A stretch of DNA of 64,000 nt from the NCBI RefSeq assembly GCF_041261445.1, contig NZ_JBGCCU010000009.1, positions 1 to 64,000 of the forward strand. Direction: 5' to 3'. This document shows positions 1-64,000 of the stretch, piece by piece. The DNA comes from Catenulispora sp. EB89 (GTDB taxonomy: Bacteria > Actinomycetota > Actinomycetes > Streptomycetales > Catenulisporaceae). Position 1 is the stretch's first letter. The number at the start of each line of letters is the position of its first letter. Below the pieces are notes generated by a model. It was not told the origin of the DNA and searched no databases. It saw only the letters and a program-made list of their open reading frames with translations. A program made the translations under genes and the position numbers.

Positions 1-101
1 AGAACCGGCATATCAGAGGTCTCGTTCACTCTATAAACCCACAGCTCACAGCCCCACTTGACAACACCACCAAAACCTTAACTACGCGGCATTGGTCCGG
101 T

Positions 102-165
102 CCGGCGGTATCAAGCCGCACCCCTGCTGCTGTGGGTGCTGTCGCGTCCGGCTTGACACCACCGG
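102..165. repeat. imperfect inverted repeat
   Basis: Arms 102-118 and 149-165 are complementary at 15 of 17 positions and enclose a 30-bp loop. The first 270 bases hold no convincing gene. The repeat lies just beyond the broken 3' end of a sigma-factor relic, so it may be an old terminator or a mobile-element scar. No transposase or target-site duplication is visible. Confidence 0.4.
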
Positions 166-269
166 CCCGGCCAGGTTGGCTTCGCCCGTCGACGCGGCGA
201 GGGACCCAGAACCAACACCCCGCATGGTCCTTCGGACCCCCTCACCACACCACCAGCCGCGCTCGACCG

Positions 270-569
270 TCACCGCCCGCAGCCCGACCGCAGATCCGCG
301 TAGTACCGCAGCACCAGCACCTGCCGCTCGCGCCGTGTGAGCTGTGCCAAAACCGCGAGCGTCGCGTCGCGTTGCGCGACGCCGGCCGCGTGGTCGTCCT
401 GGGAACGCACGTCCGGCACCTCGGCCGTCGGCCACTCCGGGCGATGCTGGCGACGGCGCCACCAGTCCCGCTGCTGGTTGAGCAGCGCCTTGCGGACGTA
501 CGCCATCGGATCCCCGAGCTGGACCCGTCCCCACCGCGCGTACGTCCGCTCCCACCGAACAGGGTCTGC
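270..569 (-). pseudogene. SigE-family ECF sigma factor remnant
   Basis: The minus strand reads ERTYARWGRVQLGDPMAYVR, then a KALLNQQRDWWRRR stretch, then LTRRERQVLVLRYYADL. These match the end of region 2 and the start of region 4 of actinobacterial SigE-family sigma factors. An in-frame TGA lies at 570-572, where regions 2.1-2.2 should be encoded. The C-terminal recognition helix is replaced by a short unrelated tail ending at 270. About 100 codons of the usual 160-175 remain, so the protein cannot bind core polymerase and a -35 element in the normal way. An intact paralogue lies at 53160-53675. The reading frame is clear; the pseudogene status is inferred from both missing ends. Confidence 0.6.
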
Positions 570-587
570 TCACCCGCCGGCGAATCC

Positions 588-613
588 GCGAGTTGACTTC
601 GCGAGTTGACTTC
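588..613. repeat. 13-bp tandem duplication
   Basis: GCGAGTTGACTTC occurs twice back to back at 588-600 and 601-613. Each copy contains a TTGACT hexamer resembling a -35 element. It lies in the gap between the sigma relic and the monooxygenase operon and could belong to that operon's promoter. No well-spaced -10 hexamer was identified. Confidence 0.45.
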
Positions 614-732
614 GCGGCACCCCGAGGTGCTAGCGTCAGCGGTGGACGTACGCAAGCCACGGTCCGGTAGGTAGTCCGGATGGCGGATTCACTCCGCTCG
701 TACAGTGCCCGCTTCCCAGGCACAACCAGTGC

Positions 733-766
733 GTCCCTTTTCGTGATCCGTTCACTGAGAAGGGAC
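733..766. promoter_or_regulatory. inverted repeat over ribosome binding site of monooxygenase operon
   Basis: GTCCCTTTTC at 733-742 pairs with GAGAAGGGAC at 757-766, with one mismatch in ten and a 14-base loop. The right arm contains the AGAAGG ribosome binding site for the GTG at 773. It could be a repressor operator, or an RNA hairpin that hides the binding site. The pairing is seen; either function is inference. Confidence 0.45.
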
Positions 767-772
767 TCCTTC

Positions 773-1996
773 GTGTCTACCCTCAAAGTCATCGTGGCCG
801 GCGCCGGCATCGGCGGACTCGCCCTCGCGCGAGGTCTGCACGCCGCAGGCGTCGAGGTCGCCGTGTTCGAGAAGGACGCCGGCGCGGCGTTCCGCAACCA
901 GGGCTACCGAATCCGCGTCAACGGCGATGGAATCAGAGCACTGCGGAACCTGCTCGCGCCGTCGGCCTTCGAGCTCTTCGCCGCCACCGCCGGCACGCCC
1001 GGCGGACGTATGGACACCCTCGACCAGAATCTGCGCCGCCTGCATGCCCAGACCCTGCCCGACGACCCTGAGCTGCCCGGCGGCGGTCATCTCGCGGTCA
1101 ACCGCAAGACGCTCCGTGAGATCCTGTTGTCAGGGCTCGAAGACGCCGTCAGCTACAGTGCTCGACTCGTGAATTACGCCGCATCGCAGGACGGCGGCAT
1201 CACCGCGTATTTCGCAGACGGCCGCACCGCCGAAGGTGACGTCCTCATCGGTGCGGACGGCGTCAACTCCGCGGTCCGCGCGCAGCTGATGCCCGAAGCC
1301 GAAGTCATGGATGCCGGACTGCGCCTCGTCTACGGCAAAGTCCCGCTGCGCGGCCCGGAAACGGAAATCGTGGTCCCGCCAGACCTCCTCGGCCTCTGGA
1401 CCACCATCACCGGCCCGGACAAACGCTTCGTCGGCCTCGCCCCGGTCCAGTACCGCCAACCGATGCACGCCGCGACGGCCCGGCACGCCCCCGGTATCGC
1501 GTTGTCCGCCGACGACGACTACCTCACCTGCGTCTTCGGCGCACGCCGCGAGCTCGTGCCCGCCGACGACAAGCTGTTCGCGATGACCGGCGTCGAGCTC
1601 CGCGACCTGGAATTGGCCCACGTCGAAGGTTGGGATCCGGTGGTCGGCGCGATCGTCGCAGCCCAGGACGCCGCATCCATCTTCCCGGTCTCGGTGCGCT
1701 CCAGCGTCCCGCACGGCGGCTGGCGCCCGGGCCCGGTCGCCCTGCTCGGCGACGCCGTGCACGCCATGAGCCCGGCGATCGGTGTCGGCGCCAACACCGC
1801 GTTGCGCGACGCCCAAGTGCTGACCGCCCGGCTGGTCGAGGCGGCCACCGCCGGAAAACCGGTCGCCGAAGCGCTCGACGAGTACCGGCGCGAAATGCTG
1901 GGCTACGGCTTCGCCGCGGTGCGCGAGTCGGCCGAGCGCGGGCACCGCCTGGTCGGCCAGAACCCGCTGCCCAGCCGCGAAACGCTGGAGGCCTGA
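773..1996 (+). CDS. FAD-dependent monooxygenase (first of tandem pair)
   Basis: This is a 407-aa class A flavoprotein monooxygenase-like protein. The N-terminus has the dinucleotide-binding fold GAGIGGLALARGL. The C-terminal half has GDAVHAMSPAIGVGANTAL, the second FAD-contact motif of the PHBH/aromatic hydroxylase family. An arginine-rich EKDAGAAFRNQGYRIRVNG stretch follows the first beta-alpha-beta unit. The GTG at 773 is preferred because AGAAGG lies 8 bases upstream and the Rossmann fold starts right after it; the upstream ATG at 680 would add 31 residues unlike the family. It is followed two bases later by a second monooxygenase and is probably cotranscribed with it. The family hydroxylates aromatic or polyketide substrates with NAD(P)H; the substrate here is unknown. 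Confidence 0.85.
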   Translation: MSTLKVIVAGAGIGGLALARGLHAAGVEVAVFEKDAGAAFRNQGYRIRVNGDGIRALRNLLAPSAFELFAATAGTPGGRMDTLDQNLRRLHAQTLPDDPELPGGGHLAVNRKTLREILLSGLEDAVSYSARLVNYAASQDGGITAYFADGRTAEGDVLIGADGVNSAVRAQLMPEAEVMDAGLRLVYGKVPLRGPETEIVVPPDLLGLWTTITGPDKRFVGLAPVQYRQPMHAATARHAPGIALSADDDYLTCVFGARRELVPADDKLFAMTGVELRDLELAHVEGWDPVVGAIVAAQDAASIFPVSVRSSVPHGGWRPGPVALLGDAVHAMSPAIGVGANTALRDAQVLTARLVEAATAGKPVAEALDEYRREMLGYGFAAVRESAERGHRLVGQNPLPSRETLEA

Positions 1997-1998
1997 GC

Positions 1999-3216
1999 AT
2001 GTCCGAGCTGAGAGTCGCCATCGCCGGCGCCGGCCTGGCCGGCCTCGCCCTGGCCCGCCACCTGCACCGGCACGGGATCGACGTGCTCGTCCTCGAACGC
2101 GACGCCGACCTGGCGAGCCGCAACCCCGGCTACCGCCTGCACGTCAACTCCACCGGCACATCGGTGCTGTCCACGGTGCTCGAACCCCGGCTGCGGGAGC
2201 TGTTCCTCGCCACGGCCGGTATCCCGCGCCAGGCCATCCTGCACTTCGACGAACACCTCAACCCCGGCCCGCCGCGCGACATCAGCGGCTCCGTCGGCGG
2301 CGCCGTGAGCGACCTGCCCGAACACCTCGTCGCCGACCGGTCGACGCTTCGCAGGGTCCTGATCAGCGGCCTGGAGGACCGGGTCCGCTTCGGTGCGCGC
2401 GTCACGGGCTACACCCACGACGAGGCCGGGCGCGTCACAGCACACCTGGCCGACGGCGGCAGCGCGACAGCGGACGTCCTGGTCGCCGCCGACGGCGTGA
2501 ACTCGGCGATCCGAGCGCAGCTCCTGCCGCACGCCGAAGTCGTCGACCTCGGCGCTCGGCACATCGCGGCCAAGGTCCCGCTCGACGACGAGACCCGCGC
2601 GAAGATCCCGCGGGATCTGTTCTCGATGTTCACCCTGATCGCCGACCGCCGGCATGACATGGTCACCTTCGGCCCGTTGGAGCGCAGCGACCCGGCCTCG
2701 CCGCTGATCGCCGAGCGCGACCACGCCTTCCGGCAGGAAGCCGCCCGTGACTTCGCCCTGGTCGTCTTCAGCGCCGTTACCGACCGCCTGCCTCCGGACG
2801 CCGAGTTGTCCTCCGCATCGAGCCTCGACTTGCGCACGCTGGCCCTGAACCGGGTCGCCGACTGGCACCCGGCGGTCGTCGAGCTGATCCGGATGTGGGA
2901 CCTGGACACCGTGCAGCCGCTGGTGTTGCGCAGCAGTGTCCCGGTCCCGGCCTGGCCGGCGCGGAACGTGACCGTCGTGGGCGACGCCGTCCACGCGATG
3001 AGCCCGGCGCTCGGCATCGGCGCCAACACCGCCTTCCGCGATGCGCTGGCCCTGGGGGAGGAACTGGTCGCCGCTGCGGAGGGTCGCAAACCTCTGACGA
3101 CGGCGATCGCGGACTACGAGGCGGCGATGCGCGACTACGGCTTCGCCGCCGTGCGCGACTCCGCAGCGATGGGCCAGCGGGTCATCGGGCACCGACCGTT
3201 GCCGCTGCCGCGCTGA
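1999..3216 (+). CDS. FAD-dependent monooxygenase (second of tandem pair)
   Basis: This 405-aa paralogue of the preceding gene has the same architecture: GAGLAGLALARHL at the N-terminus, the FAD-ribityl motif GDAVHAMSPALGIGANTAF near residue 330, and a matching C-terminus ending in a DYGFAAVRDSA segment. The ATG follows the previous stop by two bases and has GGAG about 9 bases upstream. The pair clearly arose by duplication. Two similar hydroxylases in one operon may act in sequence on one substrate. No PKS or NRPS genes adjoin them in this window, so the pathway is not visible. A strong hairpin at 3286-3326 closes the unit. Confidence 0.85.
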   Translation: MSELRVAIAGAGLAGLALARHLHRHGIDVLVLERDADLASRNPGYRLHVNSTGTSVLSTVLEPRLRELFLATAGIPRQAILHFDEHLNPGPPRDISGSVGGAVSDLPEHLVADRSTLRRVLISGLEDRVRFGARVTGYTHDEAGRVTAHLADGGSATADVLVAADGVNSAIRAQLLPHAEVVDLGARHIAAKVPLDDETRAKIPRDLFSMFTLIADRRHDMVTFGPLERSDPASPLIAERDHAFRQEAARDFALVVFSAVTDRLPPDAELSSASSLDLRTLALNRVADWHPAVVELIRMWDLDTVQPLVLRSSVPVPAWPARNVTVVGDAVHAMSPALGIGANTAFRDALALGEELVAAAEGRKPLTTAIADYEAAMRDYGFAAVRDSAAMGQRVIGHRPLPLPR

Positions 3217-3285
3217 GCACCGGCCGTCGCCGCTGCCGCGCTGAGGACCGACCGCTACCGCCGCCGCTCCCGCGCCGAGCACCGA

Positions 3286-3326
3286 GGGGCCCCGGAGAAG
3301 ATCAGATCTCGAACATCCGGGGCCCC
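3286..3326 (+). terminator. hairpin terminator of monooxygenase operon
   Basis: GGGGCCCCGGA at 3286-3296 pairs perfectly with TCCGGGGCCCC at 3316-3326 around a 19-base loop. It lies 70 bases after the second monooxygenase. No U-run follows, which is usual for high-GC actinobacterial terminators. The remaining 3327-3450 gap shows no gene. Confidence 0.65.
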
Positions 3327-3450
3327 GACTCACCCCAACAGGGGTGAAGCCGTCCAATCGGCGGAACTCGCCCATCGTTCCCCCCACCTCCTCCACCTCT
3401 TGACCTGTCGGTAGCGTCTCTGTAACTTCCCCATGGCACGGCGCAAAAAA

Positions 3451-3520
3451 GCGTCAGAGTCATGAAAAGATCGAAGACTCGATCGAGAATTGTCTCGCGG
3501 GCCTCGCAGGGCTCTGACGC
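3451..3520 (+). other. long-range inverted repeat in the GH87 gene leader
   Basis: GCGTCAGAG at 3451-3459 and CTCTGACGC at 3512-3520 are exact complements separated by 52 bases. They lie 35 bases before the chosen ATG at 3555. They could fold the 5' leader into a large stem or form an operator pair. Function is unknown. Confidence 0.35.
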
Positions 3521-3554
3521 GTCCCCCTTCCCGCCCCACGAACCGAGGAAGTCG

Positions 3555-6500
3555 ATGCGTCACGGAATACTCTCGGCCGGTTCGCCGGCCCCGGCCAGAC
3601 GATGGCGCCGCGGCGCGATCGGCCTGGTCCTGGCGGCCATGACGGCCGCGCTGCTCCCGATGCTGCCGGCCACGGCCGCGCACGCGGCGGGCACCAACCT
3701 CGCGCTGGGCAAGGCGGTCTCCGTCTCCAGCACCAACTCCCCGTACGTCGGCTCCAACCTCACCGACAGCGACTCGAACTCCTACTGGGAGAGCGCCAAC
3801 GGCTCGTTCCCGCAGTGGGCGCAGGTCGATCTGGGGGCTGCGACGTCGGTGAACCAGGTCGTGCTCAAGCTCCCGGCCTCCTGGGGCGCGCGGACCGAAA
3901 CGCTGTCGGTACAAGGCAGCACCGACAACTCGACGTTCTCCACGATCGTCGCCTCGGCCGGCTACACCTTCGACCCGAGTGCGAACAGCAACACCGTGAC
4001 GATCAGCTTCGGCGCGACCAGCGCGCGGTACGTGCGGGTGAACATCACCGCCAACACCGGCTGGAGCGCCGCGCAGCTGTCCGACTTCGAAGTCTTCGGC
4101 GCCGCGGTGTCCTCCAACAACCTGGCGTCCGGCAAGACCATGTCGGCCAGCGGGTACACCCAGAACTACGTGCCGGCCAACGCCAACGACGGCGACGCGA
4201 ACAGCTACTGGGAGAGCTCGGACAACGCCTTCCCGCAGTGGCTCCAGGTCGACCTCGGCGCCTCGGTGTCGGTCAACCAGGTGGTGCTGAAGCTGCCGCC
4301 GGCCACCTCGTGGGGCGCGCGGACCCAGACGCTGGCCGTGCAGGGCAGCACTGACGGCTCCTCGTTCAGCGACATCGTCGCCTCGGCCGGGTACACGTTC
4401 GACCCGAACGCCAACGGCAACACGGTGACGATCAGCTTCACCGCGACCACCACCCGGTACGTGCGGCTGAACATCACCGCGAACACCGCGTGGCCGGCCG
4501 GCCAGATCAGCGAGTTCCAGGTCTACGGCCCCTCCGGCGGCGACACCACGCCGCCCAGCGCCCCGACCAACCTCGCCTACACCCAGAACAGCTCCGGCGC
4601 GGTCGCCCTGACCTGGGGCGCGAGCACCGACAACGTGGCTGTCACCGGCTACGACGTCTACGCCAACAACGCGCTGCTGACCTCGCTTCCGGCCACCGCG
4701 CTGACCTACACCGACAACCCGCCGACCACCGAGACCGTCACCTACTTCGTGCGCGCGCACGACGCGGCGGGCAACCAGTCGGCGAACAGCAACAGCGTGA
4801 CCCGCACCGGCGCCAGCGGCGGCGACACCTCCCCGCCCACCGCGCCGACCAACCTCGCCTACACCCAGCCGGCCTCCGGCCAGGTGAAGCTGACCTGGGG
4901 CGCGAGCACCGACAACGTCGGCGTGACCGGCTATGACGTCTTCCGCAACAACGCGAAGGTCGCCACGGTCTCCGGCAGCACCCTGACGTACACCGACGCG
5001 GTCGCGGACTCCCTGACCGTGTCCTACTACGTCGAGGCGCACGACGCGGCCGGCAACGAGTCCACCGCGTCCAACACCGTGACCCGCACCGGGTCCGGCG
5101 GCAGCCAGACCAACCTGGCGCTGAACAAGCCGATCGACGGTACGCCGTACACGTTCACGTACGCCCCGGCGAACGCCAACGACGGTGACGTGACCACGTA
5201 CTTCGAGGGCTCGTCCTACCCGTCGAACCTGACCGTGCACCTGGGCGCCAACGCCGATCTGTCCTCGGTCGTGGTGAAGCTGAACCCGGCCACCGCCTGG
5301 GGCGCCCGCACCCAGACCATCGCGGTCCTGGGCCGGGAGCAGAGCTCGACGACGTTCACCACGATCGCCGCCGCGCAGTCCTACTCCTTCGACCCGAACA
5401 GCAACCAGAACACCGTCACCATCCCGGTCAGCGCGCGCGTCGCCGACGTCGAGCTGTCCATCACCAGCAACAGCGGCGCCCCCGGCGGGCAGGTCGCGGA
5501 GCTCCAGGTCTTCGGCACCCCGTCGCCGAACCCGGACCTGACCCCGACCAGCTCCTCCTGGAGCCCGACCGCGCCGGTGGAGACCGACAACGTCACCGCC
5601 TCCGCCGTCATCTCCAACGCCGGCACCGCGGCCTCGGTCGCCACCGACGTCAACTTCTACCTGGGCACCAACAAGGTCGGCTCGACGACCGTCGGCGCGC
5701 TGGCGCCCGGCGCCACGCAGACCGTCTCGGCGCCGATCGGCACCCTGACCGCCGGCAGCTACCAGCTCACCACCAAGGTGGACGAGTCGAAGAAGAACTT
5801 CGAGCTGCAGGCCAACCAGAGCTACACCAACCCGACGAGCCTGGTCGTCGCCCCGGTGCAGTCCGCCGACCTGGTCGGCACGCTGTCCTGGACGCCGCCG
5901 AACCCGTCGAACGGCAACACGGTGACCTTCACCGCCTCGGTGAAGAACCAGGGCACGATCGCCACCACCAGCGGCTCGCACGGCATCACCGTGACGCTGC
6001 TGGACTCCAACAACACCACGGTGGCCACCCTGACCGGTTCGATCAGCGGCGCGATCGCGTCCGGCGCCACCGCGGCCCCGGTGACCCTGGGCACGTGGAA
6101 CGCCGTCAACGGCAAGTACACCGCGCACATGGTGATCGCGACCGACCCGAACGAGCTGCCGATCAAGGTCCCGCACCTGACCACCGACACCCCGCTGTTC
6201 GTGGGTCAGGGTGCGAACATGCCCTACGACAGCTACAAGAGCACCGACGGCACCCTGGGCGGTTCCGCGGCGGCCGTCGGCCCCAACCGCACCATCGGCG
6301 ACATCGCCGGTGAGGCCACCCAGCGCAAGGCGGTGACGCTGGACAACATCGGCGACTCGGTCAGCTGGACCTCGCGGGAGTCGACGAACACCTTCGTCCT
6401 GCGCTACTCGATCCCGGACGCGCCCGGCGGCGGCGGCACCAACGCCACCCTCGACCTGTACGCGAACGGGAACCTGGTGCAGCCGCTGAACCTGACCTCG

Positions 6501-7901
6501 CACTACGCGTGGCTCTACGGCGCCGAGACCGGCCCCGGCGACTCCCCGAGCGCCGGCTCGCCGCGGCACATCTACGACGAGTCCAGCTTCCTGCTGGCCA
6601 ACTCGTACCCGCAGGGCACCGTGTTCACGTTGAAGAAGGACAGCGGGAACAGCTCGCAGTACGCGATCGACTTCATGAACCTGGAGCAGACCGCCCCGAC
6701 TGCGAACCCCGACCCGGCGCACCTGCTCGTCCCCGCCGGCTTCGCCCAGCAGGACGTGCAGAACGCCATCGACACGGTCCGCCAGGACACGACGGGCAAG
6801 TACACCGGCGTGTACCTGCCGGCCGGCCAGTATGCGCTGAGCGGCCGGCTGACCGTCTACGGCAAGGCGATCAAGGTCGTCGGCGCCGGCGTCTGGTACA
6901 CCCAGTTCGTCGCCCCGCAGAGCCAGACGAACACCGACACCGGCTGGGACGTGCAGTCCACGGCCAGCGGCTCGTCGTTCAGCGGCTTCGCGTGGTTCGG
7001 CAACTACACCACCCGCGTGGACGGCCCCGGCCACACCTTCCAGCTCACCAGCGTGTCGAACATCTCGATCGACAACGTCTGGATCGAGCACAACGTGGTG
7101 GGTGTCTGGGGTCTGACGGCGGTGCAGAACTCCTCGTTCACCAACATGCGCATCCGTGACACCCTCGCGGACGGCATCAACCTCACCAACGGCAGCCAGA
7201 ACAACCTCATCTCCAACGACGAGGCACGCAGCACCGGCGACGACAGCTTCGCGCTGTTCGCCGCGCAGGACAGCTGCAGCGGCTGCAAGGAGATCAACAA
7301 CACCATCCAGAACGTCACGGCCATCGCGCCCTGGCGCGCGGCGGGTGTCGCGATCTACGGCGGCGGGGCCAACACGGTCCAGAACTTCAACGTCTCCGAC
7401 ACGCTGTGCTACCCGGGTCTGACGATCAGCTCGCTGAACTTCGGGTTCGCGTTCGAAGGGTTCGAACCGGCCCCGCAGACCACCACGATCCAGAACTTCT
7501 CGCTGGACCGTGACGGCGGGCACTTCTGGGGCAACCAGGCGTTCGGCGCGATCTGGGCCTTCTCGGCGACCAACCCCTTCCAGGGGATCCGGGTCAGCAG
7601 CGGGTCGATCACCGATCCGACGTACACCGGGATCATGTTCCAGACGGACTACGTGGGCAACACCGCGCAGTACCCGTTCACGGACACCACGTTCACGAAC
7701 ATGACGATCTCCGGGGCACACGCCAACAACGACGGGTTCGGCAACGGCAAGTCGGGCTTCGGGATCTGGGCCAACCCGCTTCCGGAGTCCGGGCAGGGGC
7801 CGGCCGTCGGGACGGTCACCTTCAACCATCTGACGGAGAGCAACAACGACGTCAACATTCAGAACACGACCAGCACGATGACCATCAATGTGAACCCGTA
7901 G
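3555..7901 (+). CDS. secreted multi-domain GH87-type alpha-1,3-glucanase (mutanase/mycodextranase-like)
   Basis: This 1448-aa exported glycosidase has a signal peptide of about 45 residues ending in TAAHAA. Discoidin (F5/8 type C) domains lie at about 46-185, 188-326 and 518-654. Two fibronectin III domains lie at 329-421 and 423-512, and two CARDB-like domains at 659-879. A beta-sandwich carbohydrate-binding-like module spans roughly 890-1045, and a parallel beta-helix runs to the end. In the helix, Asp1206 (DGIN) and Asp1229-Asp1230 (GDDSF) are spaced 23 and 24 residues apart, as in the catalytic triad I recall for Paenibacillus GH87 alpha-1,3-glucanases. The likely substrates are alpha-1,3-glucans of fungal walls or dental-type mutan. 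ATG 3555 is chosen for its GAGGAA site and an immediately following signal peptide; an upstream ATG at 3462 would add 31 residues. Substrate is inferred. Confidence 0.8.
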   Translation: MRHGILSAGSPAPARRWRRGAIGLVLAAMTAALLPMLPATAAHAAGTNLALGKAVSVSSTNSPYVGSNLTDSDSNSYWESANGSFPQWAQVDLGAATSVNQVVLKLPASWGARTETLSVQGSTDNSTFSTIVASAGYTFDPSANSNTVTISFGATSARYVRVNITANTGWSAAQLSDFEVFGAAVSSNNLASGKTMSASGYTQNYVPANANDGDANSYWESSDNAFPQWLQVDLGASVSVNQVVLKLPPATSWGARTQTLAVQGSTDGSSFSDIVASAGYTFDPNANGNTVTISFTATTTRYVRLNITANTAWPAGQISEFQVYGPSGGDTTPPSAPTNLAYTQNSSGAVALTWGASTDNVAVTGYDVYANNALLTSLPATALTYTDNPPTTETVTYFVRAHDAAGNQSANSNSVTRTGASGGDTSPPTAPTNLAYTQPASGQVKLTWGASTDNVGVTGYDVFRNNAKVATVSGSTLTYTDAVADSLTVSYYVEAHDAAGNESTASNTVTRTGSGGSQTNLALNKPIDGTPYTFTYAPANANDGDVTTYFEGSSYPSNLTVHLGANADLSSVVVKLNPATAWGARTQTIAVLGREQSSTTFTTIAAAQSYSFDPNSNQNTVTIPVSARVADVELSITSNSGAPGGQVAELQVFGTPSPNPDLTPTSSSWSPTAPVETDNVTASAVISNAGTAASVATDVNFYLGTNKVGSTTVGALAPGATQTVSAPIGTLTAGSYQLTTKVDESKKNFELQANQSYTNPTSLVVAPVQSADLVGTLSWTPPNPSNGNTVTFTASVKNQGTIATTSGSHGITVTLLDSNNTTVATLTGSISGAIASGATAAPVTLGTWNAVNGKYTAHMVIATDPNELPIKVPHLTTDTPLFVGQGANMPYDSYKSTDGTLGGSAAAVGPNRTIGDIAGEATQRKAVTLDNIGDSVSWTSRESTNTFVLRYSIPDAPGGGGTNATLDLYANGNLVQPLNLTSHYAWLYGAETGPGDSPSAGSPRHIYDESSFLLANSYPQGTVFTLKKDSGNSSQYAIDFMNLEQTAPTANPDPAHLLVPAGFAQQDVQNAIDTVRQDTTGKYTGVYLPAGQYALSGRLTVYGKAIKVVGAGVWYTQFVAPQSQTNTDTGWDVQSTASGSSFSGFAWFGNYTTRVDGPGHTFQLTSVSNISIDNVWIEHNVVGVWGLTAVQNSSFTNMRIRDTLADGINLTNGSQNNLISNDEARSTGDDSFALFAAQDSCSGCKEINNTIQNVTAIAPWRAAGVAIYGGGANTVQNFNVSDTLCYPGLTISSLNFGFAFEGFEPAPQTTTIQNFSLDRDGGHFWGNQAFGAIWAFSATNPFQGIRVSSGSITDPTYTGIMFQTDYVGNTAQYPFTDTTFTNMTISGAHANNDGFGNGKSGFGIWANPLPESGQGPAVGTVTFNHLTESNNDVNIQNTTSTMTINVNP

Positions 7902-7939
7902 CGGGTCCGGTCGACAGGACCGGATAGCTACATCAGGAT

Positions 7940-7969
7940 CGGGCCGTCTTCCTTCGGGGAGGCGGCCCG
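7940..7969. terminator. hairpin between convergent genes
   Basis: CGGGCCGTCTTCC and GGGAGGCGGCCCG form a nearly perfect stem around a TTCG tetraloop. It lies 39 bases after the glucanase stop and downstream of the convergent gene at 8047-8604, so it can serve both. UUCG-type loops are typical of very stable terminators. Confidence 0.65.
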
Positions 7970-7980
7970 GTTCGTGTTCT

Positions 7981-8027
<47 letters not shown>

Positions 8028-8046
8028 TTTGCGGTTGCCGCTGCGG

Positions 8047-8604
8047 TTAGGCGCGCAGTCGGTAGCGGAGGTAGACGACGCCGGCCTTGAAGCGCCGCTC
8101 GTCCAGGAGTTCGAGGCCGACCCGGAAGCCGTCGGGCAGCGCGGGCTTCCCGCCGCCGACGATGATCGGGTTGAGGATCAGCTGGAGCTCGTCGACCAGG
8201 CCGGCGGCCAGTGCCACGCTCGCGATCTCCGCGCCGCCGATCGAGAGATCGCTGGACGCGGACTCCTTGAGCTGCCTGACCGCGGCGGGTTCGAAAGCTG
8301 ATTCGATCCGGGTCCGTGTGGTCGACGGGGTCTGGAGCGTCCGCGAGTACACGATCTTGTCCGCGGCGCGCCAGACGTCGGTGAAGTCCTGGGATTCGGC
8401 CGACTGGGTTTCGCGGTCCACGATCTCCCAGTAGGCCATCGTCTCGTACATCCGGCGGCCGTAGAGGTAGGTGCCGATCGGGCGCTCCATGTCGTTGACG
8501 AACGCGTGCACCTCGGCGTCGGGGGCCGCCCACTGGAAGTCGCCGGTCTCGTCCTCGACGTATCCGTCGAGGGAGGCGATGGCTGAGTAGATCAGTTTGG
8601 CCAT
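8047..8604 (-). CDS. dihydrofolate reductase family protein (RibD C-terminal-like)
   Basis: This is a 185-aa protein of the RibD C-terminal/DHFR-like fold common in actinomycetes. It begins MAKLIYSAIASLDGYVEDE, has the GRRMYETMAYWE segment, and ends with LNPIIVGGGKPALPDG, the family's nucleotide-binding glycine run. Members bind NAD(P)H and are usually annotated as deaminase/reductases, but most have no proven substrate. It starts 30 bases after the stop of the GH114 lipoprotein gene on the same strand and may be cotranscribed with it. No clear ribosome binding site precedes the ATG. Confidence 0.8.
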   Translation of the reverse strand: MAKLIYSAIASLDGYVEDETGDFQWAAPDAEVHAFVNDMERPIGTYLYGRRMYETMAYWEIVDRETQSAESQDFTDVWRAADKIVYSRTLQTPSTTRTRIESAFEPAAVRQLKESASSDLSIGGAEIASVALAAGLVDELQLILNPIIVGGGKPALPDGFRVGLELLDERRFKAGVVYLRYRLRA

Positions 8605-8634
8605 GTTTGTAGGGTACTGGGCTGGTGGCCGACG

Positions 8635-9519
8635 TCAGGGGCATTGCCGGTAGACGTACTTGGGGCTGCCCGCGGGGGAGACGTCACGGTCCCTCCGGAC
8701 CACGGACATCCCGAACATCCCCGACTTCGAGGCCTGGCAGGCCTTGGCGAACCCGGCGTCGTCGTACTCGATGTCGAGGACCCGGCCGGCGTAGGCGGTG
8801 GCGTACTGGTCGCATTCGCCGGTGGCGCCGCATTGCTCGGCGACGGCGAAGTCGAAGCCGATCTGCCGGCGGTGGTCGAGCAGTTCGGTGGTGTTCTTCT
8901 GGCCGACGGCCAGGCCGTCGGCGTGCGCGTGCCGGGCCAGGAGGGTCGCGAAGGCGACGGCCTGGGACGCGTCGAGGCGTCCGTTCGAGCGCTGGTAGGA
9001 GTCGAGGTTGTCGCCCTCGGTCGCCTGGAAGCCTTTGGCGGCGCAGGCGTCGATCCAGGCGTATTCGACCTTTGCGAGCGCGGCGCGCTTGGCGTCGGTG
9101 GAGACGTCCAGGAGTTGTTCGTTCCAGTCCTTGTCGATGACCGGTGCGCCGTCGGTGTTGGTGAGGAGAAGGTCGGGGTGGTTGGCCTTCCACCAGCTTT
9201 CGGTGCCGGGCTGGGCTTGGAACGCGTTGATGTAGCAGATGTTGTAGACGCCGGCGGCCGGGCTGGCGGTGCTGTCGCGGGAGACGACCTGGACGCCTGG
9301 CGGGACCGGGTAGGCACCGCCGAGCTGATAGTCGAACTTCGCGCCGATCGGGGGCGGGACCACTTGCTTCGCGCCTGGTGCGGGTGCTCCAACCGCTGAT
9401 TGCGAGGATGGGCTCAAGGCGTCGTCGTTTCCGGAGGCGCTGCTCGACGAGCAGCCCGCGACCAGCGCGACCACCGTCACCGCCGCGATGGCGGCACCGA
9501 TCGCGGGCAATGTGCGCAT
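8635..9519 (-). CDS. GH114-type endo-alpha-1,4-polygalactosaminidase-like lipoprotein
   Basis: This 294-aa exported lipoprotein has an N-terminal hydrophobic segment and the lipobox LVAGC with Cys23. The mature part follows the GH114 TIM-barrel pattern: KFDYQLGGAYPVPPGVQVVS, an ICYINAFQ strand, a conserved ALAKVEYAWIDACAAKGFQ helix, EGDNLDSY, and a late IEYDDAGF strand carrying acidic residues. GH114 enzymes cut poly-galactosamine in fungal or bacterial exopolymers, and a role on a surface polymer is plausible. GGAGGAG lies 5 bases before the ATG. A direct-repeat site at 9583-9600 matches one beside the two-component system upstream, so the gene is a candidate target of that system. Confidence 0.75.
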   Translation of the reverse strand: MRTLPAIGAAIAAVTVVALVAGCSSSSASGNDDALSPSSQSAVGAPAPGAKQVVPPPIGAKFDYQLGGAYPVPPGVQVVSRDSTASPAAGVYNICYINAFQAQPGTESWWKANHPDLLLTNTDGAPVIDKDWNEQLLDVSTDAKRAALAKVEYAWIDACAAKGFQATEGDNLDSYQRSNGRLDASQAVAFATLLARHAHADGLAVGQKNTTELLDHRRQIGFDFAVAEQCGATGECDQYATAYAGRVLDIEYDDAGFAKACQASKSGMFGMSVVRRDRDVSPAGSPKYVYRQCP

Positions 9520-9582
9520 CGTCTACTCCTCCGGTTCGCGGCGCCGCGGCTCACGGCACGACTCCACTGTCTCCGGCGCTGC

Positions 9583-9600
9583 ATGAGGCGATGATGAGGC
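9583..9600 (-). promoter_or_regulatory. direct-repeat site upstream of GH114 gene (putative response-regulator box)
   Basis: Read on the minus strand, the sequence is GCCTCATCATCGCCTCAT. It contains two GCCTCAT heptamers with 11-bp period, the spacing used by OmpR-type regulators. It ends 63 bases before the GH114 start codon. The site at 11651-11668 differs at one of 18 positions. Binding by the regulator encoded at 10918-11616 is inferred. Confidence 0.55.
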
Positions 9601-9604
9601 GCGC

Positions 9605-10921
9605 TCAGCCACTGCTCCGAGGCGGCAACAGCAACTCCGCCAGCGCCCCGCCGCCGGGAGCGTCGGTCAGCTGCGCCGTACCTCCGTGCAGCTCGGCCAC
9701 CCACCGGGCGATCGCCAGCCCTGTTCCCGTGCCGCTGCTCCCGGCGCCCGTGACCTGCCGTTCGAAGATTCGCCCTCGGTCTTCGGCCGGCACGCCCGGA
9801 CCGTGGTCGCGCACTGTGACACCGGCGGCTGTGACCGCGACCTCGACCGGGGTCCCGCCGCCGTGCCGCACGGCGTTCTCCACGAGGTTCCTGACCGCCT
9901 GCGAGAGCAGTTCGGGGTCGCCGTCGACGACCACGGGCTCGGTGTCGACCGTGATCCCGGTCGGATCCGGCAGCTCCGCGACGGTCTGCTCGACCAGCTG
10001 GTCCAGGCGCAGCGGCGTGTGCTCGACCTCCTGCACGCCGGCCTCGATCCGGGCCCGCGCCAGCAGCCCGGTGACCAGGCGTCCCATCCGGTCGACGCGC
10101 CGGACGGCCTCGTCCAGCGCGGCCGGTGCCCCGCCCTCGGCCGAGCCGCCGTTCTCGACGACCAGGCGCAGGGCGGTCAGCGGCGTGCGCAGTTCGTGCG
10201 CCGCCTCGGCGAGGAACTGTTCCTGCTGTTCCAGCCCGCGCAGGGCGGGACGCATCGAGCGTCCGGACAGCAGGTGCCCGACGGCCGCCGCCACCAGCAC
10301 GAGCGCGGCGCAGCCCGCGGCCAGCCACTCGGTCAGCTTGCGGTGGTCGGCCTGGCTGCGCGCCGGGTCGCTGCCGACCAGGACCGCGGCGTCGATCTTG
10401 TCGCCCTGGAAGATGGGGGTCGCGGCCCAGCGGTAGCGGGTGCCGTCGCCGTCGGGGGCGGTGACCAGGACGGTTTCCTGGTCGTGCTGGAGCGTCTGCC
10501 AGATGTCGTTCAGGCCCGACTGGTCCGGCAGCGCGGCGGTGGAGGGTTTGGCGTAGCGGACTGCCGGTGCCGGAGTCCCGGTCTGGCCGGGCTGTGCTTG
10601 TGCCTGGACCACTCCGAGCGCGTCGGCGCCGTCGGCGAGGCTGTCGTCGGTCATGCCGTCGAGGCGGAGCCGGCCCTGGTCGTCGTAGTAGATGGTGCGG
10701 GCCAGGCCGTCGGCGCGGTGGGTCACGTCGTCGTCCACGCGGTGGGTCCGGGACTGCGCATCCGTGTGGACGGCGACGGCGGCCAACACGACCAGGCACG
10801 CCGCGGTCGTGGCGGCGAACAGCAGCGTCGTCAGCCACCGGGCCCGGTGCAGGCGCGCGACGGCGGGGGTCGTGGAGCTGGATCTTTTCGGCCTCTCGGA
10901 CCGGGCTCGGCGCCCGATCAC
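9605..10921 (-). CDS. sensor histidine kinase
   Basis: This is a 438-aa membrane kinase. A first transmembrane helix lies around residues 30-52 and a second near 200-220, bounding an extracytoplasmic domain of about 150 residues. The H-box HELRTPLTALRLV carries the phospho-acceptor histidine. N-box (NLVENAVRHGG), G1 (DHGPGVPAEDRGRIF) and G2 (GTGTGLAIARWVAELHGG) ATP-binding motifs follow. The GTG start overlaps the stop of the response regulator gene by four bases, so translation is coupled. The stimulus is unknown; nearby lipoprotein genes with a shared site suggest an envelope signal. Confidence 0.9.
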   Translation of the reverse strand: MIGRRARSERPKRSSSTTPAVARLHRARWLTTLLFAATTAACLVVLAAVAVHTDAQSRTHRVDDDVTHRADGLARTIYYDDQGRLRLDGMTDDSLADGADALGVVQAQAQPGQTGTPAPAVRYAKPSTAALPDQSGLNDIWQTLQHDQETVLVTAPDGDGTRYRWAATPIFQGDKIDAAVLVGSDPARSQADHRKLTEWLAAGCAALVLVAAAVGHLLSGRSMRPALRGLEQQEQFLAEAAHELRTPLTALRLVVENGGSAEGGAPAALDEAVRRVDRMGRLVTGLLARARIEAGVQEVEHTPLRLDQLVEQTVAELPDPTGITVDTEPVVVDGDPELLSQAVRNLVENAVRHGGGTPVEVAVTAAGVTVRDHGPGVPAEDRGRIFERQVTGAGSSGTGTGLAIARWVAELHGGTAQLTDAPGGGALAELLLPPRSSG

Positions 10922-11616
10922 GTGCCCTCGACCCGGTCCTCGAGCCCGTCCTCGACCCGATCCCCGAGGCGGTATCCGGCGCCGCGCACGGTCTCGATGA
11001 GGTCGGGCGGCCCGAGCCGGCGGCGCAGCTGCCCGATGAGGACGTCGACGACGTTCGACATCGGGTCGGCCTGCTCGTCCCAGCAGCGCTCGATGAGCTC
11101 GGTCCGCGTGACCACCTCGCCGGCCCGCAGCATCAGGACCTCCAGCACCGCGAACTCCTTCGCGGTCAGCGTGAGCAGCACGCCGTCGCGCCGGACCCGG
11201 CGTCGCGGGAAGTCCAGCTCAAGATCGGCGACGCGCATTTCCGCGGGCCGCGCGGGCTGCTCGCGCCGGCACAGCGCCCGTACCCGCGCGGTGAGCTCGG
11301 CGAACGCGAACGGCTTGCCGAGGTAGTCGTCGGCGCCGTGCTCGAAGCCGGCCACCCGGTCGCTGACCGCGTCCAGCGCGGTGAGCAGCAGCACCGGAAG
11401 CGTGGAGCCGGCCTGGCGCCGGGCGGCCAGGAGCGTGAGCGCGTCGCCGTCGGGCAGCGTGCGGTCGGCGACCAGACAGTCGTAGGCGTTGACGGCGAGC
11501 TTGAGGTCGGCCTCGGCCAGATCCCCGGCGAGGTCGACGGCGAAGCCCGCCGCCCGCAGCCCCCGCACGAGCTCCGGGGCGAGCTCCGGGTCGTCCTCCA
11601 CCACCAGTACGCGCAT
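10918..11616 (-). CDS. OmpR-family response regulator
   Basis: This 232-aa regulator has an N-terminal receiver domain with the acidic pocket VVEDDPE, the phospho-acceptor Asp in CLVADRTLPDGD, and Lys in YLGKPFAF. The C-terminal winged helix ends VVDVLIGQLRRRL, then TVRGAGYRL. It is the first gene of a two-gene operon with the kinase. The likely DNA target is the GCCTCAT direct repeat found just upstream at 11651 and again before the GH114 gene. No strong ribosome binding site precedes the ATG. Confidence 0.9.
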   Translation of the reverse strand: MRVLVVEDDPELAPELVRGLRAAGFAVDLAGDLAEADLKLAVNAYDCLVADRTLPDGDALTLLAARRQAGSTLPVLLLTALDAVSDRVAGFEHGADDYLGKPFAFAELTARVRALCRREQPARPAEMRVADLELDFPRRRVRRDGVLLTLTAKEFAVLEVLMLRAGEVVTRTELIERCWDEQADPMSNVVDVLIGQLRRRLGPPDLIETVRGAGYRLGDRVEDGLEDRVEGT

Positions 11617-11650
11617 GATCGCGAGATTACCGGGCCGGGGCGCCGGAGCC

Positions 11651-11668
11651 GCCTCATCATGGCCTCAT
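11651..11668 (+). promoter_or_regulatory. direct-repeat site between two-component operon and small lipoprotein gene
   Basis: GCCTCATCATGGCCTCAT holds two GCCTCAT heptamers 11 bp apart. It lies 34 bases upstream of the response regulator gene and 23 bases upstream of the divergent 55-aa lipoprotein gene. It could drive either or both. The matching site at 9583-9600 makes chance unlikely. Confidence 0.55.
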
Positions 11669-11691
11669 CTTCGATCGGGCAGCCTGCTCGC

Positions 11692-11859
11692 ATGACAGGT
11701 ATACGGCTCAGTCACATAGGCATCGCGACCGCCATCGGGCTGGTGATGCTGCTCATAGGCAGCGGCTGCCTGTCCCATTCCCGGGACGGCGGCGGCCTGC
11801 GCGACCTCGGCGGGGCGAGCGGTCAGGCGCATGCGGTGACCACTGCGTCGAAGCGGTAG
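11692..11859 (+). CDS. small lipoprotein, 55 aa
   Basis: The product starts MTGIRLSHIGIATAIGLVML and has the lipobox LIGSGC, leaving a mature lipoprotein of about 29 residues rich in Gly, Ser and His. It is divergent from the two-component operon and separated by 75 bases that contain the direct-repeat site. Tiny lipoproteins beside sensor kinases can act as sensor accessory factors; that role is inference. No SD sequence is evident, so a leaderless transcript is possible. Confidence 0.6.
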   Translation: MTGIRLSHIGIATAIGLVMLLIGSGCLSHSRDGGGLRDLGGASGQAHAVTTASKR

Positions 11860-12003
11860 GGCGGCGAATATGCGGTTCTGTCCGGCGACGGAGTACGGCA
11901 TCATGGAGATCATGCGCAATCGACTTCTAGGCAGGTTCACGGGCGCCGACTCGTAGAGGTCGGGCACGCCGGGCGGTCCGGCGGCCCCACCTTGCGAGGA
12001 AGA

Positions 12004-12366
12004 ATGTCCCGTTCCATCCGGCACGGATCGTCTTGGCCTGCCCAGGCCGACGAGGCCGGCAACTGGCGTCCCTATCGAGCGCTGTACGACCTGCGCTACT
12101 CCGCCGCTGAAACCACGCAGGCTGAAGCCGAGGGCCGCCGCGCGCAGCCACACCGGATCCGTCCCGCAACCGAGAACCCGTGCACGCACGGTCGCTGCGG
12201 CGACTTCGCGACGATCAACGGCGTGTACGCGGCGGCGCAAAGCAGCGTCCGCACTTCGCAGCGTGCGGCGCTCGGCGAGCTCCGGAAGCTGGTCAACGGC
12301 GGTGTCGGCGCGGCTGACGGTGTCGACTTCGAGGAGCGCGCCAACGGTCGGCGTGCGGCTTGGTGA
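12004..12366 (+). CDS. hypothetical protein, 120 aa (doubtful)
   Basis: This frame starts MSRSIRHGSSWPAQADEAGN and contains a PCTHGRCGDF stretch. I recognise no family. Third codon positions are about 80% G or C, lower than in neighbouring genes but above random expectation, and GAGGA lies very close to the ATG. The opposite strand is also open over much of the region, so it may be a decayed gene. The flanks 11860-12003 and 12367-12480 show nothing. Confidence 0.25.
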   Translation: MSRSIRHGSSWPAQADEAGNWRPYRALYDLRYSAAETTQAEAEGRRAQPHRIRPATENPCTHGRCGDFATINGVYAAAQSSVRTSQRAALGELRKLVNGGVGAADGVDFEERANGRRAAW

Positions 12367-12480
12367 CGCCGGGCAACGTGGCGAAGCTCAGTGTGGCGCC
12401 TGACTTCCATCAGGGCACGTTGGCGGTTTGACGCTGGGTCCTGCGAAGCAGCGCCGCGAGCCCACAAGGTCCGGCTGATC

Positions 12481-13218
12481 TCAACCAGTCGCCGAGGGAC
12501 ACACCGTGTCCGCCTTACTGCCGCTCCGCTTCGGTACCGAGAAGTCCAGGCTCAGCCCCGACGCTCCCGCCTGCACCGTGGTCAGCGTCGCGCCGTCGGG
12601 CAGGTTCGGCAGGGCGAAGACCTTCGGGTCCAGTTGGTGTGCCAGGTCTTTGACCAGCGGGATCGACTGTAGCCCTGCGACGCTGACGTTGCGTCCCAGG
12701 ACCCTGACCGTGGTCGGGGTGATGGTGAAGCTGTCGGGGCTCGTGCTGATCGTGGCGTGGACGGTGACCGGGAGGCCGGCGCGGCTGCCGGTGATGAGCA
12801 GGCCGGTGGTGCCGTCCGCGGCCATCGTCGGGTCGGTGAGTCCTGACATCTGCACCAGTTGCTGCGTTATGGCGCTGTAGGGCGTGGTCGCGATCGCCGT
12901 GCCGCCGCTGGTCGCGCCGCCGGGGGTGACGTCGTGGAGCACCGCGTCGACGTGGGCTGTGACGCCGTCGCGGGGGACGCCGTCGGCCTGAACGTGCACG
13001 TCGCCGACGCTGCCGAACACCGCGCCGAGGCCGGCGAACGTGCCGGGCAGTGCGGCGTGGACCGGCCCGGTGGCCTGCAGGCGGCACGTCGCCAGGTGCG
13101 CGATGCGGCCCTCGGCGACGTGCTTGATCACGCCGTTGGCTATCAGCACCACGACCAGCGCCAGCGCGACGACTCCGGCGGTGATGACGGTCGACCGGCG
13201 GCGCAGCCGGGTCAGCAC
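12481..13218 (-). CDS. DUF2993 (LmeA-like) membrane-anchored protein
   Basis: This 245-aa protein begins with one transmembrane anchor, after MLTRLRRRSTVITAG, and continues as a DUF2993 domain. The family signature includes VKHVAEGRIAHL-like early residues and the late DPKVFALPNLPDGATLTTVQ. DUF2993 proteins are actinobacterial cell-envelope proteins; the mycobacterial member LmeA binds phospholipids and supports mannan elongation. The GTG start overlaps the TetR gene stop by seven bases, so the two are coupled, and the TetR protein probably controls it. Confidence 0.75.
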   Translation of the reverse strand: MLTRLRRRSTVITAGVVALALVVVLIANGVIKHVAEGRIAHLATCRLQATGPVHAALPGTFAGLGAVFGSVGDVHVQADGVPRDGVTAHVDAVLHDVTPGGATSGGTAIATTPYSAITQQLVQMSGLTDPTMAADGTTGLLITGSRAGLPVTVHATISTSPDSFTITPTTVRVLGRNVSVAGLQSIPLVKDLAHQLDPKVFALPNLPDGATLTTVQAGASGLSLDFSVPKRSGSKADTVCPSATG

Positions 13219-13967
13219 TTCCTCGCCAGCATTCCGTCAAGCGCGATGTCGATCGCGAACCGAAACCGCTCGTCCCTGTCTCCGGCGACCATCTGGGCGG
13301 CGTGCGCGACCAGGGACGGAAACCGCTCCGGCGGCAGCCCCACGAAGGTCTCGCGAACCCGTTCGGCTCGCGCCCGAAGGCCACCAGCACCGGCACCGTC
13401 CTCGTCACCACCACCGCGATAGCGCACATCGTCCTCACGAGCAGCGCCGGTCGCCAGCAACACGAACACGTCGCAAGCCCACGCCGCGTCCTGAGCGCCG
13501 ATGCCGCCGGCGAGCAGGATCCCCAGCAGGTTCTCGACCAGATCCAGCACCGCCGGAGTGGTCGGCGACTCGACCAAGGTCATCGCCGCGATCCCGGGAT
13601 GCGCGGTCAAAGCGGCGCGCGTCCGAGCCAGCAGCGCATGCAGCTGCGCACGCCACCGCGCCGGGTCCGGCGGCTCCAGCTCGACGCCCGCCAGTACACG
13701 GTCCAACATCGCCAGCAGCAAGCCCTCGCGCCCCTGGACGTAGACGTAGAGCGTGGAAGGACCCGTATCCAGCGCGGTCGCGACCCGACGCATCGTCACC
13801 GCGTCCAACCCGTCGGACTGCAGGATCGCCAGCGCCGCGTCCACGACCACGTCGACGCTCAACGGCGCCTTGGCCGGACGGTCACGCGTCGAACGGCCAC
13901 GGGGCCGCAAGGACGTCGACGGCGTCGGCGGCAGACCGGCGTCGGAGGAACCGGCATCGGAGGACAT
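13212..13967 (-). CDS. TetR-family transcriptional regulator
   Basis: This is a 251-aa regulator. The HTH lies at about residues 40-85: VDAALAILQSDGLDAVTMRR, then VATALDTGPSTLYVYVQGRE, the classic TetR recognition helix. The C-terminal domain resembles TetR_C of the TetR/ActR group. The ATG at 13967 is preferred; an upstream in-frame start at 14054 would run through the palindromic operator region and the divergent gene's start. It is translationally coupled to the DUF2993 gene and divergent from the LLM oxidoreductase, so it is likely to repress both. Confidence 0.85.
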   Translation of the reverse strand: MSSDAGSSDAGLPPTPSTSLRPRGRSTRDRPAKAPLSVDVVVDAALAILQSDGLDAVTMRRVATALDTGPSTLYVYVQGREGLLLAMLDRVLAGVELEPPDPARWRAQLHALLARTRAALTAHPGIAAMTLVESPTTPAVLDLVENLLGILLAGGIGAQDAAWACDVFVLLATGAAREDDVRYRGGGDEDGAGAGGLRARAERVRETFVGLPPERFPSLVAHAAQMVAGDRDERFRFAIDIALDGMLARKC

Positions 13968-14001
13968 GAAACCGCAACCTACCAGCGACACGCCGACCTC
14001 A

Positions 14002-14044
14002 GAACACCGTTCGACACGAACAACGTTCGGTACGTACAGTGTTC
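14002..14044. promoter_or_regulatory. palindromic operator between tetR and LLM gene
   Basis: Nested inverted repeats fill this gap. GTTCG-ACA-CGAAC at 14009-14021 is perfect, and GAACAC at 14002 mirrors GTGTTC at 14039. They overlap both divergent start regions, as expected for a TetR autoregulatory operator. The LLM gene starts three bases after the repeat. Confidence 0.55.
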
Positions 14045-14047
14045 GCC

Positions 14048-14965
14048 ATGGCACCGCACCGCACAGTCCTCTTCGGCCTCGGCCTCGAGAGCGACAACCA
14101 CCAGGTCACCGACATGCACCGGCACGCCCGCAGCGCCGACGAGGCGGGCCTGGACTTCTTCAGCATCGGCGACCACCCCTCCCTCGCCGACCGCGTCGAC
14201 GCCTACGCCACGCTCGGCTACATCCTCGGCGCGACCAAGAACCTCAGCGGCGGCGTCATCTGCACGAACCTGTTCAGCCGCCCCGCCCCGATGCTGGCCC
14301 GCACCATCGCCGGCCTGTCCACGCACTCGGGCGGCCGCGCCATCCTCGTCCTCGGCGCGAACGGATCCTGGGAGGAAGTCGACGCCTTCGGCATCCCGCG
14401 CCTGTCGCCCGGAGCCCGCATCCGCGCGCTGGAAGAGGCGATCGTCCTCGTCCGCGCGCTCACCGGCGGCGGCGACCCGGTCACGGTCGACGGCGAGTTC
14501 TACCCCGTCAAGGAACTGATGCCGACGCCGACACCGACGTCGCCGATCTGGGTCGGCGTGGGCGGCCCGAAGGGCCTGGCCGTCGCCGGGCGCAACGCCG
14601 ACGGCTGGATTCCGCCGTACGCCGCCGACTGGCGCAGCACGGTCGTCGCCGAGGCGCGACCGGTCATCGAGGAAGCGGCAGCCGAGGTCGGCCGCAAGCC
14701 CGACGACATCGGCACCATCTACCTCACGGCCGGGCAGATCACCCGCGACCCGGTCCCACCGGCGCAGACCCGCGACGACGAAGACCGCTGGTGCGGCGGC
14801 GACGTCCGGCAGTGGGTGGACGAGCTCACGTACGCCGTGCTGGAAGGCGGCGCCACCGGCTTCAACTACCTGGTCCGGCCCGGCGACACCCACGATGACA
14901 CGACCCTGCGACGCTGGACGGACGAAGTCGTCCCCGCGGTGCGCGAAGCGGTCGCAAAAGGCTGA
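14048..14965 (+). CDS. LLM-class F420-dependent oxidoreductase
   Basis: This is a 305-aa luciferase-like TIM-barrel flavoprotein. It has the early FGLGLESDNHQVTDM strand, FFSIGDHPS, the central GRAILVLGANGSW segment and the late PIWVGVGGPKGLAVAGRNAD, typical of F420-dependent LLM enzymes. These enzymes reduce or oxidise diverse substrates with coenzyme F420 or FMNH2; the substrate here is unknown. The ATG at 14048 lies beside the TetR operator with no SD sequence, suggesting a leaderless message under TetR control. Its stop directly abuts that of the convergent efeB. Confidence 0.8.
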   Translation: MAPHRTVLFGLGLESDNHQVTDMHRHARSADEAGLDFFSIGDHPSLADRVDAYATLGYILGATKNLSGGVICTNLFSRPAPMLARTIAGLSTHSGGRAILVLGANGSWEEVDAFGIPRLSPGARIRALEEAIVLVRALTGGGDPVTVDGEFYPVKELMPTPTPTSPIWVGVGGPKGLAVAGRNADGWIPPYAADWRSTVVAEARPVIEEAAAEVGRKPDDIGTIYLTAGQITRDPVPPAQTRDDEDRWCGGDVRQWVDELTYAVLEGGATGFNYLVRPGDTHDDTTLRRWTDEVVPAVREAVAKG

Positions 14966-16201
14966 TCAGAGCCCCAGCAACCCCGACCCGAAGAAGTCCC
15001 CGCCATCCCGAACCCCGGGCAGCGCGAAGAAGTACCCGCCGCCGGTCGGCTGGATGTAGTCGACCAGCGGCTCCCCGGCCAGCCGCGCCTGCACCGCCTG
15101 GAACTGCCGCCGCACGTCCTGCTGGTAGCAGCAGAAGATCAGGCCGACGTCCAGGTTCCCGTTCACATCCAGGCCCCGCTCGTAGTTGTAGCCCCGCCGC
15201 AGGATCTGCTGATTGTCGGTCGCGCCGGTGCGCGGGTTGGCCAGTCGGATGTGCGCGTTCGCGGGGATCACCAGGCCGCGCGGATCCGCCGGATAGTCCG
15301 GCGTGTCGTGCTCCGCCGAGCCGTCCAGCGGCGCCCCGCTGTCGCGCCGGCGGCCGATCATGTTCTCCTGCTCGTGCAGCGACACCCGGTCCCAGAACTC
15401 CACCAGCATCCTGATGATCCGCACCACCTGGTACGAGCCGCCCTCCGTCCACGCCGGCTCGGCGCCGCCACCCCGGGTCCAGATCAGGTCCTCGGTCACG
15501 GACGTCTTCGACACGTCCGGGTTCGCGATCCCGTCCTTGAACCCGAGCTGGTTGCGGGGCGTCCCGTCCGGGCGCGGCGCGGCGTGGAAGCCGTCGACCT
15601 TCCACGACGGCTGCATCCCGCCGCGCGTGTGCTTGGCGATGTCGCGCAGCGCGTGCATCACCGTGTCCCGCGAGTCCGCGCAGATCTGGAGCATCACGTC
15701 CCCGTGCAGCTCCGTGGACCCTTCGACGTGGTCGTCCGGGAACACCGGCATCGCGGTGAGCCGCGCCGGCTTGCGGCTCGCCAGGCCGAACCGGTCGTCG
15801 AACAGCGACGCCCCGACCCCGACCGTCACGGTCAGGCCGTCGGAGGGGACGCTCGCGCCGATCGTCTCGCTGTCGGTCGGCGGGGACGCCACGTCGGTCG
15901 CGTCCGGCACACCTCCGGACGTCAGGAACCTGACGCGCTCGGTGAGCGTCCGGAACAGAGTCCTGAGATCGGCCTCACTGCGTGCTGTGACGTTGAACGC
16001 CACGAACGTCGCAGCATCCTGCGGCGCGGTCAGGATCCCGGCCTGATGTGTGCCCTCGAAGGCGATCCGACGCCCTGACGGTCCCGGACCGGAGTCCGCA
16101 ACGGCCGCCGCAGCGACCCCCGCGGCACCGCCGACGGCAGCCGCCGAGGCGGCTCCGACAGCCGCGCCGCGCAGGAATGAGCGTCTCGCCAGGCCGGTCA
16201 T
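14966..16201 (-). CDS. efeB: Tat-exported Dyp-type peroxidase, EfeB family
   Basis: This 411-aa protein has a twin-arginine signal (ARRSFLRG, followed by an Ala-rich h-region). The Dyp-peroxidase core carries the [10 protein letters not shown] motif with the catalytic Asp, the proximal-histidine region [11 protein letters not shown], and GYNYERG with the distal arginine environment. EfeB proteins are secreted haem peroxidases that act with EfeO in ferrous iron or haem-iron acquisition. The start overlaps the efeO stop by four bases. No efeU permease gene is present, so the usual EfeUOB set is incomplete here. Confidence 0.88.
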
Positions 16202-17364
16202 GCGTTCGTCCTCGGGGCCAGCAGATCAGGGATCGTGGACAGGTCTTCGAGCAACTGGTCCAGGTCGGCGTCGATGCGCTGACGCTGCGCGGTGGTGATG
16301 GCCGGCGCCGGAGTCCACGCACCGGAGGCGTCGCGGGTCGCCGTCAGATCGCTTTGCAGAGTGCTGATTTCGGTGTCGAGGCGGGCTCGCAGGCCCGGAG
16401 TCCGGTCGTCGATCAGCGGGGCCAGAACGCTGAGAACTTCGCGGGTGCCCTCGGTGTTCGCGTACGCCGTGGCCAGGCTCGTGCCGCTGCCCGCGTCCGC
16501 CGTGGCGGTGATCTGGAACTGCAGGGTGTTCTCCAGGATTTCGTGGGCGCGCAGCGGAAGATCGCCGGGATCGACTTCTTCGCTCGGGAAGTCGTCGATC
16601 AGTCCTTGGACCGAGGTGACGAGAGCCTGTGTCAGTGGTCTGATGGTTGTGGCGGAACTGCCGTGCCAGAGTCCGTATTCGATGGCGTGCAGACCGGCCC
16701 AGCTCTTGTCCGCCGTGCCGTCCGGCAGCCCCGCCACGGTCCCGTCGATCGCGGCGTCGAAGTCGCCGAACGAGTTGTACGCGGCGCCCAGCCGCTCGTA
16801 GTCGAGGTGGGCTGTCAGCCAGTCCGTCTTCGCGGCCCGCAGATCGCCGCGTGCGACGTCGGCGTCCAGGGTCTGCGAGGCGGCGAGCAGCTTCGGCAGC
16901 GCGGTGCCCAGCCAGGCGCGATAAGCCTTGACCGGCGCGGTCAGGTCCAGGTCGGGTAGGGGCTTGTAGCCGGCGACCGCGTCGGACGTCGTCCCCGAGA
17001 CGGAGAACTGCGACGTGGTGTGGACCTTGCCGTCAGACAGGACGCAGCGGATCGCGTAGCGGCCCGCGCCGAGGGTCGTGGCCAGGGGCAGCGTGCGTCC
17101 CGGCGTCAGCCACGGGATCTCCGCGTAGACCCGGTTCGCGGTGTCCACGAGGTAGACCGTCGCGAAGACGTTCGTGTCGTCGGTGACCGCGAAGTCGACG
17201 CGCCCGGCGTCGGCGGTGGTGGGAGGCGTGCCGCAACCGGTGGCGCGGACGGCGATCGGGCCGCCGGCTGCCGCCGGGTGGGACTGCGCGACGCCCGCCG
17301 CCACGGCGACGGCCGTCGCGATCGGCAGCACCGCGAGGCGTACCTGCCAGGAGGCACGGCGCAT
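16198..17364 (-). CDS. efeO: EfeO-type iron uptake lipoprotein/periplasmic protein (peptidase M75 family)
   Basis: This 388-aa exported protein has a signal peptide ([20 protein letters not shown]), an N-terminal cupredoxin-like domain to about residue 130, and a C-terminal imelysin/M75 domain with the metal-site motif HAIEYGLW. It is the full two-domain EfeO form that delivers Fe to the EfeU permease in the tripartite system. It is the first gene of a two-gene operon with efeB. No iron box was found in the 124 bases upstream. Confidence 0.88.
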
Positions 17365-17424
17365 GACGCTCGGGGTTCCTTTCCTCGTCTGAATACGAGC
17401 TCTGATCCGGAACGCAGCACGCCG

Positions 17425-17453
17425 CGGACGACCCGGAGGGCTCGGGTCGTCCG
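17425..17453 (-). terminator. hairpin terminator of phosphoesterase gene
   Basis: CGGACGACCCG and CGGGTCGTCCG form a perfect 11-bp stem with a 7-base loop. It sits 36 bases past the phosphoesterase stop and upstream of efeO, separating the two units. Confidence 0.65.
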
Positions 17454-17488
17454 CCGCGCGTTGGGCCGATCAGGTCAGGCCTGCGTGC

Positions 17489-18373
17489 TCAGCTCCAGAT
17501 GTCGGTGATGGCCGCGGCGCCCGAGCTGTTGCCGACCGGCGACAGGCCGTACATCTGCTCCAGGGTGGCCAGCAGGTTGTAGTGGTCGACCTGCTCGCTG
17601 TACTGGCCGGGGTTCACGCCGGCGCCGACGACGATCGTCGGGATCTGGTTGCTCTCGGTGTAGTCGTCCTCGTCCCAGGTGACGATCAGGAGGCTGTTGT
17701 GGGACTGGGCCCAGGTCGCGTAGGATGACAGGTTGTTCTGCAGCCAGGTGTCGCCGTCGCTGACCGTGCCGTCGTGCATGTCGTCGTCCAGGTTCGGGAT
17801 GACGAAGGACAGCGTCGGCAGCGTCGAGTAGTTGCTGGGGAACTGGCTGAACGGCACCGAGTCCGAGCTCGGCACGTTGCTGAAGTTCACCCACGGCGAG
17901 TGCTTGCGCGCGTAGGCGCCGGAGGTGCAGCTCGTCGAGCCGGTCTTCGGCAGGTTCTCGGAGTAGCCCTTGAAGGTCTTGCCGGCCGCCAGCAGCTCCG
18001 AGCCGAGGTTCGCGGTGCTGCCCTCGCTGACCGGGCACTTGTCCGAGGACAGGCCGAAGGTGTCGCCGCCGAACAGCGCCATGTAGTTCGGCTCGCTCGG
18101 GTGGGTGACGGCGAACGAGTTGGTCAGCAGCGCGCCGGAGGACGCCAGGGAGTTGATGTACGGGGCGTCGGAGCTGCCGATGATGTCGTCGTAGGAGTGG
18201 TTCTCCTCCATCACGACGACGACGTGGTCGGGGGTCGGGACGACGCCGGCGGTGGCCGGGGACGCGACCCGCGTGGTGGGGTTGGACGCCGTGGCGAAGG
18301 GGACGACGGCGGCGGCCAGCGCGACGGTGCCGAGGGCCGCGGTCAGCGACAGGGCTTTGCGATTCATCCGCAT
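17489..18373 (-). CDS. secreted phosphoesterase (acid phosphatase/phospholipase C-like)
   Basis: This 294-aa exported enzyme belongs to the phosphoesterase family of the alkaline-phosphatase superfamily. After the signal peptide the domain begins VVVVMEENHSYDDIIGS, with the metal-ligand Glu-Asn pair. VTHPSEPNYMALFGG carries the nucleophile region, and late motifs include TLSFVIPNLDDDMHDG and LIVTWDEDD. Family members hydrolyse phosphomonoesters or phospholipids outside the cell. The ATG at 18373 has AAGGAGAG six bases upstream and is preferred over a start 15 codons earlier. Confidence 0.82.
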   Translation of the reverse strand: MRMNRKALSLTAALGTVALAAAVVPFATASNPTTRVASPATAGVVPTPDHVVVVMEENHSYDDIIGSSDAPYINSLASSGALLTNSFAVTHPSEPNYMALFGGDTFGLSSDKCPVSEGSTANLGSELLAAGKTFKGYSENLPKTGSTSCTSGAYARKHSPWVNFSNVPSSDSVPFSQFPSNYSTLPTLSFVIPNLDDDMHDGTVSDGDTWLQNNLSSYATWAQSHNSLLIVTWDEDDYTESNQIPTIVVGAGVNPGQYSEQVDHYNLLATLEQMYGLSPVGNSSGAAAITDIWS

Positions 18374-18547
18374 GGGATCTCTCCTTGTGGGAGCGGTGGG
18401 GCGTGGGGAAGGCAGCACCGGTGATGCTAGATACGGACCGTGACAAGTGGAACACCGTCGGAGGCAAAGGATTGGTTAACATCAAGAGGCTGAGCGCTGC
18501 GGTGCGGGAAACTGCGGCGCGCGAGGACCGCGATCATGGCGGGTACT

Positions 18548-18603
18548 GCGTGGGCTAGTAGGCGCGGGCTAGCAGGTGCGGGCTAGCAGGTGTGGGCTCT
18601 GCT
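18548..18603. repeat. 14-bp minisatellite, four units
   Basis: Four 14-bp units of the form GYGYGGGCTAGCAG run head to tail, the outer two diverged. The array ends at the stop codon of the DUF418 gene. Nothing else is seen in the 18374-18547 gap apart from promoter sequence for the phosphoesterase. Confidence 0.7.
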
Positions 18604-18604
18604 C

Positions 18605-20050
18605 TCAGGCTCGATTGAACTGTGCCGCGGGCTTGGTGGCCGCGTTGAGCAGATACTCCAGCGGCCCGCGCCGGAACCGTCGGGACCACAGGCTGGCGAA
18701 CACGACGGCCGTCGCCATGAACCCGAGCAGCACCCACAGCGGCTCGTCCGACTGGTCGTCGATTCCCAGGACGCTGATACCGACGAGATGGCCGACGTAG
18801 ACCGTCAGGGACATCGTGCCGACGGTGATCACCGGCGCCAGGAGGCGGCGCGCGCGGGGGAGCCGGTCCAGGAGCGCGAGGCTGCCGACCACGGTGAGGA
18901 TCGCGAATCCGGTGTTGCCGAGCACCTCGAACGTGGTGCCGCTGTGCGGGGAGGCGACCAGGAGGTTGGCGGCGCTGTCGGTCGGGACGGTGCCGTTCTC
19001 CCCGTCGCTGCCGGACGCGAGGGTGACCAGGCCCGTCAGGTGCGGGAAGAAGCGGAACACGAGCCAGGACAGGCCGTAGCCGGCAGCGGTGAGACCGGCG
19101 CCGAGGACTGTCAGACGCCTGAGTACGGTCGCGGCGCTCAGGTCGAGGCGGGCCAGCGCCATGCCGGCGATCACGAACGGCATCCACGTCAGCGCCGGAT
19201 AGCCGCCGGTGAGCAGCAGCGCGACCGGGCCCTCGAAGCGTCCGGCCGTGCCGTCGCCGAGCTCGAAGGTGGCGCGCAGCAGGTAGGAGAGCTGAGGGCC
19301 GGCCAGGGCCCAAGCCATGGCGATGGCGGCGAGCGTGCCGGTGTGCAGGCGTAGCAGCGGCAGCGCGAGCAGGAAGTAGACGCCGTAGTAGGCGAGAATG
19401 ACTTCGACCGGCGGGTCCCATGCCGTCAGCGCGACCCCGAGCGCCAGCAGGAGCGACGCCCGGATGACGATCCGCGCCACGGCCTGGCGCCCGGCCGCCC
19501 CGGTTCGCGGCGCCCGACGGCCCGCGATGATCGCCAGCGAGGCTCCGGCCAGGAGCGCGAACAGCGCCGACGCGCGTCCGTGGGACAGGAGCATCAGCGC
19601 GCCCTCCGGGCCGCCGACCGACGGATCGGGGCCGACGTGTGCGGCGAACATGCCGAACACGGCTAGGGCGCGTGCCAGGTCTAGGCCGATGAGGCGGGTT
19701 GGTACCGGGGCGGTTGTCTCGATCCGGCGGGTTGTCGATGGTGCGGTGGTCACCCGTTCAGCTTGGTCGGCGCTGGCGCTGCTTTCGGGAGGCTGGAGCG
19801 TGTCGATCGGCCGGATCGCCAGCGGTGTGTTCGACCGGATGCCGTCGGCATCGAGGTGGGCGTCAGGTGCCTGCTCGGCTTGGTCGGCGGCGGTGGCGGT
19901 GCTTGCGGGAGGTTGGGGTGTGTCGATCGGCCGGATCGCCGCAGGTGCGCTCGGCAGGATGCCGTCGGCTTGGCGGCGGGCGTCCGGCGCCTGCCCGATC
20001 TGGTCGGCCCGGCCGGTGCCGGTGCCGGTGCCGGCGGTCGGCTGGATCAT
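18605..20050 (-). CDS. DUF418 polytopic membrane protein
   Basis: This 481-aa protein has a disordered N-terminal extension of about 110 residues and then about ten transmembrane helices. The membrane part begins RLIGLDLARALAVFGMFAAH, the acyltransferase/DUF1624-like start, and ends with a C-terminal DUF418-type domain (FGNTGFAIL-like and GPLEYLLNA motifs). Such proteins are predicted envelope acyl- or glycan-modifying enzymes; activity is unproven. The extension contains three 39-40-residue repeats (IRPIDT in the first two). ATG 20050 is preferred because an upstream extension to 20335 would overlap the fhuF-like gene. Confidence 0.7.
   Translation of the reverse strand: MIQPTAGTGTGTGRADQIGQAPDARRQADGILPSAPAAIRPIDTPQPPASTATAADQAEQAPDAHLDADGIRSNTPLAIRPIDTLQPPESSASADQAERVTTAPSTTRRIETTAPVPTRLIGLDLARALAVFGMFAAHVGPDPSVGGPEGALMLLSHGRASALFALLAGASLAIIAGRRAPRTGAAGRQAVARIVIRASLLLALGVALTAWDPPVEVILAYYGVYFLLALPLLRLHTGTLAAIAMAWALAGPQLSYLLRATFELGDGTAGRFEGPVALLLTGGYPALTWMPFVIAGMALARLDLSAATVLRRLTVLGAGLTAAGYGLSWLVFRFFPHLTGLVTLASGSDGENGTVPTDSAANLLVASPHSGTTFEVLGNTGFAILTVVGSLALLDRLPRARRLLAPVITVGTMSLTVYVGHLVGISVLGIDDQSDEPLWVLLGFMATAVVFASLWSRRFRRGPLEYLLNAATKPAAQFNRA
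19761..20006 (-). repeat. 117/120-bp tandem repeat in DUF418 gene
   Basis: Equivalent points occur at 19764, 19881 and 20001, giving units of 117 and 120 bp. All are in frame, so the protein repeats a 39-40-residue Asp/Ala/Pro-rich block. The length difference is exactly one codon, so the frame is kept. Confidence 0.75.
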
Positions 20051-20126
20051 GCCAGCCAGCCTCGCCGCCTCGCCGCGTGATCGACATCCGGCGGGTGGAT
20101 GGAAACGGCCCGCCGATTGGCTGGTC

Positions 20127-20858
20127 TCAAACCCCCAGCCGCCGCACCCGCTCCTCGTCACAGACCCGCGGGCACGTGAGGCAGCTCTCCGCCGGCTCGA
20201 TCGCGTAGTAGAGGCAGCAGCTGACCCGCGTGCGCGTCCAGTGCTCCCGCCCCGCCGCGTCGGCCAGGAGGCGGAAGTCGGCCGCGCCCGGCAACGCGGG
20301 GTCGCTGCCCGGCAGCACCGCTGCGGCAACCTCAACGCCGCGCGCCTCCTCGCCGAGCATGCGGGCCAGGTGCCAGATTCCGGAGACCAGGTCGTCGGCG
20401 GCCATGCCCCACAGCGCGCGCTGGCCGCGTTTGGTGAAGGGTCGGAAGGCGGCGAGCGCGGGCTCGACGTGCGTGGCGACCGCCGCGCGCAGGGCGCTTG
20501 CGTCGCCGGGCGTCCATCGGCCGGGCCGGAGCGCGAGGTCGCCGGTCGGCGGGTCGATCCAGACGTCGGACGTGCGGAGTTCGGGGACCCGTCCTTCGAG
20601 GTACCACGGCCCGCTGATCAGCAGCGCGACCGACCACAGGTAGTGGTGGAGCAGCCGGGACGCGGCGACGTGCGCCGGCGGGGCGGTGCCGTGGGCGGTG
20701 GCGATGCGTGCGGCTTCGAACGCGATCAGGCTCTCGGCCGAGGCAGCGAGGTGGTCCGTGCGGATCCAGGTCGCGTCGGGCTCCGACGGCAGGTCGTGGA
20801 TGCTGACGCGCAGCGCCGGGCACGTGCTGGTCAGGCGCTGGTACGCGGCGGTCAGCAT
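20127..20858 (-). CDS. FhuF-like ferric-siderophore reductase, [2Fe-2S]
   Basis: This is a 243-aa cytoplasmic protein of the FhuF family. The C-terminus carries the diagnostic cysteine pattern CC-x10-C-x2-C (SCCLYYAIEPAESCLTC), which binds an unusual [2Fe-2S] cluster. FhuF proteins reduce ferric siderophores after import to release iron. TGGAG lies five bases before the ATG. An iron box at 20931-20949 lies between this gene and the divergent siderophore operon and should repress both when iron is sufficient. Confidence 0.85.
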   Translation of the reverse strand: MLTAAYQRLTSTCPALRVSIHDLPSEPDATWIRTDHLAASAESLIAFEAARIATAHGTAPPAHVAASRLLHHYLWSVALLISGPWYLEGRVPELRTSDVWIDPPTGDLALRPGRWTPGDASALRAAVATHVEPALAAFRPFTKRGQRALWGMAADDLVSGIWHLARMLGEEARGVEVAAAVLPGSDPALPGAADFRLLADAAGREHWTRTRVSCCLYYAIEPAESCLTCPRVCDEERVRRLGV

Positions 20859-20930
20859 GGGGACTCCAGGATCTGATTCAGTAGGGCGGGGCAGGACGCT
20901 CCCCGGCGGCTTCTCGCCGGGTTGACGTTC

Positions 20931-20949
20931 TTAGGTAAGGCTAACCTAA
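20931..20949. promoter_or_regulatory. iron box (IdeR/DmdR-type operator)
   Basis: TTAGGTAAGGCTAACCTAA is a 19-bp near-perfect palindrome matching the actinobacterial IdeR/DmdR consensus. It sits between the fhuF-like gene and the ATP-grasp gene. A TTGACG hexamer just before it (20922) fits a -35 for the rightward operon. Fe2+-loaded regulator is expected to block both promoters. Confidence 0.88.
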
Positions 20950-21015
20950 ACTAACGCGGTGTCCTTCATCGGCCCGCCGGACATGGCGGCTTCCTCGGTT
21001 TCCTCTATTCCGGCA

Positions 21016-22230
21016 ATGCGGCTCTATGTGACAGCCCTTAATCCCACCGACGCGCTCACGGACGGCTTTCTGCCGGCGGCGGCGCGGCTCGGCCTCGACG
21101 TCACGGTGCTCACCGACGATGCTGAAGCTCATCGCCGGGCGTATGGTCGGGCGGTATTTCCCGTACGTGATTTCGAGCCGGAGGTGGTTCAGTGCGATGT
21201 GCGCGACTTCCGCGAAGTCATCGGACTGATCTCCGCTCATCACGCGCCGGACGCGGTATTCAGTAACAGTGACCATCTGCAGGTCCAGACTGCTTTGGTC
21301 GCCGAATACTTCGGTCTCGCGGGTAAGGACTGGAGAGCGGCTTTACGCGCCAAGAACAAGGGTCTGCTGCGTCGTCATCTTGGTGTGACCGGGGTGGATG
21401 CGGTGTGGTCCGCCGAACTCGCTCCGGACGGGGACGCCGGCCTTCTCCAGCCGCCGTTCCCCTGTGTCCTCAAGCCGCGCGAGGGTGTAGCCAGCGAGGA
21501 TGTCGTGTTGGTGACCGACGCCGCTGATCTCGCGCAGCGTGTCGAGGAGATCCGCGGTCGCAGGGCTGGCGGGGCCACGCTCGTTCTGGAGGAGTTCCTT
21601 GAAGGCGACCACCATACCCTGGAGACGCTCGGCGACGGTCGGCGTCGTCACGTTCTCGGTGGGTTCCGGACCCGGCTCTCGCCTCCGCCGGACTTCATTG
21701 AAGAAGTCCTTACGTACATTCCGGCGTACCCGGAGTCCGTTCTCGACCAGGTCTTGGCTCAACTCGACGCGATCGGTATCGGGCTCGGGGCGTGCCATAC
21801 GGAGTTCGTGCTTCAGCCCGACGGTCGTGTTCGGATCATCGAGGTCAACTATCGGGCTATCGGTGATCAATGCGATCTGATGCTGGAGCAGATTCTCCAG
21901 ATTCCGTTCTTCGAGCTGGTTCTGCGCGTGCACCTCGGCCAAGAGCTTCCTGCTGACCTCGGAGCTCGCACCGATCGTCGGGCCCGTAACGAACCGGTGC
22001 TCGCCTACCGTGCTGGCACGCTCGTTTCGGCGCCGGGCGCGTACGACCGGGATGAGGACGACGTCCGCCTCTCCTATCGGCCGGTGCGGCAGATCGGCGA
22101 GCGTCACGAGCTTCACCGGACCAACCGTGACTACCTCGGCGTGGTCTGGGCTGTGGGTCCGGATCAGGACACTGTTGATGCGGCTGTCGCCGATTTCCTT
22201 GCCACCAACCGGTGGGAGATCACGCCGTGA
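21016..22230 (+). CDS. ATP-grasp ligase of siderophore biosynthesis (PvsA-like)
   Basis: This 404-aa ATP-grasp enzyme has an N-terminal domain MRLYVTALNPTDALTDGF. The nucleotide-binding central domain includes PCVLKPREGVASEDVVLV and LVLEEFLEGDHHTLETL. The metal-ligand region is HTEFVLQPDGRVRIIEVNYR. The family makes amide bonds from a carboxylate and an amine through an acyl-phosphate. It is first in an operon whose order equals vibrioferrin pvsABCDE, where PvsA is the ATP-grasp ligase. The start is uncertain: GTG 20959 and ATG 20983 are in frame, but the conserved part begins at 21016 and none has a clear SD sequence. The stop overlaps the next start (GTGA). Confidence 0.8.
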   Translation: MRLYVTALNPTDALTDGFLPAAARLGLDVTVLTDDAEAHRRAYGRAVFPVRDFEPEVVQCDVRDFREVIGLISAHHAPDAVFSNSDHLQVQTALVAEYFGLAGKDWRAALRAKNKGLLRRHLGVTGVDAVWSAELAPDGDAGLLQPPFPCVLKPREGVASEDVVLVTDAADLAQRVEEIRGRRAGGATLVLEEFLEGDHHTLETLGDGRRRHVLGGFRTRLSPPPDFIEEVLTYIPAYPESVLDQVLAQLDAIGIGLGACHTEFVLQPDGRVRIIEVNYRAIGDQCDLMLEQILQIPFFELVLRVHLGQELPADLGARTDRRARNEPVLAYRAGTLVSAPGAYDRDEDDVRLSYRPVRQIGERHELHRTNRDYLGVVWAVGPDQDTVDAAVADFLATNRWEITP

Positions 22231-24224
22231 GTCCCGACGAGCTGCTGACGATGCGCGTCCTGTCGGCGCTGCTGCGCGAGGACGTGCTGGGGATGCGTCG
22301 CGATGGCGTGGTGATTCAGAGGCCTGACGGCTTGTGGTGGAGCTGGCGGACATTGGCCATGCCGGTCGCCGCCGACGGGTTTCAAGGCGACTTCGCTGCC
22401 CGATTGCCCTCCTTGCAGGCCGACGGCGTGCTCCTCACCGATTTGTCGGCGATCCTCGCGCGGCTCGCCGAGCTGGCTGATCCTGTGGACCTGCCGGGCT
22501 ACCTGGCCTTCGCACAGGAGTGCCGACAAACACTTGACACGATGCGACTGCACGAGCACGTCCGGCCTACTGTCCACGCGGCGCTCGCTGGCGTTTACGG
22601 CACGGACCCCGCCGGCTGGACTGGCCTCGGCGCGTCGCTGGCCTTCGACACTCTTGCCGCGTACCTTGACCACCCGGTTTACCCGACCGCGCGCGGCCGT
22701 GCTGGGCTCGGGGAGGGGGAGCTGCGACGCTATGCGCCGGAGTTCCATCCTGAGTTCGAGCTTCGCTGGCTTGCTGTGCCTGAGCGGGCCCTCGTTGCGC
22801 ACGATCTCGGTTCGCTGCCGGCGTGGTGGCCCTCCGCGGGGGAGCTGGGGATCAGCGGGTCGTTCCGCACCATCCCCGTTCATCCGCTGACCGCGGGGGA
22901 GGACTTCTCGCGGCTGGTGCCTGGCTCTCGCCTCGTGCCTGGGGCGCGTCTCAGGGTGCTGCCGACGTTGTCGATGCGTACGGTCGCGGTCGCCGACGAT
23001 CCGGTCCACCACCTCAAGCTGCCGCTGGCCACCGCGACTCTGGGTCTGCGCAACCGCCGTACCATCAAGCCTGGCACGTTGGTCGACGGTGCCGCCGGCC
23101 AGCGTCTGATCGAGGCCGTGATCGCTCGCGAGCCGCGCTTCGCCGGTCGCGTGCTGCATGCTGACGAGCAGTGCTACGCGCATGCCGACCACGAGCTGGC
23201 GGCCGTCCTGCTGCGTCAGCTACCGACGGGGCTCGATGACGCGGTCATCGTCCCCTTGGCCGCGCTGCTTGCTGGCGCGCCCGACGGACGGCTGGTCATC
23301 GACTCGCTGGCCGACCGCTTCTACGCCGGCTCGGTCCTCGCGCTGTACGAGGACTTCGTGACGCTGCTGATCGACTGGCAGACCACGTTGTTCGGCTACG
23401 GCATCGCCCTGGAGTCGCACCAGCAGAACACCTCGCTGGTGTTCGACCGCCGCGCCGGCCGCACCCGGTTGCTGCTGCTCTACAAGGACAACGACGGCCT
23501 CCGGATCAACACCACCCGAGCCCGAGATATCAGGCCCCTCCTCCCCGGCCTCACCGACTTCAACGACCCAAGAACCCACACCGACCACGACCGCCCCCTG
23601 ACCGACCTGTTCACCACCATCACCGTCCACCTCTGCGCCGCACCCCTGGCCTTCGCCCTCGCGAAGGAAGGCCGAGCGCCCCTGCGCCAAACCCTGGCCA
23701 CGCTCCGCACCCTGCTCACCGCCGCCGCCGACCACCTCGGCCCCGCCGCCCAAGCCCTCCGCACGGACCTGCTGAACGCCCCCCGCCTCCCGATCAAGGC
23801 CATGCTGACCGCCGGCACCCTCCTGACCAAGGAGCGCACCGGCGCCGCCGACATCAACAAGCACTACACCGACGGCCCGAACTACCTGCGCGATGTTGGG
23901 TCCGGGCGCGACGACGCCGCCGACCTCGGCGAGGCCGGCGCCCAGCCGGACAGCCCGGCGCGCCTTCGCGAGGCCGGAACTCCGCCCGAAGGCCCCGCTG
24001 ACCTCCGCCAGGCCGAGGCTAGACCAGGTAGCCCCGGCTACCTCGGCGCGGCAGGTACCCGGTCCGATGGCCCGAGCTACCTCGGCCAGGCCGCGCCTCG
24101 GGCCGGCAATCTCGACCACCTCCGCCAACCTGGCGCCCAGCCCACCGCGCCCGCTCGCCCTCGCCAGTCCGGCACCCATCCCGGTGCTCCCACCCAACTC
24201 CGCCAGCCCGGACTCCAGCAGTGA
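22227..24224 (+). CDS. IucA/IucC-family NIS siderophore synthetase (PvsB-like)
   Basis: This is a 665-aa NRPS-independent siderophore synthetase. The IucA/IucC domain spans about residues 130-400, with the FRTIPVHPLTAGEDF motif and an LKLPLATATLGLRNRRTIKP segment. The C-terminal FhuF-like part contains ESHQQNTSLVFDR and RLLLLYKDNDGLRIN. Such enzymes adenylate a carboxylate, typically of citrate or alpha-ketoglutarate, and join it to an amine or alcohol. It starts at GTG 22227, overlapping the ligase stop, with GGTGGGAG upstream. Residues from about 565 on form eight 13-residue repeats absent from the family. The tail ends in a GTGA overlap with the exporter gene, which supports its reality. 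Confidence 0.85.
   Translation: MSPDELLTMRVLSALLREDVLGMRRDGVVIQRPDGLWWSWRTLAMPVAADGFQGDFAARLPSLQADGVLLTDLSAILARLAELADPVDLPGYLAFAQECRQTLDTMRLHEHVRPTVHAALAGVYGTDPAGWTGLGASLAFDTLAAYLDHPVYPTARGRAGLGEGELRRYAPEFHPEFELRWLAVPERALVAHDLGSLPAWWPSAGELGISGSFRTIPVHPLTAGEDFSRLVPGSRLVPGARLRVLPTLSMRTVAVADDPVHHLKLPLATATLGLRNRRTIKPGTLVDGAAGQRLIEAVIAREPRFAGRVLHADEQCYAHADHELAAVLLRQLPTGLDDAVIVPLAALLAGAPDGRLVIDSLADRFYAGSVLALYEDFVTLLIDWQTTLFGYGIALESHQQNTSLVFDRRAGRTRLLLLYKDNDGLRINTTRARDIRPLLPGLTDFNDPRTHTDHDRPLTDLFTTITVHLCAAPLAFALAKEGRAPLRQTLATLRTLLTAAADHLGPAAQALRTDLLNAPRLPIKAMLTAGTLLTKERTGAADINKHYTDGPNYLRDVGSGRDDAADLGEAGAQPDSPARLREAGTPPEGPADLRQAEARPGSPGYLGAAGTRSDGPSYLGQAAPRAGNLDHLRQPGAQPTAPARPRQSGTHPGAPTQLRQPGLQQ
23919..24221 (+). 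repeat. 39-bp (13-aa) coding tandem repeats at C-terminus of synthetase
   Basis: Seven full units of 13 codons and a final unit of 10 follow the pattern xxLRxxGxxPxxP (for example ADLGEAGAQPDSP, ARLREAGTPPEGP, DHLRQPGAQPTAP). DNA identity between units is modest, so the repeat is old or selected as protein. The last unit runs directly into the stop. Confidence 0.8.
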
Positions 24225-25507
24225 CCCTCGAAACCGCCCCCGCCGCCACCTCGACCGCCGCCACCTCGACCGCTGCCGCGCCGACTGCCGCAGCGCCGAT
24301 CTCCGCCACCCCGACCGCCGCCACCCCGCGCCCCCGCCCCGCACCCGACCCCCATCCCGCAGGACTCACCCGCCGCCAGGTGCGCGCCGTTGCCTCCTGC
24401 TACTTCGTCGCGTCGTTTGCGGCGCTCGGGTTGCCGCCGTACCTCACTCAGATCCTGCCGACGCTCGGTGACCGGGATGCGCATTGGGCCGGCCTCCTCT
24501 ACGTCGTTCCGACCGTCTTCAGTGCGCTCGGGGCTCCGCTGTGGGGGTGGCTCGCCGACCGCCACGGGCGTAAGCGGCTGCTCCTGCGTGCGCAGGTCGG
24601 CCTCAGCGTGTCGTTCCTCGCCGCCGGGGCCGCGGACAGCCTCGCCGCGTTCACCGCTGCGCTGGTGCTCCAGGGGTTCCTGGGCGGCACGTTCGCCGCG
24701 ACCAACGGGTACCTCGGTGCCGCGCTGGAAGGGTCGCAGCTGTCGAAGGCGCTCACGGTGATGCAGGGCAGCGCGCGTGCCTCGCTCGTCGCGGCGCCGA
24801 TTGTGGTCGGGGGGCTGTCGCCGTGGCTCTCGCCGCACCGGCAGTACCTGGTGCTGGCCGTTCTGCCGCTGGCGGCGGCGGTGCTGCTCGCCTTCCTGCC
24901 GGAGCCGACGCGGCCGGATGCCGAGGACCGCGACGCCGCCGCCCCACCGGCCATGGCGCCGGGAGCGCTCAGGCTGCTCTACGTCTTCGAGTTCCTCTTC
25001 GTCTTCGCGACCGTCGTCTCCTTCCCCTACCTCATCGCCCTCGTCCAGCAGCGAATACCCGGCGTCAACGACACCGTCGCCGGAGCCGTCTTCGCGCTGC
25101 CGCACCTGTGCTACCTGCTCAGCTCCGGCCGAATACACGCCGCCGTCCTGACCCGGCCGCGCGCGGGCCTCCTCCTCGGCTTCGCGCTGGTGGCACTCGG
25201 GCTCGTCGCGCACTGGCCCGCCGACACGCTCCCCGCCTTCGTCCTCGCGCGCCTGCTCCTCGGCGCCGGCCTGACCCTGGGCCTGGTGTCCCTGTCCGTC
25301 CTGACGGCCGAAGCCGCCCGAGGACGCCAGCCGGGCCGGATGTTCGGCACGTACGAACTCGTCTCCAAACTCGGCGCGGTCGCCGCCGGCATCGCCGCAG
25401 CCCTCGCCGGCAGCGCCTACGGCCCGCTCGCCCCGCTTCTCACCGGCACCGCCGCCGCGCTGGCCGCCGCCCTTCTCATACTGCTGACCCGTAGGAGCCA
25501 CCGATGA
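24221..25507 (+). CDS. MFS transporter, siderophore exporter (PvsC-like)
   Basis: This 428-aa major facilitator protein has about 12 transmembrane helices, with the cytoplasmic loop motif GWLADRHGRKRLLLRAQVG after helix 2. The first 45 residues are a Thr/Ala/Pro-rich extension made of TAAT/AAP repeats. It lies between two siderophore synthetase genes, with GTGA and ATGA overlaps on either side, so it is translated with them. Its place equals that of pvsC, the vibrioferrin exporter. Export of the siderophore is the obvious inferred role. Confidence 0.85.
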   Translation: MTLETAPAATSTAATSTAAAPTAAAPISATPTAATPRPRPAPDPHPAGLTRRQVRAVASCYFVASFAALGLPPYLTQILPTLGDRDAHWAGLLYVVPTVFSALGAPLWGWLADRHGRKRLLLRAQVGLSVSFLAAGAADSLAAFTAALVLQGFLGGTFAATNGYLGAALEGSQLSKALTVMQGSARASLVAAPIVVGGLSPWLSPHRQYLVLAVLPLAAAVLLAFLPEPTRPDAEDRDAAAPPAMAPGALRLLYVFEFLFVFATVVSFPYLIALVQQRIPGVNDTVAGAVFALPHLCYLLSSGRIHAAVLTRPRAGLLLGFALVALGLVAHWPADTLPAFVLARLLLGAGLTLGLVSLSVLTAEAARGRQPGRMFGTYELVSKLGAVAAGIAAALAGSAYGPLAPLLTGTAAALAAALLILLTRRSHR

Positions 25508-27285
25508 CCGTCCACACCGACCGCCGCCAGCCAGCCGTACCAACCCATACGGCAGTGCTGCCGAGCGCCGATCACGTCGTGGCGCACACCCTCCTCAACT
25601 GCCTACTGCGCGAAGTCTCCGCACCGGAACACCAAACCGCAGTCGCCGATGGCCACCTCCTGCTGCGCCTGCCAAGGCGCGGTGTCCAGCTGCGAGTGGC
25701 ACTACGCCGCTCGTCCCTGATCGGCGCGCACCGCTTCGTCGGACCCGTGTACGAGCAGACCGCAGCAGGTCGACGCGAGATGGACTGGCGCGAACTCGCC
25801 GACCACATCAGAACCGAGCTGACGCTCCGCAGCGGCCTGGACAACGACGAGTTCCCCGCACAAGTAGCCTCCAGCTTCGACGGCGTCCAAGCCGCGCTGT
25901 TGGCCCGCAAAACGCAATCAGCCGCAGTAGACGACCGCTACACCGAATCCGAACAAGCCCTCCTCTTCGGCCACCGATTCCACCCGGCTCCCAAAGCCCG
26001 CCACGCCGAACGCGGCTCCTGGCCCGACTACGCCCCGGAGTTCCGGGCCCGCTTCCAACTCCGCCACCTCGCCGTCCGCAGCGAGTTCATCGCCCAGGAC
26101 GCCGCCGACCCGGACGCGCTCACCGTGCTGGACCGCCTCGGCACAGTCCCACCCGGCCACACCCTGCTCCCCGTCCACCCCTGGCAGTACGAGCTGCTGC
26201 GCGACGACCCGACCCTGCGCGCCGCACTCGACCGCGGCGACGTCATCGACCTGGGCCTCCGCGGCGTCCCCTTCGCCGCCACCGCTTCAGTCCGGACACT
26301 CCACGGCGCGGACGCGTTCCTGAAGTTCAGCCTCAACGTCCGCATCACCAACTGCCTGCGCAAGAACGCAGCATACGAACTCGCCGGCGCCGTCGCGCTC
26401 ACCCGGCTCCTGGCCGAACCCTTCGCCGAGCTCGCTGACCGCTTCCCGAACACCGCGATGCTCCGCGAGCCCGCCTTCCGGACCCTCGCCCTGCCCGGCC
26501 CCAACGGCCCCGACGGCCCCGACGCCATCATCGACACCGGCCTGTTCGAAGGCTTCGGCCTGATCGTCCGCGAAGGCCTGTCGGCGAACGTACGCCCCGG
26601 CCTGACGCCCCTTCTGGCCGCCGCCGTAGCCGACGAATACCCGACCAGCACAGCCCACATCTCAGCCCTGCTCGATGGCGCCGGACCAGACCAAGCGCGC
26701 CAGTGGTGGGCCGCCTATCTCAGGCTCCTGCTGCCGCCAGTGCTCGCCGCCTACTTCGACCACGGCGTAGTGCTTGAGCCCCACCTGCAGAACGTACTCA
26801 TCTGCGTGGACGACGCCGGACGCCCGGCACAGATCCTCCTGCGCGACCTCGAAGGCACCAAACTCGTCCCGGAAAGCAACAGCACCCTGCTCGGCCGGCT
26901 GCCCGCAGAAGTCGCCGGCCCCATGACCTACGACGCCCAGCGCGGCTGGGACCGCGTGGTCTACTGCCTGCTGGTCAACCACGTCTCCGAACTCCTCGCC
27001 GCCATCGCCGACCGCCATCCGCCGCTGGAAGTCGCGCTCTGGGCCGAGGTCCGGACGGTGCTGACCGAGTACGCTGACGAATACGGCCGCCCGCCCCGCC
27101 TGGCCGCACTGCTCGCCGGCGTCCCGCTCCCGGCCAAGGCCAACCTGCTCACCCGCTGGGCCCGCAAGGCCGACCGCGAGGCCGGGTACGTGCCGCTGCC
27201 CTCGCCGCTGGCCGAGGACGTGCTCAGCGCGGCTGCCAGAGGCGTCGCCATCGGGGGCGTCTGCGCCAGGAGCGTCGTCCGGTGA
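25504..27285 (+). CDS. IucA/IucC-family NIS siderophore synthetase (PvsD-like)
   Basis: This is a 593-aa second siderophore synthetase. It has HTLLPVHPWQYELL (the conserved HPxHP-type ATP/substrate motif), an LKFSLNVRITNCLRKNA segment, and the late ...EPHLQNVLICVDDAGRPAQI and LLRDLEGTKLV motifs of the C-terminal FhuF-like domain. It differs in sequence from the first synthetase, as PvsB and PvsD do, so the two probably form bonds at different carboxylates. The ATG overlaps the exporter stop, and its own stop overlaps the decarboxylase start. No C-terminal repeat tail is present. Confidence 0.88.
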   Translation: MTVHTDRRQPAVPTHTAVLPSADHVVAHTLLNCLLREVSAPEHQTAVADGHLLLRLPRRGVQLRVALRRSSLIGAHRFVGPVYEQTAAGRREMDWRELADHIRTELTLRSGLDNDEFPAQVASSFDGVQAALLARKTQSAAVDDRYTESEQALLFGHRFHPAPKARHAERGSWPDYAPEFRARFQLRHLAVRSEFIAQDAADPDALTVLDRLGTVPPGHTLLPVHPWQYELLRDDPTLRAALDRGDVIDLGLRGVPFAATASVRTLHGADAFLKFSLNVRITNCLRKNAAYELAGAVALTRLLAEPFAELADRFPNTAMLREPAFRTLALPGPNGPDGPDAIIDTGLFEGFGLIVREGLSANVRPGLTPLLAAAVADEYPTSTAHISALLDGAGPDQARQWWAAYLRLLLPPVLAAYFDHGVVLEPHLQNVLICVDDAGRPAQILLRDLEGTKLVPESNSTLLGRLPAEVAGPMTYDAQRGWDRVVYCLLVNHVSELLAAIADRHPPLEVALWAEVRTVLTEYADEYGRPPRLAALLAGVPLPAKANLLTRWARKADREAGYVPLPSPLAEDVLSAAARGVAIGGVCARSVVR

Positions 27286-28484
27286 GTGAACGAGTCCTGC
27301 GATACGTCGACGAGCTGGACTCCGCCGACCTCCCCGCCTACCTCTACGACCTGTCGGCCCTGCGCGCGCACGCCGCCGAGGTCCGTGCCGCGCTTCCACA
27401 ACGCGTCGAGCTCTACTACGCAGCGAAGGCGAACCCTGATTCAGCCGTCCTGACCGCACTTCGTGACACCGTAGACGGCTACGAAGTCTCCTCCGGCGGC
27501 GAACTGACCCACGTACGCACCACGGTCCCAGACGCTCCCCTCGCCTTCGGCGGCCCCGGCAAGGCCCCGGACGAAATCGCCACCGCGCTGCGTCTCGGCG
27601 TGCGCCGCTGGCACGTCGAGAGCGAGCACGAACTCCGGCAGCTCGCAGCGACAGCGACAACGACAGCCGACGATCCCGTCGACATCCTCCTGCGCGTCAA
27701 TCTGCCGATGGACGGGGGAGTGCTGGACTCCGTCGCGCTGGCCATGGGCGGACGCCCGACACCGTTCGGGCTCGATCCGGCGCGCGTGCCGGAATGCCTG
27801 CGCCTGCTGGCCAGTCCCGAATTCGGCCGTCTGCGGCTGCGCGGAATCCACGCGCACTTGGCCAGCGGACTGTCCGCCGCGGAACATCTCGCGGTCGTCG
27901 AGCGCGTCGTCGCATGGACCGCGGATCTGGCCGCTCAGCACGGAATCCGGCTCGACGAGGTGAACGTCGGCGGCGGCATGGCCGTCGACTACGACGACCC
28001 GACGCAGCGCTTCGACTGGGTCGCCTACGGCGCGGGCCTGGGCCGGCTCCTCGACAGCCGCCCCGATCTGACGCTGCGGATCGAACCGGGCCGGGCGATG
28101 ACCACGTACTGCGGTTGGTACGTCTCTGAAGTCCTGGACGTCAAGCACAGCCACGGCGAAGACTTCGCCGTGATCCGCGGCGGCACACACCACCTGCGGA
28201 CGCCCGCCACCCGCGGCCACTCCCAGCCCTTCGTCGTCTGCCCGGTCCAGAACTGGCCCCATGCCTGGGATCGGCCGACGATCACCGCGACCCGGGTGAC
28301 GATCTCAGGCCAGCTGTGCACCCCGAAGGACGTCCTGGCGTATCAGGCCCCTGTGGCAGCCCTGCGCGCCGGCGACCGGATCGCCTTCGCCATGGCAGGC
28401 GCCTACGCCTGGAACATCTCGCACCACGACTTCCTCATGCATCCGTACCCGACGTTCCATCACTTGGATGATGTAGATCTCTGA
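27282..28484 (+). CDS. PLP-dependent decarboxylase, alanine-racemase fold (PvsE/SbnH-like)
   Basis: This 400-aa type III-fold PLP enzyme is related to diaminopimelate decarboxylase. The PLP lysine lies in ELYYAAKANPDSAV near residue 49. The phosphate-binding glycines are in EVNVGGGMAVDYDD, IEPGRAM binds PLP, and the active-site cysteine is in SGQLCTPKD. SbnH and PvsE in siderophore operons belong here and supply the decarboxylated amine or alcohol unit (ethanolamine in the case of vibrioferrin). It is last in the operon, and a strong hairpin follows at once. The exact substrate is inferred only from operon similarity. Confidence 0.85.
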   Translation: MSERVLRYVDELDSADLPAYLYDLSALRAHAAEVRAALPQRVELYYAAKANPDSAVLTALRDTVDGYEVSSGGELTHVRTTVPDAPLAFGGPGKAPDEIATALRLGVRRWHVESEHELRQLAATATTTADDPVDILLRVNLPMDGGVLDSVALAMGGRPTPFGLDPARVPECLRLLASPEFGRLRLRGIHAHLASGLSAAEHLAVVERVVAWTADLAAQHGIRLDEVNVGGGMAVDYDDPTQRFDWVAYGAGLGRLLDSRPDLTLRIEPGRAMTTYCGWYVSEVLDVKHSHGEDFAVIRGGTHHLRTPATRGHSQPFVVCPVQNWPHAWDRPTITATRVTISGQLCTPKDVLAYQAPVAALRAGDRIAFAMAGAYAWNISHHDFLMHPYPTFHHLDDVDL

Positions 28485-28489
28485 TACGC

Positions 28490-28527
28490 GAAGGAGGGGC
28501 GAGGCCACAAGGCCTCGCCCCTCCTTC
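28490..28527. terminator. bidirectional hairpin terminator
   Basis: A perfect 17-bp stem (GAAGGAGGGGCGAGGCC at 28490-28506 with its complement at 28511-28527) has an ACAA loop. It separates the rightward biosynthesis operon from the leftward uptake operon, six bases past one stop and 14 before the other. Confidence 0.9.
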
Positions 28528-28541
28528 ACCTCACCCCACCC

Positions 28542-29555
28542 CTACTGCGGCGCCGCGACACCCGCCGCCTTCGCGATGTCCCCCAACATCAGATCCGCCG
28601 CCTGCACACCGATCCCCGACATCCACGTCTCATCCGCGACGCTGTAGACCCGGTTCTGCTTCACCGCCGGCAAGTCCTTCCACACCGATGTGCCCTGGAC
28701 CTCCGTCTCCTTGGTCTTCGTCGGGTCGTCGGAGGTCGTGACGAACACCATGTCGGCGTCCGCCTTCCCGACCTGCTCGGCACTCACCTCCAGCATCATC
28801 TGGTCCGCGTCCGTCGCCGCCGGCCGGGTCAGGCCGACGTCGGTCAGCACCGTGCCGCTGAACGAGGCCTTCTCGTACAGCCGCGTCGGGCCCGCGACGA
28901 AGCGCACCACCGAGACCGTCGGCATCGTGCCGTTGTTCTTCGCCCTGATCTCGCCGCCGAGCTTCGCGGCGCGCGCCTCGTATGCCGTCAGCGCGCTCTT
29001 GGCCTGGCTCTCCTTGCCGAGCGCCTGCGCGTACAGCGCCAGGTTGGCCTTCCACGGGTAGCCGGTGGTCTCGGCCATCACCGTCGGGGCGATGGCGTTG
29101 AGCTGGGGGTAGATCTTCTCGTGCCGGACCTTCGAGGTCAGGATCAGGTCCGGCTTCAGGGAGGCGATGAGCTCCAGGTTCGGCTCGGTCATCGGCCCGA
29201 CGTCGACGGTGCCCTTGATCTCGTCCTTGAGGTAGGACGGGAATCCGCCCTCGCTCTTCAGGTGCGGGGAGACGGCGCCGACCGGCGTGATGCCGAGCAG
29301 CGTGACGTCGTCCAGCTCGCCGCTGTCCAGGACCACGACGCGCTTGGGCTGGGACTTGATCACGGCGGTGCCCATGGCGTGCTTGACCGAGCGCGGGAAG
29401 GTGGCGGTCGTGCCGTCGGCGGCGGGCGCAGCAGAGTTCTGCTTCGTACCGGACCCGCTGCTGCTGCCGCTGCTACTACTGCTCGCGCAGCCGGCGAGAA
29501 GTGTGGCGGCCAGCGCGGAGGCGATCAGCGATGCGACAAGGCGGTTCTTGGTCAT
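28542..29555 (-). CDS. iron-siderophore ABC transporter substrate-binding lipoprotein
   Basis: This 337-aa lipoprotein has the lipobox LLAGC (Cys23), a Ser/Gly linker, then a FecB/FepB-type fold: QPKRVVVLDSGELDDVTLLG, the interdomain region ELIASLKPDLILTSKVRHEK, and a C-terminal lobe ending AGVAAPQ. It captures the ferric siderophore outside the membrane and passes it to the permease. It is last in the four-gene uptake operon. Its start lies inside the 3' end of the ATPase gene, an 80-base overlap. Pairing with the siderophore made by the adjacent operon is inferred. Confidence 0.9.
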   Translation of the reverse strand: MTKNRLVASLIASALAATLLAGCASSSSSGSSSGSGTKQNSAAPAADGTTATFPRSVKHAMGTAVIKSQPKRVVVLDSGELDDVTLLGITPVGAVSPHLKSEGGFPSYLKDEIKGTVDVGPMTEPNLELIASLKPDLILTSKVRHEKIYPQLNAIAPTVMAETTGYPWKANLALYAQALGKESQAKSALTAYEARAAKLGGEIRAKNNGTMPTVSVVRFVAGPTRLYEKASFSGTVLTDVGLTRPAATDADQMMLEVSAEQVGKADADMVFVTTSDDPTKTKETEVQGTSVWKDLPAVKQNRVYSVADETWMSGIGVQAADLMLGDIAKAAGVAAPQ

Positions 29556-30438
29556 GGGTTCCTCGATGGGTTCGATGCGTTCGATGCAGCAGATGCAGCA
29601 GATGCAGCAGAGGTGGCAGGGGTGGCAGAAGCCGTGGATACGACAGGTGTGGAGAGGTCTTGCGGGCCAGCGGCACGACCAGCGGAGTGCCGGTCTCCGG
29701 ATCGGGCACCACCCGGCACGGCACCTCGAAGACCTGCTCGACGAGGTCGGCGGTCAGCACCTCCTCGGGCGGCCCGGCCGCGGCCAGTTCGCCGTCGTGC
29801 AGCACGACGAGGTGGTCGGCGTAGCGCGCGGCCTGGCCGAGGTCGTGCAGCACCATGACGATGCTGCGGCGGGCCTCGGCGTGCAGGTCGGCCACCAGGT
29901 TCAGGACGTCGAGCTGGTGGCGCAGGTCCAGGAAGGTCGTGGGCTCGTCGAGCAGCAGCACCGAGGTGTCCTGGGCCAGGGCCAGCGCGATCCAGACGCG
30001 CTGCCGCTGGCCGCCGGAGAGCTGGTCGACCGGCCGGTCGCGCAGGTCGGCGACGCCGGTGCGGGCCAGGGCGAGGTCGACCGCCGCCTGGTCCGCGCCG
30101 GACCAGGTGCTGAACACGCGCTGGTGCGGATGGCGTCCGAGTCGGACCAGCGCCTCGACGGTGATGGCCTCCGGCGTGACCGGCTGTTGCGGCAGCAGGC
30201 CCATGGTCTTGGCCAGCGTGCGCGCCGGGATGCGGTGGATGTCGGCGCCGTCGAGCAGGACGGTGCCGGCGGCCGGGGCGAGCAGACGTGCCAGGCCGCG
30301 CAGCAGGGTGGACTTGCCGCAGGCGTTGGGGCCGACGATCGCGGTCACCGCCTCGGCCGGGATCTCCAGGTCCAGGCCGCGCACCACGGTGCGGTCGCCG
30401 TAGCGCAGGTCGAGGCCGCGGGTGGCAAGGCGGGTCAT
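29476..30438 (-). CDS. iron-siderophore ABC transporter ATPase (FecE/FepC family)
   Basis: This 320-aa ATPase has Walker A GPNACGKSTLL, the Q-loop LLPQQ, signature LSGGQRQRVWIALAL, Walker B VLLLDEPTTFLD and the switch His in MVLHDLGQAA. The conserved domain ends near residue 260 at TPLVVPLARK. The last 60 residues are a Leu/His/Arg-rich tail coded by 9-bp repeats and by the out-of-frame start of the binding-protein gene. The family rarely has such a tail, so it looks like read-through after loss of the normal stop. The ATG overlaps the permease stop by four bases. Confidence 0.9.
   Translation of the reverse strand: MTRLATRGLDLRYGDRTVVRGLDLEIPAEAVTAIVGPNACGKSTLLRGLARLLAPAAGTVLLDGADIHRIPARTLAKTMGLLPQQPVTPEAITVEALVRLGRHPHQRVFSTWSGADQAAVDLALARTGVADLRDRPVDQLSGGQRQRVWIALALAQDTSVLLLDEPTTFLDLRHQLDVLNLVADLHAEARRSIVMVLHDLGQAARYADHLVVLHDGELAAAGPPEEVLTADLVEQVFEVPCRVVPDPETGTPLVVPLARKTSPHLSYPRLLPPLPPLLHLLHLLHRTHRTHRGTHDQEPPCRIADRLRAGRHTSRRLREQ
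29583..29609. repeat. 9-bp tandem repeat (GATGCAGCA)x3
   Basis: Three exact GATGCAGCA units follow two looser TTCGATGSG units. They lie in the 3' end of the ATPase gene, just upstream of the binding-protein start. They encode LLH repeats in the ATPase tail and form the leader of the next gene. Confidence 0.85.
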
Positions 30439-31511
30439 GTCAGGTTCCTTCGTTGCGAGCGGGCCATCAGCCACAGCAGCCAGGGCGCGCCGAGGGTGGC
30501 GGTGACCGTGCCGGCCGGCAGGCCGCGGATCGGCAGCAGGTTCAGGGCGACGTAGTCCGCGGCGAGCAGGAGCAGCGCCCCGGTCAGGGCGGTGAGGGCG
30601 AGGGTGGCGGCGGTCGGCGGGCCGGCCAGGCGGCGCACGATGTGCGGCACGACCAGGGCCACGAAGCCGACCGGTCCGGCCAGCGCCGCCGCCAGCGAGG
30701 CCAGCACCACGGCCAGGAGCAGCAGGCCGAGGCGGGAGCGCCGGGGGTCCAGGCCGAGGCCGCCGGCCGACTCGTCGCCGAGATCGAGCACGGCGACGTG
30801 CCGCTGCATCAGGGCCGCGCCGGCGCCGACGACCACGATCGCCCCGCCGGCGATCCAGATCTCGGCCCAGGTCCGGCCGTAGAGAGAGCCTGATGTCCAT
30901 TGCAGCGCCTGGCCTGCCAGCTCTTCCGGGAAGCGGACGATCATCAGGTTGACCACGGCCGCCAGGCCTTGCTGGATCGCGACTCCGACCAGGACGAGTC
31001 GCGTGACCGACACCCGCGACCGCCAGGCTGAGGCACCGAGCAGGGCCGCGACGAGCAGGCCGCCCGCGACTGCCGCGACCGGTGTGAAGGCGGCCGGGAC
31101 GCTGCCGACGGCCAGCACGAGCACCGCGCCGACCGAGGCGCCGCCGGTGACGCCGATGACGTCGGGGGAGGCGAGGGGGTTGCGGAGCAGGCGCTGGGTC
31201 ATCGAGCCGGCGACCGCCAGGGCCGCGCCCGCGACGAGCGCGGCGATCACGCGCGGAGCGCGGAACTGCTGGACGACCAGGACTGTCGCGGAGTCGCCGG
31301 CCCCGAACAGGGCTCGGAGCGCGTCGAAGAAGGGGATGTGGAACTGGCCGGTGCTGAGGGCTACGCCGACCAGTGCGACCAGCAGGGCCAGGCAGGCCGC
31401 GCAGAGTGCGAGGGTTCGGCGGCGGGCGATTGTCAGGGCACTGACTGAGTCGTCCCGGTCCCTGTGGTCTTCGCGGTCCGTCCGGCGGACCGGGGCGACC
31501 GGGGCGCTCAT
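30435..31511 (-). CDS. iron-siderophore ABC transporter permease (FecCD family), second
   Basis: This 358-aa FecCD permease has about ten helices. It contains the coupling and early motifs MTQRLLRNPLASPDVIGVTG and GFVALVVPHIVRRLAGPP, both typical of BtuC/FecCD proteins. ATGA overlaps at both ends couple it to the other permease and to the ATPase. With its partner it forms the heterodimeric channel. The first 30 residues are charged and variable (Arg/Asp-rich). Confidence 0.9.
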   Translation of the reverse strand: MSAPVAPVRRTDREDHRDRDDSVSALTIARRRTLALCAACLALLVALVGVALSTGQFHIPFFDALRALFGAGDSATVLVVQQFRAPRVIAALVAGAALAVAGSMTQRLLRNPLASPDVIGVTGGASVGAVLVLAVGSVPAAFTPVAAVAGGLLVAALLGASAWRSRVSVTRLVLVGVAIQQGLAAVVNLMIVRFPEELAGQALQWTSGSLYGRTWAEIWIAGGAIVVVGAGAALMQRHVAVLDLGDESAGGLGLDPRRSRLGLLLLAVVLASLAAALAGPVGFVALVVPHIVRRLAGPPTAATLALTALTGALLLLAADYVALNLLPIRGLPAGTVTATLGAPWLLWLMARSQRRNLT

Positions 31512-32557
31512 CGTGCGGTCCTTCGGGCCAGCCACGCCAGCAACGGCGCGCCGAGCAGCGCCGTGACGATCCCGGTCTCCAGCTCCGAGGGGCGCGCGAC
31601 CAGCCGGCCGAGCACGTCGGCGGCGAGCAGCAGCGTCGCCCCGACGACGAAGCAGGCCGGTATCAGGCGTCGATGATCGCCGCCGACCAGCGGTCGCACC
31701 AGATGCGGCGCCGCCAACCCGACGAACGGGATCGGCCCGGCCGCCGCCACCGCCCCGGCCGCCAGCAGCACCACCGCGCCACCGCCGATCAGGCGCATGC
31801 GGGCCACCGGGACGCCGAGGGCGTGCGCCGCTTCGTCGCCGAGTGCCAGCGCGTTCAGCGACGGGGCGACCAGGCACGCCAGCAGCAGGCCGACCACGAC
31901 GAACGGCAGGACTCGTACCAGCACGCCCAGGTCGCGCCCGCCGATGGAGCCGGCGAGCCAGAACCGTGCCTCGTCCAGCGTGCGCTGGCTGGCGAGCATC
32001 AGGGCCATGGTCCAGGACGCGAGCATCGCGGTGAGCACGGTCCCGGCCAGCGCCAGCCGCACCGGATCCACGTCGCCGGGGCGGATCGCCAGCACGTGGA
32101 CCAGGACCGCGGCGCCGGCGGCACCGGCTATGGCGAACCACACGTACTCCAGCGGCGTGGCGAGGTGGAAGACGAAGATCGCCGCCACCACCGCGAACCC
32201 GGCCCCGGCGTTGATGCCGAGCGTCGTCGGCGACGCCAGCGGATTGCGCGTCACCCCCTGCGCCACCGCCCCGGCGACGCCCAGCGCGCCGCCGACGACG
32301 AGCCCGATGAGGGTGCGCGGGACGCGCAGGCCCGTGACGACGTCGGCGTCGGCGCCGTGGGCGGAGCCGGTGAGGGCGTCGAGGACGGTGGAGAGCGGAA
32401 TCGAGCGCGGTCCGAGGACCAGGCTCAGGATGCTGCACAGGAGCAGGAGGCCCAGGCCGACGGTCGCCACGACGAAGGGCGGTAGGTGGCGGGACCGTCG
32501 AGGCGGGGTTCGGGCGGGTCCCGTGGCGGCAGCCGTCGGCCCGTCGGAGGTGAGCAT
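31508..32557 (-). CDS. iron-siderophore ABC transporter permease (FecCD family), first
   Basis: This 349-aa FecCD permease contains GAVAQGVTRNPLASPTTLGI and FVGLAAPHLVRPLVGGDHR, the family's two signature loops. It is first in the uptake operon. ATG 32557 is chosen because the iron box at 32569-32587 then lies wholly upstream; an in-frame start at 32596 would place the operator inside the gene. No SD sequence is present between the box and the ATG, so the message may be leaderless. Confidence 0.88.
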   Translation of the reverse strand: MLTSDGPTAAATGPARTPPRRSRHLPPFVVATVGLGLLLLCSILSLVLGPRSIPLSTVLDALTGSAHGADADVVTGLRVPRTLIGLVVGGALGVAGAVAQGVTRNPLASPTTLGINAGAGFAVVAAIFVFHLATPLEYVWFAIAGAAGAAVLVHVLAIRPGDVDPVRLALAGTVLTAMLASWTMALMLASQRTLDEARFWLAGSIGGRDLGVLVRVLPFVVVGLLLACLVAPSLNALALGDEAAHALGVPVARMRLIGGGAVVLLAAGAVAAAGPIPFVGLAAPHLVRPLVGGDHRRLIPACFVVGATLLLAADVLGRLVARPSELETGIVTALLGAPLLAWLARRTAR

Positions 32558-32568
32558 GGTTGGAGAGT

Positions 32569-32587
32569 TTAGGTGAGGCTTACCTAA
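32569..32587. promoter_or_regulatory. iron box of uptake operon
   Basis: TTAGGTGAGGCTTACCTAA matches the IdeR/DmdR palindrome, differing from the 20931 box mainly at the centre. It ends 12 bases before the permease start codon, where bound regulator would cover the promoter. It places uptake under the same iron control as biosynthesis. Confidence 0.88.
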
Positions 32588-32616
32588 GTTCGTCAAACGG
32601 GGGCGGGAACCAGAGC

Positions 32617-32648
32617 GCCGGTCCCCTCACCGTGGTGAAGGAACCGGC
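32617..32648 (-). terminator. hairpin downstream of membrane protein gene
   Basis: Arms 32617-32631 and 32634-32648 pair at 13 of 15 positions around a two-base gap, with GCCGGT at one end and ACCGGC at the other. The hairpin lies 16 bases past the stop of the leftward gene at 32664. Confidence 0.5.
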
Positions 32649-32663
32649 GGCCGGCGGAGCGAA

Positions 32664-34574
32664 TCAGGAAGCGTCGAAGATCAGCGACGTCACGTTCCCC
32701 GCGTCACCCTTGTTCCAGATCGGGTACAGCGTCGTCGCGGTGCCCCGGTGCACGTGGCCCGAGGTGTCCTCGACCGTGAACACGACGTCCTCGCCGTAGG
32801 GGCTCACCTTGCGGTCGAGGATCTTGATCGTGTCGTCGCGCACCGTGCGGTCCAGCGACAGGGCGCGGCCGAAGGCCTCCATCCCGCTCAGGTCCTGGCC
32901 GAGGGAGTTCGGGTACAGCAGGTACGTGCCGTCCTTCTTGTCGCGCTGGCTCCAGCCCAGCTGGTCCGGCGCGAGGGGACGGAAGCGGAGCTGGTGGACC
33001 CAGTCGAAGGTGCCTTCCAGTCCTGCCTTGTCCACCGCCAGCGCGGCGGCCTGGTCGAACGCGGCGCGCAGCGTCACCTCGGCGCCGGGCTTGGCCAGGG
33101 GGCGGACCGCGTAGGACTGCGTGCCCTGCGCCGCGGCGACCGAGTCGGAGGCGGGGGCGTCGATCGACGAGCTCCAGGAGCCCGGGATCGATATGCCGAC
33201 CACGATCGCGAACACGACCCCGCCGGCGAGCAGCTGCGGGCGGTAGCGGTCGGCGCGCGGCAGGTTCAGGCCCAGGAAACGGCCGGGCGGGGTGGCTGCC
33301 AGGGCCGGGATCAGGCCGAACCGGGACCGTGCCGCGACCGGGGCCGGGGCCGGCGCCGTCGTCTCAGCAGCCGCCGGCTCCGTCGACGCCTTCGGCGCGC
33401 GGTCCCCGACCAGCAGCGACACCAGCTCGCCGGCGGCCACGGCGGCTGCCGGGAACATGATCATCTCGTAGCGCATGAGGGTGGAGTAGCCGACGCCCGC
33501 GGTGATGACGTAGGTCGCGCAGACCGCCCCGAAGAACACCGCCGCCGCATCGGACTTGAACCGGACCACCACCGTGATGCCGGCCGCGATCAACAGCGCG
33601 TAGAGCGTGCGGTCGCTGTGCCACATGTAGGTGCACGCTTCCTCGGTGACGATCTTCAGGAAGTGGACGAACTGCCTGATGACGCCCCACGTCGTGGTCT
33701 GCCCGCGGCTGAGCACCCCGCCGGTGTCGGTCTTGGCCAGCATCATGCTCACGACCTGCGTCGCCAGCGTCACCGACGCGGTGACCACCAGCGAACTCAG
33801 CCACCGGTTCCGCCACGTCCGCTCCCGCGCCAGCGCCCACAGCCACCCGGCGCCGGCCATCGCCGGCGCGAGCACGCCGACCTGGCGCGTCAGGGGGATG
33901 AACAGCGCCATGAGGCCGATCCACGCCAGATGGGAACGCGCCGCGCGCCGCCCGATCGGGAAGCTGGCCACCATCACGGCGACCAGCCCCATCGCCAGGG
34001 TGTCGGTGCCGGCCCAGGAGAAGCCCCAGATCGGGTTCACCAGGCTGAACGCCCCGGTCACGATCACCGCGACCGCCGGGCCGTACAGCCGCTGCAGCAC
34101 CCGGGCGACCGCGAACAGGAACAGCGCGTCGCCGAGCACCGGGACCATCAGCGAGCCGCCGGAGAGCCCCCAAAGCCGGACGAAAGGCAGCGACAGCACC
34201 GGATACAGGATCCGGGTCCGGGCCAGCTGCCACGTCGGGTCGTTGTTGGCGAAGTACCAGGGCGCGATGTGGGTGTTCGGCGACACCTGCTGCTCGAGCT
34301 TGATCGAGGACGGCAGCGAATGCCCCATGTCCCGCGCCATCATCGTCAGGTAGTAGCGGCTGTCCGGCGGATGGTTCCACCCCTGGCGGCTGGTGACGCT
34401 CATCGCCATCGAGGCGATGAACAACGGGAAGATGAGCACCAGCACGCCGACCCGCACCCCGAACAGGTCGCGATACATCAGCCGCGCCACGAAATCCTGG
34501 ACGGCGACCGGACGCAGCCGACGTCTCCACGACGTCGCCTCCTCGGTCTCGGCTATGAGGGTGTCTGCGCTCAT
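32664..34574 (-). CDS. polytopic membrane protein with extracellular C-terminal domain, unknown function
   Basis: This is a 636-aa protein. A first helix begins near VGVLVLIFPLFIASMAM, followed by a large loop with SRYYLTMMARDMGHSLP and roughly ten more helices to about residue 470. A soluble domain of about 160 residues then ends in LIFDAS. The long first loop with Asp/His and the helix count resemble GT-C glycosyltransferases of the actinobacterial envelope, but I see no decisive motif. ATG 34574 is taken as start, with AGGACGGGA upstream. Expressed leftward, it is separate from the iron genes. Confidence 0.65.
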   Translation of the reverse strand: MSADTLIAETEEATSWRRRLRPVAVQDFVARLMYRDLFGVRVGVLVLIFPLFIASMAMSVTSRQGWNHPPDSRYYLTMMARDMGHSLPSSIKLEQQVSPNTHIAPWYFANNDPTWQLARTRILYPVLSLPFVRLWGLSGGSLMVPVLGDALFLFAVARVLQRLYGPAVAVIVTGAFSLVNPIWGFSWAGTDTLAMGLVAVMVASFPIGRRAARSHLAWIGLMALFIPLTRQVGVLAPAMAGAGWLWALARERTWRNRWLSSLVVTASVTLATQVVSMMLAKTDTGGVLSRGQTTTWGVIRQFVHFLKIVTEEACTYMWHSDRTLYALLIAAGITVVVRFKSDAAAVFFGAVCATYVITAGVGYSTLMRYEMIMFPAAAVAAGELVSLLVGDRAPKASTEPAAAETTAPAPAPVAARSRFGLIPALAATPPGRFLGLNLPRADRYRPQLLAGGVVFAIVVGISIPGSWSSSIDAPASDSVAAAQGTQSYAVRPLAKPGAEVTLRAAFDQAAALAVDKAGLEGTFDWVHQLRFRPLAPDQLGWSQRDKKDGTYLLYPNSLGQDLSGMEAFGRALSLDRTVRDDTIKILDRKVSPYGEDVVFTVEDTSGHVHRGTATTLYPIWNKGDAGNVTSLIFDAS

Positions 34575-34961
34575 CCTGTCCCGTCCTGATTTGGCCAAGC
34601 CCCATGGCGCCCGCCGGGCAGCGGACGCGATACCGAAAGAGACTCACGAGCACCTCGATGAGGTTGCCAGGTATGGACAAGGGCCAGACCAGGTGAGCGA
34701 AGAGAGTGTACGGCCTCGCAGGGCCCGGGTTCTGTCTGCCGAGACAGGGCCGGTCGCGACGCCGCTGCCGCTGCCGCCGCCGAAGCCCATGCCGCTGACA
34801 CCGCCGCGCGCCGTCGCTGCTGCCGCCGCCGACACAGCTCCCACTGCCGGCGGCCGGCGCCGCAGGAGCGCAGGCCGACGCCGCCGCCGCTGGTGCCGAA
34901 GCCGCTGCCGCACGCCGCTGCCACCACCGCTGCCGCCCGCGGTCGGGTAGCGTCCTGCCGC
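34575..34961. other. gene-free stretch with CTG/CCG low-complexity sequence
   Basis: No convincing gene is present. From about 34760 the DNA is rich in short GCTGCCGCCGCCG-type runs, which keep several frames open on both strands. The promoters of the two divergent flanking genes must lie here, but no clear -35/-10 pair stands out. Confidence 0.5.
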
Positions 34962-35843
34962 GTGACGAATCTTCGAATCGGTGTCATGTACGACCGTGCC
35001 TGGCCCCCGGAGGGGCTTCCGGCCTTCGCCCGCGACGTCGAGGCGCTCGGCGCCGACGACCTGTGGGTCGTCGAAGACCTCGGATGGGGCGGCGGCATCT
35101 CGGCGGCGGCGCTGGCGCTGGCGGCGACCTCGCGGCTGCGGGTCGGCCTGGGTATCGCCCCGGCCCCGCTGCGGCATCCGGCGCTGCTGGCGATGGAGAC
35201 GGCGTTCCTGGCGCGCGTGCACCCCGGGCGGTTCGTCGCCGGCCTCGGGCACGGCGTCACCGAGTGGATGGCGTCGGTCGGCGCCACTCCCGGGTCGGCG
35301 CTGGCCCTGCTCGGGGAGTCGGCCGAAGTGCTGCGTGCGCTGTTGCGCGGCGAGCGCGTTCAGACGCAGGGCCGGGAGGTCCGGATCGACGATCTGCGGC
35401 TGGTCCACCCGCCCGAGGTGGTGCCGCCGGTCGTGCTCGGCGTCGTGCGGCCGCGGTCGCTGGAGCTCGCCGGGCGCGTCGCCGACGGCACGGTGATCGC
35501 CGAGGGCCTCGGTCCCGCCGATCTGCGGGCGGCGCTCGCGCTGATCCGGCAGGGCGGAGCCGCGCCGGACCATGAGCTGATCGTGTTCGCGTACGCGGCC
35601 GTGGCGGACGACGCCGGGCAGGCCGCGGAGGTGCTGCGGGACAAGGTCGAGGATCAGGCCGGATGGCTGGGACGCACCCCGGAGGAGATCTTCACCGTCA
35701 GCGGCACGCCTGCCGATGCCGTCGCCCGGATCGCGGAGCTTGAGGCGGCGGGTGCGACGAGCGTCGTGCTGCGGTTCAGTGGGGACGAGCCGGTGCGACA
35801 GCTCGGCGCGACACTCGCGGCGCTCGCGGACGTCAGGGGTTGA
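34962..35843 (+). CDS. LLM-class flavin/F420-dependent oxidoreductase
   Basis: This 293-aa luciferase-like protein starts NLRIGVMYDRAWPPEGLPAF, has DLWVVEDLGWGG and a central HPGRFVAGLGHGVTEWM strand, and later PVVLGVVRPRSLELAGRVAD, all typical of the LLM TIM barrel. It is shorter than the enzyme at 14048 and from another subgroup. GTG 34962 is chosen because residues upstream are low-complexity Ala/Thr and not family-like. Its last 11 bases overlap the end of the convergent carboxypeptidase gene. The substrate is unknown. Confidence 0.8.
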   Translation: MTNLRIGVMYDRAWPPEGLPAFARDVEALGADDLWVVEDLGWGGGISAAALALAATSRLRVGLGIAPAPLRHPALLAMETAFLARVHPGRFVAGLGHGVTEWMASVGATPGSALALLGESAEVLRALLRGERVQTQGREVRIDDLRLVHPPEVVPPVVLGVVRPRSLELAGRVADGTVIAEGLGPADLRAALALIRQGGAAPDHELIVFAYAAVADDAGQAAEVLRDKVEDQAGWLGRTPEEIFTVSGTPADAVARIAELEAAGATSVVLRFSGDEPVRQLGATLAALADVRG

Positions 35844-36966
35844 ACGAGGCAAGCGCCTGACCGACGCCCTGGATCAGGGTTCTGCTGGCGGCGAGCGCCG
35901 CGCGCAGGTCGTCGTTCGATGTGGAGCCCTGATGCTGGTCCAGCACGACGCCGAGCACCAGCCGGGTCGTGCCGGTGGCGTCGGGCTGGCGGGCGGCCCA
36001 CATCAGCGCGCCGCCGGCCGGGGTGCTGGAGCCGGTCTTCATGCCGATCACGCCGTTCTCGCCGAGCAGCGCGTTGGTGTTGACGAGCCGCGCACGCAGG
36101 CCGGGCACCGTGGCGGTGGGCATGGCGACGATGCGGCCGAAGGCGGGGTCGGCGATTGCCTTCTTGGCGAGCTTGAGCTGGTCGACCGCGGTGCTCCTGG
36201 TCGTCTCCTCGTAGCCGCTGGCGCCGGTGTAGGTGGTGTCGGTCATGCCGAGGCCGCGCGCGGTGTCGTTCATCTTGGCGACGAAGGCGTGCTCGGTGCC
36301 GGCGTCCCAGCGCGCGAGCAGGCGGGCGATGTTGTTGCCGGAGGGGATCAGCAGCATTTCGAGCAGGTCGTGCTCGCTGAAGGCCTGGCCCTTGTCGACG
36401 CGCACGGTCGACTGGTCCGGGTCGGACGCCTCGTTCGCGGCGGCCGCGTCGACGGTGATCATCGGGCCCTGATCGTCGCCGTCGAGGGGGTGGTCGGTGA
36501 GGATGACGAGCGCCGTCATCACCTTGGTGACGCTGGCTATCGGGACCGGCTTCTGCTCGCCCTTGGTGCCCAGGCTGCCGAGGCCTTCGACCTCGACGGT
36601 CGCCTGGCCCTGGGCCGGCCACGGCAGGGTGACGCCGGAGCCGAGGTCGACGGAGACCGGTGCCGGGGCGAGTGCGGGACCGTGGATGGATCCTGCGGCG
36701 GACCTCGGGGCGGGTTGGGTGCTGTGGTGTGCGGCGATGGCGAAGGCGGCGCCGGAGGCGGTGAGGGCGACCGTGATCGCGACGATCGGGATGACGGCGC
36801 GGTGGCGGCGTCGGGGGCGGGGCTGGGGCTGGGATTGGGGCTGGGGTTGGGGTTGGGGGACGTGCGGGCCAGGGCGGGGGCCGGGCTCGCTCTGTGGCGG
36901 CTCGGTCGGCTCCCGCATGTCGGGGACCTGCGGATCGGCGGTGTTTCGATCGTGAGTCGGGTTCAC
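35833..36966 (-). CDS. D-alanyl-D-alanine carboxypeptidase (penicillin-binding protein, S11)
   Basis: This 377-aa membrane-anchored enzyme has a cytoplasmic N-terminus rich in Pro-Gln repeats (PQPQPQPQ), one transmembrane helix (VIPIVAITVALTASGAAFAI), then the S11 domain. Active-site motifs are SVTK with the nucleophile serine, SGN (LIPSGNNIARL) and KTG (GMKTGSS). It trims the terminal D-Ala from peptidoglycan stem peptides. It lies 114 bases downstream of, and codirectional with, a two-component system of envelope-stress type, which hints at joint control. Confidence 0.88.
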   Translation of the reverse strand: MNPTHDRNTADPQVPDMREPTEPPQSEPGPRPGPHVPQPQPQPQSQPQPRPRRRHRAVIPIVAITVALTASGAAFAIAAHHSTQPAPRSAAGSIHGPALAPAPVSVDLGSGVTLPWPAQGQATVEVEGLGSLGTKGEQKPVPIASVTKVMTALVILTDHPLDGDDQGPMITVDAAAANEASDPDQSTVRVDKGQAFSEHDLLEMLLIPSGNNIARLLARWDAGTEHAFVAKMNDTARGLGMTDTTYTGASGYEETTRSTAVDQLKLAKKAIADPAFGRIVAMPTATVPGLRARLVNTNALLGENGVIGMKTGSSTPAGGALMWAARQPDATGTTRLVLGVVLDQHQGSTSNDDLRAALAASRTLIQGVGQALASFNP

Positions 36967-37080
36967 CCTCCGACCATCGCCCGGCGTCGTATCGGACCCG
37001 CCGTGGCCGGGTATCCGCCGGGCCTGGGCTGTGTATCAGTCCGGTATCAGCCGTCGGTCGGCATCGGCCGCCATCGGCCG

Positions 37081-38292
37081 TCAGTCCGGTGTGCCCGGGA
37101 GCGTGAGCCGTGCGACCGCGCCGCCGTCGTACGCGTCGCCGAACTCCAGGCGCGCGCCGATCACCCGGGCCTGGCCGAGCGCGATGGTCAGGCCGAGGCC
37201 GTGGCCGCGACCACGTTCCGGCGCGCCGGTGCGGAAGCGGGACGGGCCCTGGGACAGGATGTCGGGCGGGAAGCCGGGGCCGTGGTCGCGGACGGTCAGC
37301 GTCGGGCCGTCGATGCCGAGCTCGATCGGAGCCCGGCCGTGGCGATGTGCGTTGACCAGGAGGTTGGTGAGGATCCGGTCCAGGCGGCGCGGGTCGGTGC
37401 GGACGACGAGATCACCGGTGACGGCCAGCAGCACCTCGAACCCGATGCCCGCGACCGTCTCGGCGACGAACTCGCGCAGCGGCACCGCGACGAAGTCCGC
37501 GGTCTCGACCCGCGCGTCGAGGCGGGAGACCTCCAGCAGGTTCTCGGTCAGGCTTCGCAGGGCCCGTACCCGGTCCCGGACCAGCTCGGTCGCCTCGCCG
37601 TCCGGCAGCAGCTCGGCCGCCGCGACCAGGCCCGCGAGCGGCGTGCGCAGCTCGTGGGCCACGTCGGCGGTGAAACGCTGCTCGGCGTGCAGACGCTGCT
37701 GGAGCGCGTCGGCCATGGAGTCGACAGCGGCGGAGATGTCGTGGACCTCGTCACCGGAGCCGCCGCGCGGGCCGATGCGGGCGTCGAGGTCGCCGGCGGC
37801 GATGCGGTGCGCGGTGCGGGCCGCGCGGCGCAGCCGTCGTCCGGCGAACTCGGCGCCGAAGGCCGCCAGCGGCACCAGGACGGAGACGGTGCCGACGGCG
37901 GCGTAGAAGGTGTGCCGGTCGAGCGCTTCGAGGTCGCGCTTCTCGGAACTCATGGGGTACTGCGCGGTCATGAGCCGACCGTTGAAGTACTGCGCCGCCC
38001 ACATCACCGGCCACGCGCTGTCGCTGTCGTCGTAGTACGTGACGGCCAGCTGCGTGCCCTGGGCCCGTGCCGCCAGCGGCGCCGGGACCGGGGGAGCCAG
38101 GCCCGGCTGGTCCGACTGCCCCGAGGAGATCGCCCGCGCCAGATCGTCGCGCGCGCTGACGCGGCCGTAGTAGAGCTGCCGGGACTTGGTGCTCTGGTGG
38201 ATGAGGAAGCCGATGGAGCCGGACGCGACCGTCACCGCCACGGCGGCCAGCACGGCCATCCGGACGCTCAGCGAACGCAGCGGGTTCCTCAT
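37081..38292 (-). CDS. sensor histidine kinase (CseC/AfsQ2-like)
   Basis: This is a 403-aa kinase. TM1 is near residues 11-33, a sensor loop of about 95 residues follows, and TM2 lies near 128-150. A HAMP domain (RIAAGDLDARIG) comes next, then the H-box ADVAHELRTPLAGL with the phosphorylated His, N-box NLLVNAHRHG, and G-boxes DHGPGFPPDIL and GHGLGLTIALGQA. The ATG overlaps the regulator stop by four bases. Its closest general type is the Streptomyces envelope-stress kinases; the signal is not known. Confidence 0.9.
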   Translation of the reverse strand: MRNPLRSLSVRMAVLAAVAVTVASGSIGFLIHQSTKSRQLYYGRVSARDDLARAISSGQSDQPGLAPPVPAPLAARAQGTQLAVTYYDDSDSAWPVMWAAQYFNGRLMTAQYPMSSEKRDLEALDRHTFYAAVGTVSVLVPLAAFGAEFAGRRLRRAARTAHRIAAGDLDARIGPRGGSGDEVHDISAAVDSMADALQQRLHAEQRFTADVAHELRTPLAGLVAAAELLPDGEATELVRDRVRALRSLTENLLEVSRLDARVETADFVAVPLREFVAETVAGIGFEVLLAVTGDLVVRTDPRRLDRILTNLLVNAHRHGRAPIELGIDGPTLTVRDHGPGFPPDILSQGPSRFRTGAPERGRGHGLGLTIALGQARVIGARLEFGDAYDGGAVARLTLPGTPD

Positions 38293-38984
38293 CGGCGCAG
38301 CTTGTAGCCGAAGCCACGGACGGTCTCGATGCGCTCCGCGCCGATCTTCGTCCGCAGCCGCGCCACACACAGGTCGACGACGCGCGAATCCCCGCCCTGC
38401 CACTTGTAGTCCCACACGTCGCGCAGCAGGCGGTGCCGCTCCAGCACGACGCCGGGGTGCGCGGCCAGCTCCAGCAGGAGGCGCAGCTCGGTCGGCGTCA
38501 GGGCGACGGGCTCGCCGGCGCGCGACACCTCCATGCCGTGGGGGTCGATGCGTATGTCGCCGAAGACGAGCTCGGAGGGGTGATCCGCGGAGGCGCCGGG
38601 CGTACCGGGCACATCCATGTCCACAGTGCTGCGCCGCATCACAGCCCGGATCCTGGCCACGAGAACCGACGTGTCCACCGGCTTGACGACGTAGTCGTCG
38701 GCCCCGGCCTCGAGCCCGCCGACCACGTCCAGCGAATCGCCCCGCGCGGACATCATGAGGATCGGCACCTGGCTGCTCTCCCGCACCCGCCGGCACAACC
38801 CGATGCCGTCCAGCCCCGGCAGCATCACATCCAGCAGCAGCAGATCCGGCACCGCCTCCCGGAACCGCTCCAGCCCCGCCAGCCCGTCCGCCGCCGTGGT
38901 CACGGCGAAGCCGTAGCGCTCCAGCGTCCGGCCCACGGCGATGCGGATCACCTCGTCGTCCTCGACCAGCAGCAGAGACGTCAC
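38289..38984 (-). CDS. OmpR-family response regulator (CseB/AfsQ1-like)
   Basis: This is a 231-aa regulator. The receiver has LLVEDDEVIR, the phospho-acceptor Asp in LLLLDVMLPGLDG, and Lys in DYVVKPVD. The winged helix contains LRDVWDYKWQGGDSRVVDLC, then the terminal ETVRGFGYKLRR shared by CseB and AfsQ1. It is cotranscribed with the kinase. The downstream D,D-carboxypeptidase is a plausible target or cotranscribed gene. Confidence 0.9.
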   Translation of the reverse strand: MTSLLLVEDDEVIRIAVGRTLERYGFAVTTAADGLAGLERFREAVPDLLLLDVMLPGLDGIGLCRRVRESSQVPILMMSARGDSLDVVGGLEAGADDYVVKPVDTSVLVARIRAVMRRSTVDMDVPGTPGASADHPSELVFGDIRIDPHGMEVSRAGEPVALTPTELRLLLELAAHPGVVLERHRLLRDVWDYKWQGGDSRVVDLCVARLRTKIGAERIETVRGFGYKLRR

Positions 38985-39052
38985 GCGGTAATCTTTACAT
39001 ACCGGATCTGTCGCTTACGTCACGCAGCTGGGCGAGGACGGTGCACCGCCGA

Positions 39053-39997
39053 TCAGCAGGCCTGGACGTACCAGGCCGGGCCGAAGTCGTACGACGTGTT
39101 GACATCCCCGGGATTAGTTGCCGTCAAGACGTTGTGGTTCTGGTCCTTGATGCTCGCGACCGCGCCGCCGGTGTTCTGGTTGATATACGACCCGGGTCCG
39201 TTCCAGTTCTGCAGCGCCCAGTCGGCGCCGTTGTTCTGGCAGTTGTAGAACGAGAACACCGTCCCCGTGTAGTTCGGCCCGCTGTAGATGCAGAAGTGTC
39301 CGCTGTGGCAGTCCGAGCCGTCGCCGGCCGCGGTGTTCCAGCAGTCGGCGTTCGACGACGTGTCGCACTGCCCCATGCCGGAGACCGAGGGCCCGCCGCC
39401 GCCGCCTCCGCCGCCGTTCGGGGAGACGTAGCCGCTGATGTTCATGCCCCAGTACGAGCTGTAGCCGACGGTGCCGTCGTAGGTGTTGCTGTTGACCGAG
39501 GACGTCGAGGGGTCGTTCGTGACCTCGTTGCCGCCGATGCTCTGGATCGTCCCGTCGGAGTTCACAGCCGTGACCAGGGCGACGTGGTCGGCGTAGCCGG
39601 AGCCGTTGTAGTTGAACACCACAGCGTCGCCGACCTGCGGGGTCGAGTGCAGGCCCGAACCGTACTCGCCGAAGCTGCCGGCGGCCGGGGACAGGCCGGA
39701 CACGTCGTAGCCGGCCTGGGCCCAGACCCACATCGCGAAGTCGGCGCACCAGTTCTCCGGGGAGCCGCCGGCGCCGGTGCAGCTGGTGTAGTAGCCCTGG
39801 CCGCCGGCGCTGTTGGTGTCGCAGGCGTGGTCGCCGATGTTGGCGTTCGCGATCGAGACGATGTCGCCGGTCGAGGCCGACGCCGGGCTCGTGGTCAGGG
39901 CGAACGAGGACAGCAGCAGCACCAGGGCCGCCAGGAGTTTGAGGAGTTTGCTCGATGGTGCGGCGGACGTCGTGGGGAACGCTGTGGTGAGTCTCAC
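39053..39997 (-). CDS. secreted CHAP-domain amidase with I36-type C-terminal domain
   Basis: This is a 314-aa exported protein with a signal peptide to about TSPASAS. The CHAP-type domain carries the catalytic cysteine in NWCADFAMWVWAQAG and the histidine in YADHVALVTAV. A Gly-rich linker follows, and then a Cys-rich domain (FCIYSGPNYTGTVFSFYNC) like peptidase-inhibitor I36/beta-gamma-crystallin folds. It probably cleaves peptidoglycan cross-bridges or stems, with the C-terminal domain for binding. GTG 39997 has AAAAGGAAG upstream; earlier in-frame codons lack a site. Its promoter carries the triple SARP-type repeat. Confidence 0.78.
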   Translation of the reverse strand: MRLTTAFPTTSAAPSSKLLKLLAALVLLLSSFALTTSPASASTGDIVSIANANIGDHACDTNSAGGQGYYTSCTGAGGSPENWCADFAMWVWAQAGYDVSGLSPAAGSFGEYGSGLHSTPQVGDAVVFNYNGSGYADHVALVTAVNSDGTIQSIGGNEVTNDPSTSSVNSNTYDGTVGYSSYWGMNISGYVSPNGGGGGGGGPSVSGMGQCDTSSNADCWNTAAGDGSDCHSGHFCIYSGPNYTGTVFSFYNCQNNGADWALQNWNGPGSYINQNTGGAVASIKDQNHNVLTATNPGDVNTSYDFGPAWYVQAC

Positions 39998-40055
39998 GGC
40001 TGTCTTCCTTTTGAGGGGGGGCTGAGGACATTGTGATCCGGCTGACACGGTGAGT

Positions 40056-40100
40056 AGTCTTGCGACAGCACTTCACAAAGTACGCACACTGATTGCACAG
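40056..40100 (-). promoter_or_regulatory. SARP-type triple heptamer box, copy 1
   Basis: Heptamers TTCACAA (40072), CGCACAC (40083) and TGCACAG (40094) recur at an exact 11-bp period with 4-bp spacers. Read toward the CHAP gene, an AAGACT hexamer (40056-40061) starts 10 bases after the last heptamer and can serve as -10. This geometry is that of SARP activator sites. The box also lies upstream of the regulator gene itself, allowing autoregulation. Confidence 0.75.
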
Positions 40101-40159
40101 CCGGGATCGCCCCTGCTGCCGACGACGTCATGATCTTCCGATCCGCGGGGGATGGACCG

Positions 40160-43100
40160 ATGGATCCCGATATCCGGCTGCTCGGCGGGCTGACCGTCGA
40201 CCACGGCGGCGAACCGCTCCACCTGGACGGCCAACGCCGGCTGTGCCTGCTGGCGGTCCTGGTGCTCAACCACGGCCGCACGGTCTCCCGCACCGACCTG
40301 GCCGAGTGGGCCTGGCCGTCCACGCCCCCGGACACCGTCGACCGGCAGATCGCCAACTATGTCTCAGCCCTGCGAAAGGCCCTGGAGCCGGTCGAGGACC
40401 GGATCCGGCTGGTCGCCCGCCGCCCCGGCTACACCGCGCTGCTCGCCCCCGAACTGCTCGACACCGAGCGCTTCGGGACACTGCTGGGCCGGGCCCGCGA
40501 GGCCCGAGCCGGGCAGGAGCACCAGCTCGCGGCGGAGCGGCTGCGCCAGGCGCTGGGCCTGTGGCGCGGCCGTCCGCTCGACGGGCTCGACACGCCCTAC
40601 CTGCGCAACCGCGCCGCCGGGCTGGAGCGTCAGCGGCGGGACGCCGCGATGCTGCTGGCCGAGATCGAGCTGGAGACCGGACGGCCTGCCGAGGCCGCCG
40701 CGGTGCTGCGGGACGTGGCGGCGGCCCGGCCCGACGACGAAGCGGTCGCCGCGACCCTCATCCGGGCCCTGACACAAGCCGGGCAGACCGACGAGGCGGC
40801 CCAGACCGCGACCCGCGCCGACCGTTCGCTGCGCTCTCAGGGCCGCACGCCGACCCCCGCGCTGCGCCAGGCGCACAGCGACGCGCTCGCCGGCCGCGTC
40901 CCGGTACGGCCCGCCGACCCGCGGCACCAGCTGCCCGCCGACACCGGTGCGTTCTCCGGCCGGGTCGAGGAACTGTTCGAGATCGCCCGCCTCGCCAAGC
41001 GCGCCGAGGCGGCCGAGACCCCGGGCGCGCCGGTGATCTGCACGATCGACGGGATGGGCGGGATCGGCAAGACCGCGCTGGCCGTGCACGCCGCGCACCT
41101 GCTGGCCGACGGCTTCCCGGACGGACAGCTGTTCCTGGAGTTCCACGCGCATTCGATCGCCGTGCCGACGCGCACCGCCTTCGACGTCCTGGGCAGCGCC
41201 CTGGCCGCGCTCGGCGCCCCGCCGCAGACGGTTCCGAACGAGCTCGACGCCCGCGCGGCCAAGTACCGGGCCGTGCTGGCCGGTACCAGGACTCTGATCG
41301 TGCTGGACAACGTCGAAGACGAGAACCAGGTCCGGCCTCTGATTCCGGCCGGTCCCGGCTGTCTGGTGCTGATCACCAGCCGTCGGCGGCTGAAGGCGCT
41401 GGACGACGCCGAACCGCTGGGCTTGGACGTGCTGCCGGTCGACGACGCCGTCGCGCTGTTCCGTGCCACGGCGGGAGCGGGACGCACGCCGGCCGACGAC
41501 GGGCCGCTGACGGAGGTCGTCCAGATGTGCGGGCGGCTGCCGCTGGCGCTGCGGATCGCGGCCGCGTTGCTGCGGTATCGGCGCAGTTGGCAGATCGAGC
41601 ACGTCATCAGGGAGCTGAGTGAGGGCGCCGGGGACCTGGACGTCTTCGACGACGGTCAGCGCAGCCTGGCGTCGGTTTTCGAGCTGTCGTACCGGAATCT
41701 GACGCCTGCGCAGGAGACGGTGCTGCGCCGGATAGCGCAGGTTCCGGGGCGCGATGTCGATGTTCTCGCCTGCGCGTCGTTGCTCGACGTCGATCTGCGG
41801 TCTGCGCGGCGGTTGCTGGGCGATCTGACGGATCGCAGCCTGCTGATCGAGCTCGTGCCGGGGCGGTTCCGGATGCACGATCTGATGCGCAGCTATGTGC
41901 TGTCTCGAACCGAGACGGAGGAAGAGGTCGAGGGCGAGAGCGAGGCCGCCCTGGACCGTTTGTTCGACTACTACCGGCACGCCGCCCACCGGGCCGACCG
42001 TCAGATCAGGACCCTGCCGACGCTGTACGCCGCGCCGACGGGGGCTCATGTGCCTCGCCACCAACCCCTGATCGAGGATCGCGAAGCCGCGCAGGCCTGG
42101 ATGGCCGGTGAGATCGAGAATCTGATCGCCGCGGCCCGTCACGGTGGCCACACGATCGCCCTGTCGGCCGCCCTGGCCACCCACTTGTACTCGCACGGCC
42201 CATGGACCGTGGCCCTCGAACTGCACACCGCCGCCGTCGACCTCGCGCGCCGTGGCACCGACGCCCCGGCCCTGGCCTGCGCCCTCACCGACCTCGGCAG
42301 GGCGCGGCGGCTGTGCGGCGACTATCCGGGTGCCGTCGAGGCGCACCGGGAGGCGCTGCACCTGTATCAGGGTTCGGACAACACCATCGCCGAAGCCTTG
42401 GTCCTGACCGAACTGAGCCGGGCCTGGCAACTCGTCGGCGACCACCTCGCCGCCGGGGACGCCGGGGCCCAGGCGCTGGAGCTCTCCCGACGGCTGGACG
42501 ATCTCCCGGGTCAGGCCAGGGCGCTCAACGAGATCGGGCGGGTCCGCCGGCTCGCGGGGGATTACGTCGCGGCAGCCGATGCCTGCACCCAGGCCTACCG
42601 GCTCTACAAGCGCCTGAACGACACGCCAGGCCAGGCCGAGGTCCTGACCCAGCTCGGCGCGATCCGGCACCTGACCTGCGACTACCACGGCGCGACCGCC
42701 GCGTTCACCGAGGCCCTGGAACTGTGGCGGCGGCTGGACGGCGTGCTCGGGCAAGCCAATGCCCTGACATCGCTGGGCATCGTGCGGCGCCGGACCGGGG
42801 ACCTGCGCGGCGCGCGCGACAGCATCACGCGCGCACTGCGCATCTACCGCCGCTTGGACAGCCCGCTCGGGCAAGCGGGCGCCCTGACCGAGCTGGGCCG
42901 CCTGTGCTGCCTGGCCGACGACCACCTCGGCGCCGACGACGTCCTGACCCAGGCGCTGGACCTGTACCGACTCCTCGGCCACGCGACCGCCCAGGCCACG
43001 GTCACGGCCGAACTGGGCACTGTGCGCCGCCTGGTCGGCGACCACGCGGGCGCCGTGGCCGCGACCGCCGAGGCGCTGCGGATCCTGCGGGACTCCGGCG

Positions 43101-43444
43101 GCCGGGGGGAGGAGGCGTGGGCGCTTAATCAGTATGCTGCCGCACTGAACGCCGCGGGCCGTGTCGAGGAGGCGCTGGCGGTCTACGGCCGGGCGCTGGT
43201 CATGACACGGGAAGTCGGGCAGACCGACGATCAGGCGACGGCCTTCGAGGGCGTCGGCGACATCCTGCTGCGGCACGGCCGGACGGACGAGGGCGGCGCG
43301 AACCTTCGTCGAGCGCTGAGTATCTATCTGCGGCTGGGGCTCCCGGCGGACGCCCGGCGCGTCCGGAACCGCTATGGCGCGGCCGTCGTCCCGGACGAAG
43401 AGCCGGTCGAGGTCTTCCTGGAGTACGAGATCGTCGTGCGTTGA
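40160..43444 (+). CDS. AfsR-like SARP regulator (DBD-BTAD-NB-ARC-TPR)
   Basis: This is a 1094-aa pathway-type activator. An OmpR-like winged helix occupies about residues 1-95 (LLGGLTVDHGGEPLHLDGQR start), and the BTAD domain extends to about 245. The NB-ARC ATPase has P-loop GMGGIGKTALAVH near 298, Walker B TLIVLDNVED and sensor LITSRRRL. At least eight TPR units from about 680 to the end share the pattern LGQAxALTxLGxxRR. ATG 40160 has GGGGGATGG upstream. AfsR-type proteins bind 11-bp-period direct repeats and recruit polymerase; three such promoters lie within 7 kb. The ATP/TPR part probably senses a ligand or partner. Confidence 0.88.
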   Translation: MDPDIRLLGGLTVDHGGEPLHLDGQRRLCLLAVLVLNHGRTVSRTDLAEWAWPSTPPDTVDRQIANYVSALRKALEPVEDRIRLVARRPGYTALLAPELLDTERFGTLLGRAREARAGQEHQLAAERLRQALGLWRGRPLDGLDTPYLRNRAAGLERQRRDAAMLLAEIELETGRPAEAAAVLRDVAAARPDDEAVAATLIRALTQAGQTDEAAQTATRADRSLRSQGRTPTPALRQAHSDALAGRVPVRPADPRHQLPADTGAFSGRVEELFEIARLAKRAEAAETPGAPVICTIDGMGGIGKTALAVHAAHLLADGFPDGQLFLEFHAHSIAVPTRTAFDVLGSALAALGAPPQTVPNELDARAAKYRAVLAGTRTLIVLDNVEDENQVRPLIPAGPGCLVLITSRRRLKALDDAEPLGLDVLPVDDAVALFRATAGAGRTPADDGPLTEVVQMCGRLPLALRIAAALLRYRRSWQIEHVIRELSEGAGDLDVFDDGQRSLASVFELSYRNLTPAQETVLRRIAQVPGRDVDVLACASLLDVDLRSARRLLGDLTDRSLLIELVPGRFRMHDLMRSYVLSRTETEEEVEGESEAALDRLFDYYRHAAHRADRQIRTLPTLYAAPTGAHVPRHQPLIEDREAAQAWMAGEIENLIAAARHGGHTIALSAALATHLYSHGPWTVALELHTAAVDLARRGTDAPALACALTDLGRARRLCGDYPGAVEAHREALHLYQGSDNTIAEALVLTELSRAWQLVGDHLAAGDAGAQALELSRRLDDLPGQARALNEIGRVRRLAGDYVAAADACTQAYRLYKRLNDTPGQAEVLTQLGAIRHLTCDYHGATAAFTEALELWRRLDGVLGQANALTSLGIVRRRTGDLRGARDSITRALRIYRRLDSPLGQAGALTELGRLCCLADDHLGADDVLTQALDLYRLLGHATAQATVTAELGTVRRLVGDHAGAVAATAEALRILRDSGGRGEEAWALNQYAAALNAAGRVEEALAVYGRALVMTREVGQTDDQATAFEGVGDILLRHGRTDEGGANLRRALSIYLRLGLPADARRVRNRYGAAVVPDEEPVEVFLEYEIVVR

Positions 43445-43468
43445 TCACTCGGTGCGGCTGGTTACTCG

Positions 43469-43513
43469 GTGTGCGATCGGTGTGCTCGGATTGTGAACAT
43501 CAGGACCCAGACT
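43469..43513 (+). promoter_or_regulatory. SARP-type triple heptamer box, copy 2
   Basis: Read toward the protease gene, GTGTGCG (43469), GTGTGCT (43480) and TTGTGAA (43491) lie 11 bp apart. CAGACT at 43508-43513 starts 10 bases after the last heptamer. The ATG follows at 43522, so the transcript would be nearly leaderless. Sequence and orientation toward the gene equal those of copies 1 and 3. Confidence 0.75.
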
Positions 43514-43521
43514 CCCGGTTC

Positions 43522-44679
43522 ATGAGACATCTTCCGCACACCGCCTCCGCACGCCTGGCGGTCGTCGCGATCGCCGCCGCGACGGTCGGCGTCGTCGCTC
43601 CGGCCGCGCATGCCGACACCACCGCCGTGGAGCTGCCGCCGGTGGTCGCCGCCGGCCCGAACTTCACCCAGGATCTGCGCGCCGAGGTGAACTACTGGAC
43701 ATTGGCCAAGATGGCCTCGGTCGGATTGAACGACGACGGCCAGGACGCCACCGAGCCGCAAGGCGGCTGGGACGACCTCAGCACGCCGTGGTCGGTCGAC
43801 GGCCAGGGCCTGATCACCCGGACCGCCGGGAAGCTGTTCTTCGTGCAGAAGGACGTGGACAGCGGGGCGCTCATCCCCGACGCGTGTTCGGCGGACGTCG
43901 TGACCAGCGCGAATCAGAGTGTTGTGGTGACCGCTGCGCACTGCGTGGCCGTCCACACGCCGTTCGACCTCGGCGCGCCCTACGGCATGGGCAACACCCT
44001 GGTCACCAACATGGTCTTCATCCCCGGCTACAACGGCGCGGCCCTGCCGCGCGGCACCACCAGCACGGCGTTGCCCGGCACGGACATCGCGCCCTACGGC
44101 GTGTGGGGCGCCACCCGGGAGTGGATCACCAACACCTGGAGCGGGAGCGCTGACTTCGCCTTGGGCCACGACATGGCCGCGGTGCTGGTCGCCAACCCGG
44201 ATGACCCCCGGCCGATCGCGCAGGTCACCGGGGCCCAGCAGATCGGGTTCAACCAGCCGCAGAACCAGTACGAGTACATGTTCGGCTACCCGCAGACCAA
44301 CGAGCGCAACTGGTATTGGTCGGACAACAACGATGGCACCCGGGCCAGCAACGGCGAGCCGCAGAACCTGTGGCGTGCGTTCGACGGCCGCACGCTGACC
44401 GTCACCCGCGGCCAGTCCCAGCCCGACGCCGTCTACGCCAACGACGTCCTGAACACCGCGCAGGCGCCGGGGTGCAGCGGCGGGCCGTGGATGCAGAACT
44501 TCGATCCCTCGACCGGGAGCGGGGTGCAGACCGGCGTCAACTCACGGTATCAGAACCCGAATCAGGGTCCGAGTCCGCTGGGTTGGCTGAACTGGCTGCA
44601 GGGTCCGCAGATGGAGGGCACGCACTTCGGCGACGAGGAGCAGGCGGTCTGGCAGGCGGCGCAGAGCGCTTCGTTGTGA
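43522..44679 (+). CDS. secreted trypsin-like serine protease
   Basis: This 385-aa exported chymotrypsin-fold protease has a signal peptide ending PAAHA. The catalytic triad is His in VVTAAHCVAV, Asp in GHDMAAVLV and Ser in PGCSGGPWMQ, all present. A pro-region of about 90 residues precedes the domain. It lies 77 bases after the AfsR-like regulator gene on the same strand, but has its own SARP-type promoter box and a perfect terminator, so it is separately expressed. The substrate is unknown. Confidence 0.88.
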   Translation: MRHLPHTASARLAVVAIAAATVGVVAPAAHADTTAVELPPVVAAGPNFTQDLRAEVNYWTLAKMASVGLNDDGQDATEPQGGWDDLSTPWSVDGQGLITRTAGKLFFVQKDVDSGALIPDACSADVVTSANQSVVVTAAHCVAVHTPFDLGAPYGMGNTLVTNMVFIPGYNGAALPRGTTSTALPGTDIAPYGVWGATREWITNTWSGSADFALGHDMAAVLVANPDDPRPIAQVTGAQQIGFNQPQNQYEYMFGYPQTNERNWYWSDNNDGTRASNGEPQNLWRAFDGRTLTVTRGQSQPDAVYANDVLNTAQAPGCSGGPWMQNFDPSTGSGVQTGVNSRYQNPNQGPSPLGWLNWLQGPQMEGTHFGDEEQAVWQAAQSASL

Positions 44680-44703
44680 CGCCTGTGGTGAGTCGTGGGT
44701 GAG

Positions 44704-44740
44704 CCGCGTCGCGATCCCCGGAGCGGGGATCGCGACGCGG
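44704..44740. terminator. bidirectional hairpin terminator
   Basis: CCGCGTCGCGATCCCCG at 44704-44720 pairs perfectly over 17 bp with its complement at 44724-44740, around a GAG loop. It lies between the convergent protease and ligase genes and serves both. Confidence 0.9.
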
Positions 44741-44763
44741 TGTCCAGCGGTGTCCAGCGCTGT

Positions 44764-45597
44764 TCAGCTGGTCCGGGCGCGGGCGAAGTCCTTGCGCTTG
44801 ATCTTCGCGCGGCGGCCGTCGGGGTGGTGGAAGACGACGCCTTCGGCGAGGTGCCCGGGGGCGTAGCGGGACTCCAGGGACGCCAGCCAGTCGTGCAGTT
44901 CGGCGTAGGTGCGCGGGGCGTTCTCGTAGTCCGGGACGGTCAGGTTGAACGGGACGCAGATGTGCTCTTCCAGCCCCAGCGGGTTGCCCTGGATGCGGGG
45001 GCCGAGGGCTTCGACGCTGTGCTCGCCGTCCGGCCAGGCCGTGACGAGGGTGTTGGCGGCGGCCTCGCGCAGCCACTTGTCCTCGGCGCCGTGCTCGTCG
45101 GTGTCGACGTACCAGCCGTCGACGATGCCGGCGGCCTTCTGCGCCTTCGACGGGTTGCGGCGCTTCTCCACCCGCACGATCGTGCCGGAGCGGACTGTCA
45201 GCCGGGCGTTGGTGCCGTCCAGCTTCTCCGTCGCCCGGCCGGCGCCGGCGAACACCCACTCGCAGTCCGCGCGCGGCTTGTCGACCACGTGGAATCGGTC
45301 GTCGCGCTCGAAAATCGTCGGGATCTTCTCCATGACTGTGGCCCCCTTGCGGACGTGCGTCAGCAACTCCTCGGCGTCCACGACTCCGTGGACGAGTCCG
45401 GCCGCCAGCGCGCGCACCAGGTCGGCGACCGGGACGCCGGCGTCGGCCGCGACCGCCTTGAGCGCGTCCTTCTCCTCCGGCGCGACCCAGGCGACCAGCC
45501 GCGACCACCCCGGCGGCGGGCTCCACACGGCCAGCCGGCCGGGGTCCTTGCGCGGGCGGCCGCGGCGCGGCGCGGGTTCGGGTGACGGTTCGGACAT
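44764..45597 (-). CDS. predicted RNA ligase (DUF5565/RLIG1-like nucleotidyltransferase) with N-terminal DNA-binding-like region
   Basis: This is a 277-aa protein. Residues 1-95 contain an AT-hook-like RRGRPRKDPG and a helical APEEKDALKAVAADAG stretch resembling a ribbon-helix-helix unit. From about 95 on it shows nucleotidyltransferase motifs: EKLDGTNARL (motif I, with the lysine that would be adenylated), VRVEKRR, HICVPFNL, EGVVFHHPDG (motif IV) and KIKRKDF (motif V). The set is that of Rnl-type RNA ligases, closest in my recollection to DUF5565, the family of vertebrate RLIG1. The proposed role is nick or end repair of RNA. Its promoter overlaps a perfect palindrome, so autoregulation by the N-terminal part is plausible. 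Confidence 0.65.
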   Translation of the reverse strand: MSEPSPEPAPRRGRPRKDPGRLAVWSPPPGWSRLVAWVAPEEKDALKAVAADAGVPVADLVRALAAGLVHGVVDAEELLTHVRKGATVMEKIPTIFERDDRFHVVDKPRADCEWVFAGAGRATEKLDGTNARLTVRSGTIVRVEKRRNPSKAQKAAGIVDGWYVDTDEHGAEDKWLREAAANTLVTAWPDGEHSVEALGPRIQGNPLGLEEHICVPFNLTVPDYENAPRTYAELHDWLASLESRYAPGHLAEGVVFHHPDGRRAKIKRKDFARARTS

Positions 45598-45603
45598 GGG
45601 GCG

Positions 45604-45641
45604 ATCATGGCTCTGATTTTCTGTTGTGTCAACAGAAAATC
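45604..45641 (-). promoter_or_regulatory. promoter with overlapping 12-bp palindromic operator
   Basis: GATTTTCTGTTG (45615-45626) and CAACAGAAAATC (45630-45641) are exact complements around TGT. On the minus strand a TTGACA -35 spans the centre (45627-45632), followed after 17 bp by CATGAT (45604-45609) as -10. Transcription would start at or next to the ligase ATG at 45597. A dimeric repressor bound here would block polymerase. It could also fold as an RNA hairpin ending the upstream gene. Confidence 0.7.
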
Positions 45642-45654
45642 GAGAAGCCCCGGC

Positions 45655-46866
45655 TCACGGGTTGATGCCGTCGAACTGCAACACCCGGTACGGCTGTGGC
45701 GTGTTGCCAGGCCACTGCGACACGATGAGCGTCAGCGAGTTCGCACTCGCGCTCCCGGGGTGGATGTAGCCGCCGTACAGGTTCGCGACCTGCGGCTTGC
45801 CCCAGTAGCTGGGGTAGCGGTAGTCGCCGACGATCTGCGGCTGCGGGTCCGACCAGGGACCCTCGGGGCGCGGTGAGGTGCGGGTGTAGATCGCGTAGTT
45901 GCCGACGTCGAAGTAGCTCATGCAGTAGGTGCCGTTGATGTTCTTCACCGAGAACTCGCCGAGGTTGCTGCCCGCCGGGAACAACGGGGTCGGGTAGGCG
46001 TCGGAGGTCCACGTCCAGTTCCCGTTGACGTTGGCCCAGTTCTGCTGGTTCTGCCAGGCACCGTTGCGGAAGTCGTCCTGGGTGAACCGGAACAGCTGGA
46101 TCAGGCCCTGGTCCGCGCTGTTGTTGTGGCTGCCGTTCCAGCGCTTGGAGTAGACGTAGAGGTAGCCGTCGGCGTCGATGCCGGCGAAGGACCACATCCC
46201 GTAGAGCGATTCGTTGCCGCCGGTGCGGTCGCCGGGCCAGTGGTAGCTGTAGTCGCTCCAAGTGACGCCGTAGTCGTCGGAGTAGGCGACGCCGGAGCAC
46301 ACCGAGCCGTCGTATCCCGCTGGCGGGCCCCAGGTGAAGACCGACGTGTACTGGATGTAGGTACGGCCGCCGAACTCGATGCAGTCATTCGGGATGCGGC
46401 TCTGCTCGACGTCGCCGAGGCCGTTGTTCGCACCGTGCGTGTAGTCGAACGTCTGGCGGGCCTGCCCGGCGGTCGGCATCGCCCACGTGAAGGAGATCGG
46501 GTTCGCCCCGGTGTTGTCGAACGTCGCCTGGTTCAGCATCACCGGCGAGCCGATGTACGTGTTGGGGTCGCCCTGGCTGGGCCCGCTGTAGGAGTCGCCG
46601 AAGACGTACCCCCAGGTGCCGTCGTGCTGCCGGAGGTAGGGGATGCCCAGGTCCCCGCAGCCGAGCCCCTGCTGGCTGGCCGAGTCGCCCCCGGCGTTCT
46701 GGCACAGCGGCGCCCCGGTCTGGCCGACGCCGTTGGTGGCGTACGCCGGTGCGGCGGCGCCCACACCGGCGCCGAGGCCGATCCCCGCGCCCAGCGTCAG
46801 CCCGGTCCCGGCCTTGAGGAGTGTGCGCCGACTGAAGTCGCGGCCGCTCAGTGATGGTTCAGACAT
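45655..46866 (-). CDS. Tat-exported DUF4185 protein
   Basis: This is a 403-aa protein with a twin-arginine signal (FSRRTLLKAGTG) followed by a Gly/Ala-rich hydrophobic segment. The mature part is a DUF4185-like five-bladed beta-propeller, with repeated aromatic blades such as TWGYVFGDSYSG, YGVTWSDYSYHWPGD and YGMWSFAGIDADGYLYVY. The family is distantly related to glycosidase propellers, and polysaccharide binding or hydrolysis is likely. ATG 46866 has AAGAGGG upstream. A SARP-type triple repeat lies about 70 bases before the start. Confidence 0.75.
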   Translation of the reverse strand: MSEPSLSGRDFSRRTLLKAGTGLTLGAGIGLGAGVGAAAPAYATNGVGQTGAPLCQNAGGDSASQQGLGCGDLGIPYLRQHDGTWGYVFGDSYSGPSQGDPNTYIGSPVMLNQATFDNTGANPISFTWAMPTAGQARQTFDYTHGANNGLGDVEQSRIPNDCIEFGGRTYIQYTSVFTWGPPAGYDGSVCSGVAYSDDYGVTWSDYSYHWPGDRTGGNESLYGMWSFAGIDADGYLYVYSKRWNGSHNNSADQGLIQLFRFTQDDFRNGAWQNQQNWANVNGNWTWTSDAYPTPLFPAGSNLGEFSVKNINGTYCMSYFDVGNYAIYTRTSPRPEGPWSDPQPQIVGDYRYPSYWGKPQVANLYGGYIHPGSASANSLTLIVSQWPGNTPQPYRVLQFDGINP

Positions 46867-46919
46867 TCTCAACCCTCTTGTTCATCGGGGTAAGGATGCG
46901 ACGACTGTCACAGGCGGGA

Positions 46920-46964
46920 TTCTTGGGTCGGCGCTTCACAATCCGCGCACAGTGATCGCACAAT
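46920..46964 (-). promoter_or_regulatory. SARP-type triple heptamer box, copy 3
   Basis: Heptamers TTCACAA (46936), CGCACAG (46947) and CGCACAA (46958) have an exact 11-bp period. On the minus strand AAGAAA (46920-46925) starts 10 bases after the last heptamer. The whole block closely matches copy 1 over more than 30 bp. It drives the DUF4185 gene. Confidence 0.75.
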
Positions 46965-46988
46965 CCGGGGCGCCGGCGGGCGACAGAA

Positions 46989-47025
46989 GGCGGCGGGAGC
47001 CCGCCGTACCGGGGCTCCCGCCGCC
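46989..47025. terminator. strong hairpin upstream of DUF4185 promoter
   Basis: GGCGGCGGGAGCCC pairs perfectly with GGGCTCCCGCCGCC over 14 bp, with a 9-base loop. It may end transcription from the leftward gene at 47252 and insulate the SARP promoter. The rest of 47026-47251 shows no gene. Confidence 0.6.
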
Positions 47026-47251
47026 ATGGATCAGTTTGTGAGTTGTCAGTAGCCGGGTGGTCGAATGTACTGATCAGACGGGGTTGCAGTCGATCCTCGT
47101 GCAACCCACGCCGCCGCCACCGTCCGGGATCGTTCGGTGTGGCGCGGGACTGTGCCTGGCTGGCGTCGCAGGTGGCCTGGTCGGCGAACGTGGCGGCCAC
47201 GCCGGCTAGTGGTTCACCCGAATCACTTCGACCACTAGATACGGCGGCGGG

Positions 47252-48238
47252 CTACATCGGCACGCCGGCCCAGCGCGCCGGCACGCCGTGCTGCCAGGCG
47301 TCCCAGTTCGTGACGATCTCGTCGGCGAGCCGCGATCCGACGCGCCAGACGTTCTCCGCGGCCAGCGTCCAGCCCACGTCCTGGGTGAACGCCGACTCCG
47401 CGGCTTTGCCGGGGGCGGCGCGGTCGAAGTTCGCGCCGGCGCGCAGCACCGCCACGCGCGAGAGGTCCGCGAGCCCGGCCTGTGCCGCGCGATCGAGGGC
47501 CACCAGGGTCGCGTTGTCCTCCATCTGCGTCACGGCGTAGCGGCCGCGGCGGTCGGTGTAGTCCGTCACCCAGCTGGTGGCTCGCGCGCCGAGCTGGTGC
47601 CCGGACCAGAACACGCTCGTGGTCAGCGACGATCCGGACAGCAATGCAGGGCCCTGACTGCCGGGGCCCGGATAGTCGGCGCGCAGGGCGGCGACCGCCG
47701 GATCGTCGGCCAGCTCCACGCCGGCGCCGATCGAGGCCGCCGCCTGCCGCAGGGACTCGTCCAGCCGGTAGACCTCGCCGGGCACGCGCAGCTCCGGCGG
47801 CTTGCCCGGCGCGCTCGCGCCGAGCGGCACGAATCCGTGCGGCCAGGTGGCCGGGATCTCGCGGGCGTCCAGCTCGTGCGCGTAGCCGCCGTGGACCGCG
47901 AAGTCCGCGCACACCACGGATCCGATGGTGCCGACGGCCGGGTCGATCCCGGCGATGCCCGCTATCAGCACATAGGCCTGCGACAGGTCGAAGAGCCCTG
48001 ACAGCGCCAGCGCCGCCACCGAGGCCGCCGCGTTCGACTCGCCCATCCCGGTGGTCAGCAGCCACAGGCCGTCCTCGCGTCCGTGCACCAGCGGGAAATC
48101 GGCGCACAGCCCCGGAACGGCCACCGAGGTGTCGAGCCCCTCACGCATCCGCCACCGGAAGCCCTCCCCGAGACCGTCCTCCGGCTCGGTGTCGAACATC
48201 GTGATCACCAGCACCCGCACCTGCCGGACCATCGTCAT
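47252..48238 (-). CDS. purine nucleoside permease (NUP family)
   Basis: This 328-aa protein resembles the fungal-type purine nucleoside permease (NUP) family. It begins VRVLVITMFDTEPEDGLGEGF, has GLWLLTTGMGESNAAASVAAL and YVLIAGIAGIDPAVGTIGSVV, and later SGHQLGARATSWVTDYT. It has no strong transmembrane helices, and the fold resembles nucleoside phosphorylases, so a nucleoside-binding or cleaving role is more likely than channel transport. ATG 48238 is preferred over 48256 because GAAGGCGGG sits directly upstream. Confidence 0.75.
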   Translation of the reverse strand: MTMVRQVRVLVITMFDTEPEDGLGEGFRWRMREGLDTSVAVPGLCADFPLVHGREDGLWLLTTGMGESNAAASVAALALSGLFDLSQAYVLIAGIAGIDPAVGTIGSVVCADFAVHGGYAHELDAREIPATWPHGFVPLGASAPGKPPELRVPGEVYRLDESLRQAAASIGAGVELADDPAVAALRADYPGPGSQGPALLSGSSLTTSVFWSGHQLGARATSWVTDYTDRRGRYAVTQMEDNATLVALDRAAQAGLADLSRVAVLRAGANFDRAAPGKAAESAFTQDVGWTLAAENVWRVGSRLADEIVTNWDAWQHGVPARWAGVPM

Positions 48239-48443
48239 CCCGCCTTCGCCTCGCATGACACGTCAGGGCGACGATTATCGAGGTGGCCGACCGAGACTCG
48301 CATCAGACCGTTGAGGTGGCAGGAAACGGCGCCGGTCCCGGTCGGCGAGCTCTGCCGACCGGAACCGACGCACGTCAGTGAAGGGATCCAGCGCTGGTTC
48401 CTAGTGCTTTACAGCATTTACAGGCTTACAGCCTTGACAAGCC

Positions 48444-50102
48444 CTACAGCTTCGTGGCGATGAACTGCGCCGCGTTGTACGACCCCCAGCCGGTCACCTC
48501 GTCGTAGCCGACGCCGGCGCTGTAGCCGCCGTTGTTGCCGCTCTTGATGTCGTGGAAATCGGTGTTGTACAGCGAGCTGCGCGCGACGGTGTAGATGAAG
48601 CTGTTCGCGAACCCGAACTTCGCCTTGCCCGCCTTACCGGCCGCGGTGTTGTAGTCGGCGACGAACGCGGCCCAGTTCGGCGCGGCCGCGCTGGTGCCCC
48701 ACACGTCAGTCCAGCTGCCGTCGGCGTCGATGTACCACGGGCTGGCGTCCCCGCCGGCGGCGGAGACGTCCGGCACCTCGCGGTGGCCGCTGCTGTTCAC
48801 CGGCGCCTGGAACGAGGGCGTGGACCACTTGTCGGACTGGCCGCCGCCGCTGCCGGACCAGCCGGTCTCGCTGCTCCAGGCGTTGGACGAGGAGACGGTC
48901 AGGTCGGTGCCGCCGACGCCGGACACGTACTGGTCCGAGGCCGGGTAGTCGACGGACAGCGACGAGCCGTCGTCCGTGGCGCCGCTGTCGCCGGAGGCGG
49001 CGAAGACGGACTGGCCCTGCGCTGCGGCCTCCTTGAAGTCCGCGTCGTCGGAGGTGAGGTTGTTCTCCTGGTTCTCCGGCTCGCCCCAGCTGGTGGAGAT
49101 GACCGGGACGTCGGCGCTGACCAGGGCCGCGTACAGCGCGACCTCGCCGGCGTCGCTGTTCGGCGCCTCGTAGACCTTCACGTTCGCCTTGGGGGCCAAG
49201 GCGTTGGCGACCTCGATGTCGAGCTCGTCCTCCACCGAGCCCGAGGTGTCGGTGGTGCCGCCGGCCACGTTCACCACGGTCGCCGCCGGCGCGCCGAGGC
49301 TGTACTTGGAGTTGTACGCCGCCACGGCCGAGGACGAGTACGCCGAGAACTCCACCAGGCCGATGGTCTGGCCCGAGCCGTTGTCGCCGGAGGCGAGCGG
49401 CCCGGTGAGGTTGTAGCCGCCGCGCGCCTTGGTCGGAGTGAGGACGGTGCCGGCGTGCGGCGCCGCCTGGGTTCCGGCGGCGTGGTTGTCGATGTGGTAG
49501 CTCGGAGTCAGCTTCGCGGCGTTGGACAGGCCGGCCACGCTGGAGACGACCGAGGCGATGTCCGCCGGCAGCGTGGGCGCCGCGGTGTTGGCGTAGACGT
49601 CGTGGCCGGCGGTGCGCCAGGTGCCGAGCTCCACGCCGAACGCCTTCTCCGCCTGCGCGGCGGTGCCGCTGACGGCGAGCGTCTGGTGGTTGGCGGTCAC
49701 CGCGCCGACCGACAGGCCCTGGCCGCGCAGGTACTTGGTGACCTGCGAGATCTGGGCGTCGCTGGCACCGTAGGCCGCCGCGTACTGCGCGACGGTCAGG
49801 TAGTGCTTGTACTGCGGCGACGCGGGGTCGGAGACCTGACGCAGGAACGCGTCCAGGCCGGCCTGGTTGCGGGGCGTGAGGCTGACTTCGAGCGTGATCG
49901 GCGTGTTCGCCGCGACCGATCCGGTGCGCACGGCGTCCGACGCCAGGTGCGGCGCGGCGGCGGTGCCGGCCAGCGCGGCCCGGGCCGCGGCCGGGGTCGC
50001 CGCGTGCGCGACCGGGAGGGCGAGCACGAAGACCGGCAGCGGTGCGGCGAGCACGCCGAGGGTCCGCCGTATTCGCCGGTTGACAGTGGTGGAGACAGGC
50101 AT
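48444..50102 (-). CDS. secreted sedolisin-family (S53) serine carboxyl protease
   Basis: This 552-aa preproprotease has a signal peptide ending PVAHA and a pro-kumamolisin activation domain to about residue 190 (LEVSLTPRNQAGLDAFLRQV). The catalytic domain includes Glu and Asp in SVEDELDIEVANAL, Asp in FAASGDSGA and Ser in WGTSAAAPNWAAF. A C-terminal Ca2+-site region lies near GYDEVTGWGSYNA. The catalytic Ser is in GTSAAAP rather than the usual GTSASTP. Sedolisins work at acid pH, fitting an acid-soil organism. ATG 50102 has AAGGA upstream. Confidence 0.88.
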   Translation of the reverse strand: MPVSTTVNRRIRRTLGVLAAPLPVFVLALPVAHAATPAAARAALAGTAAAPHLASDAVRTGSVAANTPITLEVSLTPRNQAGLDAFLRQVSDPASPQYKHYLTVAQYAAAYGASDAQISQVTKYLRGQGLSVGAVTANHQTLAVSGTAAQAEKAFGVELGTWRTAGHDVYANTAAPTLPADIASVVSSVAGLSNAAKLTPSYHIDNHAAGTQAAPHAGTVLTPTKARGGYNLTGPLASGDNGSGQTIGLVEFSAYSSSAVAAYNSKYSLGAPAATVVNVAGGTTDTSGSVEDELDIEVANALAPKANVKVYEAPNSDAGEVALYAALVSADVPVISTSWGEPENQENNLTSDDADFKEAAAQGQSVFAASGDSGATDDGSSLSVDYPASDQYVSGVGGTDLTVSSSNAWSSETGWSGSGGGQSDKWSTPSFQAPVNSSGHREVPDVSAAGGDASPWYIDADGSWTDVWGTSAAAPNWAAFVADYNTAAGKAGKAKFGFANSFIYTVARSSLYNTDFHDIKSGNNGGYSAGVGYDEVTGWGSYNAAQFIATKL

Positions 50103-50550
50103 GGGCCATTCCTTGGGGTTGGTGGGGAGACGCGGGGTGGCACGCGTCGCAGCGGACACCGATGTTCGTGTCCTGCGATGCGTTGAATGAGACGGTAATG
50201 CCGTGTTCGTGTCTTGAAAAGCCCCGAAATCAGGGTTTTACAATCAACGGGCGGTTGGTCCGGAGCGCGCGGATCGGCACCCTCTACTCGCGCCGTGGGA
50301 GGAGGGTGTGCTGAAGGGGAGCGCCTAGCGCGCGGCGGGGATCAACGGCAACACGAACAGGACCACACGCGACCGAGGTCGATGTGGGATCGGGATACGA
50401 GCCGGATCCGCTTCACGTACTCATGAGTATCAGAGCACGATGAAAGGGTCAACTACGCCTTTGTCGTCGAATTGTGCGGCAACCGAAGCATCGGTGACAT
50501 TTCGGGGTCCCAGTGGGGATGGCTGGTCCGGGTTCGCCTCGGACTGTATG
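50103..50550. other. gene-free region with direct repeats and a palindrome
   Basis: No gene is supported. GTTCGTGTCYTG occurs at 50164-50175 and 50205-50216, 41 bp (four turns) apart, upstream of the sedolisin gene. A perfect 12-bp palindrome TACTCATGAGTA lies at 50418-50429. Both may be regulator sites; neither matches a motif I know. Confidence 0.4.
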
Positions 50551-50569
50551 TTAGGTAAGCCTTACCTAA
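50551..50569. promoter_or_regulatory. iron box of DUF2470 gene
   Basis: TTAGGTAAGCCTTACCTAA is a perfect 19-bp palindrome around its central C, the IdeR/DmdR consensus. It ends 17 bases before the ATG at 50587. It is the third such box in the window. Confidence 0.9.
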
Positions 50570-50586
50570 ACTACCGAGGAGTCCGC

Positions 50587-51375
50587 ATGCCCCTGCAGCG
50601 TCGTTCGCGCAGCTCGTGTCCCCACGACGGCGAGGCGCTGCCGGCGAAGCCGACCGCCGCCGAGCGTGCCCGGACGCTCGCGGCGGGGAGTTCGTCGGCG
50701 ACGCTGGTCATCCCGGGACTGTCGGTGCCCGACCCGCTCGGCATGCTGCCCGCGCAGCGCGTCGTGACCGGGGACGCCGACATCCTCCTGCGGCTTCCGG
50801 CCGGCTCCCCGGCACTGCGCGCCGTCCGGTGCGCCGGCGGCGACGAGGTCACCGCGGTACTGGAGATCACGGACGTCGCACCGGTCGCCGTCCCCGATCG
50901 CATCCGCAGCCGCGCCCACATCGCGGGCTGGCTCACGCCGGTACGGGACGGACTGGAGCGCGGCTGGCTGAAGCTGGAGGTCGGCGAGGTCACACTCGAG
51001 GACGTGTGGGGCACCGAGCTGGTCGAACCGGACGACTTCGCGACGGCCGAGCCCGACCCGCTGGCCGAGCACGAGGCCGACCTGCTCCAACACCTGGCGG
51101 CCGCGCACGGCGGCGAACTCGGCTGGCTGCGCGCGCTGGTCGAGGGCCAGGACGCGCCGCTTCGGACGCCGCCGGAGGTGGTGCCGTTGGCGCTGGACCG
51201 CTTCGGGCTGCGGGTGCGCTTCAGCGACGGCGGCGGGACTTTCGACGCGCGGTTCCAGTTCCCGGCCGCCGTGACGGATGTGGCCGAGCTGCGGCGGACC
51301 GTGCGCGCGCTGTTTGAGGAGGCTTGGCGCGCTGTGGACGAAAAGAACCAAGATCAGAACCAGAACCAGAGCTAA
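50587..51375 (+). CDS. DUF2470-domain protein, iron-regulated
   Basis: This is a 262-aa cytoplasmic protein. The N-terminal part has no recognised motif. Residues about 160-250 fit DUF2470, the haem-binding C-terminal part of HugZ-type haem oxygenases ([38 protein letters not shown]). With an iron box directly upstream and a GAGGAG site, it is expressed under iron limitation. A part in haem or siderophore-iron handling is inferred. Its last residues, NQDQNQNQS, are coded by the beginning of the hexamer repeat that follows, so the C-terminus may vary between strains. Confidence 0.72.
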
Positions 51376-51632
51376 GACCGGAGCCAGAGCCGGAGCTAAG
51401 ACCGGAGCTAAGACCGGAGCTAAGACCGGAGCCAGAGCCGGAGCCAGAGCCAGAGCTAAGACCCGAGCTAAGACCCGAGCTAAGACCCGAGCTAAAGCCG
51501 GAGCCAGAGCCAGAGCCAGAGCTAAGACCGGAGCTAAGACCCGAGCTAAGACCGGAGCTAAAGCCGGAGCCGGAAGCAGAGCCGGAACCGGAACCGGAAC
51601 CGGAGCCCGGGCCGGGGCCAGAGTCGGAACCA
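51342..51632. repeat. hexamer/12-mer hypervariable repeat tract
   Basis: About 290 bases consist of interleaved 6-bp units (CCAGAG or CCGGAG) and 12-bp units (GGAGCTAAGACC). The tract starts inside the 3' end of the DUF2470 gene and supplies its stop. Several frames stay open on both strands, giving [20 protein letters not shown] and [11 protein letters not shown] types. I treat it as non-coding, since nothing favours one frame. Confidence 0.85.
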
Positions 51633-51672
51633 GGATTCCGATCGCGTTCAGCGCAGAGCGTGGCGCGGGCCG

Positions 51673-51969
51673 TCACACCGCACCAGGCGACCGCACCTCA
51701 GTTCGATCCGGCTCCTCGGCGTACACCCACCGTCCGCAGCGACCGGCGCGGATCGCCAGGACGGCGCGCCCGGTTTCCGTCACCGCCGTCCGGCCGACCT
51801 CGCTCGCGCGGCAGAACGTGCCCGCGCGCACCACGTCCCGTTCCGGCGCTTCCTGCGCTTCCGGTGTGCGGGGGAGCGGCACGTGTGCCGATGCGGTCGT
51901 CGGCGCCGTGGTTCGGTCGGGCCGAGGGTCCTGCGCCTGCTGCCGTCCGATGCGGAGCCTCAACTTCAT
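51673..51969 (-). CDS. hypothetical protein, 98 aa
   Basis: This short frame starts [11 protein letters not shown], with AGGGGA six bases upstream. Its C-terminal part, [20 protein letters not shown] followed by [11 protein letters not shown], has the pattern Cys-x-Gly-x(n)-Gly-x-Trp seen in small actinobacterial domains that end exported or regulatory proteins. I do not recognise a family. It lies between the repeat tract and the stress-protein gene, reading away from the latter. Confidence 0.4.
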
Positions 51970-52152
51970 CGCGTTCCCCTGATCTCCTGTCGTCCCGCGA
52001 CGATGCGCGGGGTGAGTACGCCATTTGATCAACAGCCGTATTTGTTAGGACGAAGCATCATGGCCAATCGGGGTGTGTTCACCCTTTTGGCGCTACGGAG
52101 AGCCGGACGGCCAGCCCTTGCCGGTCGCGCGGGCTGAGGGGAAGATCGAGTC

Positions 52153-53040
52153 ATGAGATCCGGTGTCGTCGTCGGGTACGACCAGACGCCGCCCGGCGAG
52201 CGGGCGCTCGCCGAGGCGGCCGGGGAGGCAGATCGGCGCGGGGTCGTGCTCACGGTCGTCCACGCGCTCCATCGCGAGCCGTCCGAGCAGCCCGAGCAGC
52301 CCGAGCCCTTTGACTCAGGCTCAGATTCAGCCGAGACCTCCGCGCACGACCTCGCCGAGCAGGCCGCTGACCGCGTCCGCGCCGGCCATCCAGGCCTGAC
52401 CGTCGAAGCCCGCACCGTCGCCGGTCCGGTCCCCGCCGTCCTGGCCGAACAGTCGGCCGAGGCGGAGCTGCTGGTCGTCGGGCAGCACGGCCACGGCGGG
52501 CGCAACGGCCTCCACCTCGGCTCGGTCGCCCTGCGCGCGGTGGCACGGGCGGTGTGTCCGTCGCTGGTCGTGCGGGGCTCGGAGCATCGGACGCGGGGGA
52601 CCGTGCTGGCCGCTGTGGACGTCGGGCACGCCGCGGAGGAGATCCTTGCGGTCGCCTTCGAAGAGGCGGCGCTGCGTGGGGCGCGGCTGAAAGTCGTCAC
52701 CGCGCTTGAGGCGTTCTGGGCTCGCGTGTCCGTCGGCGAGGAGGGACCGCTCGGCCGCGCGCCGAGCCCGGCCGCGGAGCGTGCGGAGGACGCGCTGCAA
52801 CAGTTCCTGAAGCCCTGGCCGGCCCGGTATCCCCACGTCGAGACGGATCACGAACTCATCGAAGGTTCGCCCACGGTGTTCCTCACCGGCGCGACGACCT
52901 ACGCCGACCTCATCGTCGTCGGCATTCATCGCGGCACCGACGAGGGCGACGACACCCCGCACAGCGCTCGCGTCGGCCCGGTTGCCGAGACCCTGCTGCT
53001 GCACTCCGACTGCCCGGTCGCCGTCGTCCCGCACGACTGA
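52153..53040 (+). CDS. universal stress protein, two tandem USP domains
   Basis: This 295-aa protein has two USP folds. The first (residues 1-140) starts SGVVVGYDQTPPGERALAEA and has the ATP-binding motif VVGQHGHGGRNGLHLGSVAL. The second starts GTVLAAVDVGHAAEEILAVA and ends CPVAVVPHD, with a degraded nucleotide loop (GIHRGTDEGDD). Tandem USPs are common in actinomycete dormancy and stress responses. An unusual Glu/Pro/Gln-rich insert (PSEQPEQPEPFDSGSDS) sits in the first domain. Confidence 0.88.
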   Translation: MRSGVVVGYDQTPPGERALAEAAGEADRRGVVLTVVHALHREPSEQPEQPEPFDSGSDSAETSAHDLAEQAADRVRAGHPGLTVEARTVAGPVPAVLAEQSAEAELLVVGQHGHGGRNGLHLGSVALRAVARAVCPSLVVRGSEHRTRGTVLAAVDVGHAAEEILAVAFEEAALRGARLKVVTALEAFWARVSVGEEGPLGRAPSPAAERAEDALQQFLKPWPARYPHVETDHELIEGSPTVFLTGATTYADLIVVGIHRGTDEGDDTPHSARVGPVAETLLLHSDCPVAVVPHD

Positions 53041-53159
53041 ACCGCGGAGTCGGATCGCGGAGTCGGATCGCAGAGCCTGCCGGCGCCCCGGGCAACCCGA
53101 TCGCGCCCCACCCACGTCGATACGACGGCAGTCGGGTTTTCCAGGAAGGGCAGGGGCGG

Positions 53160-53675
53160 ATGCGGGGTCCGGACGAGGCGGAGTTCGACGAACTCGTCGC
53201 CGGGCGTGCGCACGCGTTGCGGCGTACGGCCTATTTGATGTGCGGTGACTGGCACCAGGCCGAGGATCTGGTGCAGGTCACCTTTATGAAGCTGCACGCC
53301 TCCTGGCAGCGGGTCCGGCGGCAGGAGGCCTTCGACGCGTATCTACGCAAGACGCTCCTGCGGAGCTTCATCGACGAGAAGCGGCGCGCGCGGTGGCGGC
53401 GTGAGGCGCCGACCGCCGTGCTGCCCGAGGTCGTGGCGCCGGGGCCGGAGCCGGACGGGGTGCGGGACATGCTGGTCGGCGGGCTGCGGCAGCTGCCGCC
53501 CCGGCAGCGCGCGACGCTCGTCCTGCGCTACTTCGAGGACCAGAGCGTGGAGGAGACGGCGCGCCTGCTGGGCTGCTCACCCGGAACGGTGAAGAGCCAG
53601 ACGTCGAAGGGCTTGGCGGCCCTGCGCGCCATCGTCGACCCGGCCCTGCTCGCCCGGACGGAGGAACTGGCATGA
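53160..53675 (+). CDS. ECF sigma factor, SigE family
   Basis: This 171-aa sigma factor has region 2 (FDELVAGRAHALRRTAYLMC, GDWHQAEDLVQVTFMKLHAS) and region 4 (LRQLPPRQRATLVLRYFEDQ, SVEETARLLGCSPGTVKSQT). AGGAAGGGCAGGGGCGG precedes the ATG. The stop overlaps the next gene (ATGA), whose product is a membrane protein, the usual arrangement for a sigma factor with its anti-sigma or sensor partner. The relic at 270-569 is a broken relative. Confidence 0.9.
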   Translation: MRGPDEAEFDELVAGRAHALRRTAYLMCGDWHQAEDLVQVTFMKLHASWQRVRRQEAFDAYLRKTLLRSFIDEKRRARWRREAPTAVLPEVVAPGPEPDGVRDMLVGGLRQLPPRQRATLVLRYFEDQSVEETARLLGCSPGTVKSQTSKGLAALRAIVDPALLARTEELA

Positions 53676-55192
53676 ACGACGGAGCTCGGATGGACGACCA
53701 GGACTGGCTGCACGACGTGCTCGCCCGCTCCAGCCGCGAGCCGGAGCCGGCGTGGACCCCGGACAAGGCGACGATCGCGGCCGGCGGCCGGCGCCGGCGG
53801 CGGCTGCGGGCCGTCTCGGTCGGCGGCGGCGCGCTCGGGGTGCTGGCGGTGACGGCGGCGGTGGTGATCGGGCTCGGCGGGATCGTCGGCGGGGTGTCGG
53901 CCGCGCCGGGGCCGGCGACGCCCAAGTCGACGAGCGTGTTCGACTACGCGGCGATCTCCGCGAACGGACCTGACGGGCAGCCTTCGCACATCCTTCCGGT
54001 CTCGGCCGTGGACAAGATGTCAGGGCTGATCGACGTCCTGGACCCCGCGCATTCGCACCTGCGGAATATGGCCGCCGGCCCCGAATTCTCCCCGCCGCGC
54101 TACCAGACGGCCGCCGATGGGAGCTCGTCGGTCAAGGACATCGGGACGATCATCGCCACGTCGGTCTACACGACCGACGGCAAGGTGCCGGCCGTCGGTT
54201 CGAAGGTGCCGAACGGCAGCCTCTCGATCATGGTCGCCACGACTTCGGACCAGCTGGGCCGGAGCGCGCACAACACGCCGGACGTCACCGCGGACAACAT
54301 CCCGTGCGGCTACGTGGTGCCGAGCGCCTTCCAGTTCACGCCGCCCGCGCACCTGCCGCACTGGTCGAAGTGCACGTCGACGCCGCTTCCCGACGGCTCG
54401 AAGGTGGACAGCTCCGCCATGCCGGACGGCGAAGGCACGGTGACGGTGGCGATCCGGGAGTATCCGAACAACGGCGGCGGGATCGCGGTCGCCTGGACCG
54501 ACTACGTGAACTCGAAGACGACGCTCGGGGTCGCGGACGCGGCGCGGTTCGACCAGGCCCCGGATCCGTCGATGGTGCTGAAGCCGAACCCGTTCAGCGA
54601 GCAGGAGTTGGGAGTGGTGCTGTCGGATCCGTCGCTCGGACCGACGACCAAGCCGAAGGCGGTCGGCAGCGGTCCGAAGCAGCTTCTGAAGACCAGCGAC
54701 CTGGGGGCCGACGCGACGTACGACCCGGCGTCGTCGAGCGGCAGCACTGGCGACCTGCCGATGGACAACGGCTGCGACTACAAGGACGTCAACCCGCTGG
54801 CGAAGCAGGGGCGGATGGCCGGGTACACGGTCACCGCGCCCGGAGCGAAGAAGGTCGCGGTCACGGAGTTGGAGTATCCGCTGGTGGCGGGGACCGGCCC
54901 GGCCACCATGGCCACGGCGCGCAGCCAGGCCAAGGCCGGCTGCGACCAGCACGGCGCCCTGTACTCGAAGGACACGACCCAGGACCTGCCGAAGGGCATC
55001 GGCGACGAGGCCTTCGTCGAGAACGGCGTCGGAACCGGCGCGGTCACGGTGTGGATGCGGTTCGGCGACACGATCCTGCGCGTCGACATCACGCAGGGCC
55101 AGGCGATGCCGGACCTGTCGGCGCCGGCGGATCAGGCTTGGTTGCTGGACGTGGCCAGAGCGGCTGCCGCGCACTGGGTTGCCAAGGACTGA
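53672..55192 (+). CDS. membrane-anchored putative anti-sigma/sensor protein
   Basis: This is a 506-aa protein. A cytoplasmic part of about 45 residues (DDQDWLHDVLARSSREPEPA) is followed by one helix (GALGVLAVTAAVVIGLGGIV) and a large extracytoplasmic domain with no recognised family. Four cysteines (NIPCGYV, WSKCTST, NGCDYKD, AGCDQHG) could form two disulfides. The four-base overlap with the sigma gene argues that it controls that sigma factor, although no zinc-type anti-sigma motif is visible. A hairpin follows the stop. Confidence 0.7.
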   Translation: MNDGARMDDQDWLHDVLARSSREPEPAWTPDKATIAAGGRRRRRLRAVSVGGGALGVLAVTAAVVIGLGGIVGGVSAAPGPATPKSTSVFDYAAISANGPDGQPSHILPVSAVDKMSGLIDVLDPAHSHLRNMAAGPEFSPPRYQTAADGSSSVKDIGTIIATSVYTTDGKVPAVGSKVPNGSLSIMVATTSDQLGRSAHNTPDVTADNIPCGYVVPSAFQFTPPAHLPHWSKCTSTPLPDGSKVDSSAMPDGEGTVTVAIREYPNNGGGIAVAWTDYVNSKTTLGVADAARFDQAPDPSMVLKPNPFSEQELGVVLSDPSLGPTTKPKAVGSGPKQLLKTSDLGADATYDPASSSGSTGDLPMDNGCDYKDVNPLAKQGRMAGYTVTAPGAKKVAVTELEYPLVAGTGPATMATARSQAKAGCDQHGALYSKDTTQDLPKGIGDEAFVENGVGTGAVTVWMRFGDTILRVDITQGQAMPDLSAPADQAWLLDVARAAAAHWVAKD

Positions 55193-55205
55193 GGACGGCT
55201 TGGAG

Positions 55206-55235
55206 GCCCGGGCACGCTTCGTGGCGTGTCCGGGC
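55206..55235 (+). terminator. hairpin terminator of sigma operon
   Basis: GCCCGGGCACGC and GCGTGTCCGGGC pair at 11 of 12 positions, the exception being a G-U, with a 6-base loop. It lies 14 bases past the stop. Confidence 0.65.
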
Positions 55236-55299
55236 TTCTGCGCGCCTAGTGTTCCGGCTGACCAAACTGCCGGTCGCGGTCCATCAACCGATGAGCAAG

Positions 55300-57105
55300 T
55301 CAGACCACGGCGGATGTGCCAGTCCTGTCTGGCCGTTCGTCCTTCTTCTTCGAGATCGTGAGGAACCCGTTCCTCATGTTCTCCTTGACCACGCGGTCCT
55401 CCGGTAGTCCGGTCGGTTCCGCTCGGGAGATCGCTCGGACGTTCGCGAAGAAGTAGACAGTCTGGGGCGGGCCGCCGCGCAAGACCACCGTGGTGCGATG
55501 CAAGTAGTACGGGACGCCTAGTGAATTGACGTGAACGTAGGTGTCCACCCCGGCCTGGAGCTCATCGAGCAGCTCGTTGACGACAGGGTGCCGAACTGCG
55601 GCTGCGGCAAGGATGACGAGGGCGCGTTCGTGGAGATTCCCGGGACCATTCGACCTGACCTCCCGAACAAGGTCGAGGACGAATGCATAGTCCTCGGGGC
55701 GGCGTGCACACGCTGCCACGAAGTCCTCGGCGAATCGGTCGGGGTGCAACGGCCGCAGGTGCGACTTGGCCGTCCGACCGCTGCTCGTACCTGTGGGCCC
55801 GGCCGGGTAGAGCTGGGCATGCTTGTCAATCAGGGTCTGGGCGTTCGAGTCGCTGTCGGCGAGATGCGCGGCGCGTAGCAGCCGCCGCGCGTCCGCCGGG
55901 TTGGCAAGGGAGCCGAACAGCGTCGCGACCAATACGGCCCGCGAGATTTGACCGACCTGTGTTGCCGCCGCCACCGCGGGCAGATCGGCGGCCACATTTG
56001 CTGACCAGTACTTCCGCTCATGCGTCAGCAGAAACTCCGACAGGTCGGCGTCCGACGGAGTCGTCTGCCCATTCTCGTGTGCCCACACCGCGGCGAGTGC
56101 GGCCATGTGCAAGCCGAGTGGCGAACTGTTCACGTCCTTCCGCATGCGGGGCGCGGGTAACTGCACCGACTCGAGTTGCATCGCGGACTGATACGCGCTG
56201 ACTGCCGCACTGAACGCGGTGGCCAGCTCTGGTGCGCCGGTCGTGAACCGGCCCAGATTGACGGGAACGGCCAAGTGGTCGACCTGCCGGTCCAACGTCG
56301 ACGTGACCAGATCCCACAGCCCGTAGTCCAGCCTGGCCAGCAGCAGCACCCGCAAGTACTGCACGTCGGCGTCGCCCGCCAGGTCCAACACCATTCGCTC
56401 CAGGACGTCCACCGCCCACCGCTCGGCGTAGTCGACGACGATCAGGAGCTTCTCAGAGCCCGTGCGCTCCCCGCGCCGCACAGCCGGTCCCGGTCGCTCG
56501 AAGGCTTGGGCGACATGCCAGCCGCGCTCGGCGGCGCGCCGGGCGACCTGCATCGCCAGCCGGGTCTTGCCCTGGCCGCCTTCGCCGTGCACCAGCAATA
56601 CGGACTCGCGCGGTGCGGTGTCGTCGAGCCAGTTCTCCAGTACCTGCCGCTCACTGCGGTCTCGGAAGGGAACCACCTCTGACCTGGAGTCGAGCAGGTA
56701 GCTGGGAGCACGCTGGTATGACGCGGAGCGCGGTGCGGAGAAGCCGAACGGCTCGAACCGGTAGCCCGCATCTCGCGGTGGGATCGGCCAGCTCCCGGAT
56801 GTCTTGCGAGTGACGGCGCGGGATGCCTGGTAGCGCTGTATCCAATAGCCGGGCTGCTCGCAGCCGGAAGGTAGCTGCTTCCGCCGAGTACGTGCGTAGC
56901 GCAGACAGGCGTTGACGAATGCCTCGACCGAGGCCTCGCGCGGGTTCGTCGTCCCGTCGAGCAACGTCCCCACCGTCGATTTCGACAGCGCGAACGCGGG
57001 CTCGTTCGCCGCGGCGTGGTGCTGGACGGTACGCAACCCCGGACTCCCGACCAACCGGTGCAGTTCGTGCAGCACCTCGCACCAGGCAGGCCTGACAGAA
57101 TCCAC
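55300..57105 (-). CDS. HTH-STAND NTPase of unknown function
   Basis: This is a 601-aa protein. Residues about 5-80 are an XRE-like helical domain of the kind in actinobacterial STAND proteins (FALSKSTVGTLLDGTTNPR, VEAFVNACLRYAR). The NTPase has P-loop VHGEGGQGKTRLAMQVA and Walker B KLLIVVDYAERW. The C-terminal 350 residues are helical with no family I recognise and no TPR or WD repeats. GTG 57105 has GAGGGGAGC upstream. A 50-aa gene is divergent, with an 8-bp inverted repeat between. STAND proteins act as switches, some as phage sensors; nothing here proves defence. Confidence 0.72.
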   Translation of the reverse strand: MDSVRPAWCEVLHELHRLVGSPGLRTVQHHAAANEPAFALSKSTVGTLLDGTTNPREASVEAFVNACLRYARTRRKQLPSGCEQPGYWIQRYQASRAVTRKTSGSWPIPPRDAGYRFEPFGFSAPRSASYQRAPSYLLDSRSEVVPFRDRSERQVLENWLDDTAPRESVLLVHGEGGQGKTRLAMQVARRAAERGWHVAQAFERPGPAVRRGERTGSEKLLIVVDYAERWAVDVLERMVLDLAGDADVQYLRVLLLARLDYGLWDLVTSTLDRQVDHLAVPVNLGRFTTGAPELATAFSAAVSAYQSAMQLESVQLPAPRMRKDVNSSPLGLHMAALAAVWAHENGQTTPSDADLSEFLLTHERKYWSANVAADLPAVAAATQVGQISRAVLVATLFGSLANPADARRLLRAAHLADSDSNAQTLIDKHAQLYPAGPTGTSSGRTAKSHLRPLHPDRFAEDFVAACARRPEDYAFVLDLVREVRSNGPGNLHERALVILAAAAVRHPVVNELLDELQAGVDTYVHVNSLGVPYYLHRTTVVLRGGPPQTVYFFANVRAISRAEPTGLPEDRVVKENMRNGFLTISKKKDERPDRTGTSAVV

Positions 57106-57134
57106 GCTGCTCCCCTCGTCCGTCGGCTGCTGTC

Positions 57135-57168
57135 CTGTCCAGTTTCCAGCATGGACCAGGCTGGACAG
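57135..57168. promoter_or_regulatory. inverted repeat between STAND gene and 50-aa gene
   Basis: CTGTCCAG (57135-57142) and CTGGACAG (57161-57168) are exact complements, with an 18-base spacer. They sit in the 115-base divergent gap and overlap the likely promoters. The helix-turn-helix-like part of the STAND protein is a candidate binder. Confidence 0.5.
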
Positions 57169-57220
57169 CCCTCGCGAGACGGTCGCCTTGATTATCCAGA
57201 CGACACCGGGAGCACTCACG

Positions 57221-57373
57221 ATGATCGGATCGGTACTCACCTTGCTGTCCGCTCCGGACGTGCAGCCTTGGCTGCACGAGGCCGTGACGGCGCTTCGGCT
57301 GGCCACTGCGACCATCAACTTCGCGGTCGCCGTTCACCGGGGAGTCCACCACCTCCGCAAGAAGGCGAAGTAG
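57221..57373 (+). CDS. small protein, 50 aa, divergent from STAND gene
   Basis: The product starts MIGSVLTLLSAPDVQPWLHE and ends VHHLRKKAK, a hydrophobic/amphipathic helix pair with a basic tail. GGGAG lies about 8 bases before the ATG. I know no family. Its paired position with the STAND gene and its own strong downstream terminator suggest a real gene, perhaps an effector, ligand or membrane partner of the switch protein. Confidence 0.5.
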   Translation: MIGSVLTLLSAPDVQPWLHEAVTALRLATATINFAVAVHRGVHHLRKKAK

Positions 57374-57432
57374 CCCAGGAGCTAATCCAACGATCGTTGC
57401 CAACGATAATTGAAGAGTCCTGATGGGCCTCT

Positions 57433-57476
57433 CTCTTGAGCCCGGCTCCCTGGCAACTGGGAGCCGGGCTCAAGAG
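57433..57476. terminator. bidirectional hairpin terminator
   Basis: An 18-bp perfect stem (57433-57450 with 57459-57476) contains GAGCCCGGCTCCC in one arm and an 8-base loop. It lies between the small rightward gene and the convergent gene at 57530. Confidence 0.9.
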
Positions 57477-57529
57477 CTCCTGAAATCGATGTTCCAGCGC
57501 GGACCAGTAATCAACAAACCTCGGCTGGA

Positions 57530-58297
57530 CTACCGGCTGCCATTCGCCGGAACGATCCACCCCGTCGCCGACCACACAGTCGTGTACGTGGACTTGTTCA
57601 CCGAATCCAGCTTCAGATATGTCAGCTGTGTCTTGTCCGAACCGCCGGACTGGCAGAAGCCGTCGCCCACGTGCAGATCCACGAAGCGCACGTTGGGTTG
57701 GATGGGGTTGCGCGACACCGCCGCGTTGCAGGCGGCCGCGTCGGGCGTGCCGGTGATTGCGGCGACCTGGCCTGCGAAGTCGAGGTAGCTGGTGTTGTCC
57801 AGCGGGTTGAAGCACGCCAGGGTGATGTCGCCCCACACCTCGCCGCCGGGCAGGTAGGTCCATACCTTGGGGCCCGCGGCGCTGAAGTCGGCGCCTGCCG
57901 GGTTGTAGCTGACGTTTTCGCCGTCCATCTGGCAGCTCGCCCCGGGCAGCGTGAAGGACGCCGCCTGGTAGCTCACCGTGTATGAACTGCCGGGAGCCGG
58001 TGGCGATGTGGCGTTGTGTCCCGCGCTGCTTCCGCCTTTGGCCAGTGCGGCGGGAGGTGCCGTCAGCGACGTGGAACCCTGCGCCGTGGGCTGGTCGGCG
58101 CTGCGCGGCCACACCCACGCGACGACAGCGACGATCGCGCTGACCGTGGTGGCCAGGGCGCTCAGCGCTTTCCATCGTCTGTCCGACACTTTCGCCTCCT
58201 TTGTCGGGCGATCCGTCCGCCGGATGAACGGCGCCAACTGGTACTGACGGACCATGTCAGGTAGTTCCACGGATTCGTCGTCCGTGCCCTGCGCCAT
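57530..58297 (-). CDS. membrane-anchored protein with extracellular domain, unknown
   Basis: This is a 255-aa protein. About 40 cytoplasmic residues (VELPDMVRQYQLAPFIRRTD) are followed by one helix (SALATTVSAIVAVVAWVWP), a Ser/Pro/Ala linker and an outer domain of about 150 residues with four cysteines (GASCQMDG, LACFNP, AAACNAA, GFCQSGG). No family is recognised. It is divergent from the lipoprotein gene at 58338 with only 40 bases between, so the two promoters overlap. Confidence 0.6.
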   Translation of the reverse strand: MAQGTDDESVELPDMVRQYQLAPFIRRTDRPTKEAKVSDRRWKALSALATTVSAIVAVVAWVWPRSADQPTAQGSTSLTAPPAALAKGGSSAGHNATSPPAPGSSYTVSYQAASFTLPGASCQMDGENVSYNPAGADFSAAGPKVWTYLPGGEVWGDITLACFNPLDNTSYLDFAGQVAAITGTPDAAACNAAVSRNPIQPNVRFVDLHVGDGFCQSGGSDKTQLTYLKLDSVNKSTYTTVWSATGWIVPANGSR

Positions 58298-58337
58298 AGC
58301 CTCGTCAAGGTATTCGGGGCCTTACAAGGGGGAGACG

Positions 58338-60170
58338 ATGAGAAGTGATGTGGCCCGCGTGCGGGCGGGCCGGCGTGGTGCGGCGGCGGGGCTGATCCTG
58401 GCGTTCGCGGTGGCCGTGGCCGGTTGTGGCGGGGGAGGGAATTCGGGTTCGACGACGTCGCGCGGAGGGGATGCGGCGGCCGTGACGGATCCGGTTTCCT
58501 GGTACGGCTACGGGCCGGCGCCGGATCCGCACATCACCTATCAGCCGGACGTGGTGATGATCGGCGGGGGGCCGAAGGCCATCCGGTCGGCGTCCTCGGA
58601 CGGGCTCACCTGGACGCTCGACGGCTCCGCGAAGGGGGTGTCGGATCTGCAGCCCGGCAAGGTGATGCTCGCCAGCGCCAGGGCGGCGGGGCGGGTCGTC
58701 GGGATCCAGCACCAGGGGTCGGACGTCGCGGTGACCGTGGCGCCGGTGTCGCTGACCGACGTCGTCAAGGACGGCCATCTGACGATGGACCAGCCGCTGG
58801 ATCTGGGGAGCATGCTCTACCAGCAGATCCCGGACGAGCCGGGGGCGTTCGTCGATCTGAAGACGGCGTCGGGGGACGCCTCCGGGGCCACGCCGACGGA
58901 CGGGTCGAGTTCGCCGACGGACGGTTCCGACACGGCGACCGATGGCTCCGGCACGCCGACGGATTCGTCCACTGACACGCCGCCTGCGGATACGTCCACT
59001 GATACGCCGACTGATACGCCGACCGATACGCCGACCGACACACCCACGGACACGTCGAGCACTGACGCGGGCGCAGCAGCGGACACCGCTTCGTCGGGCG
59101 ACACCGCAGGCGACACGTCAGGTGACACCGCGTCCCCGACCGACACCGGCTCGGCGACCGACACCGGCTCCGCGACCGACGCCGCCGCCGCGGACGGCAC
59201 CCGCGTCATCAAGCTCCCGCCGGTCGACCTGGCCGCGGCCGTCGCCGCGTCCGGCGGCAAGCTGCCGCCGCCCGGCGCGTCGGTCAAGAACGACCCGAAC
59301 GCCAGCTCCGCGGTCAGCGTCGGGAACTTCGAGGTGTCGCCCTACCGGGACGGCAAGAACATCGGCTTCACCGCGACCTACAGCCAGGGGCTGAAGCTCT
59401 CCTTCGACTTCAGCCTGGACGCCAGCACCGCGGCCGTGCACGCCGACGTGCCGATCTCCGGCGGCCAGGTCTCCTCCAACTCCCAGATGTTCATCAGCGG
59501 CATCAAGGCCGTCCGGGTCAAGCTCCAGGCCGGCAGCGCCAACGGGTTGGCGGACAACAAGAAGGTGCGGATCCAGCTGCCGATCGACCTCGGCTCCGAG
59601 CTCATCCCCATCTACGGCATCCCGACCACCATCGCCATGAAGATGACGTTCATCGTGGACACCGGCTTCAGTGCGAAGAACTCGACGCTCACCGCGTCCG
59701 GCACCATTCCGCTGAGCGGCAACGTCGGCTTCGGCGGTTCGGGTGCCGCGGCCAGCGGGTCGCCGGCCGGCGGACTCATCAACTCGCTGTCCGGCAGTTC
59801 GGTGGGAGTCAACGCCGTCGTCGTCGCGGCGAACGTCAAGGCCAGTTGGGGTCTGGGCTTCGCCGCCGCGATGGCCGGTCCCTATGCCAGCCTGACGTTC
59901 TCCGCCGGGTTCACCACCGGATCGAGCATCGGCATGCTGCCCTGCAAGAGCGTGACCTACAAGGTGACGGTCGGCGGCGGCGTGGGCCTTTCGGTCTCCT
60001 CCGATGCGATCGACGGGTTCAAGAAGGCCCTGGTCGCAGCAGCGCCGAATGCCACGGCGTGGCTTGGCAAATCGCTCGGCACCGGCGTCAGCAAGGACTT
60101 CCCGACGGTCACCGCGCTCAGCCAGACCGACTACTACCCCAAGGTCAACGGCTGCAATCCGAGCTCGTAG
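58338..60170 (+). CDS. large lipoprotein with Thr/Asp/Pro repeat linker, unknown
   Basis: This is a 610-aa lipoprotein with lipobox AVAGC at about residue 30. The N-terminal domain runs to about 175 (VVMIGGGPKAIRSASSDGLT). A disordered linker from about 175 to 285 is built from TDTP/TDGS repeats, and a C-terminal domain of about 300 residues is rich in beta strand and Gly/Ser. No family is recognised. ATG 58338 has GGGGGAG upstream and directly precedes the signal sequence. The linker probably spans the cell wall to display the C-terminal domain. Confidence 0.65.
   Translation: MRSDVARVRAGRRGAAAGLILAFAVAVAGCGGGGNSGSTTSRGGDAAAVTDPVSWYGYGPAPDPHITYQPDVVMIGGGPKAIRSASSDGLTWTLDGSAKGVSDLQPGKVMLASARAAGRVVGIQHQGSDVAVTVAPVSLTDVVKDGHLTMDQPLDLGSMLYQQIPDEPGAFVDLKTASGDASGATPTDGSSSPTDGSDTATDGSGTPTDSSTDTPPADTSTDTPTDTPTDTPTDTPTDTSSTDAGAAADTASSGDTAGDTSGDTASPTDTGSATDTGSATDAAAADGTRVIKLPPVDLAAAVAASGGKLPPPGASVKNDPNASSAVSVGNFEVSPYRDGKNIGFTATYSQGLKLSFDFSLDASTAAVHADVPISGGQVSSNSQMFISGIKAVRVKLQAGSANGLADNKKVRIQLPIDLGSELIPIYGIPTTIAMKMTFIVDTGFSAKNSTLTASGTIPLSGNVGFGGSGAAASGSPAGGLINSLSGSSVGVNAVVVAANVKASWGLGFAAAMAGPYASLTFSAGFTTGSSIGMLPCKSVTYKVTVGGGVGLSVSSDAIDGFKKALVAAAPNATAWLGKSLGTGVSKDFPTVTALSQTDYYPKVNGCNPSS
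58998..59045 (+). repeat. 12-bp coding repeat (TDTP units)
   Basis: Four successive 12-bp units of the form ACYGAYACGCCG encode the DTPT linker repeat. The period keeps the frame, so unit number can change without loss of function. Confidence 0.8.
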
Positions 60171-60315
60171 CGGTCGCATAGCGGTCGTATCAGGGGTCGT
60201 CTTCACACAACCCCAGCCTCCCAGAATATCGGAGTAGTCAACGTCTCCATAACCCGGTTCATGGAATCGTTGCGGAGACGACACGGAATCTCCATCTGGA
60301 TTCAGTGTGCTGAGT

Positions 60316-60377
60316 CGGGGTCCAGTGATGGTCTGGACCCCGCCCCCTGATACGGGATCCGCGCCCCCTGATACGGG
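60316..60377. promoter_or_regulatory. hairpin followed by two 16-bp direct repeats
   Basis: CGGGGTCCAG (60316-60325) pairs perfectly with CTGGACCCCG (60333-60342). CGCCCCCTGATACGGG follows at 60341-60356 and again at 60362-60377, exactly 21 bp (two turns) apart. The hairpin may end the upstream lipoprotein message. The repeats end 33 bases before the PLD gene and fit an activator site. Confidence 0.55.
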
Positions 60378-60410
60378 CGCGACACAGCCGCAGAAGGAGA
60401 TCACCCCTTG

Positions 60411-61400
60411 ATGAACGCCCACACGTTCCGCAAGACCGCCATGCTCGCCGGCTTCGCCCTCGCCGCCACGGTCGTCGCCTACCCGGCGCACGCCGCGACC
60501 GGCACCTACACGCCGTTCGTCTTCGACCAGACCTCCGGCGGGCAGCCGACCATCTACAACTTCATCGACTCCGCGACCACCAGCCTCGACATGACCATGT
60601 ACGAGCTCGAAGACACCACCGCCGAGCAGGACCTGGTCAACCTGCAGGCGGCCGGCGTCACCGTCCGGGTGATCCTGGACCAGGCCGAGCAGTCGAAGAA
60701 CCAGGCCGCCTACGACGCCCTGACCAACGGCGGCGTCAGCGTCGCGTGGTCCTCGACCTCGTTCGTCTACACCCACCAGAAGACGATCACGGTGGACGGC
60801 GCGCAGTCGATGATCCTCAGCGGCAACCTGACCTCGCAGTACTACAGCACCGGCCGGGACTACGGAGTCGTCGACAGCGACTCCACCGACGTCTCCGCGA
60901 TCGAGGCCGTCTTCAACGCCGACTTCTCCGGCAGCGACATCACCCCGAGCGACGGCGACAACCTGCTCTGGTCGCCCACCGACTCGCAGTCCCGGCTGCT
61001 GTCGGTGATCAACGGCGCCACCTCGACCCTGGACATCGAGGAGGAGGAGCTCAGCGACTCGGCGCTGGTCAACGCGGTCGTGGCCAAGGCCCAGGCGGGC
61101 GTGGCCGTGCGCGTCGTGGTCGAGGACCCGTCGTCCTGGAGCAGCGCGGTGAACAAGATCAAGAACGCCGGCGGCTCGGTCGTCGGCTACTCCGGCACCA
61201 CCGGCCTGTACATCCACGCCAAGGCCGTCGTCGCCGACTACGGCCAGTCCGACGCGGCCGTCGAGGTCGGCTCGATGAACTGGACCTCGAACTCGCTGAA
61301 CAACAACCGCGAGCTCGGCATCATCCTGACCGACACCGGCGTCGAGAACACCATAGAGACCCAGTTCAGCTCGGACTACTCCGGCGGGACCGCGCAGTAA
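60411..61400 (+). CDS. secreted phospholipase D-like phosphodiesterase
   Basis: This 329-aa exported protein has a signal peptide ending PAHA and two HKD-type half-sites: YTHQKTITVDG with SGNLTSQYY, and YIHAKAVVADYG with GSMNWTSNSLNNNRE. Both histidines and lysines are intact, so the two halves can form one active site. The PLDc_2-type domain acts on phosphodiesters, lipid or nucleic acid; the substrate is unknown. ATG 60411 has AAGGAG upstream. A very stable terminator follows. Confidence 0.85.
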   Translation: MNAHTFRKTAMLAGFALAATVVAYPAHAATGTYTPFVFDQTSGGQPTIYNFIDSATTSLDMTMYELEDTTAEQDLVNLQAAGVTVRVILDQAEQSKNQAAYDALTNGGVSVAWSSTSFVYTHQKTITVDGAQSMILSGNLTSQYYSTGRDYGVVDSDSTDVSAIEAVFNADFSGSDITPSDGDNLLWSPTDSQSRLLSVINGATSTLDIEEEELSDSALVNAVVAKAQAGVAVRVVVEDPSSWSSAVNKIKNAGGSVVGYSGTTGLYIHAKAVVADYGQSDAAVEVGSMNWTSNSLNNNRELGIILTDTGVENTIETQFSSDYSGGTAQ

Positions 61401-61429
61401 GCGCCACAAGCGCAGAACGAGCGGTAACC

Positions 61430-61475
61430 CTCGCCGCGTTCGCGACCGCCGATCGGCGGCAGCGAACGCGGCGAG
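61430..61475 (+). terminator. hairpin terminator of PLD gene
   Basis: CTCGCCGCGTTCGC and GCGAACGCGGCGAG pair perfectly over 14 bp. The loop itself contains the palindrome CCGCCGATCGGCGG. Confidence 0.85.
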
Positions 61476-61489
61476 CCCCGCGTGCGGGT

Positions 61490-61776
61490 CCGCCGGTCGA
61501 TCTGGTGGAGGCCTTCGCCATGGCCCTGCCGATCCACGTGATCTGCGAGGTTCTGGACCTGCCCGTTGAGGACGCGCCCAAGCTACCTTCGGCTACGGAC
61601 CGCCCTACTGCCTCGGAGCGCACCTGGCGAGGGTCGAACTCCAGGTCGCGTTCCCGGCGCTGTTCGGCAGGTTCCCCGACCTGAGCCTGGCCGTGCCCGC
61701 GGAGTCGCTGCGATGGTCGACGTCGACGCGTATGCGGGCCCTGCGAACACTGCCGGTGACGTGGGGGAGTGGCTGA
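61490..61776 (+). pseudogene. cytochrome P450 remnant with internal deletion
   Basis: VDLVEAFAMALPIHVICEVL followed by DLPVEDAPK matches the segment before the I-helix of actinobacterial P450s (CYP105/107 type). At 61588 the frame changes and the sequence becomes FGYGPPYCLGAHLARVELQ, the haem-thiolate loop and L-helix, then a normal C-terminus ending at TGA 61774. Roughly 200 residues between them, including the I-helix and the ExxR motif, are missing, as is the N-terminus. The gene cannot make a functional enzyme. No repeats flank the junction at about 61583-61588. Confidence 0.8.
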
Positions 61777-61798
61777 CGGCACCAGATCCGGCGCACCC

Positions 61799-62338
61799 TC
61801 ACACCGGCAGCTCGAACCGCCCGAACACCCACGTACCCGGCGCGGCGGGGTCGTCGCCGGCCCAGAACTGTCGCCACAGCGCCCGGAACTCCTCGTGCGA
61901 GAGGTGGCCGTCGCCGTCGAGGTCGAGGAGGTCGAAGATCTCGTCGGTGTCTGTGGGGCGGCCGTTCCAGGCCTCGATGAGCTGGCGGTACTCCGCGCGG
62001 GAGATGTGGTTGTCGGCGTTCTCGTCGATGGCCTCGAACATGGCGTCGGCGGTCGCGTCCATTGCCTCGGTCATGGTCGGCAGGGCGTCGACGACGGTGA
62101 GGACGTCGTCCAGGCCGACGTGCGTGTCGTCCGCTGCGGCCGCGCTGAGTGCGGACCACCAGCCCAGCATGATCGCCTGGAGGCGGTCGGCGCTCCCGGT
62201 GTCGGGCCGGGCTCCGCGCACCGTGGTCCACCTCGCCGCCAGTGCCTCGAAGTCGGCCTTGATCAGGTGGCCCCGGCGGTCTGTGTCCATCGCGGTGAAG
62301 ACGCCGGCGACCTTGTATCGCTGGAAATCGCTCGCCAT
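61799..62338 (-). CDS. EF-hand calcium-binding protein
   Basis: This 179-aa cytoplasmic protein of the calerythrin type has EF loops at DTDRRGHLIKADF (degenerate, likely weak), DENADNHISRAEY and DLDGDGHLSHEEF. The last has a full set of ligands. A central fourth unit is lost. Such actinobacterial proteins buffer or sense Ca2+ during development. The start at 62338 (MASDFQRYKVAGVF) fits the family; starts at 62359 and 62377 are possible. Confidence 0.82.
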   Translation of the reverse strand: MASDFQRYKVAGVFTAMDTDRRGHLIKADFEALAARWTTVRGARPDTGSADRLQAIMLGWWSALSAAAADDTHVGLDDVLTVVDALPTMTEAMDATADAMFEAIDENADNHISRAEYRQLIEAWNGRPTDTDEIFDLLDLDGDGHLSHEEFRALWRQFWAGDDPAAPGTWVFGRFELPV

Positions 62339-62394
62339 GGGGTCATGGTGACTCCGCATCAGAGCCACCAGAATCATTCCCGCGTCAAACCCCG

Positions 62395-62757
62395 CTATCG
62401 AGTGACACCGTCAGGCGAAGTCGCTGGCGCCGACGTCGGCGTCGGCGTCGGCGCGACCAACGAAGCCCCGGTCCCGTTGACGATCTCCTGCAACGCCGAT
62501 ACATGCCGCTCGAACGCCCCGCGCCCCGCACCCGTCAGCCGGGCCGACGTCCGTGGCCGCTTGCCGACGAAGGCCTTGCGGATCTCGACGTAACCCACGT
62601 CAGCCAGCGTCGTCAGCTGCTTCGACAGCGCCGAGTCCGACAACCCGAGGCTGTCGCGCAGCACTGCGAAGTCCGCCCACCCGGTCGCCGCCAGGAAGGC
62701 GACCAGGGACAGCCGGGTCGGCGCGTGGATGAGCTCGTCGAACTCGGGCGTGGTCAT
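62395..62757 (-). CDS. winged-helix transcriptional regulator (MarR/ArsR-like)
   Basis: This is a 120-aa regulator. Its single winged helix has RLSLVAFLAATGWADFAVLR, then LGLSDSALSKQLTTLADVGY as the recognition helix and VGKRPRTSARLT as the wing. The C-terminus is Thr/Pro-rich (APTPTPTSAP). The ATG overlaps the membrane-protein stop by four bases. The pair resembles small regulator-plus-membrane-protein operons that repress themselves, and the palindrome at 63352-63372 is the probable operator. Confidence 0.8.
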   Translation of the reverse strand: MTTPEFDELIHAPTRLSLVAFLAATGWADFAVLRDSLGLSDSALSKQLTTLADVGYVEIRKAFVGKRPRTSARLTGAGRGAFERHVSALQEIVNGTGASLVAPTPTPTSAPATSPDGVTR

Positions 62758-63335
62758 CGCCGGCTCCCGGACCGGCGCAGCAGGACAGCCGTTTCCCACC
62801 GCACCAGCAGCTGCCCGCCGACCGCGAACAGCACCGCGCCGACCACCGTGGCGATCGTCGCCGGATGGGCGACCCCGGCCGCCTTCAGGCTCAAGCCGGT
62901 CGTCAACGTCACGCCGAGCAATACTGCCACGAAGCCCGCCACCGCCATCAGGGTCCGGCGGGTCGAGCCCGGGCCCGCCAGGTCGCGGCGCGGCGCGGCG
63001 GCGCGGGCCCTGCGGGACACCGGGAAGTCGATGGCGGCCGCACAGGCCGTGTAGCCGGCGACACCGATCCAGACGACCGCACCGTGCCCGGACTCCAGGG
63101 ACGTCGCGAGTGCGATGGTCAGGGCCGCGTGCGCCCACCAGTACCAGCGCGGGAAGATCTTTCGGCGGATCACCTGCTCGCGGCGGCGGTCGATCTCCGC
63201 GAGGGCACGCGCGGCGTCGGCGGCGTCCAAGGGGTGCGCGGCGTTCATGTTCGAAGTCGCGGCTGTGGGCTCGATGCGGTCCTTCGTGCGGTCGTTCGTG
63301 TGCTCATTCGTGTGCTCATTCGTGTGCTCGTTCAT
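62754..63335 (-). CDS. small polytopic membrane protein cotranscribed with regulator
   Basis: This 193-aa protein has a hydrophilic N-terminus and four helices (beginning YWWAHAALTIALATSL, VWIGVAGYTACAAAIDF, LMAVAGFVAVLLGVTLTT and ATIATVVGAVLFAVGGQLLV). The N-terminus is the repeat NEHTNEHTNEHTNDRTKD, encoded by a 12-bp DNA repeat. ATG 63335 is supported by GGGGAGGG just upstream, so the repeat is translated. Its role is unknown; it is first in the two-gene operon. Confidence 0.7.
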   Translation of the reverse strand: MNEHTNEHTNEHTNDRTKDRIEPTAATSNMNAAHPLDAADAARALAEIDRRREQVIRRKIFPRWYWWAHAALTIALATSLESGHGAVVWIGVAGYTACAAAIDFPVSRRARAAAPRRDLAGPGSTRRTLMAVAGFVAVLLGVTLTTGLSLKAAGVAHPATIATVVGAVLFAVGGQLLVRWETAVLLRRSGSRR

Positions 63336-63351
63336 TTTCCCTCCCCGACAT

Positions 63352-63372
63352 TACTTTCCCATCAGGAAAGTA
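63352..63372. promoter_or_regulatory. perfect palindromic operator
   Basis: TACTTTCC-CATCA-GGAAAGTA is an exact 8-bp inverted repeat with a 5-bp spacer. It lies 16 bases before the membrane-protein ATG and about 100 bases before the divergent glutamate decarboxylase gene. A dimeric winged-helix protein would fit it, and it is AT-rich against a GC-rich background. Confidence 0.65.
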
Positions 63373-63476
63373 GCCCCCTGACTCCCGCCGCGCAAGGGTT
63401 TCGCGCCACTACCGGGCGTTCAGGTACGGCTGGCATGCTGGGCCGCTGAGACAGCCCGCCAACCGAGGGAGTGATC

Positions 63477-64000
63477 GTGGTCCATCGACACGACGACAAC
63501 GACGCGGTGATCGATCCGGCCTACACCAAGCGCCTGGGCTGCGTGAACGTGCCGAAGAACAAGATGCCCGACCAGGAGACGTCGCCCCAGGCCGTCTACC
63601 GCATGATCCACGACGAGCTGCTCCTGGACGGCAGCTCCCGCCTGAACATGGCCACCTTCGTGACCACGTGGATGGACCCCGAGGCCGAGAAGCTCATGGC
63701 CGAGACGTTCGACAAGAACATGATCGACAAGGACGAGTACCCGCAGACCGCGGAGATCGAGCGCCGCTGCGTCAACATCGTCGCCAACCTCTTCCACGCG
63801 CCCTCGACCGGCGACGCGATCGGCGTGAGCACCATCGGCTCCTCCGAGGCGGTCATGCTCGGCGGCCTGGCGATGAAGTGGAAGTGGCGCCAGCGCCGCG
63901 AGGCGGCCGGCCTGAGCACCGACCGTCCGAACCTGGTGATGGGTTCCAACGTGCAGGTGGTGTGGGAGAAGTTCTGCCGCTACTGGGACGTCGAGCCGCG
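63477..64000 (+). CDS. gad: glutamate decarboxylase (N-terminal part, cut by window end)
   Basis: The visible 174 codons match PLP-dependent glutamate decarboxylase (group II): LDGSSRLNMATFVTTWMDPE, then NMIDKDEYPQTAEIERRCVN, and the cofactor-contact region STIGSSEAVMLGGLAMKWKW. The enzyme turns glutamate into GABA and CO2, consuming a proton, and is used in acid resistance. GTG 63477 has GAGGGAG six bases upstream. The PLP lysine lies beyond the window. The shared intergenic region with the regulator operon raises the possibility of co-regulation. Confidence 0.88.
   Translation, partial: MVHRHDDNDAVIDPAYTKRLGCVNVPKNKMPDQETSPQAVYRMIHDELLLDGSSRLNMATFVTTWMDPEAEKLMAETFDKNMIDKDEYPQTAEIERRCVNIVANLFHAPSTGDAIGVSTIGSSEAVMLGGLAMKWKWRQRREAAGLSTDRPNLVMGSNVQVVWEKFCRYWDVEP

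What the first reader, a model, noticed from the sequence alone, without database searches (positions are those of the whole stretch)
39053..46964. Local SARP regulon: one AfsR-like activator and three identical triple-heptamer promoters
Seen: TTCACAA, (C/A)GCACA(C/G) and (C/T)GCACA(A/C/G) heptamers with an exact 11-bp period at 40072-40100, 43469-43497 and 46936-46964. Each copy faces its target the same way, with a similar A-rich hexamer 10 bases downstream. Known: SARP proteins bind 11-bp direct repeats just upstream of -10. Inference: the regulator at 40160 turns on three exported proteins (CHAP amidase, trypsin-like protease, DUF4185 propeller). This would be a secreted lytic or feeding programme rather than an antibiotic cluster, which is unusual for a SARP.
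Basis: partly seen in the sequence, partly recalled or inferred. Interest (0 to 1): 0.85.

Follow-up and report, generated by a model that had tools for sequence, protein, structure and literature searches.

The report
SARP switch for secreted wall-degrading enzymes
A regulator of the kind that normally turns on antibiotic genes in soil actinobacteria appears here to switch on a small set of secreted enzymes that digest bacterial cell walls and proteins, one of them predicted to cut the D-arabinan of mycobacterial-type walls, through a DNA code conserved across related species.

Summary
The triple-repeat site TGTGC-N6-TGTGC-N5-TTGTGAA occurs exactly three times in the 11.9-Mb genome, all in this window. 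Each copy lies 10 bp upstream of a -10-like hexamer and faces an exported-protein gene. A fourth copy (2 mismatches) precedes an exported esterase elsewhere.

Comparison supports this SARP as the binder. Of ten genus (Catenulispora) genomes, the five with an ortholog of its DNA-binding domain carry 4-8 sites; the five without carry none with the -10, except one relic. None of 381 other genomes of the order matches. A pattern scan of 84,980 species found one convincing further case, Streptantibioticus parmotrematis: a 58%-identical SARP divergent from a DUF4185 gene bearing the site.

Targets are mostly secreted hydrolases: DUF4185, C40-like, CHAP, S12-like, esterase, A4 and trypsin-like proteases. 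DUF4185 is a GH183 endo-D-arabinanase by fold and catalytic residues.

Best reading: an AfsR-type SARP driving a secreted wall-lytic programme. Binding is inferred, not measured; whether it digests other bacteria or the organism's own wall is open.

The parts
40160..43444 (+). AfsR-type large SARP: OmpR-like DNA-binding domain, BTAD, NB-ARC, TPR (1094 aa; ATG with GGGGGA upstream)
   Evidence: Pfam Trans_reg_C, BTAD, NB-ARC, TPR; match to AfsR 8k60 over residues 8-721, E 2.5e-81
40072..40100 (-). Triple-heptamer site 1, facing the CHAP gene
   Evidence: 0 mismatches
40056..40061 (-). -10-like hexamer AAGACT, 10 bp after site 1
39053..39997 (-). Target 1: exported CHAP + peptidase-inhibitor I36 protein (GTG start, about 52-nt leader)
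   Evidence: Pfam CHAP and Inhibitor_I36; start and signal peptide by eye
43469..43497 (+). Triple-heptamer site 2, facing the trypsin-like gene
   Evidence: 0 mismatches
43508..43513 (+). -10-like hexamer CAGACT; predicted start of transcription about 43520, 2 nt before the ATG (near-leaderless)
43522..44679 (+). Target 2: exported trypsin-like (S1) serine protease, 385 aa
   Evidence: PDB match 3cp7, E 6.8e-7; AAHC and GCSGGP motifs read in the sequence (motif meaning recalled); no Pfam or NCBIfam hit at E 0.001
46935..46963 (-). Triple-heptamer site 3, facing the DUF4185 gene
   Evidence: 0 mismatches
46919..46924 (-). -10-like hexamer AAGAAT, 10 bp after site 3
45655..46866 (-). Target 3: DUF4185/GH183 endo-D-arabinanase with an RR-type export signal; catalytic D72, D91, E304

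Best explanation
The gene at 40160-43444 is an AfsR-type SARP. Its DNA-binding domains line up on three repeats, 11 bp (about one helical turn) apart and ending in TTGTGAA, with the middle repeat over the -35 position, and recruit RNA polymerase to a weak -10 (nAnnnT) ten bases after the last one. This turns on a small set of secreted hydrolases: CHAP hydrolase, trypsin-like protease and GH183 endo-D-arabinanase in the window, and a PF00756 esterase elsewhere in the genome; in sister species also a C40-like peptidase with a PLL propeller, an S12-like hydrolase, an A4 protease and a GH43-like enzyme. The NB-ARC/TPR half is the sensor or gate. The secreted set breaks down bacterial walls, most likely including arabinan-bearing (mycobacterial-type) ones. 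Shown: sites, spacing, conservation, co-occurrence of site and regulator, enzyme families. Inferred: binding, activation, the sensing role, the biological target.
For: Three exact sites in 11.9 Mb, all here. In the ten genus genomes, 30 of 32 hits (up to 2 mismatches; reversed control 4) have nAnnnT exactly 10 bp downstream, although the search pattern did not include it; of the 21 Streptomyces-family hits of the same search 18 had loci, and 0 of these 18 has it. 23 sites in 6 of 10 genus genomes, 0 of 381 other genomes of the order. SARP orthologs 77-80% in G002, G008, G009, and the DNA-binding domain (86%) in G007; these and G000 are the genomes with 4-8 sites. S. parmotrematis: SARP (58%), site and DUF4185 (64%) divergent. 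The residues matching AfsR T88/R92 are N and A/G in all these SARPs, and D and K/E in the two G001 SARPs compared. The spacing equals that of the AfsR afs box as I derive it from PMC10936776. DUF4185 orthologs in 6 Streptomyces-family genomes have neither a SARP within about 1.5 kb nor a site. Target orthologs keep the site when unlinked from the SARP (G007:C2, G009:C11, G009:C17).
Against: No binding or expression data. Each genus genome gives 22-104 SARP/NB-ARC/TPR matches, so another SARP could bind. The N..A/G helix is not unique: 24 of 120 database homologs have it (17 N/A, 7 N/G), and the G009:C46 SARP has it with no site in the 18 kb fetched around it. In G009 and G007 the ortholog itself is not next to a site. 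Only ten genus genomes are held, and they are related. Two of 29 examined targets (an alpha/beta hydrolase in G002 and G008) are not exported by eye, and their sites are variant. The export heuristic was loose: 22 of 46 other window genes also passed, against 25 of 29 targets. C. acidiphila whole cells contain much arabinose (PMC3035231), so the arabinanase could act on the organism's own wall.
Confidence: 0.8

Rival explanations
1. The same SARP regulon, but its role is remodelling or programmed lysis of the organism's own wall during development, not attack on or feeding from other bacteria.
For: C. acidiphila whole-cell sugars include large amounts of arabinose (PMC3035231, passages); mycobacteria themselves carry GH183 enzymes (PMC10115798, passages); AfsR is described as a signal integrator (PMC10972967, passages).
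Against: DUF4185 orthologs are found in 4 of 10 genus genomes (G000, G002, G008, G009), a truncated relic in G001, and none in the other five, although wall chemistry is expected to be shared (inference). Phage records with a DUF4185 match, many annotated lysin A or endolysin, infect Gordonia and Rhodococcus (30 of 32 by name) and Mycobacterium (1), genera with D-arabinan walls (PMC10509167, passages).
Confidence: 0.35
2. The sites belong to another OmpR-type regulator: the adjacent two-component response regulator (38289-38984) or PhoP (11-bp PHO-box repeats).
For: Such regulators have OmpR-like DNA-binding domains; 11-bp repeats with TTCAC cores resemble PHO boxes (recalled); the response regulator and its kinase are the next genes upstream of the CHAP gene.
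Against: The response regulator ortholog (89% or more) is in G002, G007 and G008, on contigs other than those of the sites, but not in G009, which has 5 sites (best there 54%). PhoP is expected (recalled, not searched) in the 381 other genomes of the order, none of which has the pattern.
Confidence: 0.06
3. Another SARP of the same genome, not this one, binds the sites.
For: Genus genomes hold many SARP-like proteins; in G009 the DUF4185 gene lies next to a different SARP (L056); in G007 a 47% paralog sits among the sites.
Against: The L056 SARP has an AfsR-like T..R helix; the G007 paralog shares the N..A helix, so it could be a second reader of the same code; site presence follows this ortholog group.
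Confidence: 0.1
4. The three copies are recent local duplicates of one promoter without regulatory meaning.
For: All three lie within 7 kb.
Against: Spacers and leaders differ between copies while the heptamers and the -10 spacing are kept; the same site occurs at unlinked loci in other species and in another family.
Confidence: 0.01

Closest known systems
AfsR of Streptomyces coelicolor (large SARP)
   Same: Domain order DBD-BTAD-NB-ARC-TPR; 11-bp direct repeats overlapping the -35; the heptamer-to-(-10) distance matches the afs box as I derive it
   Different: Three repeats instead of two; heptamer TTGTGAA/TGTGC instead of the afs box; recognition residues T88/R92 replaced by N and A; targets are secreted hydrolases
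Triple-heptamer SARP sites (DnrI, ActII-ORF4, PimR; review PMC10972967, passages)
   Same: Three heptameric direct repeats; 4-nt spacers as in PimR; classical 11-bp period
   Different: Those sites serve antibiotic clusters; the target set and heptamer sequence differ here
GH183/DUF4185 endo-D-arabinanases (EndoMA1, Rv3707c, phage GMA6 lysin)
   Same: Propeller fold of EndoMA1 and its three essential acids
   Different: Here under a SARP-type promoter, with peptidoglycan and protein hydrolases as co-targets; no GH172 or GH116 among the target families found
EmbR of mycobacteria (recalled, except its structural likeness to AfsR)
   Same: SARP-type fold; linked to arabinan
   Different: EmbR (recalled) controls arabinan synthesis and has an FHA domain; this one would control arabinan breakdown

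Membership tests
SARP (AfsR/DnrI/RedD) | N-terminal OmpR-type DNA-binding domain followed by BTAD | tested here: met
   Trans_reg_C 4.2e-9 and BTAD 2.6e-19
SARP (AfsR/DnrI/RedD) | Large-SARP sensor half (NB-ARC and TPR) | tested here: met
   NB-ARC 3.9e-12, TPR_12 1.2e-37; AfsR match over residues 8-721
SARP (AfsR/DnrI/RedD) | Conserved DNA contacts of AfsR (W74, P79, R94, K95) | tested here: met
   W, PP and LRK are at the aligned places; the base-reading T88 is N here, a departure from the conserved set named in the paper
SARP (AfsR/DnrI/RedD) | Binds its sites and activates transcription | not testable with these tools
   No binding or expression data
SARP (AfsR/DnrI/RedD) | Controls an antibiotic or secondary-metabolite cluster (usual, not defining) | tested here: not met
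   All 4 sites found in the own genome precede exported-protein genes
SARP-type target promoter | Direct repeats at 11-bp period | tested here: met
   Exact 11-bp period in 3 of 3 window sites
SARP-type target promoter | Last repeat at a fixed short distance from a -10 element | tested here: met
   10 bp from heptamer end to nAnnnT in 30 of 30 distinct sites kept, after 2 of 32 genus hits without it were set aside; derived afsS spacing is the same
GH183 (DUF4185) | PF13810 domain above cut-off | tested here: met
   198.7 bits against a cut-off of 39.5
GH183 (DUF4185) | Catalytic Asp, Asp, Glu (EndoMA1 D33, D51, E243) | tested here: met
   Window D72, D91, E304, invariant in 19 sequences including the GMA6 lysin; EndoMA1 residues from passages of PMC10509167; D51N visible as 8ic1 against 8hhv; I place D91 on D51 by the FGD motif, four residues from where HMMER's alignment puts it
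GH183 (DUF4185) | Fold of solved GH183 enzymes | tested here: met
GH183 (DUF4185) | Endo-D-arabinanase activity | not testable with these tools
   No assay
PhoP PHO box | Site distribution follows phoP | tested here: inconclusive
   Pattern absent in 381 other genomes of the order, but the presence of phoP was not searched

The most novel reading that the evidence does not exclude
A SARP with a STAND-type (NB-ARC/TPR) sensor runs a dedicated attack or feeding programme of some Catenulispora (and, by SARP-DUF4185 linkage, Streptantibioticus and probably Kitasatospora nipponensis) against arabinogalactan-walled actinobacteria. An endo-D-arabinanase opens the arabinan, C40-like, CHAP and S12-like enzymes cut peptidoglycan, and proteases and an esterase finish the job. 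The NB-ARC/TPR half would sense prey or its wall fragments.
Probability: 0.3. Interest if true: 0.85.

Novelty: new variant of a known kind. Interest (0 to 1): 0.68.

Why it matters
SARPs are known mainly as antibiotic-cluster activators; here one appears to own a conserved regulon of secreted lytic enzymes with its own DNA code. If right, the site becomes a search key for the regulon of a large SARP in a genus with dozens of SARP-like proteins, and it ties D-arabinan degradation (the wall polymer of mycobacteria) to a controllable switch in a soil actinomycete. It also gives a test of what large SARPs sense: in one species (G007) the ortholog has lost the NB-ARC/TPR half in frame while the DNA-binding half and five sites remain.

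Tried and rejected
Chance or local duplication: rejected by shuffles, whole-genome and order-wide scans. The adjacent response regulator as binder: its ortholog is absent from G009, which has sites. Wider regulon in the own genome: a half-site plus -10 pattern gave the same four promoters and one 1-mismatch hit, control 0. Wider use of the site upstream of DUF4185: six Streptomyces-family orthologs have no site. Of the nine stretches, four (Phenylobacterium, Nostoc, a proteobacterial MAG, Zooshikella) were taken as chance from taxonomy; their site letters were printed but their genes were not examined. The S. parmotrematis genome has one exact site; its other 10 hits have 2-3 mismatches, control 3. 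Orthologs of the CHAP gene were not searched in the genus. Rfam, tRNA, repeat and promoter tools were not used. (export heuristic) was too permissive to serve as a control. Direct phmmer of DUF4185 against PDB gave nothing at E 0.01; the profile did. NCBIfam named none of the trypsin-like, C40-like, PLL, 238-aa or DUF4185 proteins. Literature searches on SARPs with secreted, lytic or arabinan targets showed no paper describing such a regulon in the listings; only open-licence PMC papers are held, and I read listings, passages and two sections.
Full report
OBSERVATION. The three sites exist as described, with one coordinate off by one. The pattern TGTGC-N6-TGTGC-N5-TTGTGAA has 3 exact matches in the window against 0.03 expected, and in the whole 11.9-Mb genome there are exactly those 3, plus one at 2 mismatches (G000:C12:211960) with the same layout. 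A shorter pattern (last two repeats plus the -10 positions) finds the same four and one 1-mismatch hit, with no hit for the reversed control. The copies are alike, not identical.

REGULATOR. The gene at 40160-43444 carries an OmpR-type DNA-binding domain, BTAD, NB-ARC and TPRs and matches AfsR (8k60, residues 8-721, E 2.5e-81). The start at 40160 is preferred over the longer ORF from 40130 because GGGGGA lies just upstream. Aligned to AfsR, the two base-reading residues T88 and R92 (PMC10936776, section 7 read) are N and A here, which fits a different heptamer.

PROMOTER GEOMETRY. In AfsR's target the 22-bp afs box spans -40 to -19 (PMC10936776, passages). Taking the -10 as -12 to -7, which I derive from the scaffold described there, the first seven bases of the last repeat end 10 bp before the -10. 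The window sites show the same 10 bp. Predicted transcription starts are 40049, 43520 and 46912; the protease mRNA would be nearly leaderless, with 2 nt before the ATG.

CONSERVATION. Among ten genomes of the genus (G000-G009) there are 32 hits with up to 2 mismatches: G000 4, G001 2, G002 8, G003 1, G007 5, G008 7, G009 5, and none in G004-G006; the reversed pattern gives 4. In 30 of the 32 the bases 10 bp downstream fit nAnnnT, which was not part of that search; the two that do not (one in G001, the one in G003) were set aside as chance. Of 21 hits in the Streptomyces-like family of the same search, 18 had loci, and 0 of these 18 fits; nor do the 2 hits of the same-family genome G012. With the -10 positions included and 1 mismatch allowed, 391 genomes of the order gave 23 sites in 6 genomes, all of this genus, and no reversed-control hit in the table.

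WHO BINDS. The SARP ortholog (77-80% identity) is in G002, G008 and G009, and its DNA-binding/BTAD part (87% over 197 residues) in G007; the best SARP matches of G001 and G003-G006 are 33-49% identical over the matched part. So the five genomes with the ortholog hold 4-8 sites, and the five without hold none that has the -10, apart from one in G001 (G003 and G006 are only 81% and 77% complete). The ortholog is linked to sites in G000, G002 and G008; in G009 and G007 it is on another contig and no site (up to 3 mismatches) was seen beside it. G001, Catenulispora rubra by matching contig length, is close to the window species in flanking genes (about 90-97% identity) but at this locus a DUF4185 N-terminal remnant, with its site, is fused to a homolog of the gene at 35833-36966; the SARP, the protease and the response regulator have no ortholog in G001. 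The response regulator beside the SARP does not follow the sites: its ortholog is absent from G009.

INDEPENDENT CASE. An exact-pattern scan of 84,980 species' contigs gave nine stretches: four in Catenulispora pinistramenti and C. pinisilvae, and one in Streptantibioticus parmotrematis, of another family, where the site lies between a divergent SARP (58% identical; DNA-binding domain 69%, N..G helix) and a DUF4185 gene (64%) and faces the latter. That genome has no other exact site. The other four stretches were taken as chance; their genes were not examined. In Kitasatospora nipponensis a SARP (50%, helix VDRQIANYVAGLRR), a DUF4185 protein and a C40-like/PLL protein are on contigs of the same length, and the DUF4185 and C40-like proteins carry tags _00760 and _00780; I could not fetch that DNA. 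As a negative control, 6 Streptomyces-family genomes of the 293 genomes have a DUF4185 ortholog (65-69%), with no SARP within about 1.5 kb and no site. The N..A/G helix alone is no proof: 24 of 120 listed homologs have it.

TARGETS. Leaving out the G001 relic, there are 29 sites in the genus and 1 in S. parmotrematis. Their first downstream genes are: DUF4185 (5), PF00756 esterase (5), trypsin-like (3), C40-like with PLL propeller (3), Peptidase A4 (3), exported 170-238-aa unknown (3), S12-like beta-lactamase-fold (2), CHAP-I36 (1), GH43-like with weak tectonin match (1), PLL-propeller protein (1), pectate-lyase-like (1), alpha/beta hydrolase (2). At least one member of each group was searched; the rest were assigned by their likeness to it. 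'C40' is a source's name for a near-identical protein and rests otherwise on a below-cut-off NlpC/P60 match of a relative. 29 were translated (one DUF4185 gene is broken by a contig end); by eye 27 of 29 begin with a signal peptide or an RR export signal, the two alpha/beta hydrolases do not. The heuristic gave 25 of 29, against 22 of 46 other window genes, and is too loose to count as proof. At the promoter beside the SARP, window and G002/G008 share the site, the -10 and about 25 nt of leader but carry different genes (CHAP here, S12-like hydrolase there): the promoter stayed and the gene differs. In G007 a GH25 lysozyme lies downstream of the C40-like gene.

MECHANISM. Most likely the SARP, gated by its NB-ARC/TPR half, binds three repeats on one face of the DNA, the middle one over the -35, and recruits RNA polymerase to a weak -10. 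In G007 the ortholog has lost residues about 198-1022 in frame, leaving DNA-binding domain, BTAD and the C-terminal tail, so it may be ungated there; a 47% paralog with the same N..A helix is linked to the sites. What the programme is for is less certain: the enzyme set looks like wall lysis, the arabinanase points to mycobacterial-type walls, but Catenulispora acidiphila whole cells contain much arabinose (PMC3035231, passages).

VERDICT. Observation confirmed, interpretation supported and sharpened. The parts (SARP, 11-bp repeats, GH183) are each known; a conserved SARP regulon of secreted lytic enzymes is, to judge from the listings, not described in the open literature held here.

Noticed in passing
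   Followed up: partly
L100 (G007:C7), 8496-9287: SARP ortholog with an in-frame loss of the NB-ARC/TPR part: DNA-binding domain, BTAD and C-terminal tail remain, a natural 'small SARP'.
   Followed up: partly
window 39998-40100 and L041:11056-11152, L046:15758-15854: Same promoter and start of leader, different downstream gene (CHAP against S12-like hydrolase) in sister species.
   Followed up: partly
L044:3017-3044, L049:2997-3024, L050:3011-3038: Variant sites with a shared GACAGT hexamer upstream of cytosolic alpha/beta hydrolases and a pectate-lyase-like protein; possibly the code of a sister SARP.
   Followed up: no
L134:3843-4223; L131:3770-4159; L132:2920-4050: Streptomyces-family DUF4185 genes without a nearby SARP neighbour LGFP-repeat, NlpC/P60-like (below cut-off) and S12-like genes in 3 of the 6 genomes: part of the enzyme set travels together.
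   Followed up: partly
L067:1733-3040: Type III polyketide-synthase-like gene beside the SARP in S. parmotrematis.
   Followed up: no
window 22212-34598: By eye, a siderophore region: two IucA/IucC-like genes, a transporter, a PLP decarboxylase, an iron-binding lipoprotein and ABC genes. No family search was run.
   Followed up: no
window 44764-45597: Gene between the protease and DUF4185 with weak RNA-ligase and NikA-like hits (below Pfam cut-offs), conserved at 92% in G002 and G008.
   Followed up: no
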